Part shown: piece by piece, positions 1 through 64,000 of the stretch | Layout: each line of letters starts with the position of its first letter | Position numbering within the stretch: position 1 is the stretch's first letter | NCBI GenBank assembly: GCA_019096195.1 | Contig: JAGTXK010000005.1 | Location: 1 to 64,000, forward strand | DNA from: Boletus sp. NGJ | Lineage: Eukaryota > Basidiomycota > Agaricomycetes > Boletales > Boletaceae | Reading direction: 5' to 3' | DNA length: 64,000 nt | The notes under the pieces: model-generated | Told to the model about the DNA's origin: nothing | Databases searched by the model: none | The model's input: only the letters and a program-made list of their open reading frames with translations | Program-made: the position numbers and the translations under genes

Positions 1-219
1 TGCATCTATCACCTATCCTTTCACAAGCACAACAAGCATCTGACCTTAGATTTAGCTCTGACCTTCTGCCAAGTTAAGATCAGGCAAAGACATATTATAG
101 TTAGCTTCAGATCCACATTGCCAATGTATTGCTCGACTGTTTCAAACCATTCTAGGATTATAAATGACCACCTGTTCTGCTTTACCCCAAGCATTGTACA
201 TCAGTAAATACAGGATTTC

Positions 220-480
220 ATCATAGTGCTCATAGTGCCATAGTAGTTTCATAGATAACTCATAGTATTCATAGTACCATAGTATTGAAAGTGTATTCAT
301 AGTATCCATAGTATATTCATAGTGTACATAGTATCATAGTATCATAGTACCATAACATTTCATAGTGTTCATAGTGTTCATAGTGTCATAGTATTGAAAG
401 TGTATTCATAGTATTCATAGTATCATAGTGTCATAATACCATAGCATTCATAGTACATCCATAGTAGCCATAGTCATAGT
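220..480. repeat. degenerate CATAGT array
   Basis: Short words built on CATAGT (CATAGTAT, CATAGTGTT, CATAGTACC) recur every 7-12 bases with variable spacers. The reverse complement of the same word forms a second array at about 1125-1345, so the two could pair as a long imperfect hairpin. A third array of this orientation lies at 14512-14640. No coding sense is visible. Confidence 0.85.
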
Positions 481-490
481 AGTAATTTTA

Positions 491-516
491 AGCTAAACCT
501 AAACCTAAACCTAAAT
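491..516. repeat. short telomere-like tract (CTAAAC)n
   Basis: About three to four copies of CTAAAC/CCTAAA sit at the boundary between the CATAGT array and the AAGTGTAG array. Most basidiomycete telomeres are TTAGGG, so this TTTAGG-type tract is only telomere-like and may be chance within low-complexity DNA. Confidence 0.5.
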
Positions 517-519
517 CAA

Positions 520-780
520 AAGTATACAAAAAGTGTAGTCAAAGGTGTAGTCAAATGTTGTACAAAAAGTGTAGGAAAGAGTGTAATACAGTGTAGCAAA
601 AATGCGCACCAAATGTAGCAAAAGTGTAGCAAACAAAGTGTAGTAAAAAAAAAGCAAACAAAAGTGTAGCAGAGTGTAGTATAGTGTAGCAAACAAAGTG
701 TACCAAAAGTGTACCAAAAGTGCACACCAAAGTGTAGTAAAAGTGTAGTCACAAAGTGTACCAAAAGTGTAGACCTACAT
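520..780. repeat. AAGTGTAG(C/T)AAA minisatellite
   Basis: A degenerate unit of about 11-14 bases (AAAGTGTAGCAA, AAAGTGTACCAA, AAAGTGTAGTCA) is repeated about twenty times. Open frames crossing it give only repetitive peptides rich in Y, T, L and F and are not taken as genes. Confidence 0.8.
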
Positions 781-959
781 TCAAAAAATATCCAAGTCCA
801 TTTTTCCACACTCAGGGTTAAAAAAGCGGACATTGTTTGCTAATGTTTGTGCCACCATTCTTATATAAACAAGCCAGACTTCAAAAACTTTCTCATACTC
901 TCTTGTTTCTTAATTTTATCCTTCTCTACTCATTACATGAAGTCAACACTTTACTTTGT

Positions 960-1120
960 AAATCATTAGGATTGGGATTAGAATTGGAATTGGAACTGGG
1001 ACTGGGATTAGAATTAGAATTAGAATTAGAATTAGAATTAGTAGAATTAATATTTGATTGAATTTGAAATTAGAATTGGCTTGAAATTGAATTAGAATTA
1101 GAATGAGAATTAGAATTGCT
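960..1120. repeat. GAATTA/GGAATTG hexamer repeat
   Basis: A nearly pure hexamer array (GAATTA, GGATTA, GAATTG, GAACTG variants) that produces an LELELEL-type peptide in one frame. This is a simple-sequence tract and not a gene. Confidence 0.85.
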
Positions 1121-1345
1121 AAGCCACTATGGAAGCACTATGTACTGTATACTATGGCATCACTATGACCACACTATGAGACACTATGAGAATACTATGA
1201 GAATACTATGACCACTATGAAAGTACTATGAGAATACTATGAGATACTGAGAATACTATGACAGACTATGGCCACACTATGAACAGACTATGAGACACTG
1301 TCATAGTACTATCAAACCACTATCCAGTTGGACCCTCACTATGAG
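1121..1345. repeat. degenerate ACTATG array, inverted relative to 220-480
   Basis: Words such as ACTATGAGA, ACTATGACC and ACTATGGCC repeat about twenty times. ACTATG is the reverse complement of CATAGT, so this block is inverted relative to the one at 220-480, with about 650 bases of other repeats between them. Confidence 0.8.
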
Positions 1346-1530
1346 CACTATGTTACTGTCCAGTACTGGACAGCACTAGACAGTTAGACCTGTTTTTACT
1401 GATGCAGCCATGTAGGCAGTGTGCCCACTCAAGCACAGACAAGAAGAGCTGCACAAAAGGAGCATGCTTGTTCTAAGCCTCACACACCAAGTAAGTGATC
1501 TGTGATGCATCATACATCAGGTGATGACTG

Positions 1531-2425
1531 ATGTACCATAGAGGTGGTAACACCAGAGGCCACAATAAATGGGAAGAGTTATATGTGCCTGACATGCCAG
1601 AGCCTTTCACAGCTTGGGAAAATGCTATGAAGTGCGTGGATAAAGACCCATCCAGGGTGAAGAAGTGCATTGTGGACCAGGCCTATTACATCCCAGAACT
1701 GGCCATGCTCATCTCTGGACAGACTTCCAAATGCTGCCAACTATTTATGACAAACTGGTTGGCAATTCACCTGCTCTGGATCAGTCACCTTGACCATGAC
1801 CCTCCTGCTCAATTTCCTGTCCCCCAGCTGTGGAGGAGGTACTCCATAAAGTGCCATCCAAGGATGAACTCATTGCTGCACCTAAAAGCAGTATGGGTAA
1901 CAAAACTGCCAAGGGTTGCAAGATGGCCATGCTGGAGATCTTTGGTGACATCACAGTGGCCATGGTGCAGGGCTCCACTTTCATGCCCTTGGAAACTATG
2001 GAATGACATGGCAAGTATATTCTGATTGCATCCCTTACCAATCCTCCACCCTGCCTCATCAGAGCAATCTTGTGGGAAATTTATGAGATTGGTAGGCACT
2101 ACAAGCTGTGTGCTGTCGACCAAGCCCTTCACCCTTGTTTGTGGGCAGAACATCACACCAAACATTGCAGCTTTATATATGCCATCTTCTCTGGCAGTTT
2201 AGGTCTAGTGTTATGGTCTGAGCCTTTGCCATCCAAGCATGGGAATCTTGGGCTGATGGACTCCTTTGCTGACAACATCCATGTCCTGCACAGTTTCTGT
2301 ATGCTTCTCTCCACTTGGCCTGGCACCCACCTGTTGTTTGCATGTATTCCTTCTTTTGATGAACAATCCAAGCAAGCACAGGCCTTTGAGATCATGAGTT
2401 GGGCTTGCCAATTCTATGTACAGAC
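1531..2425 (+). pseudogene. decayed gene of unknown function, 5' part (split by element C)
   Basis: The forward strand carries two coherent peptide stretches. The first, about 1555-1850, includes YVPDMPEPFTAWENAM, DKDPSRVKKCIVDQAYYIPE and LISGQ. The second, about 1890-2425, includes LEIFGDITVAMVQGS, LRIAxLWEIYEIG-like sequence, LWSEPLPS and FYVQT. They lie in different frames joined by frameshifts, with a stop after PLETME near 2000, so this is a remnant. The style (W-rich, YxPE, LFMTNWLA) resembles a protein found repeatedly near transposons in Boletales-type genomes, but I cannot name a function. Element C inserted near its C-terminal end, and the reading continues past the element at 8866-8932. 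CpG is rare here, consistent with old age. Confidence 0.55.
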
Positions 2426-2505
2426 TGTAATAATATAGGAAATTTTCAAACTTTTCAAACGCTCTCTTACGTTTCATTTCTCTTCAAACTCTTTTCTTCA
2501 TAAGT

Positions 2506-2709
2506 CACGTGACTGTGCACGTGACCGTGGGAACACATCACATGACAGGTCTAGAACCTATGACGTCATATGACATCATACCTCATGTGATCCACGACCT
2601 TTTAATTTCCGCTCTTCTCACACAGCCCTATTAATCTCCGTCTTACCATACGTAGTAATTTATCACACGCACAGCATGGTCCGTGCGCACTTCTCTTCAT
2701 GTATATAAA
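2506..2709 (+). promoter_or_regulatory. LTR promoter: two CACGTG boxes, TGACGTCA, TATATAAA
   Basis: CACGTG occurs at 2506-2511 and 2518-2523, a palindromic cAMP-response-type TGACGTCA at 2561-2568, and TATATAAA at 2702-2709. The same set occurs in the 3' LTR and in the solo LTR at 18882-19364. bHLH and bZIP factors are the usual binders of these two motifs; which host factor acts here is inference. Confidence 0.6.
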
Positions 2710-2734
2710 CTAGCACTTTGACGACTGGTATCCC

Positions 2735-2746
2735 CAGTCTAATCCA
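2735..2746 (+). promoter_or_regulatory. predicted RNA 5' end / self-primer of element C
   Basis: CAGTCTAATCCA lies about 30 bases downstream of the TATA box and is the exact 12-base reverse complement of the sequence just inside the LTR at 2915-2926 (TGGATTAGACTG). In Tf1-type elements the 5' end of the RNA folds back to prime reverse transcription, and this arrangement fits that mechanism. Confidence 0.65.
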
Positions 2747-2914
2747 CTTGTACTCTTCCTCCAACAATCCATTAGCTTCGGTCTTCAGGCCGTCGTAGGG
2801 TTGGGAACATCCAGGACTAAGACTCCCCTCCTGATTCGTTCAGCCAGGACTCGTGTAGCCTGCGACGCATTTCCGAGCCTTGTGGTGTGCTTTCCGAAAG
2901 GGACTCATAACACT

Positions 2915-2926
2915 TGGATTAGACTG
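2915..2926 (+). other. primer-binding site of element C
   Basis: TGGATTAGACTG begins two bases inside the 5' LTR. It is complementary to the LTR sequence at 2735-2746, and I did not recognise complementarity to a tRNA 3' end. Self-priming is therefore favoured. Confidence 0.6.
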
Positions 2927-3024
2927 CGATACACAACGCTCGGACTCCAGAGCTAAGGAGATATACGCGGGCCCAGCGTTTTAAGGGACATCTGCATAGT
3001 ATTCACCACTTGACGGTGACGAGA

Positions 3025-3275
3025 AAAGCACTCGCCGAAACGCTTGAATATACGCTCGTCCGGCGTCATAAATAAGGATAACGTTGCTGCCGGGCATAGT
3101 GCACTAGCCCCACTTCTTAGGTGGTTGCCGACCTAAGCGTACGCTGGTTCTACGATAGTGAACCCAGGTTCTCGTGATCACCTGTGACGTCACGAAGTAG
3201 CGTTAGGGGGATTTATCTCGCCTTTCTCCTGTGCTACACCTGCTTGTAGTAAAAGCAGTTATACTCCGGTCCCCC
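3025..3275 (+). ncRNA. conserved structured leader of element C
   Basis: This non-coding leader aligns over about 250 bases with the leaders of elements B (about 43925-44180, minus) and A (about 46975-47225, minus), although LTRs and gag are unrelated. Hairpin 1 is ACGC/GCGT around loop TCGTCCG (3052-3066). Hairpin 2 is a 7-pair stem around GGTTGCCG (3116-3137). Hairpin 3 is TGCTT/AAGCA around GTAGTAA (3241-3257). Loops are conserved and stems co-vary across the three elements. Its role (packaging, dimerisation, translation start) is unknown. Confidence 0.65.
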
Positions 3276-3528
3276 TACCACCGTCGCCCACCATTTTTAA
3301 CGATCTATACTTCGACTCCTACGAAGGCGTAGGAACCCCAGAGCCGGATTGCAAGATATCTGGCAGTAAGGTTCTGAAAGAAGACCGACGAAGGAAAAGG
3401 AAAACCTACACAAGAAACCCCGACAAAGTCAGACCTCTCCGCCCATCCTCCGCATTCGCCCTTATACCGCATCCAATACTTCCGCTCTTACCTCCGCCCC
3501 GCATCCCTCCTAAGGCCCAACCAACGAT

Positions 3529-4516
3529 ATGTCTAGAGTCGACATCGACGAGCTTGGTCAAGAAACTCGCCGACCTCACGCAGGAGCGCGACAAGGAAAA
3601 CATCACGAAAGAAGATCGCCGATCCTGGGAAATGGGACGGCACAAGGTCATCATTCCGCCCCTGGTGGATAAAGCTCCGTCTCTGGGTTGACGCCCAGAA
3701 CATGGAAAAACAACAAGATTATGGACATCGCGGTCCTCTCCCGTCTCGAAGGAAAAGCGGAAGCCTTCGCGCAACTCATCATGGAGCACTACCTCGATGA
3801 GGAAGCTACCATCGAGACGGACGCAAACGGGGTCTTGCTAGCCGGCAAAAGGAGCCGACTGCATGGCCCACTTGGAACAGGTTGCAGGAGCAGATTAAAA
3901 CCCATTTCTGCATCGACACTCTGGCCCACGAGTCTTTAAGGAAACTCGAGACCTTAAAACAGAATGGTCATCCTATCGACCTGTTCCTCCAACGATTCGA
4001 GATCTTAAGGAAAGAGTCGTACATCGACGACCACCACGCCGCAGTTCTACTGAAAAAGGCGGTAGACTACAAAATTTACGAACGTTCTCGTCTTGAACAG
4101 CCCCGCTCGCAATTTTGACTACGAAGATCTAGTCATCAACTACAGAGTACATAGGGCGGGCATTCGAGCAGATCGTAAACGAGCGTGGTCCTCCTCACAG
4201 ATCTCAACCCCGCTTCATCCTTCCCTCCTCCCCGTGGGCAACCCCCACAAAATTCTTATCGTCCTACCTACACGGCAGTAGGAACGCAACCGGGTCGCGG
4301 CGCGCCCATGGAGATAGGTGTCCAGCAGGCTGGACCCTCCAAGGAAACTCGCACCTGTTTCCATTGTGGCAAGCCCGGCCACATCAAACCCAACTGCCCG
4401 ACGAACCCTTTCAAAAGGACAGGTCGTCCGCCCATGCAACGCCAGATCTGGGACTGGAACCAAGGCTCGTACGTCGAGCAAAACCAGGGAGAAAATGAGT
4501 ATCCCCACGTTTTTTA
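3529..4516 (+). pseudogene. gag region of element C (fossil)
   Basis: This is the gag-type region downstream of the leader. Its C-terminal part has a single CCHC zinc knuckle, CFHCGKPGHIKPNC, at about 4356-4397, the nucleocapsid signature. The preceding part contains a capsid-like stretch with helical peptides such as LDLFLQRFEILRKES-type sequence. It is broken in this copy. Confidence 0.8.
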
Positions 4517-4699
4517 ACGAATCCCAATCTCGCGCATATGCGCAACGACCTCTCCCGCAACCTCCCGTAGCTACGGCGGCACCAAGCGTAGCAGCAAGGT
4601 CTTACGTTTCCGATGAGGCGGAAGCGTACTATCAGAGACAAATTCGAGGTAGAAGCAAAAGCCCGAGCTGCTCAGGCTTTAAATGGACAGCGCCAATGA

Positions 4700-7600
4700 G
4701 TGCAGAGGGAACTCAGCGGCAAGAACTTTCTCTCTCTTTCATCTTCTCTTACGACATGTACACATACCGATTTCCCTATCTCTGATCTCTCCGCTGTACT
4801 ACGTAAATTATCTATGAAATCTGCGAGGGCGTCTCAATTGAGCGTGGCACCAGAATTAAGTGTACTTAATTCCCTCGTAAAACAACAAAAAATATCGAAT
4901 ATATATAAACCCACAAAGGTCACGTTAAACCAAGCATCTACGCTTTCCTATGGTGGAGAGTTCTCTCTCGAAACCACAGTATCGTGCAACGTTAACGGCC
5001 AGTGGTCGCGTTACCGTTTCCAGTCCCTCCTGGATTCGGGAGCGTCGCATACGTTTATCGATCAGGACTATGTAAAAAGACACGGAATACCTTTCTATAC
5101 CATCGACAACCCCATTAAGATACATAACGCTGACGGTTCGGAAGGAGCAATCGGACCGATCCGTCATGCGGTAACCCTGATGGTGGAAATCGAAGGACAC
5201 TACGAAGTCATAGACGCTTATATATCTAAATTAGGCACTCATCGAATGATCATCGGGTATGACTGGCTATATCGTCATAACCCTGACATCGATTGGGTAA
5301 AACAGACAATTACGTTTCCTCGATGTACCTCATACTGTAAAATTATGGGCCTAGGACCCACTTCTTCTTACGAGCCGGCTCAACTACGTACAATAGAAGA
5401 AGGACTAAAAGAAAAAGTTCCCTATAACCTATCACGAGTTTCTAGATGTTTTCTCGGAGAAAGAATCTCAAAGGATGCCCTTACGAAAACATTGGGATCA
5501 CGCAATCGATCTCAAAGAAGACTTCATCCCCAAGAAAGGACGTGTTATTCCCCTTTCGGACATCGAGATGGAAGAAGTCAGAACGTTTATCGAAAAGGAA
5601 GTCAAAAAGGGTTACGTCAAACCCTCCAAATCTCCACAGACATCTCCCGTCTTCTTCATTCCTAAAAAAGACGGCAAAAAACGAATGGTTATGGACTACC
5701 GCTATTTAAACGAAGGAACAATCAAGAATTCGTATCCACTCCCTCTTATTCCGCAATTAATTGATCGACTCAAAAATGCGGATCTATTTACGGCTATGGA
5801 TCTCCGATGGGGCTATAACAATGTCCGCATCAAAGAAGGCGACGAATGGAAAGCAGCATTCGTTACCCCTATTGGAGCATACGAACCCACCGTTATGTAT
5901 TTCGGTCTCACGAACTCCCCTCCTACATTCCAAACTATGATGAACGATATATTTAACGACATGTATGCCGTAGTCGTCATCTACATCGACGACGTCATGA
6001 TATTTACCTCAAAAAAGACAAAAGAACAACACGAAGAAGTTGTAAAGGAAGTTTTACGCCGTCTCCGCGAAAACGACCTTTACGTAAAACCAGAAAAGTG
6101 TACCTTCTCGGCAGACAAAAGTAGATTTCCTAGGGATGGTGGTATCTAAAGAGGGGGTAGAAATGCAGTCGAAGAAAGTAGCTGGGGTCATGGACTGGCC
6201 AATTCCTACTCGCTTGAAGCAACTTCAAGGCTTTCTCGGACTCTGTAATTATTATAGACGATTCATCGAAGGCTTCGCGCAAATCGCACGACCCTTGAAC
6301 GATCTTACCAAGAAAGACGTTCCATTCAAATGGGGTCCAGATCAACAAGAAGCATTCACCAACCTAAAAAGAAAATTCACGGAAGCACCACTTCTCGCGT
6401 ATCCTAACCGCGATCAAGAAATGCGTGTGGAAACCGATGCTTCAGACATCGCCACGGGAGCAGTGCTCTCCACATTATGCAACGATGGTAATTGGCGACC
6501 AGTCGCCTTTATCTCTCACTCTTTTGACAGCGCAGAGCGCAATTACCCATCTACGATAAAGAACTGCTTGCAGTTATACGCGCATTAGAAGAATGGCGTC
6601 ACTATTTAATAGGTCGCGAAGGATTTGAAATCTGGACCGACCACAAGAACCTCGAATACTGGAAGAAGCCTCAAACGCTTAGCGGACGTCAAGCACGTTG
6701 GCACGCACTTCTTCAAGAATTTAACTATTCTTTCGTTTACAAACCTGGATCGTCCAATGGAAGAGCCGATGCTTTATCTCGACGACCAGATCACGGTGAC
6801 GCAGTTGTAGATCACAATCAAAACGTCACCGTTCTCCCTCCTTCCATATTTATAAACCACGTTTCTCTTTCTTCTGATCTTATGACAAAAATACAAAAAG
6901 AATCCAAAAAACATAACGTCGACGCTATAAACAATTTCCTTTTCTACTCAGAACTTAATCTATTCAAAAACGAAAAAGATCAAATCTACGTACCTGAATC
7001 TTTACGTACAGAAATCATTACATTATGCCATGACTCGCCCATTGCAGGACACGGCGGTCATTCAAAAACTATACATACTCTCTCTCGATATTTCTCGTGG
7101 CCAGGAGTCACAAAGGACGTAAAAACTTACGTAGATCACTGCCAAGTGTGCGCCCTCACGAAGGGTAAGCAAAATGCACCGGCAGGAAAAGTCATTCCTC
7201 TTCCCGCGGCAAAAAGACCTTGGGAAGATCTATCAGTAGATTTCATCACTGGCTTACCGCCATCACAATCTTTTACGGCTATTTGCGTTGTTGTGGACAG
7301 ATTTTCAAAAGAAGTTATTTTTATACCAACATACGATACTTGTTCTTCGAAAGATCTAGCTATCCTATTTCGAGACCACGTCTGGTCAACACACGGACTT
7401 CCCTCTACCCTCGTATCAGATCGAGGACCACAATTCGTTTCTGCTTTCACCCAAGAGCTTTGTAAGCTTCTTGGTATAAAACAAAAAATCTCTACGGCAT
7501 ACCATCCGCAAACAGACGGACAAACCGAACGCGTTAACCGAGATCTCGAGCAGTATCTCCGCGCGTATGCCGGAAAGAAACAAAACGAATGGGTCGAATG

Positions 7601-8310
7601 GTTGAAATTAGCCCAATTCTCTCACAACAACACCGTCACTACAGCCACTGGAGAAATTCCCTTTAAAGTCACACGAAACTACATACCGCGTATGGGTTTC
7701 GAAGGGAATCTCACGGGTTTTGCAGACGAAATTGGGCGAAATCATAAGGAGATTGAAGAAGCGCTGGAAGCTACACGAGAGAGGATGATCACCTCTTCCG
7801 ATAAAAAACGATCTACAGCACCACGAATATTCTATTGGTCAGCAAGTCTGGCTTTCAACCGATAAATTAAAACTTCCTTATACGGCGAAAAAACTCACAC
7901 AAAAATGGATTGGCCCCTACGTCATCACTCGGGTACTTCCTAACGCCGTAACGCTCAAACTACCTAATTCGGTTCACATCCATCCAACTGTGAACATTTC
8001 TCGCGTCAAACCATATAGAGATACGCTGCCTGGACAGCCTAAATCTCGACCAGACGCTATAGAAATTGACGAAGAAGGAGAAGAGCAATTCGAAGTTGAT
8101 TATATCGCCGCTTCCAGGTTGAAGAAAGGCAAAATAGAATATTTGGTTCATTGGAAAGGTTACGACGAAACCGATCGAACTTGGGAATCTGAAGACATTC
8201 ACGTAACTGCACCGGATGCAGTACAAGATTTCCATCGTCTTAACCCTTCCGCACCACGCAAGCTTCGTGGTCTTATCGTTATCAGCATTCGCTTCTTTAT
8301 TCTCTCCTTA
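4700..8310 (+). pseudogene. pol region of element C: PR-RT-RH-IN-chromodomain (fossil)
   Basis: The order on the strand is as follows. Aspartic protease has LLDSGASHTFID near 5025-5060. Reverse transcriptase has YIDDV at 5982-5996. RNase H has ETDASD near 6430. The integrase zinc region has the H-H-C-C pattern at about 7030-7150, and the catalytic core has SVDFITG, VSDRGPQF and TDGQTERVNRDLE at about 7225-7560. A chromodomain with YLVHWKGYDETDRTWE lies at about 8090-8235. Chromodomains direct chromoviral integration to marked chromatin. The region has several breaks. Confidence 0.9.
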
Positions 8311-8377
8311 TGAAAATTTCACCGAACAACGAAAAAACAACGACTCGCCTGGAATTCGAGTCTTAAAGAGGGGGTAG

Positions 8378-8860
8378 TGTAATAATATGGGAAATTTTCA
8401 AACTTTTCAAACGATCACTTACTTCTTCATTTTCTTCAAACTTCTTCTTCATAAGTCACGTGACTGTGCACGTGACCGTGGGAACACATCACATGATAGG
8501 TCTAGAACCTATGACGTCATATGACATCATACCTCATGTGATCCACGACCTTTTAATTTCCGCTCTTCTCACACAGCCCTCTTAATCTCCGTCTTACCAT
8601 ACGTAGTAATTTATCACACGCACAGCATGGTCCGTGCACACTTCTCCTCATGTATATAAACTAGCACTTTGACGACTGGTACCCCAGTCTAATCCACTTG
8701 TATCTTCCTCCAACAATCCATTAGCTTCGGTCTTCAGGCCGTCGTAGGGTTGGGAATATCCAGGACTAAGACTCCCCTCCTGATTCGTTCAGCCAGGACT
8801 CGTGTAGCCTGCAACGCATTTCCGAGCCTTGTGGTGTGCTTTCCGAAAGGATTCATAACA
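8378..8860 (+). repeat. 3' LTR of element C
   Basis: A 483-base LTR preceded by the polypurine tract AAAGAGGGGG. It is followed directly by the CAGAC target duplication at 8861-8865. Confidence 0.95.
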
Positions 8861-8865
8861 CAGAC

Positions 8866-8932
8866 TTTCTTTGATCATTTCAGCCATCCCCCTCTACTCC
8901 CCCATCACTTTTCCCTCAAGTACCATGAATAG
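8866..8932 (+). pseudogene. 3' end of the gene split by element C
   Basis: Removing element C and one CAGAC copy gives an uninterrupted frame across the site: FYVQT is followed by FFDHFSHPPLLPHHF and a stop at 8930-8932. This shows that the element landed inside coding sequence of the unknown gene at 1531-2425. Confidence 0.6.
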
Positions 8933-9550
8933 TGTTGGTTCCTTTTCTGGCCACCATTCCCATTCACCCCTTCCAACTATTGTATTTGTTTTTGCTGTAT
9001 GAATTGAATAATGTCTTTTGTGTGTGGAATTTAGGACCCTCTGCCTTTACTTCATGATGCAATATAGCCAGCAGCTCTCATGATTTCTATAATCCATGTT
9101 GGTGACCGGTCGTGTCCCTGGGTCTTTCTAACTCTTCACTTACAGATCTGCCTTGTTGGTGTCCTATTTCTGTTATGTCACTCTAGGTATATAATTATAT
9201 TTCAGGTCATTCTGATATCTCAATTGCGTAGAGGTGGAAGAGCTTGATTCTTTGAGTGGAGTGGTCCTGAACAACAAGGAAGTTAATGAATAGAATAAGG
9301 TTGAGGATGAGGATGGAGATGAGGATGAGGCTAGTGATGCCAGCAACGACAGCAGGAGCAACTCTGATGATAATAACTCTGACACTCATTTCCAGCATGA
9401 CCTACTTTACATCCAACTAGCTTATATGTTCTCAGAGGATTCAAACTATAGTGGTAAATTTAATTTATATTGCCTACTAAAATAAGCATTGCACACATGC
9501 CTGCAAGACATGTAGGAGATGCACTCCTGAAATAATATCAATACCTCAGA
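8933..9550. other. no gene seen
   Basis: AT-rich, CpG-poor sequence with no coherent coding pattern on either strand. A purine-rich GATGAGGATGAGG tract at about 9300-9340 would read as an acidic peptide, but it has no supporting frame around it. Confidence 0.6.
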
Positions 9551-11337
9551 AGGGCTTCTAAGCCCTTGCAATACACCCACCATATTGTCTAATGTTATCA
9601 AGATTGAGGTCAGTGAACAAGTGTTGTATCAAAGCCTCACCATATTATACACTTTGTGTCAATGTTATCTGCCTGTCATTATTTGGTTATTGTAGTAAGA
9701 AGGTCTTACAAGCACTTATATGACCTTGCTCAGATGCCCATTGTTGTGTGACATGGATTATGTTCAACTTATCACAAAAGCAGATATCAGATTAGGGTGG
9801 TTGTTATGATGAAGAGATGCATAGCTGGTGTGATTATGCTTCAAAGACGTTTTCTTTACCATTCCAGCATAAGGCCTATTAGGGTTGCCTAGCTGTCCAT
9901 TGGTGTCCTCAACTAAGTGCTGCTTAAGCACCCAGGGTTCAAACATTGTGAGATAGAGACCTTGGTGACCTTGATCTCAAACTGCATGCCCTGCTCATTG
10001 GGCTGCCTCAGTCATATACAGTACCATATTGAATAACAATCCAAATGCCTTGAATGTCAAGGCCCTAGATAAAAGTTAACCTTAAATGTACTAAAAGATC
10101 TAACTCACTGTTGATGCACCAGCAGTGGCATAAAGTATGTGGCAGGTACTGTTGAGTGAGGAAAAGTCCTCAAAGGTTTGTTGGAGATATTCTGGTGACA
10201 TATCACTGTGACAATACCACAATTTTGAAGGCTATGTAGTAATCTTGCATCAATGTATGCAGCTGCATTAGCCGCATCCTGTTTGCAGTCATGGAAGGTG
10301 AGCATCTTTGAAATAATCATAGGAGGGTGAAATTTCCCTAGGAGTAAGAGGTCAAAGTTATGGAAGTTTCGACGGCCACCAACAAAAGGAAGAGCTGCAT
10401 ATGTGATATTTGGTTGGTTAGTTAAGAGCTTCATTTCAAGACAGTTGGACAACATTGAGAGCTGTTTTTTGACAATAGCAAGAATGTGGTGTGGCAGTGT
10501 TGCTGAGAGTGCCTGGAATGGGGTGCCTTTAGGGAGAAGGAGACAGAATTCGCCTAACTTGTCATAGGCTGGCCAAAAGGCATCTTATCCATGGTGTGCC
10601 AGGCCTGCTGTATAAATATTGTGTACTTTATTAACATGGACACAATTGATTTTCTTATTGAATGACTAATCATGACAGATCAATTATACAAGCTGAGGGA
10701 GATGATTGTTGCACATTCCAAGTTGTTCTGGCGAAACAATGAGATGTTGATATTTCCCAGTTCTAATTATCTGTTGATATTTTCAAGCTTTCATACAAAT
10801 ACATTGTAAAATTTTCACTAGTACACCCTTCCCTCCCAAAGGCTTAGACCATTTGGAGTGTCCTTATTGATTGCAATTGTGTGTATATTGTATTTTTGAC
10901 ACTCCAAAACCTGGCAATATCGGATGGTACCATAGATCTCATATGCTTCTAGTACTAGTACTACTATTTATCAATGAAAATCTCACCTGAGTTGTTTGCA
11001 AGCATTTGAGTGGAGATATTGTGATAGTCATTGACTCTGGTTGTAGCAGCATGGGAATTAATAAACTGAGTGTCTTTCCACTGTCTGTACTAGCAGTGAT
11101 GACACTATCATGTCATTGCAATGTTGCAAGGGAAGCTTGGAGCTGGAATGTGCGTGGAATGATGGCACCTTGAGTAAGAATCCAGATAATAAGGCATGCC
11201 TGGAGTGTGTCTGTCTTTTCATTGTCAGACAGGGTAGCTAGATATTCTTTGGGCAGTTGATCATGGAGTAGGTCATCAGCAATTTAGCTGAGCAAGTCCA
11301 GTGGAGTGCTTTGAATAACATGAATGAGGATATCCAT
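9550..11337 (-). pseudogene. RecQ-like DExH helicase, decayed
   Basis: On the minus strand from an ATG at 11337-11335 the N-terminal part reads FQLQASLATLQ, then a Walker A-like ASTDSGKTLSLLIPML, then TITISPLKCLQTTQ, which is helicase motif Ia. A good donor, GTGAGA, follows near 10986. Further on, QHLIVSPEQ is seen, then the DExH box as VHVNKVHNIYTAGLAHHG, then LGEFCLLLPKGTPFQALSATLP, which is motif III. HDCKQDAANAAAY (helicase C domain) follows, and a C-terminal LYLTMFEPWV block lies at about 9880-9960. In motif I the expected TGSGK has become TDSGK, and DEVH has become NKVH. Both are G-to-A type changes. Several stops are CGA-to-TGA or TGG-to-TGA or TAG types. Repeated RecQ-like helicases are common in Agaricomycetes; whether this one was host or mobile is unclear. 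Confidence 0.75.
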
Positions 11338-11560
11338 TGAGCGATGTCAAATGGTAACTTGATCATCAACTTAATCTTATCATTTGTATTTTCATTTATC
11401 ACCAGATTTTCCAATGAAAATACTCATTATCTTATTGGTTAGAAGTCAGCTAACAGTGGGAAGCCATGCCTCATGCCAAATTCAAACCCAGATTTACCAG
11501 ACTGTCTATTGACAGTTTGCCTTGTGCAACCTCTTTTGAACAGAATGGTCACCAGACTAC

Positions 11561-12193
11561 AAGCTTTCCACTTTGACCTGGACAATTCCAGTTGGAGCAC
11601 CTTTCAAAGCTCCCTTTTCTGGAATGCTTTAGGAGGCAATTGTTTGAAAGCCAGTTCACTTGGCCTCTCTTTTGCTAATCTTGGATGTCAGCTCACATGC
11701 TGATAAAGACCTTATTTCATGACTCACTGAGGTAGACATGGTCCTCACCAATTTCGAGTGGGCAAATAGTAGAGTCGCAGCTGTTAAAGAGAGGAACATT
11801 GATCCCATCTCCTTCTACCCAATGTCTATATCCTAACTGTAAGGTCACTATATGTAACATGACAGAAGGAGTTGCATGCCAAGATTGAGGCACTGAGGGC
11901 ACAGAGTGAGAACACGAAGTTGTTGCATTTTACTGTTTCTCAGTTGTGTAGATTGGAGCTACAGTCCAACTCCTTTCTATCCAATCACAGCTATCTCTTG
12001 CACAATCCCAGCTTGCAAGACATGACGAAGAGGGTGTGAAGTGAGATAAGAGGGAAAAAGCAGAGCTACAAGCACAAGTGGGTATGCTTAAGCAGAAGGT
12101 TGCAATATATGCTGATTACAATGAAATCAAGCAGGAGCTCAAGATCATGAAGGTGAGTCTTGACAATGAATCTCAAACCTGATTGCTCATGCC
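11561..12193 (+). pseudogene. chimeric pseudogene, part 1: P-loop NTPase piece fused to CASP piece
   Basis: Positions 11561-11680 match the 'post-Walker B' part of the P-loop NTPase genes in the inverted-repeat arms (sense at about 61885-61997). At 11680/11681 the sequence switches to the CASP/COY1 gene at its position 54273 and follows it, introns included, to 12193. The identical junction (GCTAATCT then TGGATGTCAGC) occurs on the minus strand at 60001. Since introns are kept, this was a DNA-level duplication and not a retrocopy. Most differences from the parent are C-to-T or G-to-A at former CpGs. A solo LTR (12194-13170) interrupts it. Confidence 0.85.
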
Positions 12194-13170
12194 TGAAATG
12201 ATCACCATTGATATCTATTATCTATTAACACCCCGCTACACTCTCGCACTACCCACAGATGATACATTCACCTAATATTCACCAACCTCCACCCTAGCCT
12301 GGCCCTGCATACACCTAGAGTAGTTACTTATCATATCCTCCCTCATACAATACACCACACAACTGCATACACCCACGTACACTTTCATTAGCAGTACCCT
12401 CGTCATACCCGTTACACCTACAACACCAAGTAGCCTCACGGCTAACCCCGGCATTCATTGCCACAAGCATAGGCCTACATGCCTCTAAACTGCCACACCC
12501 TATGGACATACCTGAAGCAGCACTTGGTATCCACACAAGACCCGTAGACCGTACCTGAAGCAGTGCTTGGTATGCCACACAAGTACTAATCAGGAGCTCG
12601 CCTCCAGATCCTCAAATCCCCCACTCGACCCTCGATCCCCGGTTCACACCGTAGATCAATCCTCGTACTGCCAAGTACTAATCAAGCCCATGCTAGATTA
12701 ACCCTTAGACATAGACAAGACCTGATCTATCACCTGATACGATCTTGTCTCGATACCAGATCCAACAATCACCTTATGCAACGCCTTATGCGTTACCTTT
12801 TCATTTCTTCCTTCATTCCCATTCCTATTTATCAACTTCCTCTGATATATCACAATGTAGCCGCATCCAGAACGCTCCGGACTACATTTCACTTACATGC
12901 GCATATCACACACATCTCATTCCATTGTTTCTCCCTTTTGCTATTGGACACTAACATTCTCTCATTCCTGTAATGTCATACCCAGTACCCATGACGTCAT
13001 AGCATAGCATAGTCTGTGCACCACTATCAGTAGTATATAAGTAGCCAGTAGAATACCATGTTTCGCTTAGTCTTGAAATTGCCTTTCTCTCTGTCACATA
13101 TTGCTTTGGTTAGCAACGCTTCAGACATTAGGTCTAGATTCTTTCTTTCATCCATTGCAAGTTCCTTTCA
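12194..13170 (+). mobile_element. solo LTR in the chimeric pseudogene
   Basis: A 977-base insertion that starts TGAAATGATC and ends CCTTTCA, with a 5-base duplication ATGCC on both sides (12189-12193 and 13171-13175). It has TGACGTCA at 12992-12999 and TATATAA at 13034-13040, as expected of an LTR promoter. No internal element is present. The parent CASP intron at about 54850 shows the empty site. Strand is inferred from the TATA box only. The family is not shared with the other LTRs in the window. Confidence 0.75.
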
Positions 13171-13175
13171 ATGCC

Positions 13176-13530
13176 CAACAAATAGTATGTTGAATTTGGT
13201 GATCTCGATGACAATACCTCTGATACAGATAGTGACAACTGGTCCTCCCATGAGTCGGAAGGTGTACATCTTCCTGATCTGAATGCTGACAAGGCAAATG
13301 CACAGAATGGAAAGAGCCTCGAAGTACACCTTCCAAGCAGGAACAAGTGTATTCTCAAAGAGCTCACATGTTTCAGGGTAGGCTTGGCTCTCTTTCCTTC
13401 ATGGTTGCCACAATTCATGTACTCGCATGCCATATCAGATCCTGCACACATCTTTCAAAGAGTCCCTCAAGTCCACACAGTCCAAGCTTGAGACAGCCCA
13501 GGCAGAGCTTTTCAAGCAAAAATCACTAGA
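13176..13530 (+). pseudogene. chimeric pseudogene, part 2: CASP piece
   Basis: This continues the CASP copy after the solo LTR. It matches parent positions about 54854-55200 (exon 9, intron 9, start of exon 10) and stops matching after AAAAATCACT near 13529. Parent codons such as those for [15 protein letters not shown] are recognisable but altered at CpG sites. Confidence 0.85.
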
Positions 13531-14511
13531 TACAGACAATGGTCTATGAATCTCAGCATCTGTGAGCATCATCAATTACATGCTGGCTGAGCTGCACCAA
13601 CATCATTACTCAGTGTGTTAATCACTACTACAAGGCTAGGAGTAGATTTGGGAGAGATACTATGAATGTTCAACATACATTATCTTGGTTAATGTTGAGG
13701 CAGACTTACATATAGTGATCTTTATCTCCCAAAGTGACTTCCTTGCTTGTGAACAGTATATTTCCAGCTTGGATACCGTATGTTACTGTATCATTGACTA
13801 GGGTACCTTGAGATTTGGTTAGCACAAAACTGCTGGGTGTTGTCTTGTTCAAGAGTGTATAGTCACCCTGGGTATTTGTGACCACCTATTGGTACTACAG
13901 TTTGTCACCATTGCTTACACATGAGCAGCTAAGTGCCAATGGTGCTCCATTAGTAAATTTACATGCATCTTAATCTGGCTTATTCTAGCTAATTCTGCTT
14001 GTCAAATTATAAAATATACTCATTACTGTGATAATGCATTCCAGAACATTAGAAACATCAACAACAACCAAGCTAATCTATTTTTCAACAAAATGAAGGT
14101 TAGAATTTGTTTCTATGTCAGATTTGGAAATGTTGTGCAAGTCAATAAGCTAAATAAGACAGAATAAGATGTATGTAAATTTACTGATGTCATCCAGTGG
14201 ACATGTCTCAGGAATGCCCACTGGCAGTCAATTCTACAAAATCACAATGAACAACAAGATATCCCTAAAAGTGACAGTTTGTCCAGAAAAGCATCAATGA
14301 TTTTTTTGACTTCAACATCTCCAGACTACAAAATCTGAGTCGCCGAGCCATCCAACTATCAGTCTACACATCATGGATTTGCCAATTATCTTATAAGATC
14401 CTTAGAATCTCCTAACTACTGTCCCATTACTGAAATTTGTATAAATCCTTAGAATGATAGGTCATATGCATCACAAGTGACAGCCTACATCTACAAAACC
14501 TGGATTTCACC
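13531..14511. other. no gene seen
   Basis: AT-rich, CpG-poor DNA with no open frame that shows coding character or a family motif. Probably decayed repeat sequence. Confidence 0.55.
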
Positions 14512-14640
14512 ATAGTACACATAGTATCATAGCATTTTCATAGACAACTCATAGTTGTCATAGTTTCATAGTGCTTATAGTGTTCATAGCATCATACTAT
14601 AGCTTCATAGCATCATAGTGTTCATAGTATATTCATAATA
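14512..14640. repeat. CATAGT array, third copy
   Basis: The same degenerate CATAGT/ATCATAG words as at 220-480, in the same orientation. Confidence 0.8.
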
Positions 14641-14859
14641 GTATACCGGCAGGATTACTAGTAGGCCATCAAGATTCAAGTGGTAGAATGAGTCCATTAG
14701 CAGTAGTATGTTGCAATGGAGGCAGTCATTACCACAAACAAAACTAGCTATAGTACTATAACACAGCCCTCTAGGCACCCCTGGATCTGAGGCAGTTGAA
14801 GTGTAGTTGTTGGCCATTGACACATGAATTTTCCTTTTTTTGTAAAAAAAGGCCATACA

Positions 14860-15195
14860 CCACAAAGAGGATGGCATGAGTGAGTGGGAATGAGGGCAAG
14901 GACACAGAAGGGAGGGCATGAAGGTGAGGGTGCAACCAGTTGGGCACAAATGGATGCAAACACTGTGGTGGTGCTCACGCATGCACAGTAACAAGGAGAG
15001 GGCAAGGTATGAAGGGGAGGGTATGGACCAGGTTGGGCATAAAGAGAATGGCATGAGTGAATGGACATGAATGAGCACAAACAGGTGGTGCTCATGTGTG
15101 AATGACAAGGTGAGGAGGGTGCAGAAGGGAGGTACAATCAGGTGGCCACAAAGGAGGGCACAAAGGGGAGGGTATATCTTGGAAAAAAAAAAAAA
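14860..15195. repeat. purine-rich GAGGGCA(C/T)AAGG minisatellite
   Basis: Imperfect repeats of about 35-60 bases built on GGGAGGGCATGAAGG, GTGGTGCTCA and GGGCACAAA recur at least five times. They end in an A-run at about 15183-15195. Minus-strand frames across it give repetitive S/H/C/L-rich peptides and are not genes. Confidence 0.6.
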
Positions 15196-15251
15196 GGGCT
15201 GGTAGTAACTCTAGTTGCTATATAAACTATATACTGTACCAATTCACCCTC

Positions 15252-15336
15252 TGAATTATGACACTCTGACCATCAATAAAATAGCGTGATTTTTTAGTTA
15301 TATGCATGACTTTTAATCATGACATGTGCAATTTTT
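15252..15336 (+). repeat. left inverted repeat of the 15.25-22.74 kb region
   Basis: It contains CAATAAAATAGCGTGATTTT, ATGCATGAC and ATCATGACATGTGCAATTTT. These match in order the reverse complement of 22655-22740. Confidence 0.65.
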
Positions 15337-15429
15337 ATATCTCATCCGGGAAAGAACATTTAGGTACTAGTGGATTGTTTATGTTCTGATTAACAAAATA
15401 TACTACACTGGCACTACAACAAGGAGATG

Positions 15430-16411
15430 GTTGGCCAGGGCTTTGGCAGTCTGCTCGATGAACTCATCCTCGTGTCGGAATGCAAGTCGCTCCCTAACAA
15501 CCACCATCATTCCCTTCCAGCACTCAATAGACACTCTCCTGATATCCATCCCCTCAAATCATTGGGCTGTGTCTTTGTATAGCTGTGGGTTCCTCCCATC
15601 CAAAAGAAAGTGGCCCATGCCATTCCACCATAGTTGTTTCCAGTCAACCACACATTGGTCAATGTTAGTGCAAGCAGTCACATGGACCATGGGAGGGGGT
15701 TCACAGGCAACAATATGACAATGAAGTTGTATATGCTCCTTAGCTTTGAGGACAGTGGCCCACACCACTGAACCCACCATATTGTATTCATCAGATGGTA
15801 GATTATCGAATCTTGCCTTGACCAACTATTCAAAGCTGTAAGTGAAAAGCTTGACAATATTGTATTCCACCGAAACCGAGAGCAGATGTGATGGTTGGAT
15901 TGTGGTACAGCACTCAGATAACCATTGAACAGCATATTTATGAGCATCCTGGCAAATATACTGACAGCTGAGGTCAAGAAGCTGGATGATTACATCGTCT
16001 GTGATATCAGCTGAATCAGGCCTCCATCTTCAGGACGAATGTTGAGATGGTTGTGCAAAAAATATAACAATGTACTTGTTGTAGCAAACAGACATAAATA
16101 GTTCAAATGCTGCCTTGCTCACTGAAGGAGATATGAAAATTGGGAAGTCTTCAGCCTGGCCATCAATTTGGCTTGTTGTAGCCTCTAAGTTTGCACCGAA
16201 CATGTCATGGAAGGATTCTGATTTGTCAGTGAGGATGCTGGCATGTACTTTGAACAAAAACTTTCCTACCTGAGAAGAAACAATCAAATTTAGTTGAGTC
16301 TGAGCCCTCACATCTGGAATGAGAATACAAGGCACATACCTGAAAAATATGAGTTCCATCCTTGTAAAAGAACATGTTGTGTGGTCAGGCTTGTCCTGTT
16401 GGGTACTCCAT
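15430..16411 (-). pseudogene. BTB/POZ domain gene, decayed
   Basis: On the minus strand, MFFYKDGTHIFQ is followed by a clean 70-base GT...AG intron (16339 down to 16270). Then comes VGKFLFKVHASILTDKSESF, the core of a fungal BTB/POZ domain, and FISPSVSKAAFELFMSVCYN. Downstream, about 16010-15430, the C-terminal part has YICQDAHKYAVQWLSECC, LVKARFDNLPSDEYNMVG, QLHCHIVACEPPPMVHV, DWKQLWWNGMGHFLLDGR and ECWKGMMVVVRERLAF. Fungal BTB proteins of this kind are usually 300-350 residues. Stops interrupt it near 16370 (a former CGA), near 15825 (before LVKARF) and near 15560 (TGA before FEGMD), and a frame change lies near 16030. Most fit CpG decay. It lies inside the candidate TIR element and may be cargo. 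Confidence 0.75.
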
Positions 16412-16950
16412 ACTATTCTGGAGTGGTGGAGCTGGAGCCTGAAGTAAAGTACTAAGACTACTAGGAGTGTCCGAGACTCAGACAAAGAGCAATGCAGTAC
16501 ATGTCACTGGACTCAGAAGAATATTACCAATCTGTGGGCATCTGTTGTAAATTTTTGCATAGCAACTTAGTGGTCATCCTTCTCAGTCACTCTGAGTCGC
16601 CATCAGAACTATGAATTATGTCCCATTTCAACCACCACCTTTTCCTTTCCTTCCTGATGGAATTTGGTCTGCCAATGTTCAGAGAGCACATGAGTTATTG
16701 AAAAATACATACTTATGACCATGCAGTTCATGTTCTACTAGTGGATGGTGCAGATCCAACTTGAATTGCCTTTCATATTGATTGGATCAAAGCTGGAGCT
16801 ATCCCTCTACTTGTGGATCTCACCCCTGAGTTGGATGATATTCATGAACATCAGCTCCCAGTAGTTGACTGGGTAGAGAATAGTGCAAAACTTTTTGGTG
16901 ATGTAGTATTTGCATTGGAATCACTGGCTGAAAACCTCAATAGTCGGTGC
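16412..16950. other. between BTB and integrase-core genes
   Basis: Probably holds the 5' part of the integrase-core gene. A coding-like stretch with IDWIKAGAIPLLVDLTPELDD is seen near 16780-16850 on the plus strand, but I could not connect it confidently to either neighbour. Confidence 0.35.
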
Positions 16951-16959
16951 GTAACATCA

Positions 16960-18532
16960 GCTTCATGAGTTTAGGGATGCAAGAGTACAGTACTCACAAA
17001 TTATATAAGTGACAAACAGAATATTGAGCTTTCACAACTCATGAGACTAGCACGGACAGGCAAACATGGTCATTTCAGGATCTTAATAGACCATGGCTTT
17101 ATTAAAGAGGCAGTGGCACCACATTGCAATATTAAATTTAGAGACATCGCTAGGATATTACAGGTCCATCTGGAGACTCTGCGGCTCTATTGACGTCACC
17201 ACGGAATACAGAAGTCCTACTCTGTTATCAGTGACCATGAGCTTGACATTCTCATAAGGTCATTTAAGGCTCAGAAACCCGAGTCAGGATTCGCTATCTG
17301 ACTGAGTTCCTTTGACAACAAGGAATTTATGTTCAATGAAGATGTGTTTGGGAGTCATTACACAGAGTGGATAGGCTAAATTGGCACCTATGGTGAGAGA
17401 ACCAAGTAATTCAACAGAGACAATACAAGGTAAAACAAGTAAATGCACTTTGGCATATTGATGGCCACCACAAATTGATATGGTAGGGGTTCATAATCCA
17501 TGGCTTTATTGATGGTTATTGTAGAACAGTATGGCGCTGGAATTACAACACATTGAATCATGCTAACTTAAGTACAACATGGTTTTCAAGGTGACCGCAC
17601 TTCAAGCCAGTACCAATAACCAAGCATCTACAGTCCTCAACCTCTTTCAAAAGGCAGAGAAAGATTTTGGTACTCCTTCTTGCATGAGAGGGGATCGTGG
17701 TGGTGAGAATATTGACATTGCAACATACATGGTGATGAAACAGGGCCCAAATTGAGGCTCATTCCTATGGGGCTCGTGAGTTTTAAAATCAATACCACTT
17801 CCTTAAGCTGATTGTCACATAGATCAATACACAATTCCTGAATAGAACGACTATGGGTTGAAGTCGGAAGCTAGTTTGTGCAATGATGAAGAGTTTTTTT
17901 ACCCAACTGAAAAGATTACATTGCCTTGACATTGACAGATGCGGTCATATTTGGCTCCTACAAATCCTCTGCCTTGCCGCAATCAATAAGGATTATGAGC
18001 AGTTTCAAAACAAGTGGAACTTTCATCCAATTTCTGGATCAATAACAAACAATAGGAGTCTGCAGGTATGTGAACGAGTTGTTTACTACTCATACAGTGC
18101 TGTCAGTGATACAATATGATCTATGTACAGTAGGATTTATGACTTCTCAGCACTGTGATCCATGGCAAGATCATTCAAGATGTGGGGCAAACAGGTACTG
18201 GGCATCCCAATGGTGAAGATGCTGCAGAGCCTACAGACCAGTGTCTTTCACACCAGATTGGTCGAATTGAAAATGATCAGCTGCAACAGGTTCATTATAG
18301 AGCAGTTCAGGTTCCAGAAGAGATATCATCATTCAGGACTGAAGCTGATGAAGCCAATTTTTTTGATTTGTTGGAGAGGATTGTTGATCAAGATATCATA
18401 TCTGAAGGATATGGACTCTTACCTGGTGAACTTGATGATGAGGATGTTGAGATGGTTGAGGTTTTGCAGTTCAGGCTTTGGGGAACAAAATCTATTATTA
18501 TTTCTCTGACAGAGCCCATATGGGTGGCTTGA
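16960..18532 (+). pseudogene. integrase core domain (rve-like) gene, fossil
   Basis: An N-terminal DNA-binding-like part reads GKHGHFRILIDHGF, then an HTH-like stretch up to SVISDHELDILIRSFKAQKP. The catalytic core follows. First comes LWHIDGHHKLIW at about 17450 (first Asp). Next are TALQAST and MRGDRGGENIDIATYMV at about 17690 (second Asp). Then comes IERLWVEVGS at about 17843 (Glu). A tail at 18155-18532 reads IGRIENDQLQQVHYRAVQV and FFDLLERIVDQDI. This matches the 'integrase core domain' family frequent in Agaricomycetes and some animals. The family is of unclear biology and not from a Gypsy pol. The copy is broken and CpG-poor. It sits inside the candidate TIR element, where it would be the natural recombinase. 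Confidence 0.65.
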
Positions 18533-18881
18533 GCAAAGCTTTGGGCCCAAGCCTTAGACTTATTATGTGTTTTTGACACAGCTGGGCAATGTGTAGCAGA
18601 AGTAGTGTAGTTGACGAACACACAATGTTGTGGGATACGTAGTCAGAACTTGGCAGTAATAGCCACAAAATGCAAATCAGCGTTGACTACATTGCTTGAC
18701 CTGCTCTTTCACTTGCACTTCCTTTAGCTCCCCCACTTGTCCCAAGTTCTAACAGGCTACTATCATATCAGAGCCAAATGCAACGTACTGCCACAAGTTC
18801 ATCAATGAAACTCAGTGCACTTGTGAAGTCTTCTTAGAACCACCAGAGAATGCACTCAGGGTCTGTCATGAATGCCAACAT

Positions 18882-19364
18882 TGTAATAATATAGGAAATT
18901 TTCAAACTTTTCAAACAATCACTTACTTTTCATTTTCCTTAACTATTTTCTTCATAAGTCACGTGACTGTGCACGTGACCGTGGAAACATATCACATGAT
19001 AGGTCTAGAACCTATGACGTCATATGACATCACACCTCATGTGATCCACGACCTCTTTAATTTCCGCTCTTCTCACACAGCCCTATTAATCTCCGTCTTA
19101 CCATACCTAGTAATTTATCACACGCACTGCTTGGTCCATGTGCACGCTCTCCTCATGTATATAAACTAGCACTCTGACGACTGGTACCCCCAGTCTAATC
19201 CACTTGTTCTCTTCCTCCAATAACCTATTAGCTTTGGCCTTTGGTCATCGTAGGGTTAGGAATAGGACGGCCTATGACTCCCCACCTTATTCGTTAAGCC
19301 AGGACTTGTGTAGCCTGCGAGATATTCGAGCCTTGTGGTTTGGTTTCCGAAAGGGATCATAACA
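18882..19364 (+). mobile_element. solo LTR of family C
   Basis: A 483-base LTR closely related to those of element C, with the same ends, E-boxes, TGACGTCA and TATA box. The self-primer CAGTCTAATCCA is also kept, at about 19190. A 5-base duplication AACAT flanks it (18877-18881 and 19365-19369). It arose by LTR-LTR recombination of a full element that landed inside the candidate TIR element. Confidence 0.95.
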
Positions 19365-19369
19365 AACAT

Positions 19370-21215
19370 GGCTTCAGCAAACATCCTGAAGGTCTCAGAG
19401 CAATTGAGTACTCACAAATGAAGCTTTCCGCTGGTGGTATGGATCAAATTGGATCACATTTGCAATCCACCAGTGGTCCCTCTGGCAGGCAACGGGTTCT
19501 TGACATGTTTCACAGATGTGCGGGACTTGGTGCAGGAGAACAAAGATCAGAGGGATTCAACATTCATAAAATAAAACCCACCATGGATGAGGTGAAGAAG
19601 AAGATCTTGAAAGGTTTCCATACACAGCTGGCTGCTGGGAAGGGAAAAACGAAGGTATGAGGCAAGAATCAATCATAATATATACAAGTTCCACTTACTA
19701 GCATCATGTAGCGACAGTTTTCGCTTGCTACTAGTAAGCCGCTGCGAAATGCAAGTCAGCCATTCAGATGGGCCATTTCTACTAACCGTGGTGGCGAAGG
19801 TGACTCAAACATTTTCAAGGTTGGGTCATGGATCTGTTTGGTCAACTCTCTCAATGTATGTCTTCCTATATATCAACTGATAGCAGGAAGGATTCTAAAT
19901 AGCCTTAACAGAGCAATGGTCAGCTTGAGTCCACAAGTCCACCATCACGTACCCAGGTTCATGAAGTGGAACAGTGGCAGTGCACACATTTTGAACATGC
20001 AGATAGCTTCATGTTTAATGCTACTTGGAGCCACGAGAAAGTGGATAATTACCTGCGGAACATGGTCTTTCTAATACCATTTGGCTATGTTAATACAAAA
20101 ATGTTGAAGGAAAATCAAAAGCAACAGCAGGGCATCAGCAATGCCAGTGGGTATTGATCAGCAAAGAGAAACAATAATACGAAGTGGTAGATATCCCAGA
20201 GCCTACTGGAGCTAATCTTGCTCAGTATCGAGGACGAAATAAATGTCCAGTGAGGGATGCGAATGTGATCATTGGTAAGCTTTTTAACACTGGACGATGA
20301 TTCATATATCTCAGACTCACTGATTGTTTAGTGCTACATTTGCCTGTCCCTGACAAAATACTTGTGTTATTTGATCCAGACTATCGAGCCCTTTCAGATG
20401 ACATTGAGGACTTCTTGGATTCGGGTGCAGGCACAGAAAGTGAGATTTGTGGCTTGGAGTCGAGACCCAGACTCAACTGAGTAGCACACAGTAAGCAACA
20501 AATGTGCTTTGCACCAACTTGTGTATACTTACCACAACAAGACAATGCACTAGTGAAGCTAAAGTGCTTCAGAGAGCATTCTGTCATTGAACTTTTTGAT
20601 ACCACGACGAGCCTCAGCCTGTACCCAAAAAAATGAAGACAGTCTCAGATATATATTCAAGCCTTCAGGCTACAAGCTTGTCATTAACATACCACAACTG
20701 CTTTTAGGCACTGTCAAATTCAAACAAGAACCTGGTGAAGGCTCAGAAATCGATGAATTTCTTGCTAGTGATGCCAACATGTCACCAACAGGTGGTGTCT
20801 GAAATGTTGCAAAGTGTTAGTTTTGTGTGAGTCTGTACCTTGACTAGTCACTCATTTTTTTAGCAGTATTTCTCCCCATTTCCAAGGGCAATGAAGTAGA
20901 TGATCTTCCAGGCTCAATAAAGGATATGTCACTCTCTCCTGTGTGTCGTCGTGAGACCAAGGACAAACAGATTCCTATTGTCCATCCTGTCATCTTAGGC
21001 TCCTGATTCATGGGGAATTATTCTGGTTCAACATTCAGCTTCGCTGCCCTGCCCCAAGTCCCAGTAGTAAAACATCTCCCGCCACCCATGGACTTTGTTG
21101 AGCTGAGTTTCAAAGATATTATCTTTTGTCGGGTGTCTGACCCAACAAGCCCAGCATCTGTGCCCCGCATCAATCCATGGTCCAAAGATTACTTCCTTGG
21201 TGATATTAATATCTA
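19370..21215 (+). pseudogene. unknown spliced gene remnant
   Basis: Coding-like stretches appear in changing frames. One is PLVVWIKLDHICNPPVVPLAGNGFL with CFTDVRDLVQENKDQRDSTF (19420-19590). Another is WQCTHFEHADSFMFNATWSHEKVDNYL (19970-20060). A third is VDIPEPTGANLAQYRGRNKC (20190-20250). An acidic LSDDIEDFLDSGAGTESEI lies near 20390-20455. The last is FMGNYSGSTFSFAALPQVPV with INPWSKDYFLGDINI (21010-21213). They suggest one multi-exon gene of about 500 residues with typical short introns, now decayed. I do not recognise the family. It lies inside the candidate TIR element; the solo LTR inserted in or just upstream of its 5' end. Confidence 0.45.
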
Positions 21216-22650
21216 GCGTGCTCATTCTGGTACCTGTTCAATGTCTGGCTAGATTATGTCCCCCCCTTCCATATGTTCACACCTACCCATATTCTTTCAA
21301 GTTCCACTTTATTGTTACTGCGGCTCAGGCAACCATTGATAGTACTCATCGGATGATTCACATCTAGACATCTTTAATACTTTTCATAGTATATATAGGA
21401 CCCTTATTGGCACCTCTATTGCATTGATTCTACTTGATTCTGTTAACAATTTGAATGTACGACGGTGTCAGCACTAGCACAGAGTCTCACATAATGGATT
21501 AGGCAATGCAGTATCAGTCAAATGACACCCAAGCCTCAGGCTTCTAGTACTCAGTGCTCACTCTCGCTGTGTCACAATGCACCCAGTCCGATGCTGCCTC
21601 ACTCATACAAGACGAATGTGCATCAGCTCCATCATCATGGTTCTTCAAACGTCCAACTTTACTCAATTCAATGAGGAAAACACCCCTCCCACCAGACTTG
21701 TGAACGCAAAGTCAAAAGTTTGAGGTGGCATTCAAGGCACTTCTCATTGCCACCATGCTCAATCTGTGGATGGCCTTCATCACTCTCTATATGCCCTCAA
21801 GCATGCCAAGTACAAGAACACTGCGAGGTACCAGCCCTCCCTAATCAACATTGAGCTTTTTCACTCCTCTGGAGATATAGAGATCCTGGACTCGGCCTCC
21901 TCTGTATACATGTCCAATGTAACCCTCCCAAGATATCTCTTGCATCCTTCTTTCTGGGGAATCACAAAAGAGACAATCATGTCTGTCACATCAGAGTTAG
22001 CAGACATGGAATTGAACTACATCCGCGAAGGCCTCAAGTGCCTCAGACCAGAGTAAGTTCAGGTAATTCCCAGAGTAACATTAGTTGCTCATCCACCCCT
22101 GTAGCACGTTTCAAGTTCTTGCAGGCATCAAAGCCGAACCCATCTCCAATGTACTCCCTAAAGACCTCACGGTGGTCATCAATGACCTCTCTTCTGACAT
22201 GCCCACATACATGCTTGCATGTACTCTCGCCAAGTTCCTGCTGCCACCAAACACTGCGTGACTCTCCTCCCCATCCACAACATTATTCTTGTGATGCACT
22301 GCATGAATCTCCCCATCCTCCCTGCATCAAATGTCATTTGCCCAGACATCACAGGATCTACCATATCCATGCCCATTGCCCTTGTGCATCACTGCACCAG
22401 AATCTTCCCTCTTCTCACCATGTTCCTCTACATGAAATGCATCAACCATCTGCTCGCTCCTCTCCTGCCCTTAGGCAATGCCCAGCAGCCACCTGCTCTA
22501 TCGCGATGATCTTATGAGTGAGCACGTTCTGAGCCTCCTTCGTCAAGACAACAGTCATGTAACATGGTTTCATTTACCTACTGGTACTTAGAAACTCAAT
22601 TGATTGTACCAATAATTTGTGCAGAAAAAGAAAACAGCCATGCATTGAAA
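21216..22650 (+). other. coding-like fragments of unknown origin
   Basis: Two plus-strand frames look weakly coding. One is 21766-22056, with YALKHAKYKNTARYQPSLI and LDSASSVYMSNVTLPRYLL. The other is about 22130-22260, with GIKAEPISNVLPKDLTVVI and LACTLAKFLLPPN. They could be one gene split by an intron near 22060-22130. No family is recognised; CpG is moderately depleted. Confidence 0.3.
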
Positions 22651-22654
22651 AAAA

Positions 22655-22740
22655 AAATTGCACACATGATTACTTAAAAATCGCATGCATGATATAAAAT
22701 CATGTTATTTTATTGGTGGTTGGAGCGTCATACTGAATTC
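22655..22740 (-). repeat. right inverted repeat of the 15.25-22.74 kb region
   Basis: Reverse complement of this tract aligns with 15252-15336, sharing CAATAAAATA, CATGATTTT, ATGCATG and GTGCAATTTTT in order. It includes an A-run of about 10 near 22650. Confidence 0.65.
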
Positions 22741-24752
22741 CAAGAGTGCATGGTATTTATATTCTGAGAGGAGATTGTTAAACAAGTCATGAATGTATTT
22801 ATAGATGACACTCCTATTCAAGGATCTACTACTACATACCCTGACAATAAAAAAAACCCTGCTGTTCTACCAGAACAACCTGAAATACCTGGGAACATGC
22901 AGAAGATTTAAACCAAATCCTACACCAACTAGCAGAAGCTGGAGGAACATTTTCTGGAAAAAAACTCCAAAGCTGCCAACCTGAGGTTACTATCCTCGGA
23001 CAAGAAGTAGGAGTAGAAGGATGAAAATCTGATGCTGGACAAGTCATAGCAATCCAAATTTGGCCTGCCCCTAAGAATGTCAAAAAAGCTAGGCAATTTA
23101 TAGGACTATGTGGAACCATATGCATTTGGATACCCAACTACTCACAAATAGAATCTTGTATAACTTCCCTCTAGAGAAAAGTAGTAGAATTTGCTTGGAC
23201 TGAAGAATAACAAGAAGCTTTCAATACACTCAAGCATTATATTACAACTGCCCCAATACTAGTGTCTATTGACTATACCTGTGAATGACCCATCATTTTA
23301 TCTAGTTGATTCAAGCTACATAGGTGTAGGAATGATACTATCACAGTTGGATACAGAAGGCAGGAGATGACCATCAAGATATGGATTGTTACCATTCTCA
23401 AAGACAGAAGCAAATTATTCCCAACCCAAGCTGGAGCTATTTGGATTATTCCAAGCTCTAAAGCAATTCTGAATCTATATTATTGGAGCTAAGAATCTCA
23501 TTGTTGAGGTTGATATCAAATACTGTATATTCAGGGAATGCTAAATAAACCTGAACTTCAACCCAATGGAGTAATCAATAGATGGATTCAAGGAATACTA
23601 CTATTTGACTTTGAATTAGTACATGTACCAGCCATTAGATCCAAAGGACCAGATGCACTATTTCAAAGACTCAAAGAGAATGAAACTGAAGTGCAACCTT
23701 ACAATGATAGTTGGTTAGATGAAATTGCTCTATTCTATAGTGATTATGGACCAGCCTTATGAAAGAGAAATGGTATTCTCAGTGCCACATCCAATTCCCC
23801 AACAACACAAGTGTTGATAGCTGTGGGAACACAACAGTCAAGCCTTGAGAAAATGTACCAGTATCTCTCCAATCCTGAACTCCAACCCACAAGTCGTAAC
23901 TTTCTTAGGAAGATAGTGAAGTACTTCATAAAAGCAGGCTGAATATTCAAAAGAACCAAATCAGGACACCCTACCCTGGTTATCTTTGACTCAGACAAAA
24001 GAGTAGAACTGCTTCATCAAGCCCATGAGTTATTAGATCACTATGGAGAAAAGGCAATCTGGAAGAACTTATGATACCACTTTTATTGGCCCCAAATGTA
24101 CCAAGATGTACAACATCATGTCAAATCTTGTCATGAATGTCAGGTATAGAGCATAGCCAAAATTCATTTACTCATTACTACACCACCTTCTTTCACCATT
24201 TTCACAAAAGTCCACATAGACATAATGTTTATGCCCCTGGCTAAAGGATAGTGTTAGCCCAAGATAACTTATCAAAGTACGTTGAAGGTAGAGCATTGTG
24301 AAGAGCCACTGCCAGTGAAGTAGCTAAGTTTGTGTTGGAAGACATAATCCTCTGCTATGGATGTATAGAAAAAATAGTTAGTTACTGACAATGAACCTGA
24401 GTTCAAGAGAGTCTTATCAGAACTACTCAAGAAACATAGGTATTCATCTCCCCCTACAATTCCCAAGTGAATGGAGTGGTAGAACAAGGATAAGAAAAGT
24501 TCTGGTGAAAGCTTGCAAAGGCAACATCCACCTGTGATCAGATAAGCTGAAAGCAGCCCTATTTGCAGATAGTGTCACAGTCAGAAGATCCATAGGATAT
24601 TCAGCATATTTCCTATTACATGGAACTGATCCTGTACTACCCTTTGACCTATGAAAGTCAACCTTCTTGATTGAAGGATTTAAGAATAATATATCACATG
24701 AAGAATCGTTAGCCCTATGCATTAAACAGATAGAACAATGTGATGAAGATAT

Positions 24753-25333
24753 TGTCATATCCCGTGTAACTCAACAAGTCCAACTCCGGCACTCCGTCCA
24801 TAACTCCAGCACGTTCTCCTCTGGAGCACACTCTCATACCCTCAGACTTATGACTTCCTCTATATAGTATTTATACTTCTTCATTTGTGTATAAACCTAT
24901 GCTTTCTCATCCATCCTAGCTCTGCTTCATAGCTGTCCCTGAACCAGTGCCTGTCCCACTTAGGAGCACTGCTCTAGTCAGGTCCCATCTCTGTTTCCTT
25001 TACTCAGCTACTTACTCATTACACCTTACAAACTCTGTTAGTAATCTCAATTCCAACCATATATAAACCCTCAGTATTACTCTTGTAAAGTTAGTTCAAA
25101 TATCAACTCTGAACATCACTCTTGTCCTCCGTCTGAGTCTCAACAACTCACTCTGACCTCCACTCAACTTGACATTCAACTATGTTGAGTCCATACCTCT
25201 GATCTTCCTATGTCCTCGAAATCTGGGACATCAGACTTGAGCAAGGGCACACCACATAAGGTGAAGCCAAGTCTCAACACCCTCAAGTAACTCCAGTTTA
25301 TTGGAGTTGCATTGGAGTTGTCCATTCATAACA
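24753..25333 (+). repeat. 5' LTR of element D
   Basis: It starts TGTCATATCCC and ends CATAACA. TATATAAA lies at 25060-25067 and a self-primer candidate AGTTCAAATAT at 25093-25103. That pairs with ATATTCGAACT just inside the LTR (25336-25346) with one A-C mismatch at a former CpG. Confidence 0.9.
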
Positions 25334-28300
25334 GTATATTCGAACTCCCACTTGCAAACAAGTCTCACATTATGGCTACATGCACTACTAGATCCCAGAC
25401 TCGTGCCTTGGGCGCAAACCCCTCCACTTCCCCACAATACAACCCATTAAGCATGTTCGGCAGCAGTCAGTGAGGTCCAGAACTTGTTGACCAGTTCTGA
25501 AGTTTCTCTGCTCAACAAACCTCCACCTCCACCTCACAATCGTGACCACTCCCAGAGTCCCCTACTCCAGGAGCATGCATTGTCAAGTTACCCACCAATG
25601 ATGATTTCACCACCTTCCCACTCATAAGCCAACACTCTAGGTGAAGAGTGCAGGCTGCCCTCTTTTCAAATGATGACATCCCAGATGTTCCCAGAGATGA
25701 CCCATTAGATGATGATCCCAACTTCTCCAATGACGATGTTCCCTCAGACTCCGACAATGAGCACGTCCTGCAAGACACCCTTGCACTGCTTGCTGATGCC
25801 ATCAAAGGCCTCGCTTGCTCCACACATCATCCCTCTAACCACACACCATGCACTAAAGTCCAGAAACTGGACCAGTTTGACAGGATAGAGCCCCGCAAGC
25901 TCTGGGTCTTCCTGGTGCAGTGCAAACTCAACTTCCAAGACCACCTGAAGGCTTTCAGGATGGACTGTGCCAAAGTTACCTTCGTGCAGTCCTACCTAAA
26001 GGGCATGGCACTGGAATGGTTTGAACCAGACCTCCTCCAGATGGAAGATCCCACCTTCCTTTCACTAAAGGAAGCCTTTACCACTGCTCCTATCCTTACC
26101 CATTGGGCTCCTGATGCTCCAATGATTATAGAAACTGATGCCTCTGATTATGCCATCGCTGGGATTCTCTCCATCTGCTGTCCAGATGAAGAACTCCAGC
26201 CAGTCACCTTCTTTTCATGGACACTCACTGCTCTGGAGCTCAATTACAACACACATGATAAGGAGCTCCTCGCCATCCACGAATCCTTCCAGGCTTTGCA
26301 GCACTACCTTGAAGGCTCCGGCACTCCAATCAACATCATTACCGACCACAACAACTTGAAGTACTTCGCTATCTCAAAACTCCTGACTCACCAGCAAGCC
26401 CGGTGGTTGGAATTCCTCTTCCAATTCCACATGATCGTCCGCTTTCACCCTGGGTGCCTTGGCATGAACCTGATGCCCTTACTAGATGCTGGGACATCCA
26501 TCCCAAAGAGGGGGATAAGGACTACACTTGCGTCAACCCACACAATTTCTGCCCCATCTTTACACAGGAACAGCACACTTCTTCCCTCCATGCTACTTAT
26601 CTTGCAGCTCTGGTACTCTGGGCTAGCACTCTGTTTGATATAGAGCAACTCCACAGTGACATTCTATCTACACTCCTCTCTGACCCACTTGCCGAATTAC
26701 ACATGTCCTCCTCTGATCTGGACTCATGCTGGTCAGTCAATGAAGACGGCTTCCTCCATTTTGACAAATGCATCTATGTCCCTGATGCTAATGACCTCCG
26801 ACTCTGAGTCCTCCATTACAAACACGACCATCCCCTCTCTGGACATTTTGGCCAAAATCGGACATTGGAACTTGTATGCCACAAATACACCTGGCCAAGG
26901 ATATGGACATTTGTCAAAGAATACATCTCCTCCTGCACCACTTGTGCCTGTGCAAAAGTTCCAAGACACCAACCCTATGGGTTGTTGAAACAACTCCCCA
27001 TTCCAAAAAGCCATGGAACTCCATCTCTATGGATTCATTGAGCAACTCCCCTCATCCTCTGGATTCACTGCTATCCTCATCGCCATGGACCAATTATCCA
27101 AACAGTGCATTTTCATTCCAATATATGACACAGTAACATCCCCAGACTTGGCAAAACTATTCCTACTCCATGTCTTTTCTAAGCATGGAGTTCCCTCTCA
27201 CATCACCTCCAATCAAGGTTCAGAATTCATCTCATATTTCTTCTGCTCACTTGGGAAAGTGCTTGACATCCACCTCTACTTTACCTCTGGCTATCACCTC
27301 GAAGGAGACAGTCAGATAGAGCAAATGAATCAGACGCTTGAACAGTACCTCTGCATATATTGCAATTACCAGCAAGACAACTGGTCCGAACTCCTTCTGT
27401 TAGCAGAGTTCGCATACAACAACACCCTAAGTGCTACTACCGGTGTCTCCCCATTCTTTGCCAATAAAGGCTACCATCCCAATGTCACAGTACACCCCAA
27501 GCACGACCCACCTCCACCAAAGCCCACGAATACTCTGTAGACCTTGATTCCCTCCATGATTACCTCTGTGAAGAGATAGCTGCCGCCCAAAAGCATTATC
27601 AAGGACCCACAGATGCTAGGTGATCTCCAGCACCAGACTTCAAAGTCAGCGACCCAGTCTTCATAAAAGCAAAATACTTCTGCTCCACTAGGCCTTTAAA
27701 GAAACTCTCCAAGAAGAATCTAGGGCCCTACCCAATTATAGCTCAGGCAGGCTCCCACTCCTTCACTCTCCGACTCCCTAAATCAATGAAGTCCATTCAT
27801 CTGGTCTTTCATGTCTCGCAGCTAGAACCCTCCATACCCAACACCATACCTAACCAGGTACAATCTCTGCCACCTCTGGTCAAAGTAGACAGAGAACCAG
27901 AATACAAAGTTTCAGAAATCCTCGACTTGAAGATAGACTGACATTGCCAGAACTGTAAACTCCTGTACCTCATCCGGTGATCGGAATACAAAGAAACAGA
28001 CGAAGAAACCTCTTGGCTTCTAGCCACCAAACTTGGTCATGCTTCCAAACCTGTTTGCAACTACCACAATCACTATCCAGACAAGCCCAGACCTCATTCT
28101 GCATGACCGGACACAAATTCCATTACAAAGAAAAAGGACAAGTAGTCTACTACACTACTTCTTCTTCTTCTCCTCCTTCTCCCTCCTCTTCTTCCTTCTC
28201 CCCATTTTTCTTGATTACCTCCACAGCCAATCTGGCCAACTCCAACTCCACCTCTGTTTTCTCCCCATCTTCTACTTCCTCCTCCAACTCCTCACTCCCA

Positions 28301-28395
28301 TAAACCTCCTCCACCTTCAGCTCCACCAGGCGCTCCAGCAGAGAATTCTGCTGGTTGAGCTGCCTGTTCTGCGACTTTAAGGCATCTTGGATCTC

Positions 28396-28930
28396 CTAAA
28401 GGATCTTCAAGAGCCCCTCCATCACCCTGGACCCCGCTTCCTCTCCATTGGAGCCACTAGGCCCCACCTTGTCCCCCCCTACCTTTCTCTGTTTTCTCTG
28501 CTTCTCCAGCTGCTCCTTGCCAGGCTGCTCACATTTTGCCTTTGCATCACAACACTCAATGCATGATCTTGACTTCCTGGGACCAAGCATGCACTTGAGG
28601 CCCTGGTTGTCACAGTGGAAGCATGGCTGCTCTGCCACCTCCCTCTTCTTCCCCTGTATGACACTCTGTTGCACCCATACCTCCTCTGCCTGTCACCCAT
28701 TAGTTCCAACATCCTCCAGTGTACTGTCACTCACCCTTCTGATGACCTCCTCCTCAGCCTCTCGACATGCCCTCTCTGCCTCCTTGTGCACCTTCTGCTC
28801 TGCCTCCTCATGCACCCTCCTCTCCACCTCCTCCTTCTGGACCCAGATCTTTCTCCATTGCTCGGTGTACTTGGCATTGCTGACCTTCTCATCGTCATTC
28901 TCCTTCTCCAGGAGCCATTCATCAGACTAG
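28396..28930 (-). other. zinc-knuckle-like minus-strand frame inside element D
   Basis: The minus strand reads CFHCDNQGLKCMLGPRKSRSC followed by IECCDAKAKCEQPGKE, a spaced-cysteine pattern seen in small fungal DNA-binding-like ORFs that accompany some Gypsy elements. It is followed by arginine/glutamate-rich low-complexity sequence. Whether it is an antisense accessory gene of element D or chance is not decided. Confidence 0.4.
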
Positions 28931-29106
28931 TTGATGATGTTGTCAATGTCAGACATGGTTGGTGATGAGAGGTAAGGAGTATGCAGAATTGACTGGACAC
29001 ACCTTCGTCCTTTATATCTTTTTTTCATTTTTCAGACTTCGATTATCTCCACTCTGCATTGTCTCTTGCCTAGGCCTTCAGGGGTTCAGGCCTAAGAGGG
29101 GGATAC

Positions 29107-29687
29107 TGTCATATCCCATATAACTCAACAAGTCCAACTCTGACACTCTGTCCATAACTTCGGCACATTCTTCCCTGGAGCACACTCTCATACCCTCAGA
29201 CTTATGACTTCCTCTATATAGTATTCATACTTCTTCATTCATGTATAAACCTATGCTTTCTCATCCATCCTAGCTCTGCTTCATAGCTGTCCCTGAACCA
29301 GTGCCTGTCCCACTTAGGAGCACTGCTCTGGCCAGGTCCCATCTCTGTTTCCTTTACTCAGCTACTTACTCATTACACCTTACAGACTCCGTTAGTAATC
29401 TCAATTCCAACCATATATAAACCCTCAGTACTACTCTTGTAAAGTTAGTTCAAATATCAACTCTGAACATCACTCTTGTCCTCCATCTGAGTCTCAACAA
29501 CTCACTCTGACCTCCACTCAACTTGACATTCAACCATGTTGAGTCCATACCTCTGATCTTCCTATATTCTCAAAATCTGGGACATCAGACTTGAGCAAGG
29601 GTGCACCACATAAGGTGAAGCCAAGTCCCAACACCCTCAAGTAACTCCAGTTCATCGAAGTTGCATCAGAGTTGTCTGTTCATAACA
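29107..29687 (+). repeat. 3' LTR of element D
   Basis: Preceded by the polypurine tract AAGAGGGGGA (about 29094-29103) and followed by GATAT. It matches the 5' LTR along its whole length. Confidence 0.9.
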
Positions 29688-30499
29688 GATATGGACAAAG
29701 CCATGTAAATATTACAAAAATCCCACCTTATATCAAAGCATCAATTTGAAAAGCAATTTAAAACTTGCTTGGTGTATGGACACTATCTCTCTTGGAGAAT
29801 TAGTCCTTATTAGGAATACTGCCATTGAAAAGGAACTAAACAGGAAGACCAAACCCTAATACCTAGGACCATACAAGGTAGTCCAACACACCAAAGGAAG
29901 CAGTTATATACTAGCTAAGCTAGATGGAACTGAACTTGCCCACTCCATAGCCACATTTAGAATTATACCCTATATTCAAAGGAGTATTCTGAAGCAGCTA
30001 ACCCAAAACCAAGACCTTGATAGGAAGAACCCAGATAGTTGAGTTTCCTAGATGATGAGGCACCTCATTAAACTACCATTCAGATATGAATCTAAGTAGA
30101 AACTCACTAAACTACCCTATAAGTGAGACCTTATTAAACTACTCTAGGGAATATACACTCCCACCCATTATAATGAACCTGAATTTAAATCAGTCATCAA
30201 CCCATCTACAGTATTATCTCCCCTATAAGAGTGGTGGAAGATTTACTTTCAATCTGAGCAGTTTAGAATTGAAAACATATTATGAGAAGCTACCTATCAT
30301 TGGATAGCTCATTTGTGCACAGCACACCCCATTAGGATATCTCATCCCACATTTGGAATCACTCCGTTTCACAAAACTGAACCACCTGAAACAATAGTTC
30401 TGGAAATTCCCAGATCTAACAGTGCAAAGTCACTAATAATACCATCATCAACAACCTACATCAATTGCAGTGAGATACTGTATACAACAAGATACATAG

Positions 30500-30916
30500 C
30501 ATCCACCATTGTCAGAAGGAACTAGATGCATTTGAAAAGGAACTTCTAAAATCTTTAGAAGATAGTAGACTACTAGAACCCCACACTGAATCTGAAATGC
30601 CAGACTTCAAAAGCATTGATTGGCTAGCAACACTATTTCCAGATATTGACAATGGTACAAATACCAGAGATGTAAATGGACAGCCAATCAACCCAATTCT
30701 TAGAGGTACCAACCCCTCTGGCAATGCCTGAGGAGGCAATTCCACAGCCACCCCGTTATCAGGGACAGATATGTCCATCCCTGCAGAAGCTACTAAACAA
30801 CTGGAATCTAGTCAAAGAGATGCTAGCATTCCATCTGGAGCAGAGTCATCCAAAACAAATAGAATACCACCAATACCTGCTAAAGATAGCTTGGGATTAC
30901 AAGGTCACACAATATA
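30500..30916 (+). pseudogene. ORF downstream of E integrase, split by Tc1 (left part)
   Basis: The plus strand has ELDAFEKELLKSLEDSRLLE, DWLATLFPDIDN and KDSLGLQGHTI, a coherent acidic protein-like stretch in more than one frame, ending at the Tc1 insertion site. It lies downstream of the GPY/F tail of element E and may be an extra 3' gene of that element or a separate gene. No family is recognised. Confidence 0.35.
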
Positions 30917-32203
30917 CAGTGACCTCAAAAACCCTTTCCATACTAACCCTTACAGCAGTGTGCTTCACATACTGCCAGACACTAGGAATTTTACTTAGCT
31001 TTGGTGGAGTTCTGGTGTCAGCCCTTCTGCCATATCCAAACTTCGTTCCAAAGAGTGTTCTGGTCTTTTTAAAGCTGTTGGAGGTCATCCCTCCAAGCTT
31101 TCCCCTGCCAATATCTGTCATGCCCAACATCTTATCACCTCTGGAAAGGCTAAAAATGCTGTCCAAGTGACCAGATCACTTACCAACATCATCAACCAAC
31201 CTCTCTCTGCCAGTACTACGATCTCTGCCTCCACTTGAAGAAAGCTGGTATGAAAGCTGTAGTCAAGTCCAAATGCCCTATTCTCTTTGCTAGGCATCGC
31301 AAAGCTCGTTTGGATTTTGCCCATGCTCATAAGGACTGAGACTATAGAGGACCGGAAGAAGGTAGTGTGGTCTGATGAGACCAAAATCAATCACCTAGGG
31401 TCAGATGGACACAAATGGGCATGGAAAAGGGCAGGTGAGGGCCTTAGTGATAGGCTGGTGCAGGGAACCCTCAAGTTTGAGAGGAGGTTCTCTCCTGATG
31501 TGGGGCTATATGACTTGGGAGGGAGTTGGTTTTGCTACTAAGATTGATGGTAGAATGGATGGACACCTCTACCTTCAAATTTTGAAGGATGAACTCCAAC
31601 AAACCCTGGAGTATTATGAGTCTCAATCCTCCTGACATCATCTTTCAGCAGGACAATGACCCCAAGCATACCTGCTGGCTGGTCAAGAATTGGCTGGAGG
31701 AGCAAGAATTCACTACTATGGTGTGGCCTGCACAGTCCCCTGACCCAAACCCTATTGAACATCTCTGGGGCTGTCTCAAGAGAAGGCTTGCACAGCATGA
31801 AAACTCCTCCTAGTGGAATTCATGAATTGTGGGAAAGGGTTCAAGTGGACTGGGATAGGATACCAGTTGAGGAGTGTCAGAAGTTGATTGAAAGTATGCC
31901 TAGAAGGGTTCAGGCAGTGCTTAAAGCAAAATGAAGGCTATACCAAGTACTGATAATGTTCAAATACCCTTTGTCATTCAAAAGCTCAAAAACCCTTTCC
32001 ATGGTATTACTGTTTTGAATTGACGTATATCTTCCATACCCTGTGATACCAAATCACATGGCCTAGGGAGGCGATTTTGATAGCCAAGGGTATGTACTAT
32101 TTATACCTCCACCAAAGCTAAGCGAAATTCCCACAGTGTCTGGCAGTGTGCTTGCAGCACACTGCTGTAAGGGTTAGTATGGAAAGGGTTTTCAAGGTCA
32201 CTG
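30917..32203 (+). mobile_element. Tc1/mariner transposon
   Basis: It spans 1,287 bases, starts CAGTGACCT, ends AGGTCACTG, and is flanked by TA on both sides (30915-30916 and 32204-32205). Terminal inverted repeats extend about 100 bases (CCCTTTCCATACTAACCC and CTGCCAGACACT are found at both ends). They are slightly unequal in length because one carries extra bases around GCTTGCAGCACAC. The plus strand encodes a Tc1 DD34E transposase, now disrupted. Confidence 0.95.
31008..31934 (+). pseudogene. Tc1 transposase, disrupted
   Basis: Catalytic motifs are all visible: VVWSDETKIN (first Asp, near 31370), IIFQQDNDPKHT (second Asp, near 31640-31670) and SPDPNPIEHLWGCLKRRL (Glu, near 31740-31790). 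An HTH-like part with HPSKLSPANICHAQHLITSG lies at about 31085-31150. The frame changes near 31465, 31605 and 31800, and a stop lies near 31338 before the first catalytic Asp. It therefore cannot make a full protein of about 340 residues. It would cut and paste DNA at TA sites. Confidence 0.9.
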
Positions 32204-32205
32204 TA

Positions 32206-32381
32206 TATGCCAGAATCTACAATTGGATGCATGACAGCTTGCATAATGAGATAAGGCAAATCAACCACTTTGGCAATCCAGCAATACATCCTCATACAGA
32301 GCTCACCAATCTACTTGCACCACCATTTGCACTACTCCCTTCAGATGCCTTCACAGAAACTCTTTGTATTCTTACTTAAAG
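32206..32381 (+). pseudogene. ORF downstream of E, right part after Tc1
   Basis: ARIYNWMHDSLHNEIRQINH with LTNLLAPPFALLPSDAFTE reads on the plus strand from the right Tc1 boundary to a stop at about 32379. It looks like the continuation of the acidic ORF left of the transposon. Confidence 0.35.
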
Positions 32382-32497
32382 GGAAAATTCATCTGGACTG
32401 GAGAATGGTAATGCTACACCACCCAGTGGAGAACCAGCAAGAGCAAATGGAGTAGCCTATAGACATACAAACCCAAAAAGAGAGGGACAATCGGGGA

Positions 32498-33693
32498 TGA
32501 ATGTATTCCATTCCCTGTGGATGACCTGCATCAAACTTGTTTCATGCATAGTCAGAAACTACCACCTGAATGGAATTAATTCTGCAACTTGCAGCAGTTG
32601 GAATCTTAGGGCCTAATAACCCTTAGTATGACCTAGCACCCCTGCAATTCTCAGAATATTTCATCATGAAACTCAGAAGAAATTAATGTTTTTCTCCAAC
32701 ACATAGCTTTGTTACTATCTATAAGTACAGTACATAGCTAATAGAATTGTAAATACTATGTATATAGTTAAGTGCCAGTGAGAGAATGTGACCATGTGAC
32801 CATATTCTACACAGCCTTGTATCACATGACTCAGCATTCCCATGACATTCCATACGAAATTCTATGATATTCCATGGTGTTCTGTGCATTAGTTAGCAAA
32901 AGCTTGGCATTTGTAAGGAAAGTCTCAGCATTTATGAGCAACCTCTTGGCATTTGTAAGCAGCCAACCCTTCTAATTGGTTAGCCAAGCCCATGTATTTA
33001 CCTATAAAAGGAGAGCCCTTCAGACCACCAAAAGAGCAGGCTTTTACCTCAAGGTTTACTGTCAGGTTTTACCTTACAGAGAAATTCTCTCAAGGAGAAG
33101 AATTCTCAACCCCATTGGAGTACCCCTTACAGGCATCCCACAGAGGACCTTAAGGAGGACATTCTCCATTGTTTAGATAGCTAGTTAGACTGTTAGGAGT
33201 AAAGACTTGTAGCCTATAGTGCACAAGTAAAATAGGACATCTTTTGGGAGAAAACTCTAACAAAAGGGAATAGATCCCCAACACTCTAATTCTACTAGAA
33301 CCTAAGCAACCCTGCTACTCTGCTGACTGCCCACATAAAAGGATAAGTGACAGTACAGCCAAACACAGCTCTAAAATGCATTCTTCTTAGCAAACAATAA
33401 GATTGTGTTACTTTAACTTTTCTGAGTGAACTAAGTGAAGTGTGAACCCATTACAGCTTTATATGGAACATCTTAACATCTTAATAATCCGGCGTATCTG
33501 CAGATTATCAGCCACAAAGTCATAGCAATTGACTCATTTGACTTTCCTAACCTTCTTAGAATTTGTTCTAACAAAGCCTAGCAACCTAGTAGTGTTGACT
33601 AGCATACATTTAGATGTGTTTACTGATGTTTACACCACTAACACCTTACTAACCAGACCACAGTTGAAATAAATCAATTCCAATTCTTCAACA
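32498..33693 (+). repeat. possible 3' LTR of element E
   Basis: A purine run AAAAAGAGAGGG (32474-32486) precedes a TG start. The region holds TATAAAAGG at about 33002 and ends CTTCAACA at 33693, just before element A. No second copy lies in the window, so the call rests on layout only. No gene is seen in it. Confidence 0.3.
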
Positions 33694-33702
33694 TTTGTTG
33701 GG

Positions 33703-34061
33703 TGAAAGGAAAAGGCCTTAATATCTCAAGAGGCGCGAAGTGCGCTATCCAAGAGAGAGAAAAGGAATTCCAAAGCTACCGAATACAAGTGTTACTACAC
33801 TACTTATATACTACCTACTCGTGGGCCTGGACCATGGTTTAGGGCCGGCATGGAAGCTACTAGAATGTTCTGTATGACGTACAGTGATGTAGTGGGGTCT
33901 AGGCTGTTCTATGGGTATAGGGTTGTGACATAGCCTGACGTAGGTGTGACGTGTGGTCTAGACTTAAGGTCTAGGTATAAGGTAACTACATAAGCATCCG
34001 TGGGATCACTGAGTCTTAGCTAACTATGATAATTGAAAGGAAAAATGTCAGAGTCGTTTCA
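33703..34061 (-). repeat. 3' LTR of element A
   Basis: Reads TGAAAGGAAAAGG...GTCGTTTCA on the plus strand. On the element-sense side it is preceded by the polypurine tract, seen as TTACCCCCTTTTTAG on the plus strand from 34062. Confidence 0.95.
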
Positions 34062-37000
34062 TTACCCCCTTTTTAGCTGTTGAACTCCTGGTCGACAATG
34101 ATACTGGTGAACTTGACGTCACTGTGGGGTTTGGGGATTTTGAAGAGGCGGTTGGGTAGTTGGTTGAGGGATGCTGCATACGAGCGGAAGGACGGGTCGT
34201 CAAATAGCAAGGCACCGGGGAGCACGCATATAGGGCAGTCACATTCATCGTCTGTGAGGGTGCAGATGGTGGTGGGGTTCTCGCAGTGAAACTTCTTGAT
34301 CGCCTGTGGGGCATTTGAGACGTTCTTCTTTGGTTCCCAAGTGTGCTCTTCGCAGGGGTATCCTTTTCATTGTACGAGGTATTCCATCTTGCCGCGTTGC
34401 TTACGTAAGTCAGCGACGTGTTCAACTTCATACTCTTCTTGTTGTTGGACGATAACCAGGGGCAGTGGTTTTGGTTTCGTCTGGGAGGGGGATGTGCCAG
34501 GTCGATAGGGCATGAGGAGTGATTTGTGGAAGACGGGGTGGATTCCTTTCCACATTTTCAGGAGGTCGAGCTCATAGGAGGTCTCACCTATCTTCTGTTT
34601 CACTCTGAATGGCCCATGTCATTTATCATCGAACTTCTTCGTTGGTCAGTCGGTTCAGATGTGGGTTCCTTCAAGCAGAACCTGTTGGCCAATGGTGTAT
34701 TCGATGGCAGGGGAGGCACACTTGTCGTGTGACTTTTTCATTGCCTGTGCTGCTTTTTCCAGTGTGTCCTTCGCCAAGTTGTGGTGTCTTCATCGTCTTG
34801 GCGAAGGAGGTGGCAGACTCATTCCATACTTCCACTCTTTTGTTGGGTATGAGTGGTTATTGCCCGTAGTTGAGCAAGAATGGCGAGACACCTGTGGCGC
34901 TGGTGGTTTGGGAGTTGTGGGCAAATTCGGCTAGTGGTAGCCACTCTGCCCAGTTGGTTTGGTGGTGGTTGACATAGATGTGTAGGTATTTCTCTACCTC
35001 TTGGTTGATGCGTTCCATCTAGCTGTGGACAGGTTGGCTTCGATGCCAAGGAGGGAGTAGAGGTCACGCATGAATGACGACACAAACTGTGTTCCTCGAT
35101 CTGAGATCACCTTGCGGGGGATGCCGTGGAGTTTGAATATCTGGTTGTGGAAGATTGTCACGACTCCTTGTGACATAATGGTGTCCATCACCGGTGCTAG
35201 GTGAATCATTTTCGAGAAACGGTCGACAACGACTAGAATGGTGTTTTTGCCGTCGGATTGGGGGAGGGGGCCAATCAGGTCTACAGAGATGATCTCCCAA
35301 GGGGACAATGGGATCTCGTTCAGGTGGAGCAGCATGTGAATTGCTGAGATTTTGGCTTTAACCTTTTGGCATGTGTTGCAGCCTTTTACGTATGACTCCA
35401 TGTCTCTTCGTAGGGATGGCCAATAGTATTCGCTCATGATTAGGTCCCACATTTGCTGGATACTGGGGTGGCCGGCGATCGGGTGATCATGGTTAGCGAT
35501 GAGGATGTCCTCTCAGAGTTTCATGTCATTTGGCACGTATATGAGCGACTTTCAGTGGACAAGTTCTTCTTTGTGGGTCCAGGGTGAGTCCTCTTTTTCC
35601 AGGCCGTCTTTGGCAAACTGCTCAAGTTTGTATTGCATTTTGGTGATTCTCGAGAGTGTGCTTGCTGGTGTGACGGCCTTGAGGGAGACTGTTGTGGAGG
35701 TTGGTGACAGTGGGGGCGAAAAAAGCATGTCTGGGAGTAATGTTTGTGTGGTGTTATCGGATGTCACCCCCTTTTCAAAGTCTGGCCTCTGGAACAGAGG
35801 ATCCACAGGGTTGGTTTTGCTGGGTTGGTGGCTGATTACTATGTGGTATTCTTGTAGTACTTGTTGCCATCTGGCCTGGTGATATGTGAGATCTTGTGGT
35901 TGGCGGAAGAACTCGAGGTTCTTATGGTCCATTTAGATCTCGATTGGGTGTGCGGCTTCAAGGAGGTATTGTTGCCATTTGTTGAGGGCAAACATGATGG
36001 CTAGCATCTCCAGATTGGCTGTGTGGTAGTTCCACTCGGCGTTGTTGAGAGAACAGGAAATGAAGGTGACAGGGTGCCATACACCATCGTGTCGTTGGGA
36101 GAGGATGGCACCAATGCCAATGCTGGAACCATCGGTTTCGATGCAGTAGGGGTCATCATCGGTTGGCATGGCTAGCGCCGGGGCAGAGGAGATGGTGTCT
36201 TTGAGGGTTTGGAAGGCTTCTTGGCAGGCTGTTGTCCACTCAAAGTCTTTCTTCACCAACGTGAGCGCGTTTAGGGGGCATGCAATCATGGCGAAATTCT
36301 TGATGAACTGTCGGTAGAAGTTGAGGAACCCAAGGAAACCTCTCAATGTCTTCTTTGATATGGGGGTTGGCTAGCTTCTGATGGCTTCCATCTTCTTTCC
36401 GTCCATCTTCACCTTGTTTTGTGCAACAATGAGCCTGAGGAACTCGGTTTCTTGGACTTTGAAATTGCACTTGTTGTGATGTAGGTAAAGGTGGGCATCC
36501 CTCAAGATTTGTAGTACTTTGCATACCACTTTTCGGTGCTCTTCAAGCATCTTCGTGAATATCATGATATCGTCTATGTAGATGACCACTATGCCTCGGT
36601 CCACCAAGTTTTTGAACAGCGCATTCATCATGGTTTGGAACGTCGCCAGGGAATTGGTGAGTCCAAAGAACATCACGAGTGGCTTGAATAAACCGCAGTT
36701 TGTTCAGAAGGCTGCCTTCCATTCGTCTCCCTCTGCCATTCGTACATTGTTATAGCCCCATCTCACATCGAATTTGGTGTAGAACTTGGCTGACTTAAGC
36801 TTGTTGACCAGTTCGCTTATGAGTGGGAGGGGGTATCGGTTTCTTTTGGTTACCATGTTTAACTTGTGGTAGTCTTGTATGGGGTGGAGGCGTCCGTTTT
36901 TCTTCTTGATAAAGAAGAACGCCAATGCTAAGGGGGATTTGGAAGGCCGTATTCTTCCGGATTTGAGGTTTTTCTTGAGGAAGGTGTCGAGTTCTTTTTG

Positions 37001-37689
37001 CTCGCCAGAGTTCAGCAGGTAGACCTTGCAGTCCACTTCATGATTTCCCGGTAGGAGTTTGATGGCATGATCTCAAGGGCATCTTGGGGGTAGCATGTCG
37101 AAACTCTCTTTGTTGAAGATGTCCTTGAATTCATGGACGTACTTCGGGGCAGCTTCCTCGAAGGTTTTCTTTTTCTTTTGGGCATAGTCTCTAATAGCTA
37201 CCTCTGTGGCAACATTCAATTTCTCATGTATTCTACTACATTGATTTCGAACAGATGGTCACCTTGGAAGGGCATGTAGTCTACATCCATTTCATCCTCT
37301 TTCTCATCTATGTTGTTTGTGACATGGTCTCCCTTACAGCAGAAGGAGATTCTACCCATTTTCCAATTGATGGCTGGATTGTGTGTCTTCAGCCAATCGT
37401 GTCTGAGGAATATTGTGTTGGGCCTGAGGTTTGTTACAGCGAGGGCCAACTGCTCCTTATGGTCGTGGACTTGGAGTTCGAGTATCACGAACCTTTCTAC
37501 TTTGCCTCCAGCATTGGGCGTGCCATCAGCGTTGTACACAGTGAGGGGGCGAGGGAGTGAGTGGGTGGGTACCCCCTTTTCAGCCACAAACTTCTCGTGT
37601 ATGGACAATCTGGTGCAACCCGAGTCAATCAGCATCTTGACTTCAGCAGTCTGACGATTTGTGAGGATTACTTTGACAGGGATCTCCAA
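34062..37689 (-). pseudogene. pol region of element A (fossil)
   Basis: In element order, the protease has MLIDSGCTRLSIHEK (about 37630). Reverse transcriptase has RYPLPLISELVNKL (about 36820) and VVIYIDDIMIF (about 36585). RNase H has ETDGSSIGIGAILSQR (about 36140). The integrase zinc region (YVKGCNTCQKVK) and core (ISVDLIGPLPQ, VISDRGTQFVSSF) lie at about 35050-35430. A chromodomain-like tail (YEVEHVADLRKQ) lies at about 34420. It is similar throughout to element B and broken in several places. Confidence 0.9.
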
Positions 37690-37751
37690 GGAGTTTTGCT
37701 TGGTTGATCGGAGGGAGGCTTTTCAGAATTTGGGAGTGTGTTGAAGGTTGT

Positions 37752-38100
37752 TGAAAGAGAAAAGACCTTAATATCCTTAGGGGCGCAAGTGCGCTATCCA
37801 CAGGAGTGAAAAGGAATTCCAAGACTAGCTAATACAGATGTTGGTACACTACCTTATATACGTAGAGAGAAATGCATGGACCAGCTTAGGGCCAGTTGTA
37901 GAAACTACTAGAATGTTCTCTATGACACAGAGTGACGTAGTGGGAGTCTAGACTGTTCTAGGGGTATTGGGTTATGACATAGTCTAACTAATGTGTGACG
38001 TATGGTCTAGGCGTAAGGCTTGGACGTGAGATAACTAGGTAATCGTTCGTGGGATCGTTAAGTGTTAGCTAACTACGATAAATAAAAAGAATTCATTTCA
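37752..38100 (-). repeat. 3' LTR of element B
   Basis: TGAAAGAGAAAAG...ATTCATTTCA on the plus strand. The polypurine tract complement TTACCCCCTTTTTAG follows from 38101. Confidence 0.95.
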
Positions 38101-41100
38101 TTACCCCCTTTTTAGGCGTCGAACTCCCGGTCGACAATGATACCGGTGAGCCGAGGGTGGCTAAGGGGGTGAGGGATTTCGAAGAGGTGGTTGGGGAGGT
38201 TGTTGAGTGATGCGGCGTAGGAGCGAAAGGAGGGGTCGTCGAATAGGGGTGTACCAGGGAAGGCGCACGTTGGGCAATCGCACTCACCGTCTGCTAGGGT
38301 GCGAATGGTGGTGGGGTTTTCATGGTGGAACTTCTCGATTGCCTGTGGGGCATTTGAGATGTTTCTTTTGGGTTCCCATGTGTGTTCTTCATGTGGGTAT
38401 CCTTTCCACTGTACTAGGTACTCCGTTTTACCTTGTCGCTTATGTGAGTCTGCAACATGTTCAACCTCATACTCTTCCTGCTGTTGGACGATGACCGGGG
38501 GTGGAGGTTTCGGTTTTGTCTGAGAGGGGGAGGTGCCGGGGCGGTAGGGTGTGAGGAGTGATTCGTGGAAGACAGGGTGGATTCCCTTCCACGTCTTCGG
38601 GAGGTTGAACTCGTAAGAGGCTTCGCCCACCTTTCGCTTCACTTGGAACGGCCCATGTCATTTATCGTCAAACTTTTTTGTTGGTTGGTCAGTTCGGATG
38701 TGTGTCCCTTCTAGTAGGACCTGTTGACCGACTGTATATTTGACAGTGGGTGAGGCACGCTTGTTGTGGGAGGTTTTCATCGCCTGTGCTGCCCTCTCCA
38801 GTGCGTCTTTCGCTGAGTTGTGGTGCATTTTCATTGTTTCGGTGAAGGATGTGGCGGATTCATTTCGTACTTCTACTCATTTGTGGGGTAGGAGTGGTTG
38901 CTGCCTGTAATTGAGTAGGAAGGGAGAGATGCCAGTGGCACTGGTGGTTTGCGAGTTGTGTGCGAACTTGGCTAGTGGTAGCCATTCCGCCCAGTCCGTT
39001 TGGCAATGGTTCACGTATATGCGCAGATACTTTTCCACCTCTCGGTTGATGCGCTCTGTTTGACCGTTGGTCTGAGGGTGATAGGCCATAGACGGGTTAG
39101 CTTCAATGCCGAGGAGGGAGTAGAGGTCGCGCATAAAAGATGATACGAATTGGGTTCCCCTGTCTGAGATCACCTTTCGTAGGACACCGTGGAGTCTGAA
39201 TATTTGGTCGCGGAAGATTGTCACGACTCCTTGTGATGTGATGGTGTCCATCATGGGTGTTAGGTGGATCATTTTGGAGAATCAATCTATGACGACTAGG
39301 ATGGCGTTCTTGCTGTCGGATTGGGGGAGGGGGCCGATTAGATCTACGGAGATGATCTCCCACGGGGATGATGGGATCTCATTTGGGTGGAGTGGAGTGT
39401 TGATTGCCGAGGTTTTGGCTTTAACCTTCTGGCAGACATCACAACCCTTTACATATGATTCTATGTCTCTACGTAGGGATGGCCAGTAATATTCACTCAT
39501 GATTAAGTCACGCGTTCGTCGAATACTGGGATGGCTGGCGATCGGGTGATCATGGTTTGTGATGAGGATGTCTTCTCGGAGCTTCACGTCGTTTGGCACA
39601 TACACAAGCGATTTCCAGTAGACGAGTCCTTCCTTGCGAGTCCAGTGTGAGCCCTCTTTCTCCAAGCCATCTTTAGCGAACTGCTCGAGCTTGTACTGCA
39701 TTTTGGTGATCCTTGTGAGTGTGCTCGCGGGCATAATGGCTTTAAGGGAGACCGTGGTGGAGGTTGGTGAAGGGGGAGGTGAAAAAAGGGTGTCGGGGAG
39801 TAGTGTCTGTGCGGTGTTATCAGATGTCACCCCCTTTTCAAAGTCTGGCCTCCGGGACAGAGGGTCAGCTGGGTTTGTTTTACCGGGTTGGTGGCTGATG
39901 ACTATGTGGTATTCTTGTAGTACTTGTTGCCAACAGGCCTGGCGGCGTGTGAGATCCTGGGGTTTGCGGAAGAACTCAAGGTTCTTGTGATTCGTCCAGA
40001 TCTTGATTGGGTGTGCAGCCTCAAGGAGGTACTGACGCCATTCATTGAGGGCGAACATGATGGCGAGCATCTCCAGGTCGGCTGCATGATAGTTCCGCTC
40101 AGCGTCGTTGAGGGAACGGGAGATGAAGGCGACGGGGTGCCATATGCCATTGTGTCGTTGGGAGAGGATCGCGCCGATGCCAATGCCTGAACTGTCGGTC
40201 TTGATGTGGTAGGGGTCATTGTCGGTTGGCATGGCCAGCGTGGGGGCGGAGGAGATGGTGTCTTTGAGGGTTTGGAAGGCTTCTTGGCAAGCCATCGTCC
40301 ATTCGAAGTCTTTCTTTACTGACGTGAGCGCATTTAGGGAGCACGCGATCATGGTGAAGTTCTTTATGAATCGTCGGTAGAAGTTGAGGAATCCTAAGAA
40401 TCCTCTTAGTGTTTTCTTTGAGGTGGGGACTGGCCAGCTTTTGATGGCTTCCACTTTTTTGTCGTCCATCTTTATCTTGTCTTGTGCGACAATGAGTCCG
40501 AGGAATTCGGTTTCTTGGACCTCAAAGTCACATTTGTCGTGGCGTAGGTATAGGTGGGCGTCCCTCAGGATTTGTAGTACCTCTCGTACTACTTTTCAGT
40601 GTTCTTCGAGTGTCTGCGTGAATATCATGATATCGTCTATATAGACGACCACTATGCCTCGGTCCACCAAATGCTTAAATAGCGCGTTCATCATGGTTTG
40701 GAACGTCACTGGGGAATTGGTGAGTCCAAAGAACATCACAAGCAGCTTGAATAGACTGCAGTTGGTTCAGAAGGCTGCCTTTCATTCGTCCCCTTCGGTC
40801 ATCCGTACGTTATTGTACCCCCATCTCACGTCGAATTTAGTGTAGTATTTGGCCGATTTGAGTTTGTCGACCAGTTCATTGATGAGGGGGAGCAGGTAGC
40901 GATTTCTCCTTGTCACTGTGTTTAGCTTGCAGTAATCCTGTACGGGGCGGAGGTGTCCGTCTTTCTTTTTGATGAAGAAGAATGCTGAGGCAAAGGGGGA
41001 TTTGGAGGGTTATATCCTCCCAGACTTCAAGTTTTCTTCAAGGAAGGCGTCGAGTTCTTTTTGCTCACCGGGGTTTAGTGGGTAAACCTTACAGTCTACT

Positions 41101-41770
41101 TCGTGGCTTCCCAGGAGGAGTTCAATAGCATGGTCCCAAGGGCGTCTCGGGGGTAGGGCATCAAAGCTTTCTTTGTCAAAGACATCCTTGAACTCATGAA
41201 CGTACTTTGGGGCTGCTTCCTCGAAGGTTTTCTTCTTTTTTGGGGCATAGTCTTTGATTGCTACTTCTGTTGCGATGTTTCGATTTCTCATGTATTCTAC
41301 TACATCGAGTTCAAATAAGCGATCGCCCTGTGAGGGCATGTAGTCTACGTCCATTTCGTCCTCCTCTTCGTCCACATTGTTCGTAACGTGGTCTCCTTTA
41401 CAGCGGAAGGAGATCCTGCCCGTTTTTCAGTTGATGGCTGGGTTGTGAGTTTTCAGCCAGTCGTGACCAAGGAATATCGTGTTTGGCCCGAGGTTTGTTA
41501 CTGCGAGGGCTAGTTGTTCTTTGTGGTCATGCACCTGGAGTTCAAGTATCACAAACTTTTCTACTTTGCCTCCGGCATTTGGCGTGCCGTCGGCGTTATA
41601 TACAGTGAGGGGATGGGGAAGAGAGTGAGTGGGTACCCCCTTTTTAGCTATGAAGTCCTCGTGGATAGAAGATCCTGTGCAGCCTGAGTCGATTAATGCT
41701 TGGACTTCAGCTGTTTGGCGATTTGCAAGAGTCACCTTGACAGGGATTTCCAACGAGTTCCTCTTCACAG
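38101..41770 (-). pseudogene. pol region of element B (fossil)
   Basis: Protease with ALIDSGCTGSSIHEDF is at about 41700. Reverse transcriptase with the IYIDD-type box lies near 40635. RNase H with KTDSSGIGIGAILSQR is near 40190. The integrase zinc region (YVKGCDVCQKVK) is near 39435. Its core (ISVDLIGPLPQ, VISDRGTQFVSSF, TNGQTERINREVEKYL) spans 39360-39010. A full chromodomain, EYEVEHVADSHKRQGK then YLVQWKGYPHEEHTWEP, lies at about 38310-38475. Only a few breaks are seen. Confidence 0.9.
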
Positions 41771-41799
41771 TTCGAGGGGATGCCTTTCAGAACTTGGGT

Positions 41800-43697
41800 G
41801 CATGTTGTAGGTCGTGAAGAACCCAGTATGCATCCTCACTCGAGAGTTTTCGGAGATCCTGCACGAGGTCCCGAGACACTTCGATTGCTCTTGTGTTGTG
41901 GATGAAGGATTTGAGGTGGTGGATTCTTCGTTCTACATCTGTGTTCTCCACCTGAGCCTTCATCCAGCGTATGGACCAGGGGTCCAACGTATTTAACCAA
42001 GAGCGAGAGGACGTCTCTTCCTTTCGTGCTTCTTTTGGATGCTTACGGGGGATGGTGTCGGCGTCATTTGGCCCGTCGTCTCATTTTACTGACGGTGCGA
42101 ACTTCACTTTTCGCGGCATGATAGTTAAGTTTTTTATTGGCAGCGTGCCAGGGAGATTCACTCGGTTTTCGGTTTCAGTCTCGTCAATGTCCAGAACAGC
42201 AAATCGATTCTTTGACAATGACTTAATTTGTACAGCAGGGCGACTGGTTTCTACTGTACAGACTGAAAACCCGAATCCTCTCGTACATCAGGGGCGTAAA
42301 CTACGGGCTCCTCTTTGGAAGCCTCGGCCAAGTCCATCATTGCTCGTATGGTAGCAAACATCTCCGGGGATACTTCCTGTCTGTTTACCATGATGCTCCT
42401 CGCCTGTGGACGAGGGCGTGGGGGGTGGTCAGCGCACGGCCATGGTTTCCTACATTTCCTGCACAGCCCAGCTGCGCGTGCTTTATCAAGCTCCATAGGA
42501 GCACCTTGTCCAGGGAACATCCCGGTTTGCTGAGGATGCGGACGCGCTGTAGGCGTCGAGGGGGGCGGTGCGGCGGGTGGTGCGTAGCGGGGGCGTGGTA
42601 CGAATCGTGGGTTATAGGTAGGGCCCGTCGCGTAGACGAAAGAAGCCTTCTTGCGCTCCGCAATGGCGCCGAGTACTTCCTCTGCCCACACGAGGGCAGT
42701 TTCCCATTCGCGAACGTCTGTGCTGTCAATGAGGTCGGGCTTGTACCTTTCGACATACTCCACCAAGTTGTTTCGAGCTTGATGGCATATCTGGTTCATG
42801 AGTGTTCGACCGTTGATTCGCACATCGAATTTTGCCTCTATGGCCAGTTGGTATAACCGAGTGAAATAATCCTCAACAGTCTCCTTCCCCTGCCGGAGGG
42901 AAAAGAGTTTCTGTTCGGCTATCCTGACAAGGCCGGCGGGTTGGAATGTCTTCTTTAGCTTGTCCATGAAGAACTCAAAACTTACTGCAGCATAAGCGTC
43001 GCCTTCAGTAAGGAGGTCAGAGAAACGGCCAGCTGCGTTGTCGCTGCGCATGTATGAAAGGGTGATTAGAATCTTTTGGCGGTCGGTGGGGGTGGTTTCG
43101 AAGCCACTGAGATACAAAGTCATCGTGCACCACCATTGCATGAACTTTTCTTTGTTCCCATCGTAGTGCTCAGGCTTAGCTGCGAGGCTCTTCCCTAGTC
43201 TTGGGGACGTAGGGGGAAAACCACACGCTGCGGGCCTCGGGAGCCCAGGTGAATTCGAGTGGGAGTTGGGCGACGGTGGGGACGGCAGCGGGCGGGAGGG
43301 AGGAGGGGCCTGCAACAGGTAGTGAGGCAGGACCCAGGGTGTTCTCGTGGGCGATGGTATGTTGACCTGGATGGTTTGCCTCGGGGAGGTTACCATGGGG
43401 TCTTGTGGAGTGGGAGGGTCCACGCAGGGGATCTCAATTGGGGGTGGCGGTCCAGCCGCTTCTGGATCTGCTGCGAACACCTGGCGCCAGATGTTGTACC
43501 GGAGTACTGATTGGTGAAGGTTGTACTGGGCGACCTCCTGCTGCAGGTGCGTTGCGACAGGGGAGTAGTGGGGACGGCTGGGCCAGCTGGAGGGTTGGAA
43601 GGCCCTGGATGGCTGCCCAGTTGGCCAGGTCCCTGAAGCTGCCTGGTGCAGGGGCCGCGGAGGCGGAGCGTGAGTATGGGTTGGGGATGGTGGTCAT
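41800..43697 (-). pseudogene. gag region of element B (fossil, largely open)
   Basis: From an ATG at 43697 the protein starts MTTIPNPYSRSASAAPAPG. A proline-rich linker follows, then a capsid-like region (KFMQWWCTMTLYLSGFETTP, FFMDKLKKTFQPAGLVRIAE, KETVEDYFTRLYQLAIEAKF). Next is a basic linker and a cysteine knuckle, CRKCRKPWPCADH, near 42420. The stretch 42251-43480 is open for 409 residues. Gag of element A at 44893-46742 is a close relative. Confidence 0.85.
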
Positions 43698-43924
43698 CTC
43701 ATCTTAGTCCGGCGAGTTCTGCGAGACGAGTGATGGTGCAGAGACGATGGATGTGTGTGGAGTAAGTTGTGAGGGTGGTGTGGACAACAAAGCAGTAATC
43801 TGGGTGCGCCCAGACGTATCGTCGGCGGAAAACGTTATAGGGGCGGGGAGTGTCCGAAGGCAGCTTTAAAAAGAAGATGGCGGGAAAGACTGCACACCGT
43901 TGAGAAGTGGGAGAGTCGAAAGAG

Positions 43925-44180
43925 GGAACCAGAGGATAACTTCCTTACTACAGGAAGGTGCTACACAGGAGGAAGGCGAGATAAACCCCCTTATCGTAGC
44001 TACGTGACGTTGCGGGTGATCACGCGAACCTGGGTACACTATCGTAGTACCAACGTACGCTCTGGTCGGCAACCACCAGAGAAGTGGGGCTAGTGCTCTA
44101 TGCCTGGTAGCAACGTTATCCTTATTTGTACGCCGGACAAGCGTATAGACGAGCACTTCGATGAGTGCTCTACTTGACTG
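43925..44180 (-). ncRNA. conserved structured leader of element B
   Basis: Same leader as in elements A and C. Hairpin 1 is TACGC/GCGTA around TTGTCCG at 44129-44145. Hairpin 2 is CTCTGGT/ACCAGAG around GGTTGCCG at 44060-44081. Hairpin 3 is CTTCC/GGAAG around TGTAGTAA at 43940-43957. An extra hairpin GAGCACT/AGTGCTC around CATCGA (about 44150-44170) is perfect here and partial in A and C. Confidence 0.65.
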
Positions 44181-44526
44181 CTTCACGTGCACCAGCGGGT
44201 TCCCCTAAACCTGGGGTCCGGTATGGGGTGAGCGGCGGCGAAGAGCCCACATGCTCGGAAGGTGGATGGAGGGATGGGAAAAGTGACTCCTAACTCCTTA
44301 TCTTCGCTCGCAGTTGCGACAGAACTCCATGCTTGCAACCTCTGTAATAAGCAGGAATTATGCGTGGCGCTAACAGAGAGTCGCGATTCCTCTGGAGCTA
44401 AATGCGGGGAGTGTTGGAATCGAAGGCGAGAGTGGTACTAGAGAGCAAAAAATTTGCTCTACTAGGCAAAAAGCGGTGTAGATGGGAGGAAAATGTCCAG
44501 AGGTGAAGAGCCCGGGGACAAGGTAA

Positions 44527-44539
44527 TAGTCTTGGAATT
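44527..44539 (-). other. primer-binding site of element B
   Basis: The plus strand shows TAGTCTTGGAATT right against the 5' LTR. The LTR holds its exact reverse complement, AATTCCAAGACTA, at 44603-44615, about 30 bases from a minus-strand TATATAAG (about 44642-44649). This is the self-priming layout. Confidence 0.65.
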
Positions 44540-44887
44540 TGAAAGAGAAAGGACCTTAATATCCTTAGGAGCGCAAGTGCGCTATCCACAGGAGTGAAAA
44601 GGAATTCCAAGACTAGCTAATACAGATGTTGGTACGCTACCTTATATACATAGAGAGAAATGCATGGACCAGCTTAGGGCCAGTTGTAGAAACTACTAGA
44701 ATGTTCTCTATGACCTAGAGTGACTTAGTGGGGTCTAGACTGTTCTAGGGGTATTGGGTTATGACGTAGTCTGACTAATGTGTGACGTATGGTCTAGGCG
44801 TAAGGCTTGGACGCGAGATAACTAGGTAATCGTTCATGGAATTGTTAAGTGTTAGCTAACTACGATAAATAAAGAGAATTCATTTCA
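44540..44887 (-). repeat. 5' LTR of element B
   Basis: 348 bases, followed on the plus strand by the GTTGT target duplication and then by element A gag sequence. Confidence 0.95.
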
Positions 44888-44892
44888 GTTGT

Positions 44893-46742
44893 GGAGGACC
44901 CAGTATGCGTCTTCGTCGGAAAGCTTGCGGAGGTCTTGCACAAGGTCCTGAGACACTTCAATCATTCTGGTGTCGTGGATGAAGGACTTGAGGTGGTGGA
45001 TGCTTCGCTCTACATCCGTGTTTTCCACCTGGGCCTTCATCCAACATATAGACCAAGGGTCTAACATGTTTAACCATGAACGAGAGGACGTCTCTTCCTT
45101 TTGTGCTTCCTTGGGGTGTTTGCGGGGTATTGTGTTGGCGTTGTTCGGCCCATCGTCTAGTTTTATGGACAGCGCAAACTTCACCTTTCACGGTAGGATG
45201 GTCACGCTTCTTACTGGCAGCGTGCCGGGGAGGTTCACCCGGTTTTCAGTTTCAGTCTCATCAATGTCCAGAATTGCAAATCTATTTCTTGACAATGACT
45301 TATGGGGTACAGTAGGTCGACTGGTGTCTACTGTATGGACTGAAAACCCAAATTGTTCATTACATCCAAAGCATGCACTACTGGCTCCTCCTGAGGAGCT
45401 TCTGTTGAGTCCATCATGGCCCGGATGGCTGCAAACATGTTTGAGGACACTTCTTGTCTGTTTACCGTGATACTCCTCACCTGTGGGCGAGGGCAGGGAG
45501 GGTGGTCTGCACATGGCCACAGTTTCCTGCACTTCCTGCACAGGCTGGCTGTGCATGCCTTATCTAGCTCCATTGGAGCGCCTTGTTTGGGGAACGTCCC
45601 AGTTTGCTGAGGGTGCGGACGCACTGCGGGCATCAAGGTGGGGGGAGCGGTTGTTGGTGGGGCACAGTGAGGGTGAGAAATAAAGCGCAGGGTTGTACAT
45701 GGAGCTGGTCACATAGACAGAGGTGGCCTTTTTGCGCTCCATGATGGCGCCAAGTACTTCCTCTGCCTGTACGAGGGCCTGTTCCCACTCACGAACGTTG
45801 GTACTGTCGATGAGATCGGGTTTGTATCTCTCGATGTATTCCACCAGGTCATTTCGAGCTTGGTGGCGTATTTGATTGATGATCGTTCCCCATTGATCCA
45901 CACATCAAACTTTACCTCCATCACAAGTTGGTAGAGTCTGGTGAAGTAGTCTTCCACCACGTCTTTTCCCTGCCTGAGGGTGAAGAGCTTCTGCTTGGCC
46001 TGTCTAACGAGGCCGGCTGGTTGGAAGGTCTTCTTCAACTTGTCGATGAAGAATTCATAACTGACAAGGGCATACACGTTGCCCTCGGCCAGCAAGTCGG
46101 AGAAGCGGCTGGCTGCATTGTTGCAACGCATGTATGAGAGTGTGATGAGGATCTTTTGCCGATCAGTCAGCTCAGTCTTGAAGCCACTTAGGTACAGGGT
46201 CATCATCCGCCACCATTGGACGAATTTCTCCTTGTTACCATGACATAATGCTCCAGCTTTGAGGCCAAGCTCTTCCCAATCCGGGGGGAAGTCAGAGGGA
46301 ACCCATGCACTGGCGCTCTCGGCTGCCCAGGTGAACTCGGGCCTGAGGGCAGTGACAGCGGGGATGGCAGGGGCCAGGATGGAGGAGGGCCCTGCAGAGG
46401 GACCTGGGGTGTTCTGGCAGGGGACGGGATGTTGACCCAGATGGGGCCTGGGGAGATTGGGTCCTCGTGAGAGACCTCGATTGGGGGCGGGGGTCCAGCC
46501 ACTGTGGGGTCTTCCGTGAACTGCTGGCACCATATGTTGTATCGGAGGACCGACTGGTGCAAATTGTATTGGGCCACCTCTCATTGCAGGTGCGTGGCCA
46601 CTGGGAGGTATGGGGCCAGCTGGGCCAGCTGGAGGGTAGGAAGGCCCTGGGCTGCTGCCCTCTGGGCAAGATCATGAAAGCTCCCTGGAGCAGTGGGAGC
46701 AGCGGAGGTGGGGCGGCTGTAGGGGCTTGGGACTGTGGTCAT
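44893..46742 (-). pseudogene. gag region of element A (fossil)
   Basis: Starts near an ATG at 46742. It has the same proline-rich and capsid-like blocks as B (KFVQWWRMMTLYLSGFKTEL, FFIDKLKKTFQPAGLVRQAK, KDVVEDYFTRLYQLVMEVKF). The knuckle CRKCRKLWPCADH lies near 45510. Element B inserted near its end. Several breaks. Confidence 0.85.
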
Positions 46743-46974
46743 CACGGCAGAGTCCTGCGAGCTTAGCTAAACGTGTGATTGTGCGTACGCGCCAGGTAAG
46801 CATCGGCAAGTAAGTGGTAAGGGTGGTGTGGACGACTAGGCTATACTCAGGGTGAGCCCAGACATAACGTTGGCGGAAAACCTGATAAGCACATGTTTGC
46901 TCAGGAGGCAGCTTGAAAAAGATAACAGCGGGAAAGACCGCACACCATCTGGAAGTGGGAGAGTCAAAGGAGGG

Positions 46975-47225
46975 AACCGGAGGATAACTTCCCTACTACA
47001 GAAAGGTGCTGCATGGGGAGAAGTCAAGATAAACTCCCTTGTCGCAGCTATGTGACGTTATGGGTGATCATGCGAACCCGAGTCCACTATCGTAGGACCA
47101 ATGTATGCTCAAGTCGACAACCACTCGAGAAGCAGGGCTAGTGCTCTATGCCTGGTAGCAACGTTATCCTTATTTAGTACACCGGACAAGCATATAGACA
47201 AGCGCTTCGATGAGTGCTTTACTTG
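46975..47225 (-). ncRNA. conserved structured leader of element A
   Basis: Hairpin 1 is TATGC/GTGTA around TTGTCCG at 47178-47194, with two G-U pairs. Hairpin 2 is CTCGAGT/ACTTGAG around GGTTGTCG at 47108-47129. Hairpin 3 is CTTTC/GGAAG around TGTAGTAG at 46988-47005. Each stem differs in sequence from B and C but still pairs. Confidence 0.65.
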
Positions 47226-47576
47226 GGTACTTCATGTGTACCAGTGGGTTCCTCTAAGCCTGAGGTCCAGCAGAAGGTTGAGCAGCAGCGAAGAGCCCAC
47301 GCACTCAGAAGTGAGGGGAGGAGGGGAAAACGGTGACCGGTATCTCCTTATCTTCTCCTGCAGTAGAGGATGATCTCGCACTAGCCACCACCTAGTAGGC
47401 TGGGATTACACTTATCACTAACGAGAGTCCTCGGTTCCTCTGAGGATGGATGTGGGGAGAGTCTGGGTCAGAAATGGGAGTGGTACTAGCAGACAAAAAG
47501 TTTGCGCCGACTAGGCAAAGCAAGTAGGATGGGGGAGTAAAAGGTGTCTGGAGGCGAAGAGCCCGGGGATGAGGTA

Positions 47577-47590
47577 GTAGCTTTGGAATT
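47577..47590 (-). other. primer-binding site of element A
   Basis: GTAGCTTTGGAATT (plus strand) abuts the 5' LTR. The LTR carries the exact 14-base reverse complement at 47654-47667, about 30 bases from a minus-strand TATATAAG at about 47692-47699. Confidence 0.7.
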
Positions 47591-47949
47591 TGAAAGGAAA
47601 AGGCCTTAATATCTCAAGGGGCGCGAAGTGCGCTATCCAAGAGAGAGAAAAGGAATTCCAAAGCTACCGAATACAAGTGTTACTACACTACTTATATACT
47701 ACCTACTCGTGGGCCCAGACCGTGGTTTAGGGCCAGCATGGAAGCTACTAGAATGTTCCGTATGACGTACAGTGACGTAGTGGGGTCTAGGCTGTTCTAT
47801 GGGTATAGGGTTGTGACGTAGCCTGACGTAGGTGTGACGTGTGGTCTAGACTTAAGGTCTAGGTATAAGGTAACTATGTAAGCGTCTGTGGGATCACTGA
47901 GTCTTAGCTAACTACGATAATTGAAAGGAAAAATGTCAGAGTCGTTTCA
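47591..47949 (-). repeat. 5' LTR of element A
   Basis: 359 bases, ending against the TTGGG target duplication at 47950-47954. Confidence 0.95.
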
Positions 47950-47954
47950 TTGGG

Positions 47955-50900
47955 AATTGGCAAACAACCTGTGCACTTAGTTACACTAAGTTTACCAACT
48001 GACTCACATCTAGCTGAGCTAGATACTGTTTCATCTAGGAGGTATATTTCCCCTAGCTTATAGTGTTCTAACCACAGGAGGCAAAGCAAAAGTCTAGGAA
48101 AGCCCATTGTTTACAGTTTCCATTGCTTTCACCTGACATAGAAGTCATTGGGGTCCTTTCATATACATCAAGCCCTCATTTATTCACCCTTTCCATATTC
48201 TACACATGTTTATTTCAGATGGGCCTGACCATGTCTCACATGTCTCACATATCTCGGGCAGCTAAGTTGGTCATGGGATCATCCATACACATCAGGCCCT
48301 TTGCAAGCAGGCACTCTGTATGCTACAGGGGATTGTGACTCATTATGTGATTAGATTAGGTTATCACACAATATAACCACTTCATGACAAGTCTCTGCAC
48401 GTGGGAAAGTCATATTTTCTATTCAAGAATTGGAATCCCAGTGATGACCAAGATTAGGCTCATGGTCAAACTGAGTTGCGAGGGCACGTACTGCACTCAC
48501 TAACTAAACGAGAATACAAACCCAGTGCTGCAATAATGAACCTGATCAAGACAATTCAACACGAGTAGACCATAACCTTGCAACGTACAACCTGCAAACT
48601 ACTAACCAATATCCATCCGCTCCTCCTCTGAATCTGGCCTCTCAGTTCCATCGCCAACATCCGCTGCCGCGCTCGACTGAGCTATCTCTGCGGGTCCCGG
48701 CTCGTCGGAGAACCATGTTGCATCTTTGTCCCAGAATGGCAGCATTTGGCGAACGAGTTGCAGGGAATCCTTGTCTTGTCTTGGATGATCTTCCAAAAGA
48801 TTATCCGTACCCAAGACCTGCATGTATTCCTCACGCTCGGTATCGCCGATTACCTTCCATGTCGCATGCTGTGCACCCGTAGGCTCGAAGACTGTACCTC
48901 GGGTGCTTTGGCGGTGTCGTGCCAGTGATGCGTGAGGAGGTGCGCGTTCCTCCTTTGCCAATTTCCAGGTGGGATTTCCCGAGAGTAACGGTAGCACCTA
49001 GCTCAGCCACGAGTGTCACATATGGCCTTCTACGGTGCAGATCCCGGGGGAGAATCCTCGGCGAACAAGTTCAAGTGTCATCCTGGTCGATGATGTAGGT
49101 ACCCGCCTCTTTCCGCCGCTTCACCTGTATCAGAAGTGCAGACATCGAGGTTTCTACCAGCTTTTCGTGTTTGGCAAGTAAGACTGGAATGATCATGTCG
49201 ATGCCTCCTTGGTTGGTGGCGATATATGAATGCCGAACCCCTCACAAAAGCCGGATACCATGGCCTTTGTCGACAAGTCGTCGACCACTTTGACGAAATG
49301 TGTGAACCGCACCACTGCATCTCCAAAGGCATCTTCAAGCGCACGTTGCTCGACCACGTTGTCCGGCTTCGAATTCAGGATCGGGATAGAGAACTCGTCG
49401 GCAAACAGGGCTTTCAGAAACTGGAGGAAGCCGCAACCCTTGCTGAAGTTCGGCTCTTCGACTCCCCGCTAATTTCGTCGGCTTGTTCAGCGACAATGGC
49501 ATCTATGTATGCCTTCCTGAGAAGCACCCGCATGACGACCTCACCCCTCTGACCGAGGTCGATCAGCCCACTGTCGAAATTCTTCTTCAGGATGGAGATC
49601 ATCCTACTTTCCGAATGTTTGTCGCTCTGTTGCATGTAGTGGTACATTTGACGTGATGCAGCCTCCGCAAGGAAAGGCTCGGATGGATATCCGGAGCGGA
49701 AGTAACGGCGGTGAGTCTGGCACGGAGAACGCGGTCCTCATGTGGCTCGCAACCATTTCTGTTTCGGTGCTTGTGTGCCAAGCTCTGCTCCAACTCCCTC
49801 CTTGGCTCATAGTCGATTGTAATCAAAACATCCAAAATTGCGAGCATTGCCGTATCGCTGTGTTTGTCCTTCCAGATGTCCCTGGTCGCGGAGGAGTTTT
49901 ATCGCGTGCCATTCCTCATGACTTCGCCGACCGTGGTAGTCTCTCGACCAGCCTTCAATCATGGTCCAGAACCTGCGACACCGAGATTAGCGAAAGAGAA
50001 GCCCACTGAACTGGCTTTCATACAATGGCCTCCCAAACCGTGCCAGAAAGGGGAGCTCCGAAAGGTGCTCCAACTGGAATTGTCCAGGTCGAAGTGGAAA
50101 GCTTGGGTGGCAGTCGAACGGTGTTTCCGTGATAGGAGCATGAAGCACGCTCGTATCCTCCTGCCGATAGGACGGAGCCACGTCTGGGGACGGAGCCAGC
50201 AATGCCAGAGATGATTCCGTGGAAAGAAAAATGGTAAAGACATTAAGGCTGCTGAAGGCATTCAAACTCGACGACACGATATCGTACAATGTCACCATGC
50301 CTCGCCGCCTCGAATGGGGTGGCGAAACTCGTGTGCTTCGTCAAAGTACAATATGACTTTGACATCACGCGATTCTGGGAAGGCACAAAAAGTTGTCAAG
50401 GCAGAAAGCAACCCGTGGAACTCTGGATTTGGGTCGGCTGAGATGTTGCTGGCCTTACTGTCGAGGCTAGCCTGATGGATTAAACATGATCATGCTGAGA
50501 TTAGAAATAACAACAAGCAAGCATCCAATATACTGGCCTGGACATCATTACATGCCCTCTACGACTCTCTTGTATAGCTGAGATCGCTTGTTATTCTCTG
50601 ACAGATGTGTCTTCCAGCGGAGCGCGAGTTCCTTTGGAGATACTTTGGGTCCTCCATCGAAGATTTTTCGCACTTCAATGGTGACTTTTGAAAATAGTTG
50701 TTCGAAGAACAGCGTGACGCGATCCCAAAGCTGCATTCTTGCCTTTCTGCCGCAGCTCGTGGATATACATCCAAACGTCTGTGTCTTCTGGCGGGTAAGC
50801 ATCCCCTGCAGACAATCAAAACAGCAATTAACACTGCAACGCAAGGCCGACATGCACGGCACTCACATTTTTGACGCTCTGAAGGATGACGAACATTGAA

Positions 50901-51770
50901 CGGGATTGTGAAAACCAGGTTGGCCAGCTCGTCGACCATGCGAGATTTTCCTGTGCCAGAGCTCTGGACGAGCGCGACAGAATCAGCATACACCCCTCGA
51001 CCCTTCATTGTATTGATGTTTTTCAACATGATCTCGTGATATCTTCCACGATACGCACGAGACCAGGCTGAGGCTGGTGACGGAACCTCAATCAATACAG
51101 AGGGTGCACAAGGTCAGGAGATGATTTACCTAGATCAGCTACACATATCCACGACGAAAATGGGAAGGATATCATCAACGAAAAGACGAGTGATCGGGAC
51201 AGTTATTGCTCACCACGAGCAGGGTCCCGGGATTCGACACCAGCACCCCGACCAGACTGTCCTTCATCCAAAGTGCTGGGGGCGTATTGAAGAACGACTG
51301 ACAGAGCTGATCATGCGTGAGGAAAGTAACAGACGAGCTACCTACCCAAGGGCACATCTTCATAGCGTCCCTCCTTAATGGCACTCTCCAGAGCTTCCTG
51401 AACATCAGGCCGCTCCTCGAGCAGCGCCGCACACCGACCAAGGTCCTTGGAGCCGCCTCGATTTGCTTGTCGGATTTGGCCTTCTCGTAAAGCGTACGCA
51501 GCACATTGGGTAGCAAGTCGGCGGGAGCGAGGTAGTGCTGCAGTCCCCTGACCCTTTCATGTATCTCTTCATTTGCTGCCTTGTATTTATCTGCAGAATC
51601 TCCTGACTTGGACGACTTCGGATCGACTGGTCCAGCTTCCTCTAGCGCAGTGTGGTCCCGTTTCGACATGGTGACTTCAGTAATCTCTGACAGTAGACAA
51701 AGGGGCCGATTCAAGTCGTGGCTGACAGCGGATTTCTTGCTCGTGTTAGTAATTGCATCCGATTCCGCAT
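47955..51770. repeat. left arm of large inverted repeat
   Basis: Each position x in this arm matches 111984 minus x in the right arm, on the opposite strand, with only small offsets from indels. Identity is very high by eye, apart from a short divergent patch near 49040-49090 (right arm 62890-62945) and near the inner end. The arm holds a P-loop NTPase gene (minus) and about 650 bases of flank (47955-48600) with no clear gene. The outer part of the right arm runs off the window end. Confidence 0.95.
48602..51670 (-). pseudogene. P-loop NTPase with possible nuclease tail, left copy (fossil, possible CR-type effector)
   Basis: Reading leftwards from an ATG at 51670 (MSKRDHTALEEAG), a helical N-terminal part is followed by a Walker A motif (SSGTGKSRMVDELA, about 50963-50925) with VFTIPFNVRHPSE. 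A Walker B/DExH-like ILYFDEAHE lies near 50350, and a sensor-like FLSTESS stretch near 50225. Next come SLEPRRE-like and MVASHMRTAF-like blocks. Near 49205-49115, GGIDMIIPVLL and LLIQVKRR are spaced like the D and QxK of a PD-(D/E)xK nuclease. Introns of about 50-90 bases are visible. NTPase plus nuclease is the architecture described for Crinkler-RHS-type (CR) effectors; that link is inference. It looks broken, with several breaks. Confidence 0.55.
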
Positions 51771-51840
51771 AGAGTCCGAGGATGGTACTCAAAGTACTCA
51801 AGATTGAGGGGTTCTGTCACCATGCGCAAAGCACCAGATA

Positions 51841-52077
51841 TACACTATCATAGATACACAAGGACAGGCTCGTCTGGCTTTGGTCGTGAACGAACCTGCG
51901 GATCCACAGGGTTCTGGTCTTGTCCAGTTCTATGACCACCTCTTCGAGGCAATTCGCAGCGTTGACGAGAACCACACCTTGTTCTTGGATGGAAACACTT
52001 ATACGATCGATTTCTCCGCCCTCCTAATTGACGCGAAGGAAAGGTGGAAAAATACTGCACACGCTCTTCATGATGTA
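51841..52077 (+). pseudogene. glycoside hydrolase family 5 exon fragment
   Basis: One open stretch reads ARLALVVNEPADP, where NEP carries the catalytic acid/base Glu of family 5 (codon at 51892). LVQFYDHLFEAIRSVDENHT and LFLDGNTYTIDF follow. It ends ERWKNTAHALHD at a good donor, GTACGT (about 52074). This corresponds to the middle of a GH5 endo/exo-glucanase. No preceding or following GH5 exon is recognisable, so it is an isolated fragment lying just inside the left repeat arm. Confidence 0.6.
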
Positions 52078-52680
52078 CGTTTCTTCAAATCGATCCCATG
52101 TGAAGCACGCCAATTCCAGCAGGGTATGCAGTATACGGATTCCCGGCCTTTCCTGCCCCCTATGACAGGTCACCAGAAGTAATTAACCTGATGAGGAATA
52201 CATACCAGCGCAAACGTGCTTAGATGGACCAACGTAGTCCATGCGTATAGAATAGCGAGTGGGGCCGAATACATGCTCGAAGGGGAATATGATGGAGAGG
52301 AGACTGACAACATAAGCGAGCAGCGTCACAACGTCCTGAAAGATCAGCTTGACATTTACGCGGTGGTCCGTATCCAATTTGTCCTTTTCGCTCAGTGGCA
52401 AGTAGCAAGTATATTGACGGACATTTCCTTGTCAGGACCGGCTTAGTTGGCTGGGACGTGAGAATACCCGATGGAGCTGGGTATCCGCCATCAAAGAATA
52501 TCGGCCACGCCAGAGTCTATGATCTCCCCAAGGCATTGCTAGTGAAAGAAGCACGCACAGGATTGAGATCGGCGGGCGATGCTCTCGTGAGGTTGCGTCG
52601 ACGGGAAACAGACAACCAAGACTGATTTTTTTTTTTTTGGCTAGACACAATATGCAAAAGTCCAAAGTCTCTGTCAAGCT
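52078..52680. other. no complete gene seen
   Basis: Several open frames with moderate GC occur here (for example 52395-52625), but no family motif or clear splice pattern. A T-run of about 12 lies at 52626-52638. Confidence 0.4.
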
Positions 52681-52687
52681 CACCACG

Positions 52688-52995
52688 AACTGAATGCATG
52701 TCAAAGACCAAAGTGCAAGTTCGATCATGATTTGGTCGACAGCGCACGAATCGAGAAGCTTGCGCGGTGGGCACCAGGGAATACGAATGATTATGATGCA
52801 CTGACGGTCGAGTGCCGTGTGGTGGAGGGGCGAACGACGTGGAAGATTATTTTGAAGGAGGCTGTCTTCGCGGCGTTGAAAGCGACCGAGCCAATTGCGC
52901 GCCGTATCCCGTCGAGACCATACAGCTATGAGAGTGCAGAACTGTTGGACGTGGTGAGGCATATGGAGCAGGTCGTTGGGCTTGCTACTACCTGA
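52688..52995 (+). pseudogene. unknown 3' exon fragment
   Basis: An open frame with good coding character reads CQRPKCKFDHDLVDSARIEK, then DYDALTVECRVVEGRTTWKI, and ends MEQVVGLATT with a stop at about 52993. It lies 160 bases upstream of the CASP start and seems to be the last exon of a gene whose upstream exons are missing or unrecognised. Confidence 0.4.
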
Positions 52996-53156
52996 ATATT
53001 GAATCATGTCATTGCTGGTTGTGTTCAAGTTTGTGTTGTAAACCTGAGCGACTTAGCGACGCTCGGGTAACACAGCTTCTTGCTTGCTATACTTTGGTAA
53101 CCAAACTAATCATAGGCTCTGCATCCTCACCATTGTCTGTCATCCGAGCCGTCGCG

Positions 53157-56093
53157 ATGGGCTCGACAGAGCAACACAACTTCTCCGGAGCGCTTGCGAC
53201 GTGGAAAGGTGCGCTTTGTACCCCTCCGTTTACTAAGCTACAACACCTCGCTCATGCACCGTCGCACTTCTGTCTATGAACATTCTGTGGCCTTCTCGTT
53301 CCGGAATCTCTTCGTTTTGGACCTTTCCTCCGCCTACGTGACGGCGTGTTTGTGCTAGGCATCAACCTTCATGAACTCCAAAAGGCGCTCGATGCACAAG
53401 GCATCGAGGTAGTCGAGAACCAGAAAGAGAACGTGCTCAGTCGCAAGGGGCTGGCTGAGCGCACTAAAGGTACGCTCCGTTTCAATGCATGAACCTCTAA
53501 TTGACACCTCCATATACAGAGTTCAAGAAGATCTCAGACGACGAAAAGCTCAATTCGTTCAAGGGACTGCTCAAAGGTACGTCTCTCTTCCTCGTCGTTG
53601 GACTCGCGCGGTATAGGCGCACTCACGTCACCCTTTCCGACGACGAACCACCCCATAGCCTACCAACAGGAAATCGACAACCTCACAAAACGTTCCAAAG
53701 TCGCCGAGTCAGCCTTTCTAAATGTCTACAAAGTGCTCGCAGAAGCCCCAGATCCGTATCCACTCCTCGAAGCAGCCGTAGAACAGACAATAACGTCTGA
53801 GACGAACGCATCGTTGACTGCCGAAGTCAACGCGCTCAAGGCCGAGGTCGCGCGACTCAAGGGGGAGAACGTTGAGCTGAAACGGGAGAACAGCGCGATG
53901 GAGAGTACGAAGAGGAGAGTGGAGACCTTGGAGGGCAAGGTGGGTGTGCACACTATGATTCTCATTTGCGTGTGCGGAGAACTCTGGGATGGGATGGGGT
54001 GCTGATCAAGGCGTTGGAACAGATGGACGAATTGATCGCTGAAAAGGTCACGCAGAAGGAGAATGAATTGAATGCGACGTATGATGAACGCATGCGGAAC
54101 TATGAGGAACGGTGAGTGGCTTGCCGGCGGTCCTGTCGAATTGGGACTCACTTCCATCACTTTCGTTCGTCGTGCGTCACAGTGAACGGGACCTGACGCG
54201 CCAAGTCACGCTTTATAAGTCGCAACTTCGTGAGCTTCGACTGTCAAACGAGACTAACCAAGCGCGTCTTTTGGATGTCAGCTCGCGTGCTGATCAAGAC
54301 CTCGTTTCGCGACTCGCTGAGGCAGACATGGTCCTCGCCGATCTCGAGCGGGCAAATAGTAGAGTCGCAGCTGTCGAAGGGAGGAACGTGGGTCCCATCT
54401 CCTTCTGCCCAATGTCTGTATCCTAACCGCAAGGTCACTATATGCGACACGACAGGAGGAGTTGCGTGCCGAGATCGAGGCACTAAGGGCGCAGAGTGAG
54501 AACACGAAGTTGTTGCGTTTTACTGTTTCTCGGTTGTGTAGATCGAAGCTGATTGGTATGCAGAATAACGAGCCTGCAATTGCATCTGTCGACTCTCGAG
54601 TCAACCAACGCGGATCTGACAGCCCAACTCCTTTCTATCCAATCACAACTGTCCCTTGCGCAATCCCAGCTCGCAAGACACGATGAAGAGGGTGCGAAGC
54701 GAGATAAGAGGGAAAAGGCAGAGCTACGAGCGCAAGTGGGCACGCTTAAGCAGAAGGTTGCGACGTATGCCGATTACGATGAAATCAAGCGGGAGCTCGA
54801 GATCATGAAGGTGAGTTGTGGCGACGAATCTCAAACCTGATTGCTCATGCCTAACAAATAGTATGTTGAATTTGGTGGTCTCGATGACGATACCTCCGAT
54901 ACAGATGGTGACGACTGGTCCTCCCACGAGTCGGAAGGTGTACATCTCCCTGATCCGAACGCTGACAAGGCAAATGCACAGCATGGAAAGAGCCTCGAAG
55001 TACACCTCGCAAGCAAGAACAAGCGTATCCTCGAAGAGCTCACGCGTTTCAGGGTAGGCTTGGCCCGCTTCCCTTCACAGTTGCTACAATACACACGCTC
55101 ACGCACCATATCAGATCCTGCACACGTCCCTTGAAGAGTCCCTCAAATCCACACAGTCCGAGCTTGAGACGGCCCGGGGAGAGCTTTCCAAGCAAAAATC
55201 ACTCAATGAGAAACTGGAGACGGACCTTCTTGCGCTCGATAACCGTTCTGCACAGCCCCCAAGCACAAGTAGAACGATGGGCGTCGACGACGCGTTGGCT
55301 GGGCTCGGCCTAGAGCTTGGGTTGGAAACTGCCAAGAATAAGAAAGGCGAGTCGTCTGGCAGTACGGCGCGAAGCACGCCGATTCCATTCACCTCGTCTG
55401 CGGATACGTCGATATTACCCATCGTGACGAGCCAGCGGGACAGGTTCAGAGCACGGAACGCCGAATTGGAAGAGGTACGTGTGTTTTCGTTTTCGCTGAT
55501 GCTTGGGTGCTCACGGTGTATGCAACATGCAGGAACTTCGACGTCAGTTCCATGCAATTTCAGAATTGCATTCCGAGATCAAGTCATTGCAGTCGGATAA
55601 CCTCAAGTTGTATGAAAAGGTGCGGTATATGCAGAGCTATCGTGAGACGTCGTCCGTGTCGCAGTTGGATCCTTTGCCTCGGACATCCCAGTCGCATGGA
55701 AAGGGCAAGTCCAGGGTCGGTGGTACAGGGGATGGTGGTGATGATGACGAGGTTGAGCTAGGGAAATGGAGACAGAGATATGAGGAGACGATGAATCCAT
55801 TCGAAGCCTTCCGAGGGAGGGCACGTGTTTCTCATGTGCAACTATAGACGCCTGCTTGACATGTTTCACAGGAAGCGACACAAGCATATACGTCCCTGCC
55901 ACTCCCCGAGCGTCTCCTCCTCATGCTCACGCGTGCGGTTCTCGGACATCGTCGCGCGAGACTTGCATTTGTGAGTTATGCGACCGGGTTACATTTCTTG
56001 GTCGTCTGGGTCGTCTGGAGTGGGTGGGGATGTTGGGGGGATGAGGGGGCAGGGGTGACGGACGGGTACGTCGACGTACCCCGACCGTTTTAA
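53157..56093 (+). CDS. COY1: CASP/COY1-type Golgi coiled-coil membrane protein
   Basis: Twelve exons give a 722-residue protein: 53157-53208, 53359-53469, 53520-53576, 53659-53939, 54011-54111, 54183-54387, 54456-54508, 54564-54810, 54862-55053, 55115-55474, 55533-55820 and 55872-56093. All phases agree. The start [17 protein letters not shown], then [38 protein letters not shown] and [18 protein letters not shown] are CASP hallmarks. Long coiled coils fill most of the chain. The C-terminus has NPFEAFRGR, then [20 protein letters not shown] and [19 protein letters not shown], leading into one hydrophobic segment. CASP (yeast Coy1) is a tail-anchored golgin acting in intra-Golgi retrograde traffic. 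Intron 11 appears to be GC-AG. Parts of exons 6-10 are duplicated at 11.7-13.5 kb and 59.4-60.0 kb. I see no break in this copy. Confidence 0.9.
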
Positions 56094-56786
56094 ACATGTC
56101 TGCCATCGTGCTGGCTAGTTTCTGGTACGATGCGACACCCCGTAACCGATGGTCAGAGCGTGTCATACCCCATTGCTCGTATCTAATTTACGTTACCCAT
56201 TTGACTGTAAGTGCAACTCGATGCAAGGCTGCTCATGAAGCGTTGCATTCTGATGTGATACCCTGACCAAACGAACAGACGAGTTTGATTACCCTGCAAC
56301 ACCGCTGTTATAAAATGACTGGCATTGTCTTCTACGCTGCAACTTACGGGTTGGGGTTTGGATTTGAAACGGCCGTAAATAGAGGCTTCACTCGTTTCGT
56401 GTCTAGTGGGGGTGCGACTCGTACAGGAAACAATGAGTGGTGTGCACCGTCGGAAGATGTTGATCCTGCGCCGCAACTTCTCGTCTCTGCATTACTATCT
56501 CGGCGAGCAAGCTCGGGCATATCTTTGCCAACCCTCATGAAGCAGATCATGGCACCGCCCGCGCTCTCATTTTGGATGTGTCAGACGCCGATTTCACGGC
56601 TTCTCCGATCGACGCTTCGTCATGCGGCACAAAGGTATTGCGCACATCAATATCTAGTGACGCGGACTTTATCGTCAGAAGCCATTTGTCATTTTGCTTC
56701 CGGCATGCTTGGCTATATATTCCGTCTCCTCTTGTGTGATTCCCAACTCAAAACCCAACCCCTCCAACTTGACTATTGTATCCAAC
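56094..56786 (+). promoter_or_regulatory. CASP 3' flank and SDR promoter region
   Basis: No gene is seen. A TATATAT motif at 56714-56720 lies about 70 bases upstream of the dehydrogenase start codon and may serve as its TATA box. A long open frame (56285-56926) runs through here into SDR exon 1 in a different frame and is treated as chance. Confidence 0.5.
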
Positions 56787-58156
56787 ATGGGAGCACTCTC
56801 CTCCATCTTCAACGAAAACCTCTGTCCTGGTACACCCAGCTTCACAGCTGCGGACGTACCAGACATGACCGGCAAGGTCGTCCTTGTCACGGGTGCCACT
56901 GCTGGTATCGGCAAAGAGACTGCTAGGGTACGTATCAGGTCCAAGCTTGCTCTCTATGCCATTCACACCCCGCTAACCAAATGCTTTAGGTGTTGCTAAC
57001 CAAGAATGCCAAAGTTTGGATCACTGCCCGTGATCAATCCAAAGGTGAAGCAACCCTCAAAGAACTCAAGGACATTACTGGCAAAGATGCCAACCTCCTT
57101 GTTGTGAATCTTGCAAACCTGAAGAGTGTCAAGGCAGCGGCCCAGGAATTCAATTCGTAAGCCTTCTATCCCTTTCATTGTAGTTGGGGGTAATTAACAC
57201 TTGGTAAAAAGTAAGGAGACACAACTGAACGTTCTGTTTAATAACGCGTAAGCACGAGTCCCCGGTGATTTTTTGTCAGGAATTGAATTGCTGACCCACG
57301 TTGTCGGATCAGCGGTGTAATGATTCCCCCCATTGATTTGCTCACGGATGATGGGTATGACCTTCAATTCGGTACCAATGTCCTCGGCCATTTCTACTTT
57401 ACCAAACTCGTCCTTCCTATCCTACTCTCCACCGCAAAATCAGCACCAGACGGTATCGCCAGGGTCGTCAATACCTCGTCTAACGGTCACTGGTTCGGCG
57501 GCCTCGAGTACGACACCACAAAAGATGGTCCAGCGCGCAGAAAAGCCGGGGCATGGAAACTGTACGGACAGAGTAAGACGGTGAGGTCGCTCCAACGATG
57601 TTACCAAGTTCAATTCCACTCATGGTATCGTTAGGGGAATATCGTCTTCGCTGCTGAGCTGACACGACGGTACGGAGACCAAGGCATTGTCTCGACGTCG
57701 TTGAACCCAGGTCAGCGTACATCCATCTGAGCTTAGCTAGTCCGAGCAATCATCACATCGCTCACCCGTGCACTCAATAGGGGGTATCAAGACCGATCTG
57801 CAACGGCATACGGGTGGTGTTCTCCAGTTGTTCTCGGTATGTGGCTTTCAAGTTCCATGGTGATGAGTCTTGGTACTTTGTCTGACGGCTCACCACACAG
57901 AATGCCATACTCCGTCCGGTGTCGTATGGGGCTATCACCCAGCTATACGCAGGAACGGTGGCCGACGGCAAGTCTCTGAACGGCAAGGTACGTGCCCTTC
58001 ACGACATGCCCGCGTCCCCGATAATGACCACGTCATGCTGTTCTGTAGTACCTCATTCCGTGGGCACGCATCGGTACGCCTCGCGCCGATACGCAGGATC
58101 CCGAGATTGGGAAGAAGCTGTGGCAATACTTGGAGGAACAAGTCAGGGACGTCTGA
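56787..58156 (+). CDS. short-chain dehydrogenase/reductase (SDR)
   Basis: Eight exons give 312 residues: 56787-56927, 56990-57156, 57212-57247, 57313-57580, 57635-57710, 57781-57836, 57901-57987 and 58049-58156. All splice sites are GT-AG and phases agree. The Rossmann nucleotide-binding motif TGATAGIG is at residues 35-42, NNAG at 113-116, Asn in TNVLG at 137, Ser in NTSSN at 170-171, and the catalytic YGQSK (Tyr199, Lys203). These are all residues of a classical SDR; the sequence is most like retinol-dehydrogenase/WW-oxidoreductase-type fungal members. NADP(H)-dependent reduction or oxidation of a carbonyl/alcohol is expected, with unknown substrate. The gene is in the same direction as CASP, 693 bases downstream. 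Intact. Confidence 0.92.
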
Positions 58157-58440
58157 AGTCTGTCGTCGCTTGCCGATTCGGAACTAGTTTGAATTTCGTT
58201 GCCCGAGACGTTGCGGCTTGTGATATACTACCATGTTTAAAGTAACATAATGATCAGATACAGTAATCAAAGGCGCGAGCGTGGCTCCGAGTCTGTCTCA
58301 GAGATTCAAACAAAGTGTGGTCTCAACCTCATACAGCTTGTGGCCGTTTTGCCTGTAGCTTTCCGACCATCGTTCCTCAGAAACGCTTATACGCTACAAT
58401 TCTAGAGACAATATTGAATGATACAGTATTACAAACATAA
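58157..58440. other. SDR 3' flank
   Basis: AT-richer sequence with no gene seen. Confidence 0.5.
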
Positions 58441-58447
58441 CCTCAAG

Positions 58448-59384
58448 CTAGTCTCGTCGAGCAGATTTTCCTTTTACATTCGGAACATCCCTCCCATGTT
58501 CCCATACCACATGTTCAGGAGTTGCCGTACTGCCGGACTTCACCTGCGCATTCAGGTATTCTATGAAAGGTCGCTCTGTTTCGGGTACCGCTGCAGGCAC
58601 ACGAGATTTTGGAGAGCCTGCATGAGCGCTGGGTGGTTGGTCAAAAATGGATAGGTGGTGGTATCGACACCACCCGTATAGACGCGCAGACACCGGTCAT
58701 CAACGTCCCGCTCAGAGAAGGTAACGGAGAACGACGGTGGTTGACCAAGGTCGGCCAAGATCGCAATGTAAGGAAGCGAATCAGAGTCTTGTTTTCTAGC
58801 TTTGCTACTCAGATATTGACTTTGGCGGGTACTGTGGGGTCAAACGTCCTTGGAATTCTTCGACTCCCGAAGCTTGTCGGAAACGAGAATCTGCGACATT
58901 CGCGATTCCGCTGACGCCTTTTCCAGCCCCCCTTTGAAATTGATGGGGATCGTCTTGTCGACGAGAGGCTGTTGGTGACCACACTGCACCGCACTGGTCC
59001 TCTGCCAATGGCGTAGCGTCCACCCTTCCAGTCAAGTTACATGGCGTGGATCATCAGGTTCAATGTTACGTTATGAAAAAGGAGGTCGGAACACGAACCC
59101 TAATGCGCTCTCTTCCTTCGATCCAGCGGTGTTCGCTTCCATGCAAACCCAATGCAAGAAATTCAGATACGCATCCTCAAACGCTTCGCGTGCGATGCCA
59201 CTTATTTTCCGTCTAACCTTCTCTATTGCTTGAGTGTCATCCTCGTCCCATATGTGGGGTCCGGATACGAAGTCAGCCAATCTACAACGGGGATCATTTG
59301 GCAGTCAACGAGATGCCCTTCCCGCATCGTTGGCATCGCGGTGACCACATTCTTTGGGTGTGTGTGGATGAACAAGTCTTTGGC
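58448..59384 (-). pseudogene. unknown gene remnant next to CASP copy
   Basis: The minus strand from 59384 reads KDLFIHTHPKNVVTAMPTMR, then (frame change near 59290) LADFVSGPHIWDEDD with IEKVRRKISGIAREAFEDAY and FLHWVCMEANTAG. Further on are GGWEKASAES-like, LTPQYPPKSISE and VPETERPFIEYLNAQV. Stops and frame changes (near 59070, 58810 and 58755) make it a remnant. The family is not recognised. Its 5' end is fused directly to the CASP fragment at 59385, so it is part of the same rearranged block. Confidence 0.45.
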
Positions 59385-60001
59385 CGTCATCGAGACCGCC
59401 AAATTCAACATACTATTTGTTAGGCATGAGCAATCAGGTTTGAGATTCGTCGCCACAACTCACCTTCATGATCTCGAGCTCCCGCTTGATTTCATCGTAA
59501 TCGGCATACGTCGCAGCCTTCTGCTTAAGCGTGCCCACTTGCGCTCGTAGCTCTGCCTTTTCCCTCTTATCTCGCTTCGCACCCTCTTCATCGTGTCTTG
59601 CGAGCTGGGATTGCGCAAGGGACAGTTGTGATTGGATAGAAAGGAGTTGGGCTGTCAGATCCGCGTTGGTTGACTCGAGAGTCGACAGATGCAATTGCAG
59701 GCTCGTTATTCTGCATACCAATCAGCTTCGATCTACACAACCGAGAAACAGTAAAACGCAAAAACTGCGTGTTCTCACTCTGCGCCCTCAGTGCCTCGAT
59801 CTCGGCACGCAACTCCTCCTGTCGTGTCGCATATAGTGACCTTGCGGTTAGGATACAGACATTGGGCAGAAGGAGATGGGACCCACGCTCCTCCCTTCGA
59901 CAGCTGCGACTCTACTATTTGCCCGCTCGAGATCGGCGAGGACCATGTCTGCCTCAGCGAGTCGCGAAACGAGGTCTTGATCAGCACGCGAGCTGACATC
60001 C
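59385..60001 (-). pseudogene. inverted partial copy of CASP gene
   Basis: Matches CASP positions 54273-54889 (parts of exons 6-9 with introns 6-8) on the opposite strand, nearly identical (coordinates sum to 114274). It ends inside exon 9 at 59385 and joins a P-loop NTPase piece at 60001. Because introns are retained it is a segmental copy. In the minus-strand frame starting near 60234 the CASP coiled-coil residues [20 protein letters not shown] follow the NTPase-derived part in frame. Confidence 0.9.
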
Positions 60002-60163
60002 AAGATTAGCGAAAGAGAGGCCCAGTGAACTGGCTTTCGAACAATGGCCTCCCAAACCGTGCCAGAAAGGGGAGCTTTGAAAGGTGCTCCAACTGGAATT
60101 GTCCAGGTCGAAGTGGAAAGCTTGGGTGGCAGTCGAACGGTGTTTCCGTGATAGGAGCATGTT
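60002..60163 (-). pseudogene. P-loop NTPase fragment joined to CASP copy
   Basis: Matches the segment after the Walker B region of the arm NTPase (61835-61997 sense), but in the opposite direction to the right-arm gene. The break at 60001 has the same sequence as at 11680 in the older chimera. A 3-base overlap (TCT) between the two parents suggests end joining. Confidence 0.85.
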
Positions 60164-60166
60164 GGG

Positions 60167-63100
60167 TATATGCGGAATCGTAATATTCTCCCGCGAGCAA
60201 GAAATCCGCTGTCAGCCACAATTGCCGGCCTCAAGTGACCAACATAAACGAGTTTTGACCTCCACCAGACGTTACCTTGACTTGGGTGTGTATTATCAGA
60301 TTACTGCAGTCACCATGTACGAAACGGGACAGCAGCTGCGCTGGAGGAACCTCAAGCTGAACCAGTCGATCCGAAGTCGCCCAAGTCAGGAGATTCTGCA
60401 GATAAATACAAGGCAGCAAATGAAGAGATACATGAAAGGGTCAGGGGACTGCAGCACTACCTCGCTCCCGCCGACGTGCTACCCAACGTGCTGCGTACCC
60501 TTTACGAGAAGGCCAAATCCGACAAGCAAATCCAGGCGGCTCCAAAGACTGGTTGGTGTGAGGCGCTGCTCGAGAAGCGGCCTGATGTTCAGGAAGCTCT
60601 GGAGAGTGCCATTAAGAAGGGACGCTATGAAGATGTGCCCTTGGGTAGGTAGCTCGTCTGTTACTTTCCTCACGCATGATCAGCTCTGTCAGTCGAATAC
60701 ACCCCCAGCACTTTGGTTGAAGAACAGTCTGGTCAGGGTGCTGGTGTCGAATCCCGGGACCCTGCTCGTGGTGAGCAATAACTGTCCCGATCACTCGTCT
60801 TTTCGTTGATGATATCCTTCCCATTTTCGTCGTGGATATGTGTAGCTGATCTAGGTAAATCATCTCCTGACCTTGTGCACCCTCTGTATTGATTGAGGTT
60901 CCGTCACCAGCCTCAGCCTGGTCTCGTGCGTATCGTGGAAGATATCACGAGATCATGTTGAAAAACATCAATACAATGAAGGGTCGAGGGGTGTATGCTG
61001 ATTCTGTCGCGCTCGTCCAGAGCTCTGGCACAGGAAAATCTCGTATGGTCGACGAGCTGGCCAACCTGGTTTTCACAATCCCGTTCAATGTTCGTCATCC
61101 TTCAGAGCGTCAAAAATGTGAGTGCCGTGCATGTTGGCCTTGCGTTGCAGTGTTAATTGCTGTTTTGATTGTCTGCAGGGGATGCTTACCCGCCAGAAGA
61201 CACAGACGTTTGGATGTATATCCACGAGCTGCGGCAGAAAGGCAAGAATGCAGCTTTGGGATCGCGTCACGCTGTTCTTCGAACAACTATTTTCAAAAGT
61301 CACCATTGAAGTGCGAAAAATCTTCGATGGAGGACCCAAAGTATCTCCAAAGGAACTCGCGCTCCGCTGGAAGACACATCTGTCAGAGAATAACAAGCGA
61401 TCTCAGCTATACAAGAGAGTCGTAGAGGGCATGTAATGATGTCCAGGCCAGTATATTGGATGCTTGCTTGTTGTTATTTCTAATCTCAGCATGATCATGT
61501 TTAATCCATCAGGCTAGCCTCGACAGTAAGGCCAGCAACATCTCAGCCGACCCAAATCCAGAGTTCCACGGGTTGCTTTCTGCCTTGACAACTTTTTGTG
61601 CCTTCCCAAAATCGCATGATGTCAAAGTTATATTGTACTTTGACGAAGCACACGAGTTTCGCCACCCCATTCGAGGCGGCGAGGCATGGTGACATTGTAC
61701 GATATCGTGTCGTCGAGTTTGAATGCCTTCAGCAGCCTTAATGTCTTTACCATTTTTCTTTCCACGGAATCATCTCTGGCATTGCTGGCTCCGTCCCCAG
61801 ACGTGGCTCCGTCCTATCGGCAGGAGGATACGAGCGTGCTTCATGCTCCTATCACGGAAACACCGTTCGACTGCCACCCAAGCTTTCCACTTCGACCTGG
61901 ACAATTCCAGTTGGAGCACCTTTCGGAGCTCCCCTTTCTGGCACGGTTTGGGAGGCCATTGTATGAAAGCCAGTTCAGTGGGCTTCTCTTTCGCTAATCT
62001 CGGTGTCGCAGGTTCTGGACCATGATTGAAGGCTGGTCGAGAGACTACCACGGTCGGCGAAGTCATGAGGAATGGCACGCGATAAAACTCCTCCGCGACC
62101 AGGGACATCTGGAAGGACAAACACAGCGATACGGCAATGCTCGCAATTTTGGATGTTTTGATTACAATCGACTATGAGCCAAGGAGGGAGTTGGAGCAGA
62201 GCTTGGCACACAAGCACCGAAACAGAAATGGTTGCGAGCCACATGAGGACCGCGTTCTCCGTGCCAGACTCACCGCCGTTACTTCCGCTCCGGATATCCA
62301 TCCGAGCCTTTCCTTGCGGAGGCTGCATCTCGTCAAATGTACCACTACATGCGACAGAGCGACAAACATTCGGAAAGTAGGATGATCTCCATCCTGAAGA
62401 AGAATTTCGACGGTGGGCTGATCGACCTCGGTCAGAGGGGTGGGGTCGTCATGCGGGTGCTTCTCAGGAAGGCATACATAGATGCCATTGTCGCTGAACA
62501 AGCCGACGAAATTAGCGGGGAGTCGAAGAGCCGAACTTCAGCAAGGGTTGCGGCTTCCTCCAGTTTCTGAAAGCCCTGTTTGCCGACGAGTTCTCTATCC
62601 CGATCCTGAATTCGAAGCCGGACAACGTGGTCGAGCAACGTGCGCTTGAAGATGCCTTTGGAGATGCAGTGGTGCGGTTCACACATTTCGTCAAAGTGGT
62701 CGACGACTTGTCGACAAAGGCCATGGTATCCGGCTTTTGTGAGGGGTTCGGCATTCATATATCGCCACCAACCAAGGAGGCATCGACATGATCATTCCAG
62801 TCTTACTTGCCAAACACGAAAAGCTGGTAGAAACCTCGATGTCTGCACTTCTGATACAGGTGAAGCGGCGGAAACAGGCGGGTTCCTACATCATCGACCA
62901 GGATGACACTTGAACTTCTTCCCCGTGGATTCTCCCCCGGGTTCTGCACCGTAGAAGGCCATATGTGACACTCGTGGCTGAGCTAGGTGCTACCGTTACT
63001 CTCGGGAAATCCCACCTGGAAATTGGCAAAGGAGGAACGCGCACCTCCTCACGCATCACTGGCACGACACCGCCAAAGCACCCGAGGTACAGTCTTCGAG

Positions 63101-64000
63101 CCTACGGGTGCACAGCATGCGACATGGAAGGTAATCGGCGATACCGAGCGTGAGGAATACATGCAGGTCTTGGGTACGGATAATCTTTTGGAAGATCATC
63201 CAAGACAAGACAAGGATTCCCTGCAACTCGTTCGCCAAATGCTGCCATTCTGGGACAAAGATGCAACATGGTTCTCCGACGAGCCGGGACCCGCAGAGAT
63301 AGCTCAGTCGAGCGCGGCAGCGGATGTTGGCGATGGAACTGAGAGGCCAGATTCAGAGGAGGAGCGGATGGATATTGGTTAGTAGTTTGCAGGTTGTACG
63401 TTGCAAGGTTATGGTCTACTCGTGTTGAATTGTCTTGATCAGGTTCATTATTGCAGCACTGGGTTTGTATTCTCGTTTAGTTAGTGAGTGCGGTACGTGC
63501 CCTCGCAACTCAGTTTGACCATGAGCCTAATCTTGGTCATCACTGGGATTCCAATTCTTGAATAGAAAATATGACTTTCCCACGTGCAGAGACTTGTCAT
63601 GAAGTGGTTATATTGTGTGATAACCTAATCTAATCACATAATGAGTCACAATCCCCTGTAGCATACAGAGTGCCTGCTTGCAAAGGGCCTGATGTGTATG
63701 GATGATCCCATGACCAACTTAGCTGCCCGAGATATGTGAGACATGTGAGACATGGTCAGGCCCATCTGAAATAAACATGTGTAGAATATGGAAAGGGTGA
63801 ATAAATGAGGGCTTGATGTATATGAAAGGACCCCAATGACTTCTATGTCAGGTGAAAGCAATGGAAACTGTAAACAATGGGCTTTCCTAGACTTTTGCTT
63901 TGCCTCCTGTGGTTAGAACACTATAAGCTAGGGGAAATATACCTCCTAGATGAAACAGTATCTAGCTCAGCTAGATGTGAGTCAGTTGGTAAACTTAGTG
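60167..64000. repeat. right arm of large inverted repeat
   Basis: Mirror of 47984-51770. The arm is cut by the window end; the base paired with 64000 is 47984, so about 30 more bases would reach the site where element A entered the left arm. The inner edge near 60167-60310 is diverged from the left arm. Confidence 0.95.
60315..63382 (+). pseudogene. P-loop NTPase with possible nuclease tail, right copy (fossil, possible CR-type effector)
   Basis: The same gene as the left-arm copy. The start ATG is at 60315. Walker A SSGTGKS is at about 61018-61041, DExH-like ILYFDEAHE at 61630-61656, the sensor-like FLSTESS near 61757, and GGIDMIIPVLL with LLIQVKRR at about 62778-62870. A C-terminal DNLLEDHPRQDK and LVRQMLPFWDKDATWFSDE stretch precedes an acidic tail ending at 63382. 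The start of this copy differs from the left one, perhaps because the inner arm edge was rearranged. It looks broken, with several breaks, and nearly all are shared with the left copy, so they predate the arm duplication. Confidence 0.55.

Follow-up and report, generated by a model that had tools for sequence, protein, structure and literature searches.

A structured, pseudoknotted leader RNA common to two distantly related groups of LTR retrotransposons in a Boletus genome

The 64,000-nucleotide stretch of contig JAGTXK010000005.1 from Boletus sp. NGJ that was analyzed here (hereafter, the window) contains three LTR retrotransposons, namely, element C on the forward strand and, on the reverse strand, element A, which is interrupted by element B (Table 1). 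These are recognizable as LTR retrotransposons by their domains, their LTR pairs and, in B and C, 5-bp duplications. The Pfam domains detected are RVP_2, RVT_1, H2C2 and rve in C, RT_RNaseH, H2C2 and Retrotrans_gag in B, and Retrotrans_gag in A; going by these domains, we take all three to be Ty3/gypsy elements. The window also includes an apparent solo LTR of the C family (18882-19364, 89% identical to the LTRs of C), another LTR-like pair (24748-25339 and 29102-29692, 94% identical) around an RT_RNaseH ORF (25648-26643), where the covariance model of the leader described below finds no match, and two inverted copies (47984-51686 and 60298-64000) that are 98.6% identical over 3.7 kb and overlap two ORFs (51175-51801, 208 aa; 60084-60809, 241 aa), neither with a Pfam match.

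Table 1. Positions of the elements, their leaders and the leader helices in the window
Feature	Position	Strand	Details
Element C (group 1)	2426-8860	+	LTRs 2426-2912 and 8378-8860; 5-bp duplication CAGAC (duplication and 3' edge by eye)
Predicted self-primer of C (predicted mRNA 5' end)	2735-2746	+	33 nt after TATA at 2702; 12-nt exact complement of PBS
PBS of C	2915-2926	+	just after the 5' LTR
Leader RNA, whole module, element C	3002-3273	+	covariance model 311.9 bits (model's own training row); edges by between-group identity
P0 hairpin	3003-3019 (3003-3007/3015-3019); B 44193-44177, A 47242-47226	+ in C	FWER 0.00; both-side changes in 5/5 pairs
P1 hairpin	3026-3045 (3026-3029/3042-3045)	+	FWER 0.33 (all 91), 0.00 within group 1, 0.54 within group 2
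P2 hairpin, UYGUCCG loop	3052-3066 (3052-3055/3063-3066)	+	both-side changes in 2/4 pairs; 92.9% of cells paired; absent from the 91-copy helix list
P3 hairpin GGCAUAG(N)GCACUAGCC	3093-3109	+	nearly invariant; 98.3% of cells paired; 0 pairs changed on both sides
PK1 pseudoknot	3112-3125 (3112-3114 with P4 loop 3123-3125)	+	FWER 0.01 (91 copies); 0.00 in rerun on all and on group 2
P4 hairpin, GGUUGYCG loop	3116-3137 (3116-3122/3131-3137); B 44081-44060, A 47129-47108	+ in C	FWER 0.00; also within each group
P5 hairpin	3146-3164 (3146-3150/3160-3164)	+	FWER 0.00, likewise in group 2; 0.80 in group 1, not significant
P6 stem	3165-3184 (3165-3169/3180-3184)	+	weak: FWER 0.22, rerun 0.13; 92.9% paired
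PK2 pseudoknot (probable)	3172-3195 (P6 loop 3172-3177 with 3190-3195)	+	outer pair GU/UA/AU/GC; 91.7% paired
P7 two-part hairpin, 13-nt loop	3197-3237 (P7a 3197-3202/3232-3237; P7b 3207-3211/3225-3229)	+	FWER 0.00 for both parts; also within each group
P8 hairpin, UGUAGUAR loop	3240-3258 (3240-3244/3254-3258); B 43957-43940, A 47005-46988	+ in C	FWER 0.00, likewise in group 2
First AUG after predicted mRNA start of C	3529-3531	+	opens a gag frame that, in C, runs for 47 codons before a stop
Element A (group 2), interrupted by B	33703-47951	-	
Element B (group 2), inside A	37752-44887	-	5-bp duplication GTTGT (edges and duplication by eye)
Leader RNA, element B	43925-44194	-	covariance model 312.5 bits (training row)
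Predicted self-primer of B; PBS	44603-44615; 44539-44527	-	12 nt; 13 nt with the LTR end placed at 44540 (by eye)
Leader RNA, element A	46973-47243	-	covariance model 309.5 bits (training row)
Predicted self-primer of A; PBS	47654-47667; 47590-47577	-	14-nt exact complement

The three elements share a leader, with 82.7% identity between C and B over 248 nt, 76.0% between C and A over 250 nt, and about 85.7% between A and B over 251-253 nt. A preliminary description of this DNA had put the common segment at about 250 bases and at least 70% identity, which turns out to have been cautious (76.0-85.7% measured); its coordinates, 3025-3275 in the case of C, hold as well, except that the unit is slightly longer, beginning one hairpin upstream (C 3003) and ending near 3273-3275. 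The copies fall into a C-like group 1 and an A/B-like group 2, each similar throughout, with the leader as the sole long match between them. By blastn, the DNA of C upstream (LTR and spacer) and downstream (post-leader region and gag start) of the leader matches neither A nor B, and in the pol DNA, the similarity between C and most group 2 copies is confined to a patch of about 180-255 nt. Matches to group 2 in the upstream stretch were seen in two copies, L012 from group 1 (134-173 nt) and L021 (36 nt).

The elements had been described as otherwise unrelated, which goes too far for the proteins; the elements are distant Ty3/gypsy relatives. The fragments of 11 group 2 copies are 47-59% identical to C in the reverse transcriptase (RT) and 35-44% in the integrase. 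Translated pol blocks are 40-49% identical between the groups (five comparisons), 67-71% between L027 and core group 2 (two), 74-84% within core group 2 (three) and 84-88% within group 1 (two). For gag, between-group matches are weak and were obtained with the composition correction off: 59 residues at 25-29% in the capsid part and 61-75 residues at 32-36% in the proline-rich part. The nucleocapsid motifs, as identified by eye, differ, with CCHC in group 1 and C-x2-C-x5-C-x2-H in group 2. Both groups include copies with a long open gag frame.

The genome that contains the window comprises 32.8 Mb in 141 contigs; its RPB2 shares 94% identity with the best named match, from Hygrophoropsis aurantiaca, which places the host among the agaricomycetes, probably in the Boletales. 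The core motif of the leader (35-nt pattern, up to 3 mismatches) occurs in it at 203 places, compared with none for the reversed control pattern, which excludes chance; the exact pattern has no occurrences in IMG/VR or in GTDB genomes. Profile search of the sampled loci (20 of up to 8 kb, 80 short and 8 obtained earlier) together with the window elements yielded 113 leader matches, of which 103 span both ends, giving 91 distinct rows; the 10 partial matches were excluded from the covariation tests. Two of the 91 rows, L049 and L052, are one locus included twice, differing at the edges only, and this locus is present once in the 70-copy set discussed below. Locus L014 carries two same-strand leader copies (81-377 and 1427-1697) about 1.05 kb apart, the first of which is more diverged (168 vs 319 bits). 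Among 100 group 1 junctions of the PPT and the 3' LTR, 46 have a known leader within 9 kb upstream, in 43 cases at 5.2-5.4 kb. Ten junctions were sampled from the other 54; eight have the leader (seven full and one truncated), and in the remaining two, nothing matches the 5' portion of C, L026 or L018. No group 1 relatives without the leader were found among the 46 plus 10 junctions inspected out of the 100.

The leader sits between the PBS and the gag AUG and is, therefore, part of the full-length genomic RNA and not of the LTR. Its start is 475-504 nt (23 copies), and its end about 225-255 nt, upstream of the gag AUG. In 10 of 10 elements (C, A, B and seven further loci; one from group 1 and nine from group 2, three of these near-identical), the PBS is complementary over 12-14 nt to the predicted 5' end of the mRNA, 31-33 nt after a TATA box, and the primer/PBS duplex differs between families in a matched fashion. 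This complementarity points to self-priming of the Tf1 type, and tRNA priming was dropped because the PBS is complementary to the predicted mRNA start. The 12-14-nt complementarity between the PBS and the predicted mRNA 5' end resembles that of Tf1 and Tj1 (PMC4600332), but here, the primer structure is followed downstream by a 270-nt module, and none such is described for Tj1 in the available text of that source (PMC4600332).

The predicted 5'UTR is poor in AUG triplets. Seven of the 23 copies have none in the 794-919 nt between the predicted mRNA start and the gag AUG, where 4.3-7.2 would be expected, and the count is below expectation in 20 copies and above it in three (L014, L028 and L027). 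Among the AUG-free copies, five (L011 and L015-L018) are near-identical and the other two (C and L008) come from a single family, so that the depletion is suggestive only. A TAAGGAG motif upstream of the leader was considered as another shared signal and rejected because the reversed control gave equal shared 9-mers, three each.

The leader folds into about twelve short helices within ~270 nt. The preliminary description had recognized three hairpins (P2, P4 and P8), with stems that change together between the elements. All the quoted stems are present, namely, CTTAGGT/ACCTAAG at 3116-3122/3131-3137 in C, CTCTGGT/ACCAGAG in B and CTCGAGT/ACTTGAG in A, along with the short stems and their partners (the TGCTT type in C, CTTCC in B, CTTTC in A); P4 and P8 are significant by covariation, P2 is not. 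In P0, just upstream of 3025, the stems are group-specific and the loop is alike. P3 hardly varies, so that its conservation is clear but its pairing is not proven. PK1 is a compact, statistically supported H-type pseudoknot, with AU, GU, CG and UG among the copies at its outer pair. PK2 is probably a second, weaker pseudoknot; it rests mainly on the outer pair, the two inner pairs failing in 12 and 16 of 70 copies, and has no family-wise value because these two pairs fall below the pairing cut-off of the helix scan. A long-range helix between GGAUAA (alignment columns 77-82) and UUAUCC (259-264), convincing in B, was rejected because many copies do not keep it (two positions are paired at only 0.65 and 0.71); for the stretch in columns 77-82, the P7 loop is the better fit (five positions at 0.88-1.0), without covariation. 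Some stretches, for example, AAAUAAGGAUAANGUUGCU, are strongly conserved and have no proven partner.

The covariation test was modeled on the R-scape idea, combining a G-test with average-product correction and a tree-based null in which the parsimony substitutions of each branch are re-dealt among columns, with column rates kept (100 simulations). Across the 91 distinct copies, seven helices are significant at a family-wise p of 0.01 or less: P7b, P4, P0, P7a, P5 and P8 (0.00) and PK1 (0.01). When rows were allotted to the groups by the P0 loop and tested separately against the same type of null, all seven helices recur in the 62 group 2-like rows, and four (P7a, P1, P7b and P4) are found in the 29 group 1-like rows. 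In 16 group 2 elements, six helices are significant in the leader, compared with none in either the gag or the post-leader control stretches and two in the spacer between the PBS and the leader. The two spacer helices are nested as one further hairpin and so may be real; still, this leaves one control that is not empty. This spacer hairpin of group 2 (B 44398-44306 and A 47446-47356, both on the reverse strand) pairs spacer-alignment columns 163-165/214-216 and 157-160/221-224 (FWER 0.00 each) and 142-145/232-235 (0.06).

Pair counts agree with this structure. In 70 copies, thinned at 94% identity, 95.0% of 4250 cells are paired, and changes on both sides occur in 598 cells, compared with 180 after shuffling; the covariation score, 0.434, drops to 0.176 in shuffles and to 0.128 or less when the alignment is slid. 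Both-side change affects 37 of 61 pairs, compared with 31.6 in shuffles, a value reached by 1 of 500 shuffles. The structure was derived largely from the copies of this set, so that leaders fetched later provide a fairer check: in seven full group 1 leaders, 404 of 423 cells are paired, compared with 30-46% when slid. Among 5258 cells, 472 are G-U and 176 are A-C, and this excess of G-U identifies the sense strand as the RNA. The folding energies of single sequences are unremarkable (z of -1.34, -1.91 and -0.35). In four group 1 copies (six pairs), selected because their gag start is open over a long stretch, the p-distance is 0.055-0.107 in the leader, 0.34-0.58 at four-fold sites of gag and 0.040-0.067 at codon positions 1 and 2, so that the leader evolves 4-7 times slower, uncorrected, than the four-fold sites. 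The initial claim that the stem changes reflect selected RNA structure is, accordingly, borne out by the larger alignment, with covariation exceeding the phylogenetic background in the complete set and in each group alone. The evidence supports a selected, structured RNA encoded by the sense strand.

The impression that the loops belong to no described RNA family also holds within the searches performed. At gathering thresholds, Rfam 15 has no matches in the whole window; in a permissive search, the only match in C was mcrA (E 8.1, 10.1 bits against a threshold of 57.6), and there was none in B; at E of 1 or less, none was found in 20 further loci. No description of the leader was found in the literature searched, that is, open-access titles and abstract openings. 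Structured leader signals of retroelements are a known kind; what appears to be new is the family itself, together with the pseudoknotted architecture and the movement between lineages.

That the leader was exchanged between the lineages is strongly supported. Identity between the groups in 15-nt windows is 0.39-0.63 upstream of C 3025, 0.52-0.95 at 3025-3279 and 0.19-0.45 from 3275 on. In the unrooted leader tree, group 1 forms one clade (100/99) on a branch of 0.14 to core group 2, and L027-like leaders are placed further out (99/98). In the tree of RT and integrase, the groups are separated by 1.18 changes per site, and L027 belongs to group 2. The leader and protein trees strongly disagree, and the leader has very probably moved between the two lineages; vertical descent would require, by our estimate, an about eightfold slowing of the leader on the between-group branch alone. 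Such a transfer explains the sharing but not the covariation, and it leaves the case for structure intact because the compensating changes are significant inside each group and hold in the later-fetched copies. A recent acquisition by recombination, which the preliminary description named as fatal to its proposal, comes near to what is seen here: exchange is very probable, whereas recency is contradicted by the diverse leader clade that each group has of its own. Given an unrooted tree, the direction of transfer is not shown. Elements of this kind do recombine, as indicated by the mosaic group 2 elements L020 and L023, in which the leader goes with L011/L022 and pol with B/L028.

We favor, with a probability of roughly 0.5, the reading that the leader acts in cis as a signal of the genomic RNA, involved in packaging or dimerization in the manner of retroviral psi or serving as a scaffold for the start of self-primed reverse transcription. 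Retroviruses have a structured packaging leader between the PBS and the gag start, present in the full-length RNA. The Boletus leader, likewise structured, AUG-poor, located between the PBS and gag and limited to the full-length RNA, is comparable, which is the reason for a psi-like reading. It differs from the psi and Ty1 leaders in that there is no Rfam similarity and no universal palindromic loop, the leader is shared by elements with differing nucleocapsid motifs, and its role is a proposal. The difference in nucleocapsid motifs does not favor a single signal read by both Gags. In the loops scanned, P3 and P0, palindromes of the dimer type are found in 51 and 27 of the 91 copies, respectively; neither is universal, so that a kissing-loop dimer site is not supported, and both loops were rejected as the dimer palindrome. 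Yeast Ty1 also has a 5' pseudoknot (PMC4974528); packaging of Ty1 requires sequences within the 5' 580 nt, and the pseudoknot matters for reverse transcription, whereas, according to the available text of the same study, its role in encapsidation could not be demonstrated (PMC4974528).

Under this cis-acting signal reading, the leader would have been swapped as a unit between the two lineages, with template switching between co-packaged RNAs as the presumed route, after which compensatory change would have kept the fold in both groups; a leader common to both would, in turn, permit the co-packaging that template switching needs. BARE elements, which belong to Ty1/copia, offer a parallel. BARE2 retains packaging and dimerization signals and is packaged in BARE1 particles, so that conserved leader signals are common to elements using one particle (PMC3735527). 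Unlike BARE2, which makes no Gag, both groups here include copies in which gag is open over a long stretch.

The foremost alternative, possible although we consider it tentative, is a candidate translation element that recruits or guides ribosomes for Gag, by internal entry, as a cap-independent enhancer or by shunting. Compact pseudoknots are typical of IRES-type RNAs. An element of this kind would face the host and thus be portable between elements with different Gags, as the common leader and the differing Gags and nucleocapsid motifs of the two groups would suggest, and transfer of IRES modules from one virus family to another is on record (PMC7354566). The likeness to the IRESes of picorna- and flaviviruses, structured 5'UTR modules moved between lineages onto other coding sequences (PMC7354566), ends with the location of the leader, which belongs to LTR retrotransposons and lies, in an AUG-depleted region, a long way before the start codon. 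The scarcity of AUGs, in copies that are not independent and with 3 of 23 above expectation, points, although not decisively, to ribosomes scanning the whole leader and against internal entry, and there is no Rfam match. A role in translation would explain the portability better than packaging does, but would explain neither the AUG desert nor the gap of 225-255 nt before gag. A broader version, which we hold to be no less doubtful, is that the leader represents a new class of portable selfish pseudoknotted RNA that would face the host (the ribosome or another machine) rather than Gag and spread by recombination independently of the proteins.

Less likely still is a putative element for nuclear export, stability or evasion of silencing that would bind a host protein on the full-length RNA. 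Its portability between elements with different Gags and the strongly conserved stretches for which no partner is proven are compatible with such a role, but the motif was not seen in any host RNA among 20 long loci, themselves chosen by the motif. Retroelement ribozymes exist, and the pseudoknots and invariant stretches could suggest a putative catalytic RNA, self-cleaving or processing, outside the Rfam types; this is very improbable because no Rfam ribozyme is matched, even at permissive thresholds, and because cleavage at the leader would sever the genomic RNA between the PBS and gag. Finally, shared ancestry of a recombined DNA segment, with stems changing by chance or mutational bias (methylated CpG, RIP-like), would fit the very probable transfer and the partial decay of the copies by transitions (13/13 LTR differences in A and 12/14 in B, but only 13/26 in C), but is refuted, unless the null model is badly wrong, by covariation beyond that null inside each group with empty gag and post-leader controls, the pair counts with their G-U excess, the slow evolution of the leader and the later-fetched copies.

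Definition of the signals that act in cis in Ty3-type elements is poor; in yeast Ty3, those that direct retrosome localization and packaging are described as 'not precisely defined' (PMC11381356). The leader provides a concrete target, with helices fixed by covariation, about 200 places with the core motif and two protein lineages that carry it. Its transfer as a unit amounts to a natural experiment able to separate Gag-facing from host-facing functions, and suggests that a unit of exchange between retrotransposons can be an RNA structure and not a gene.
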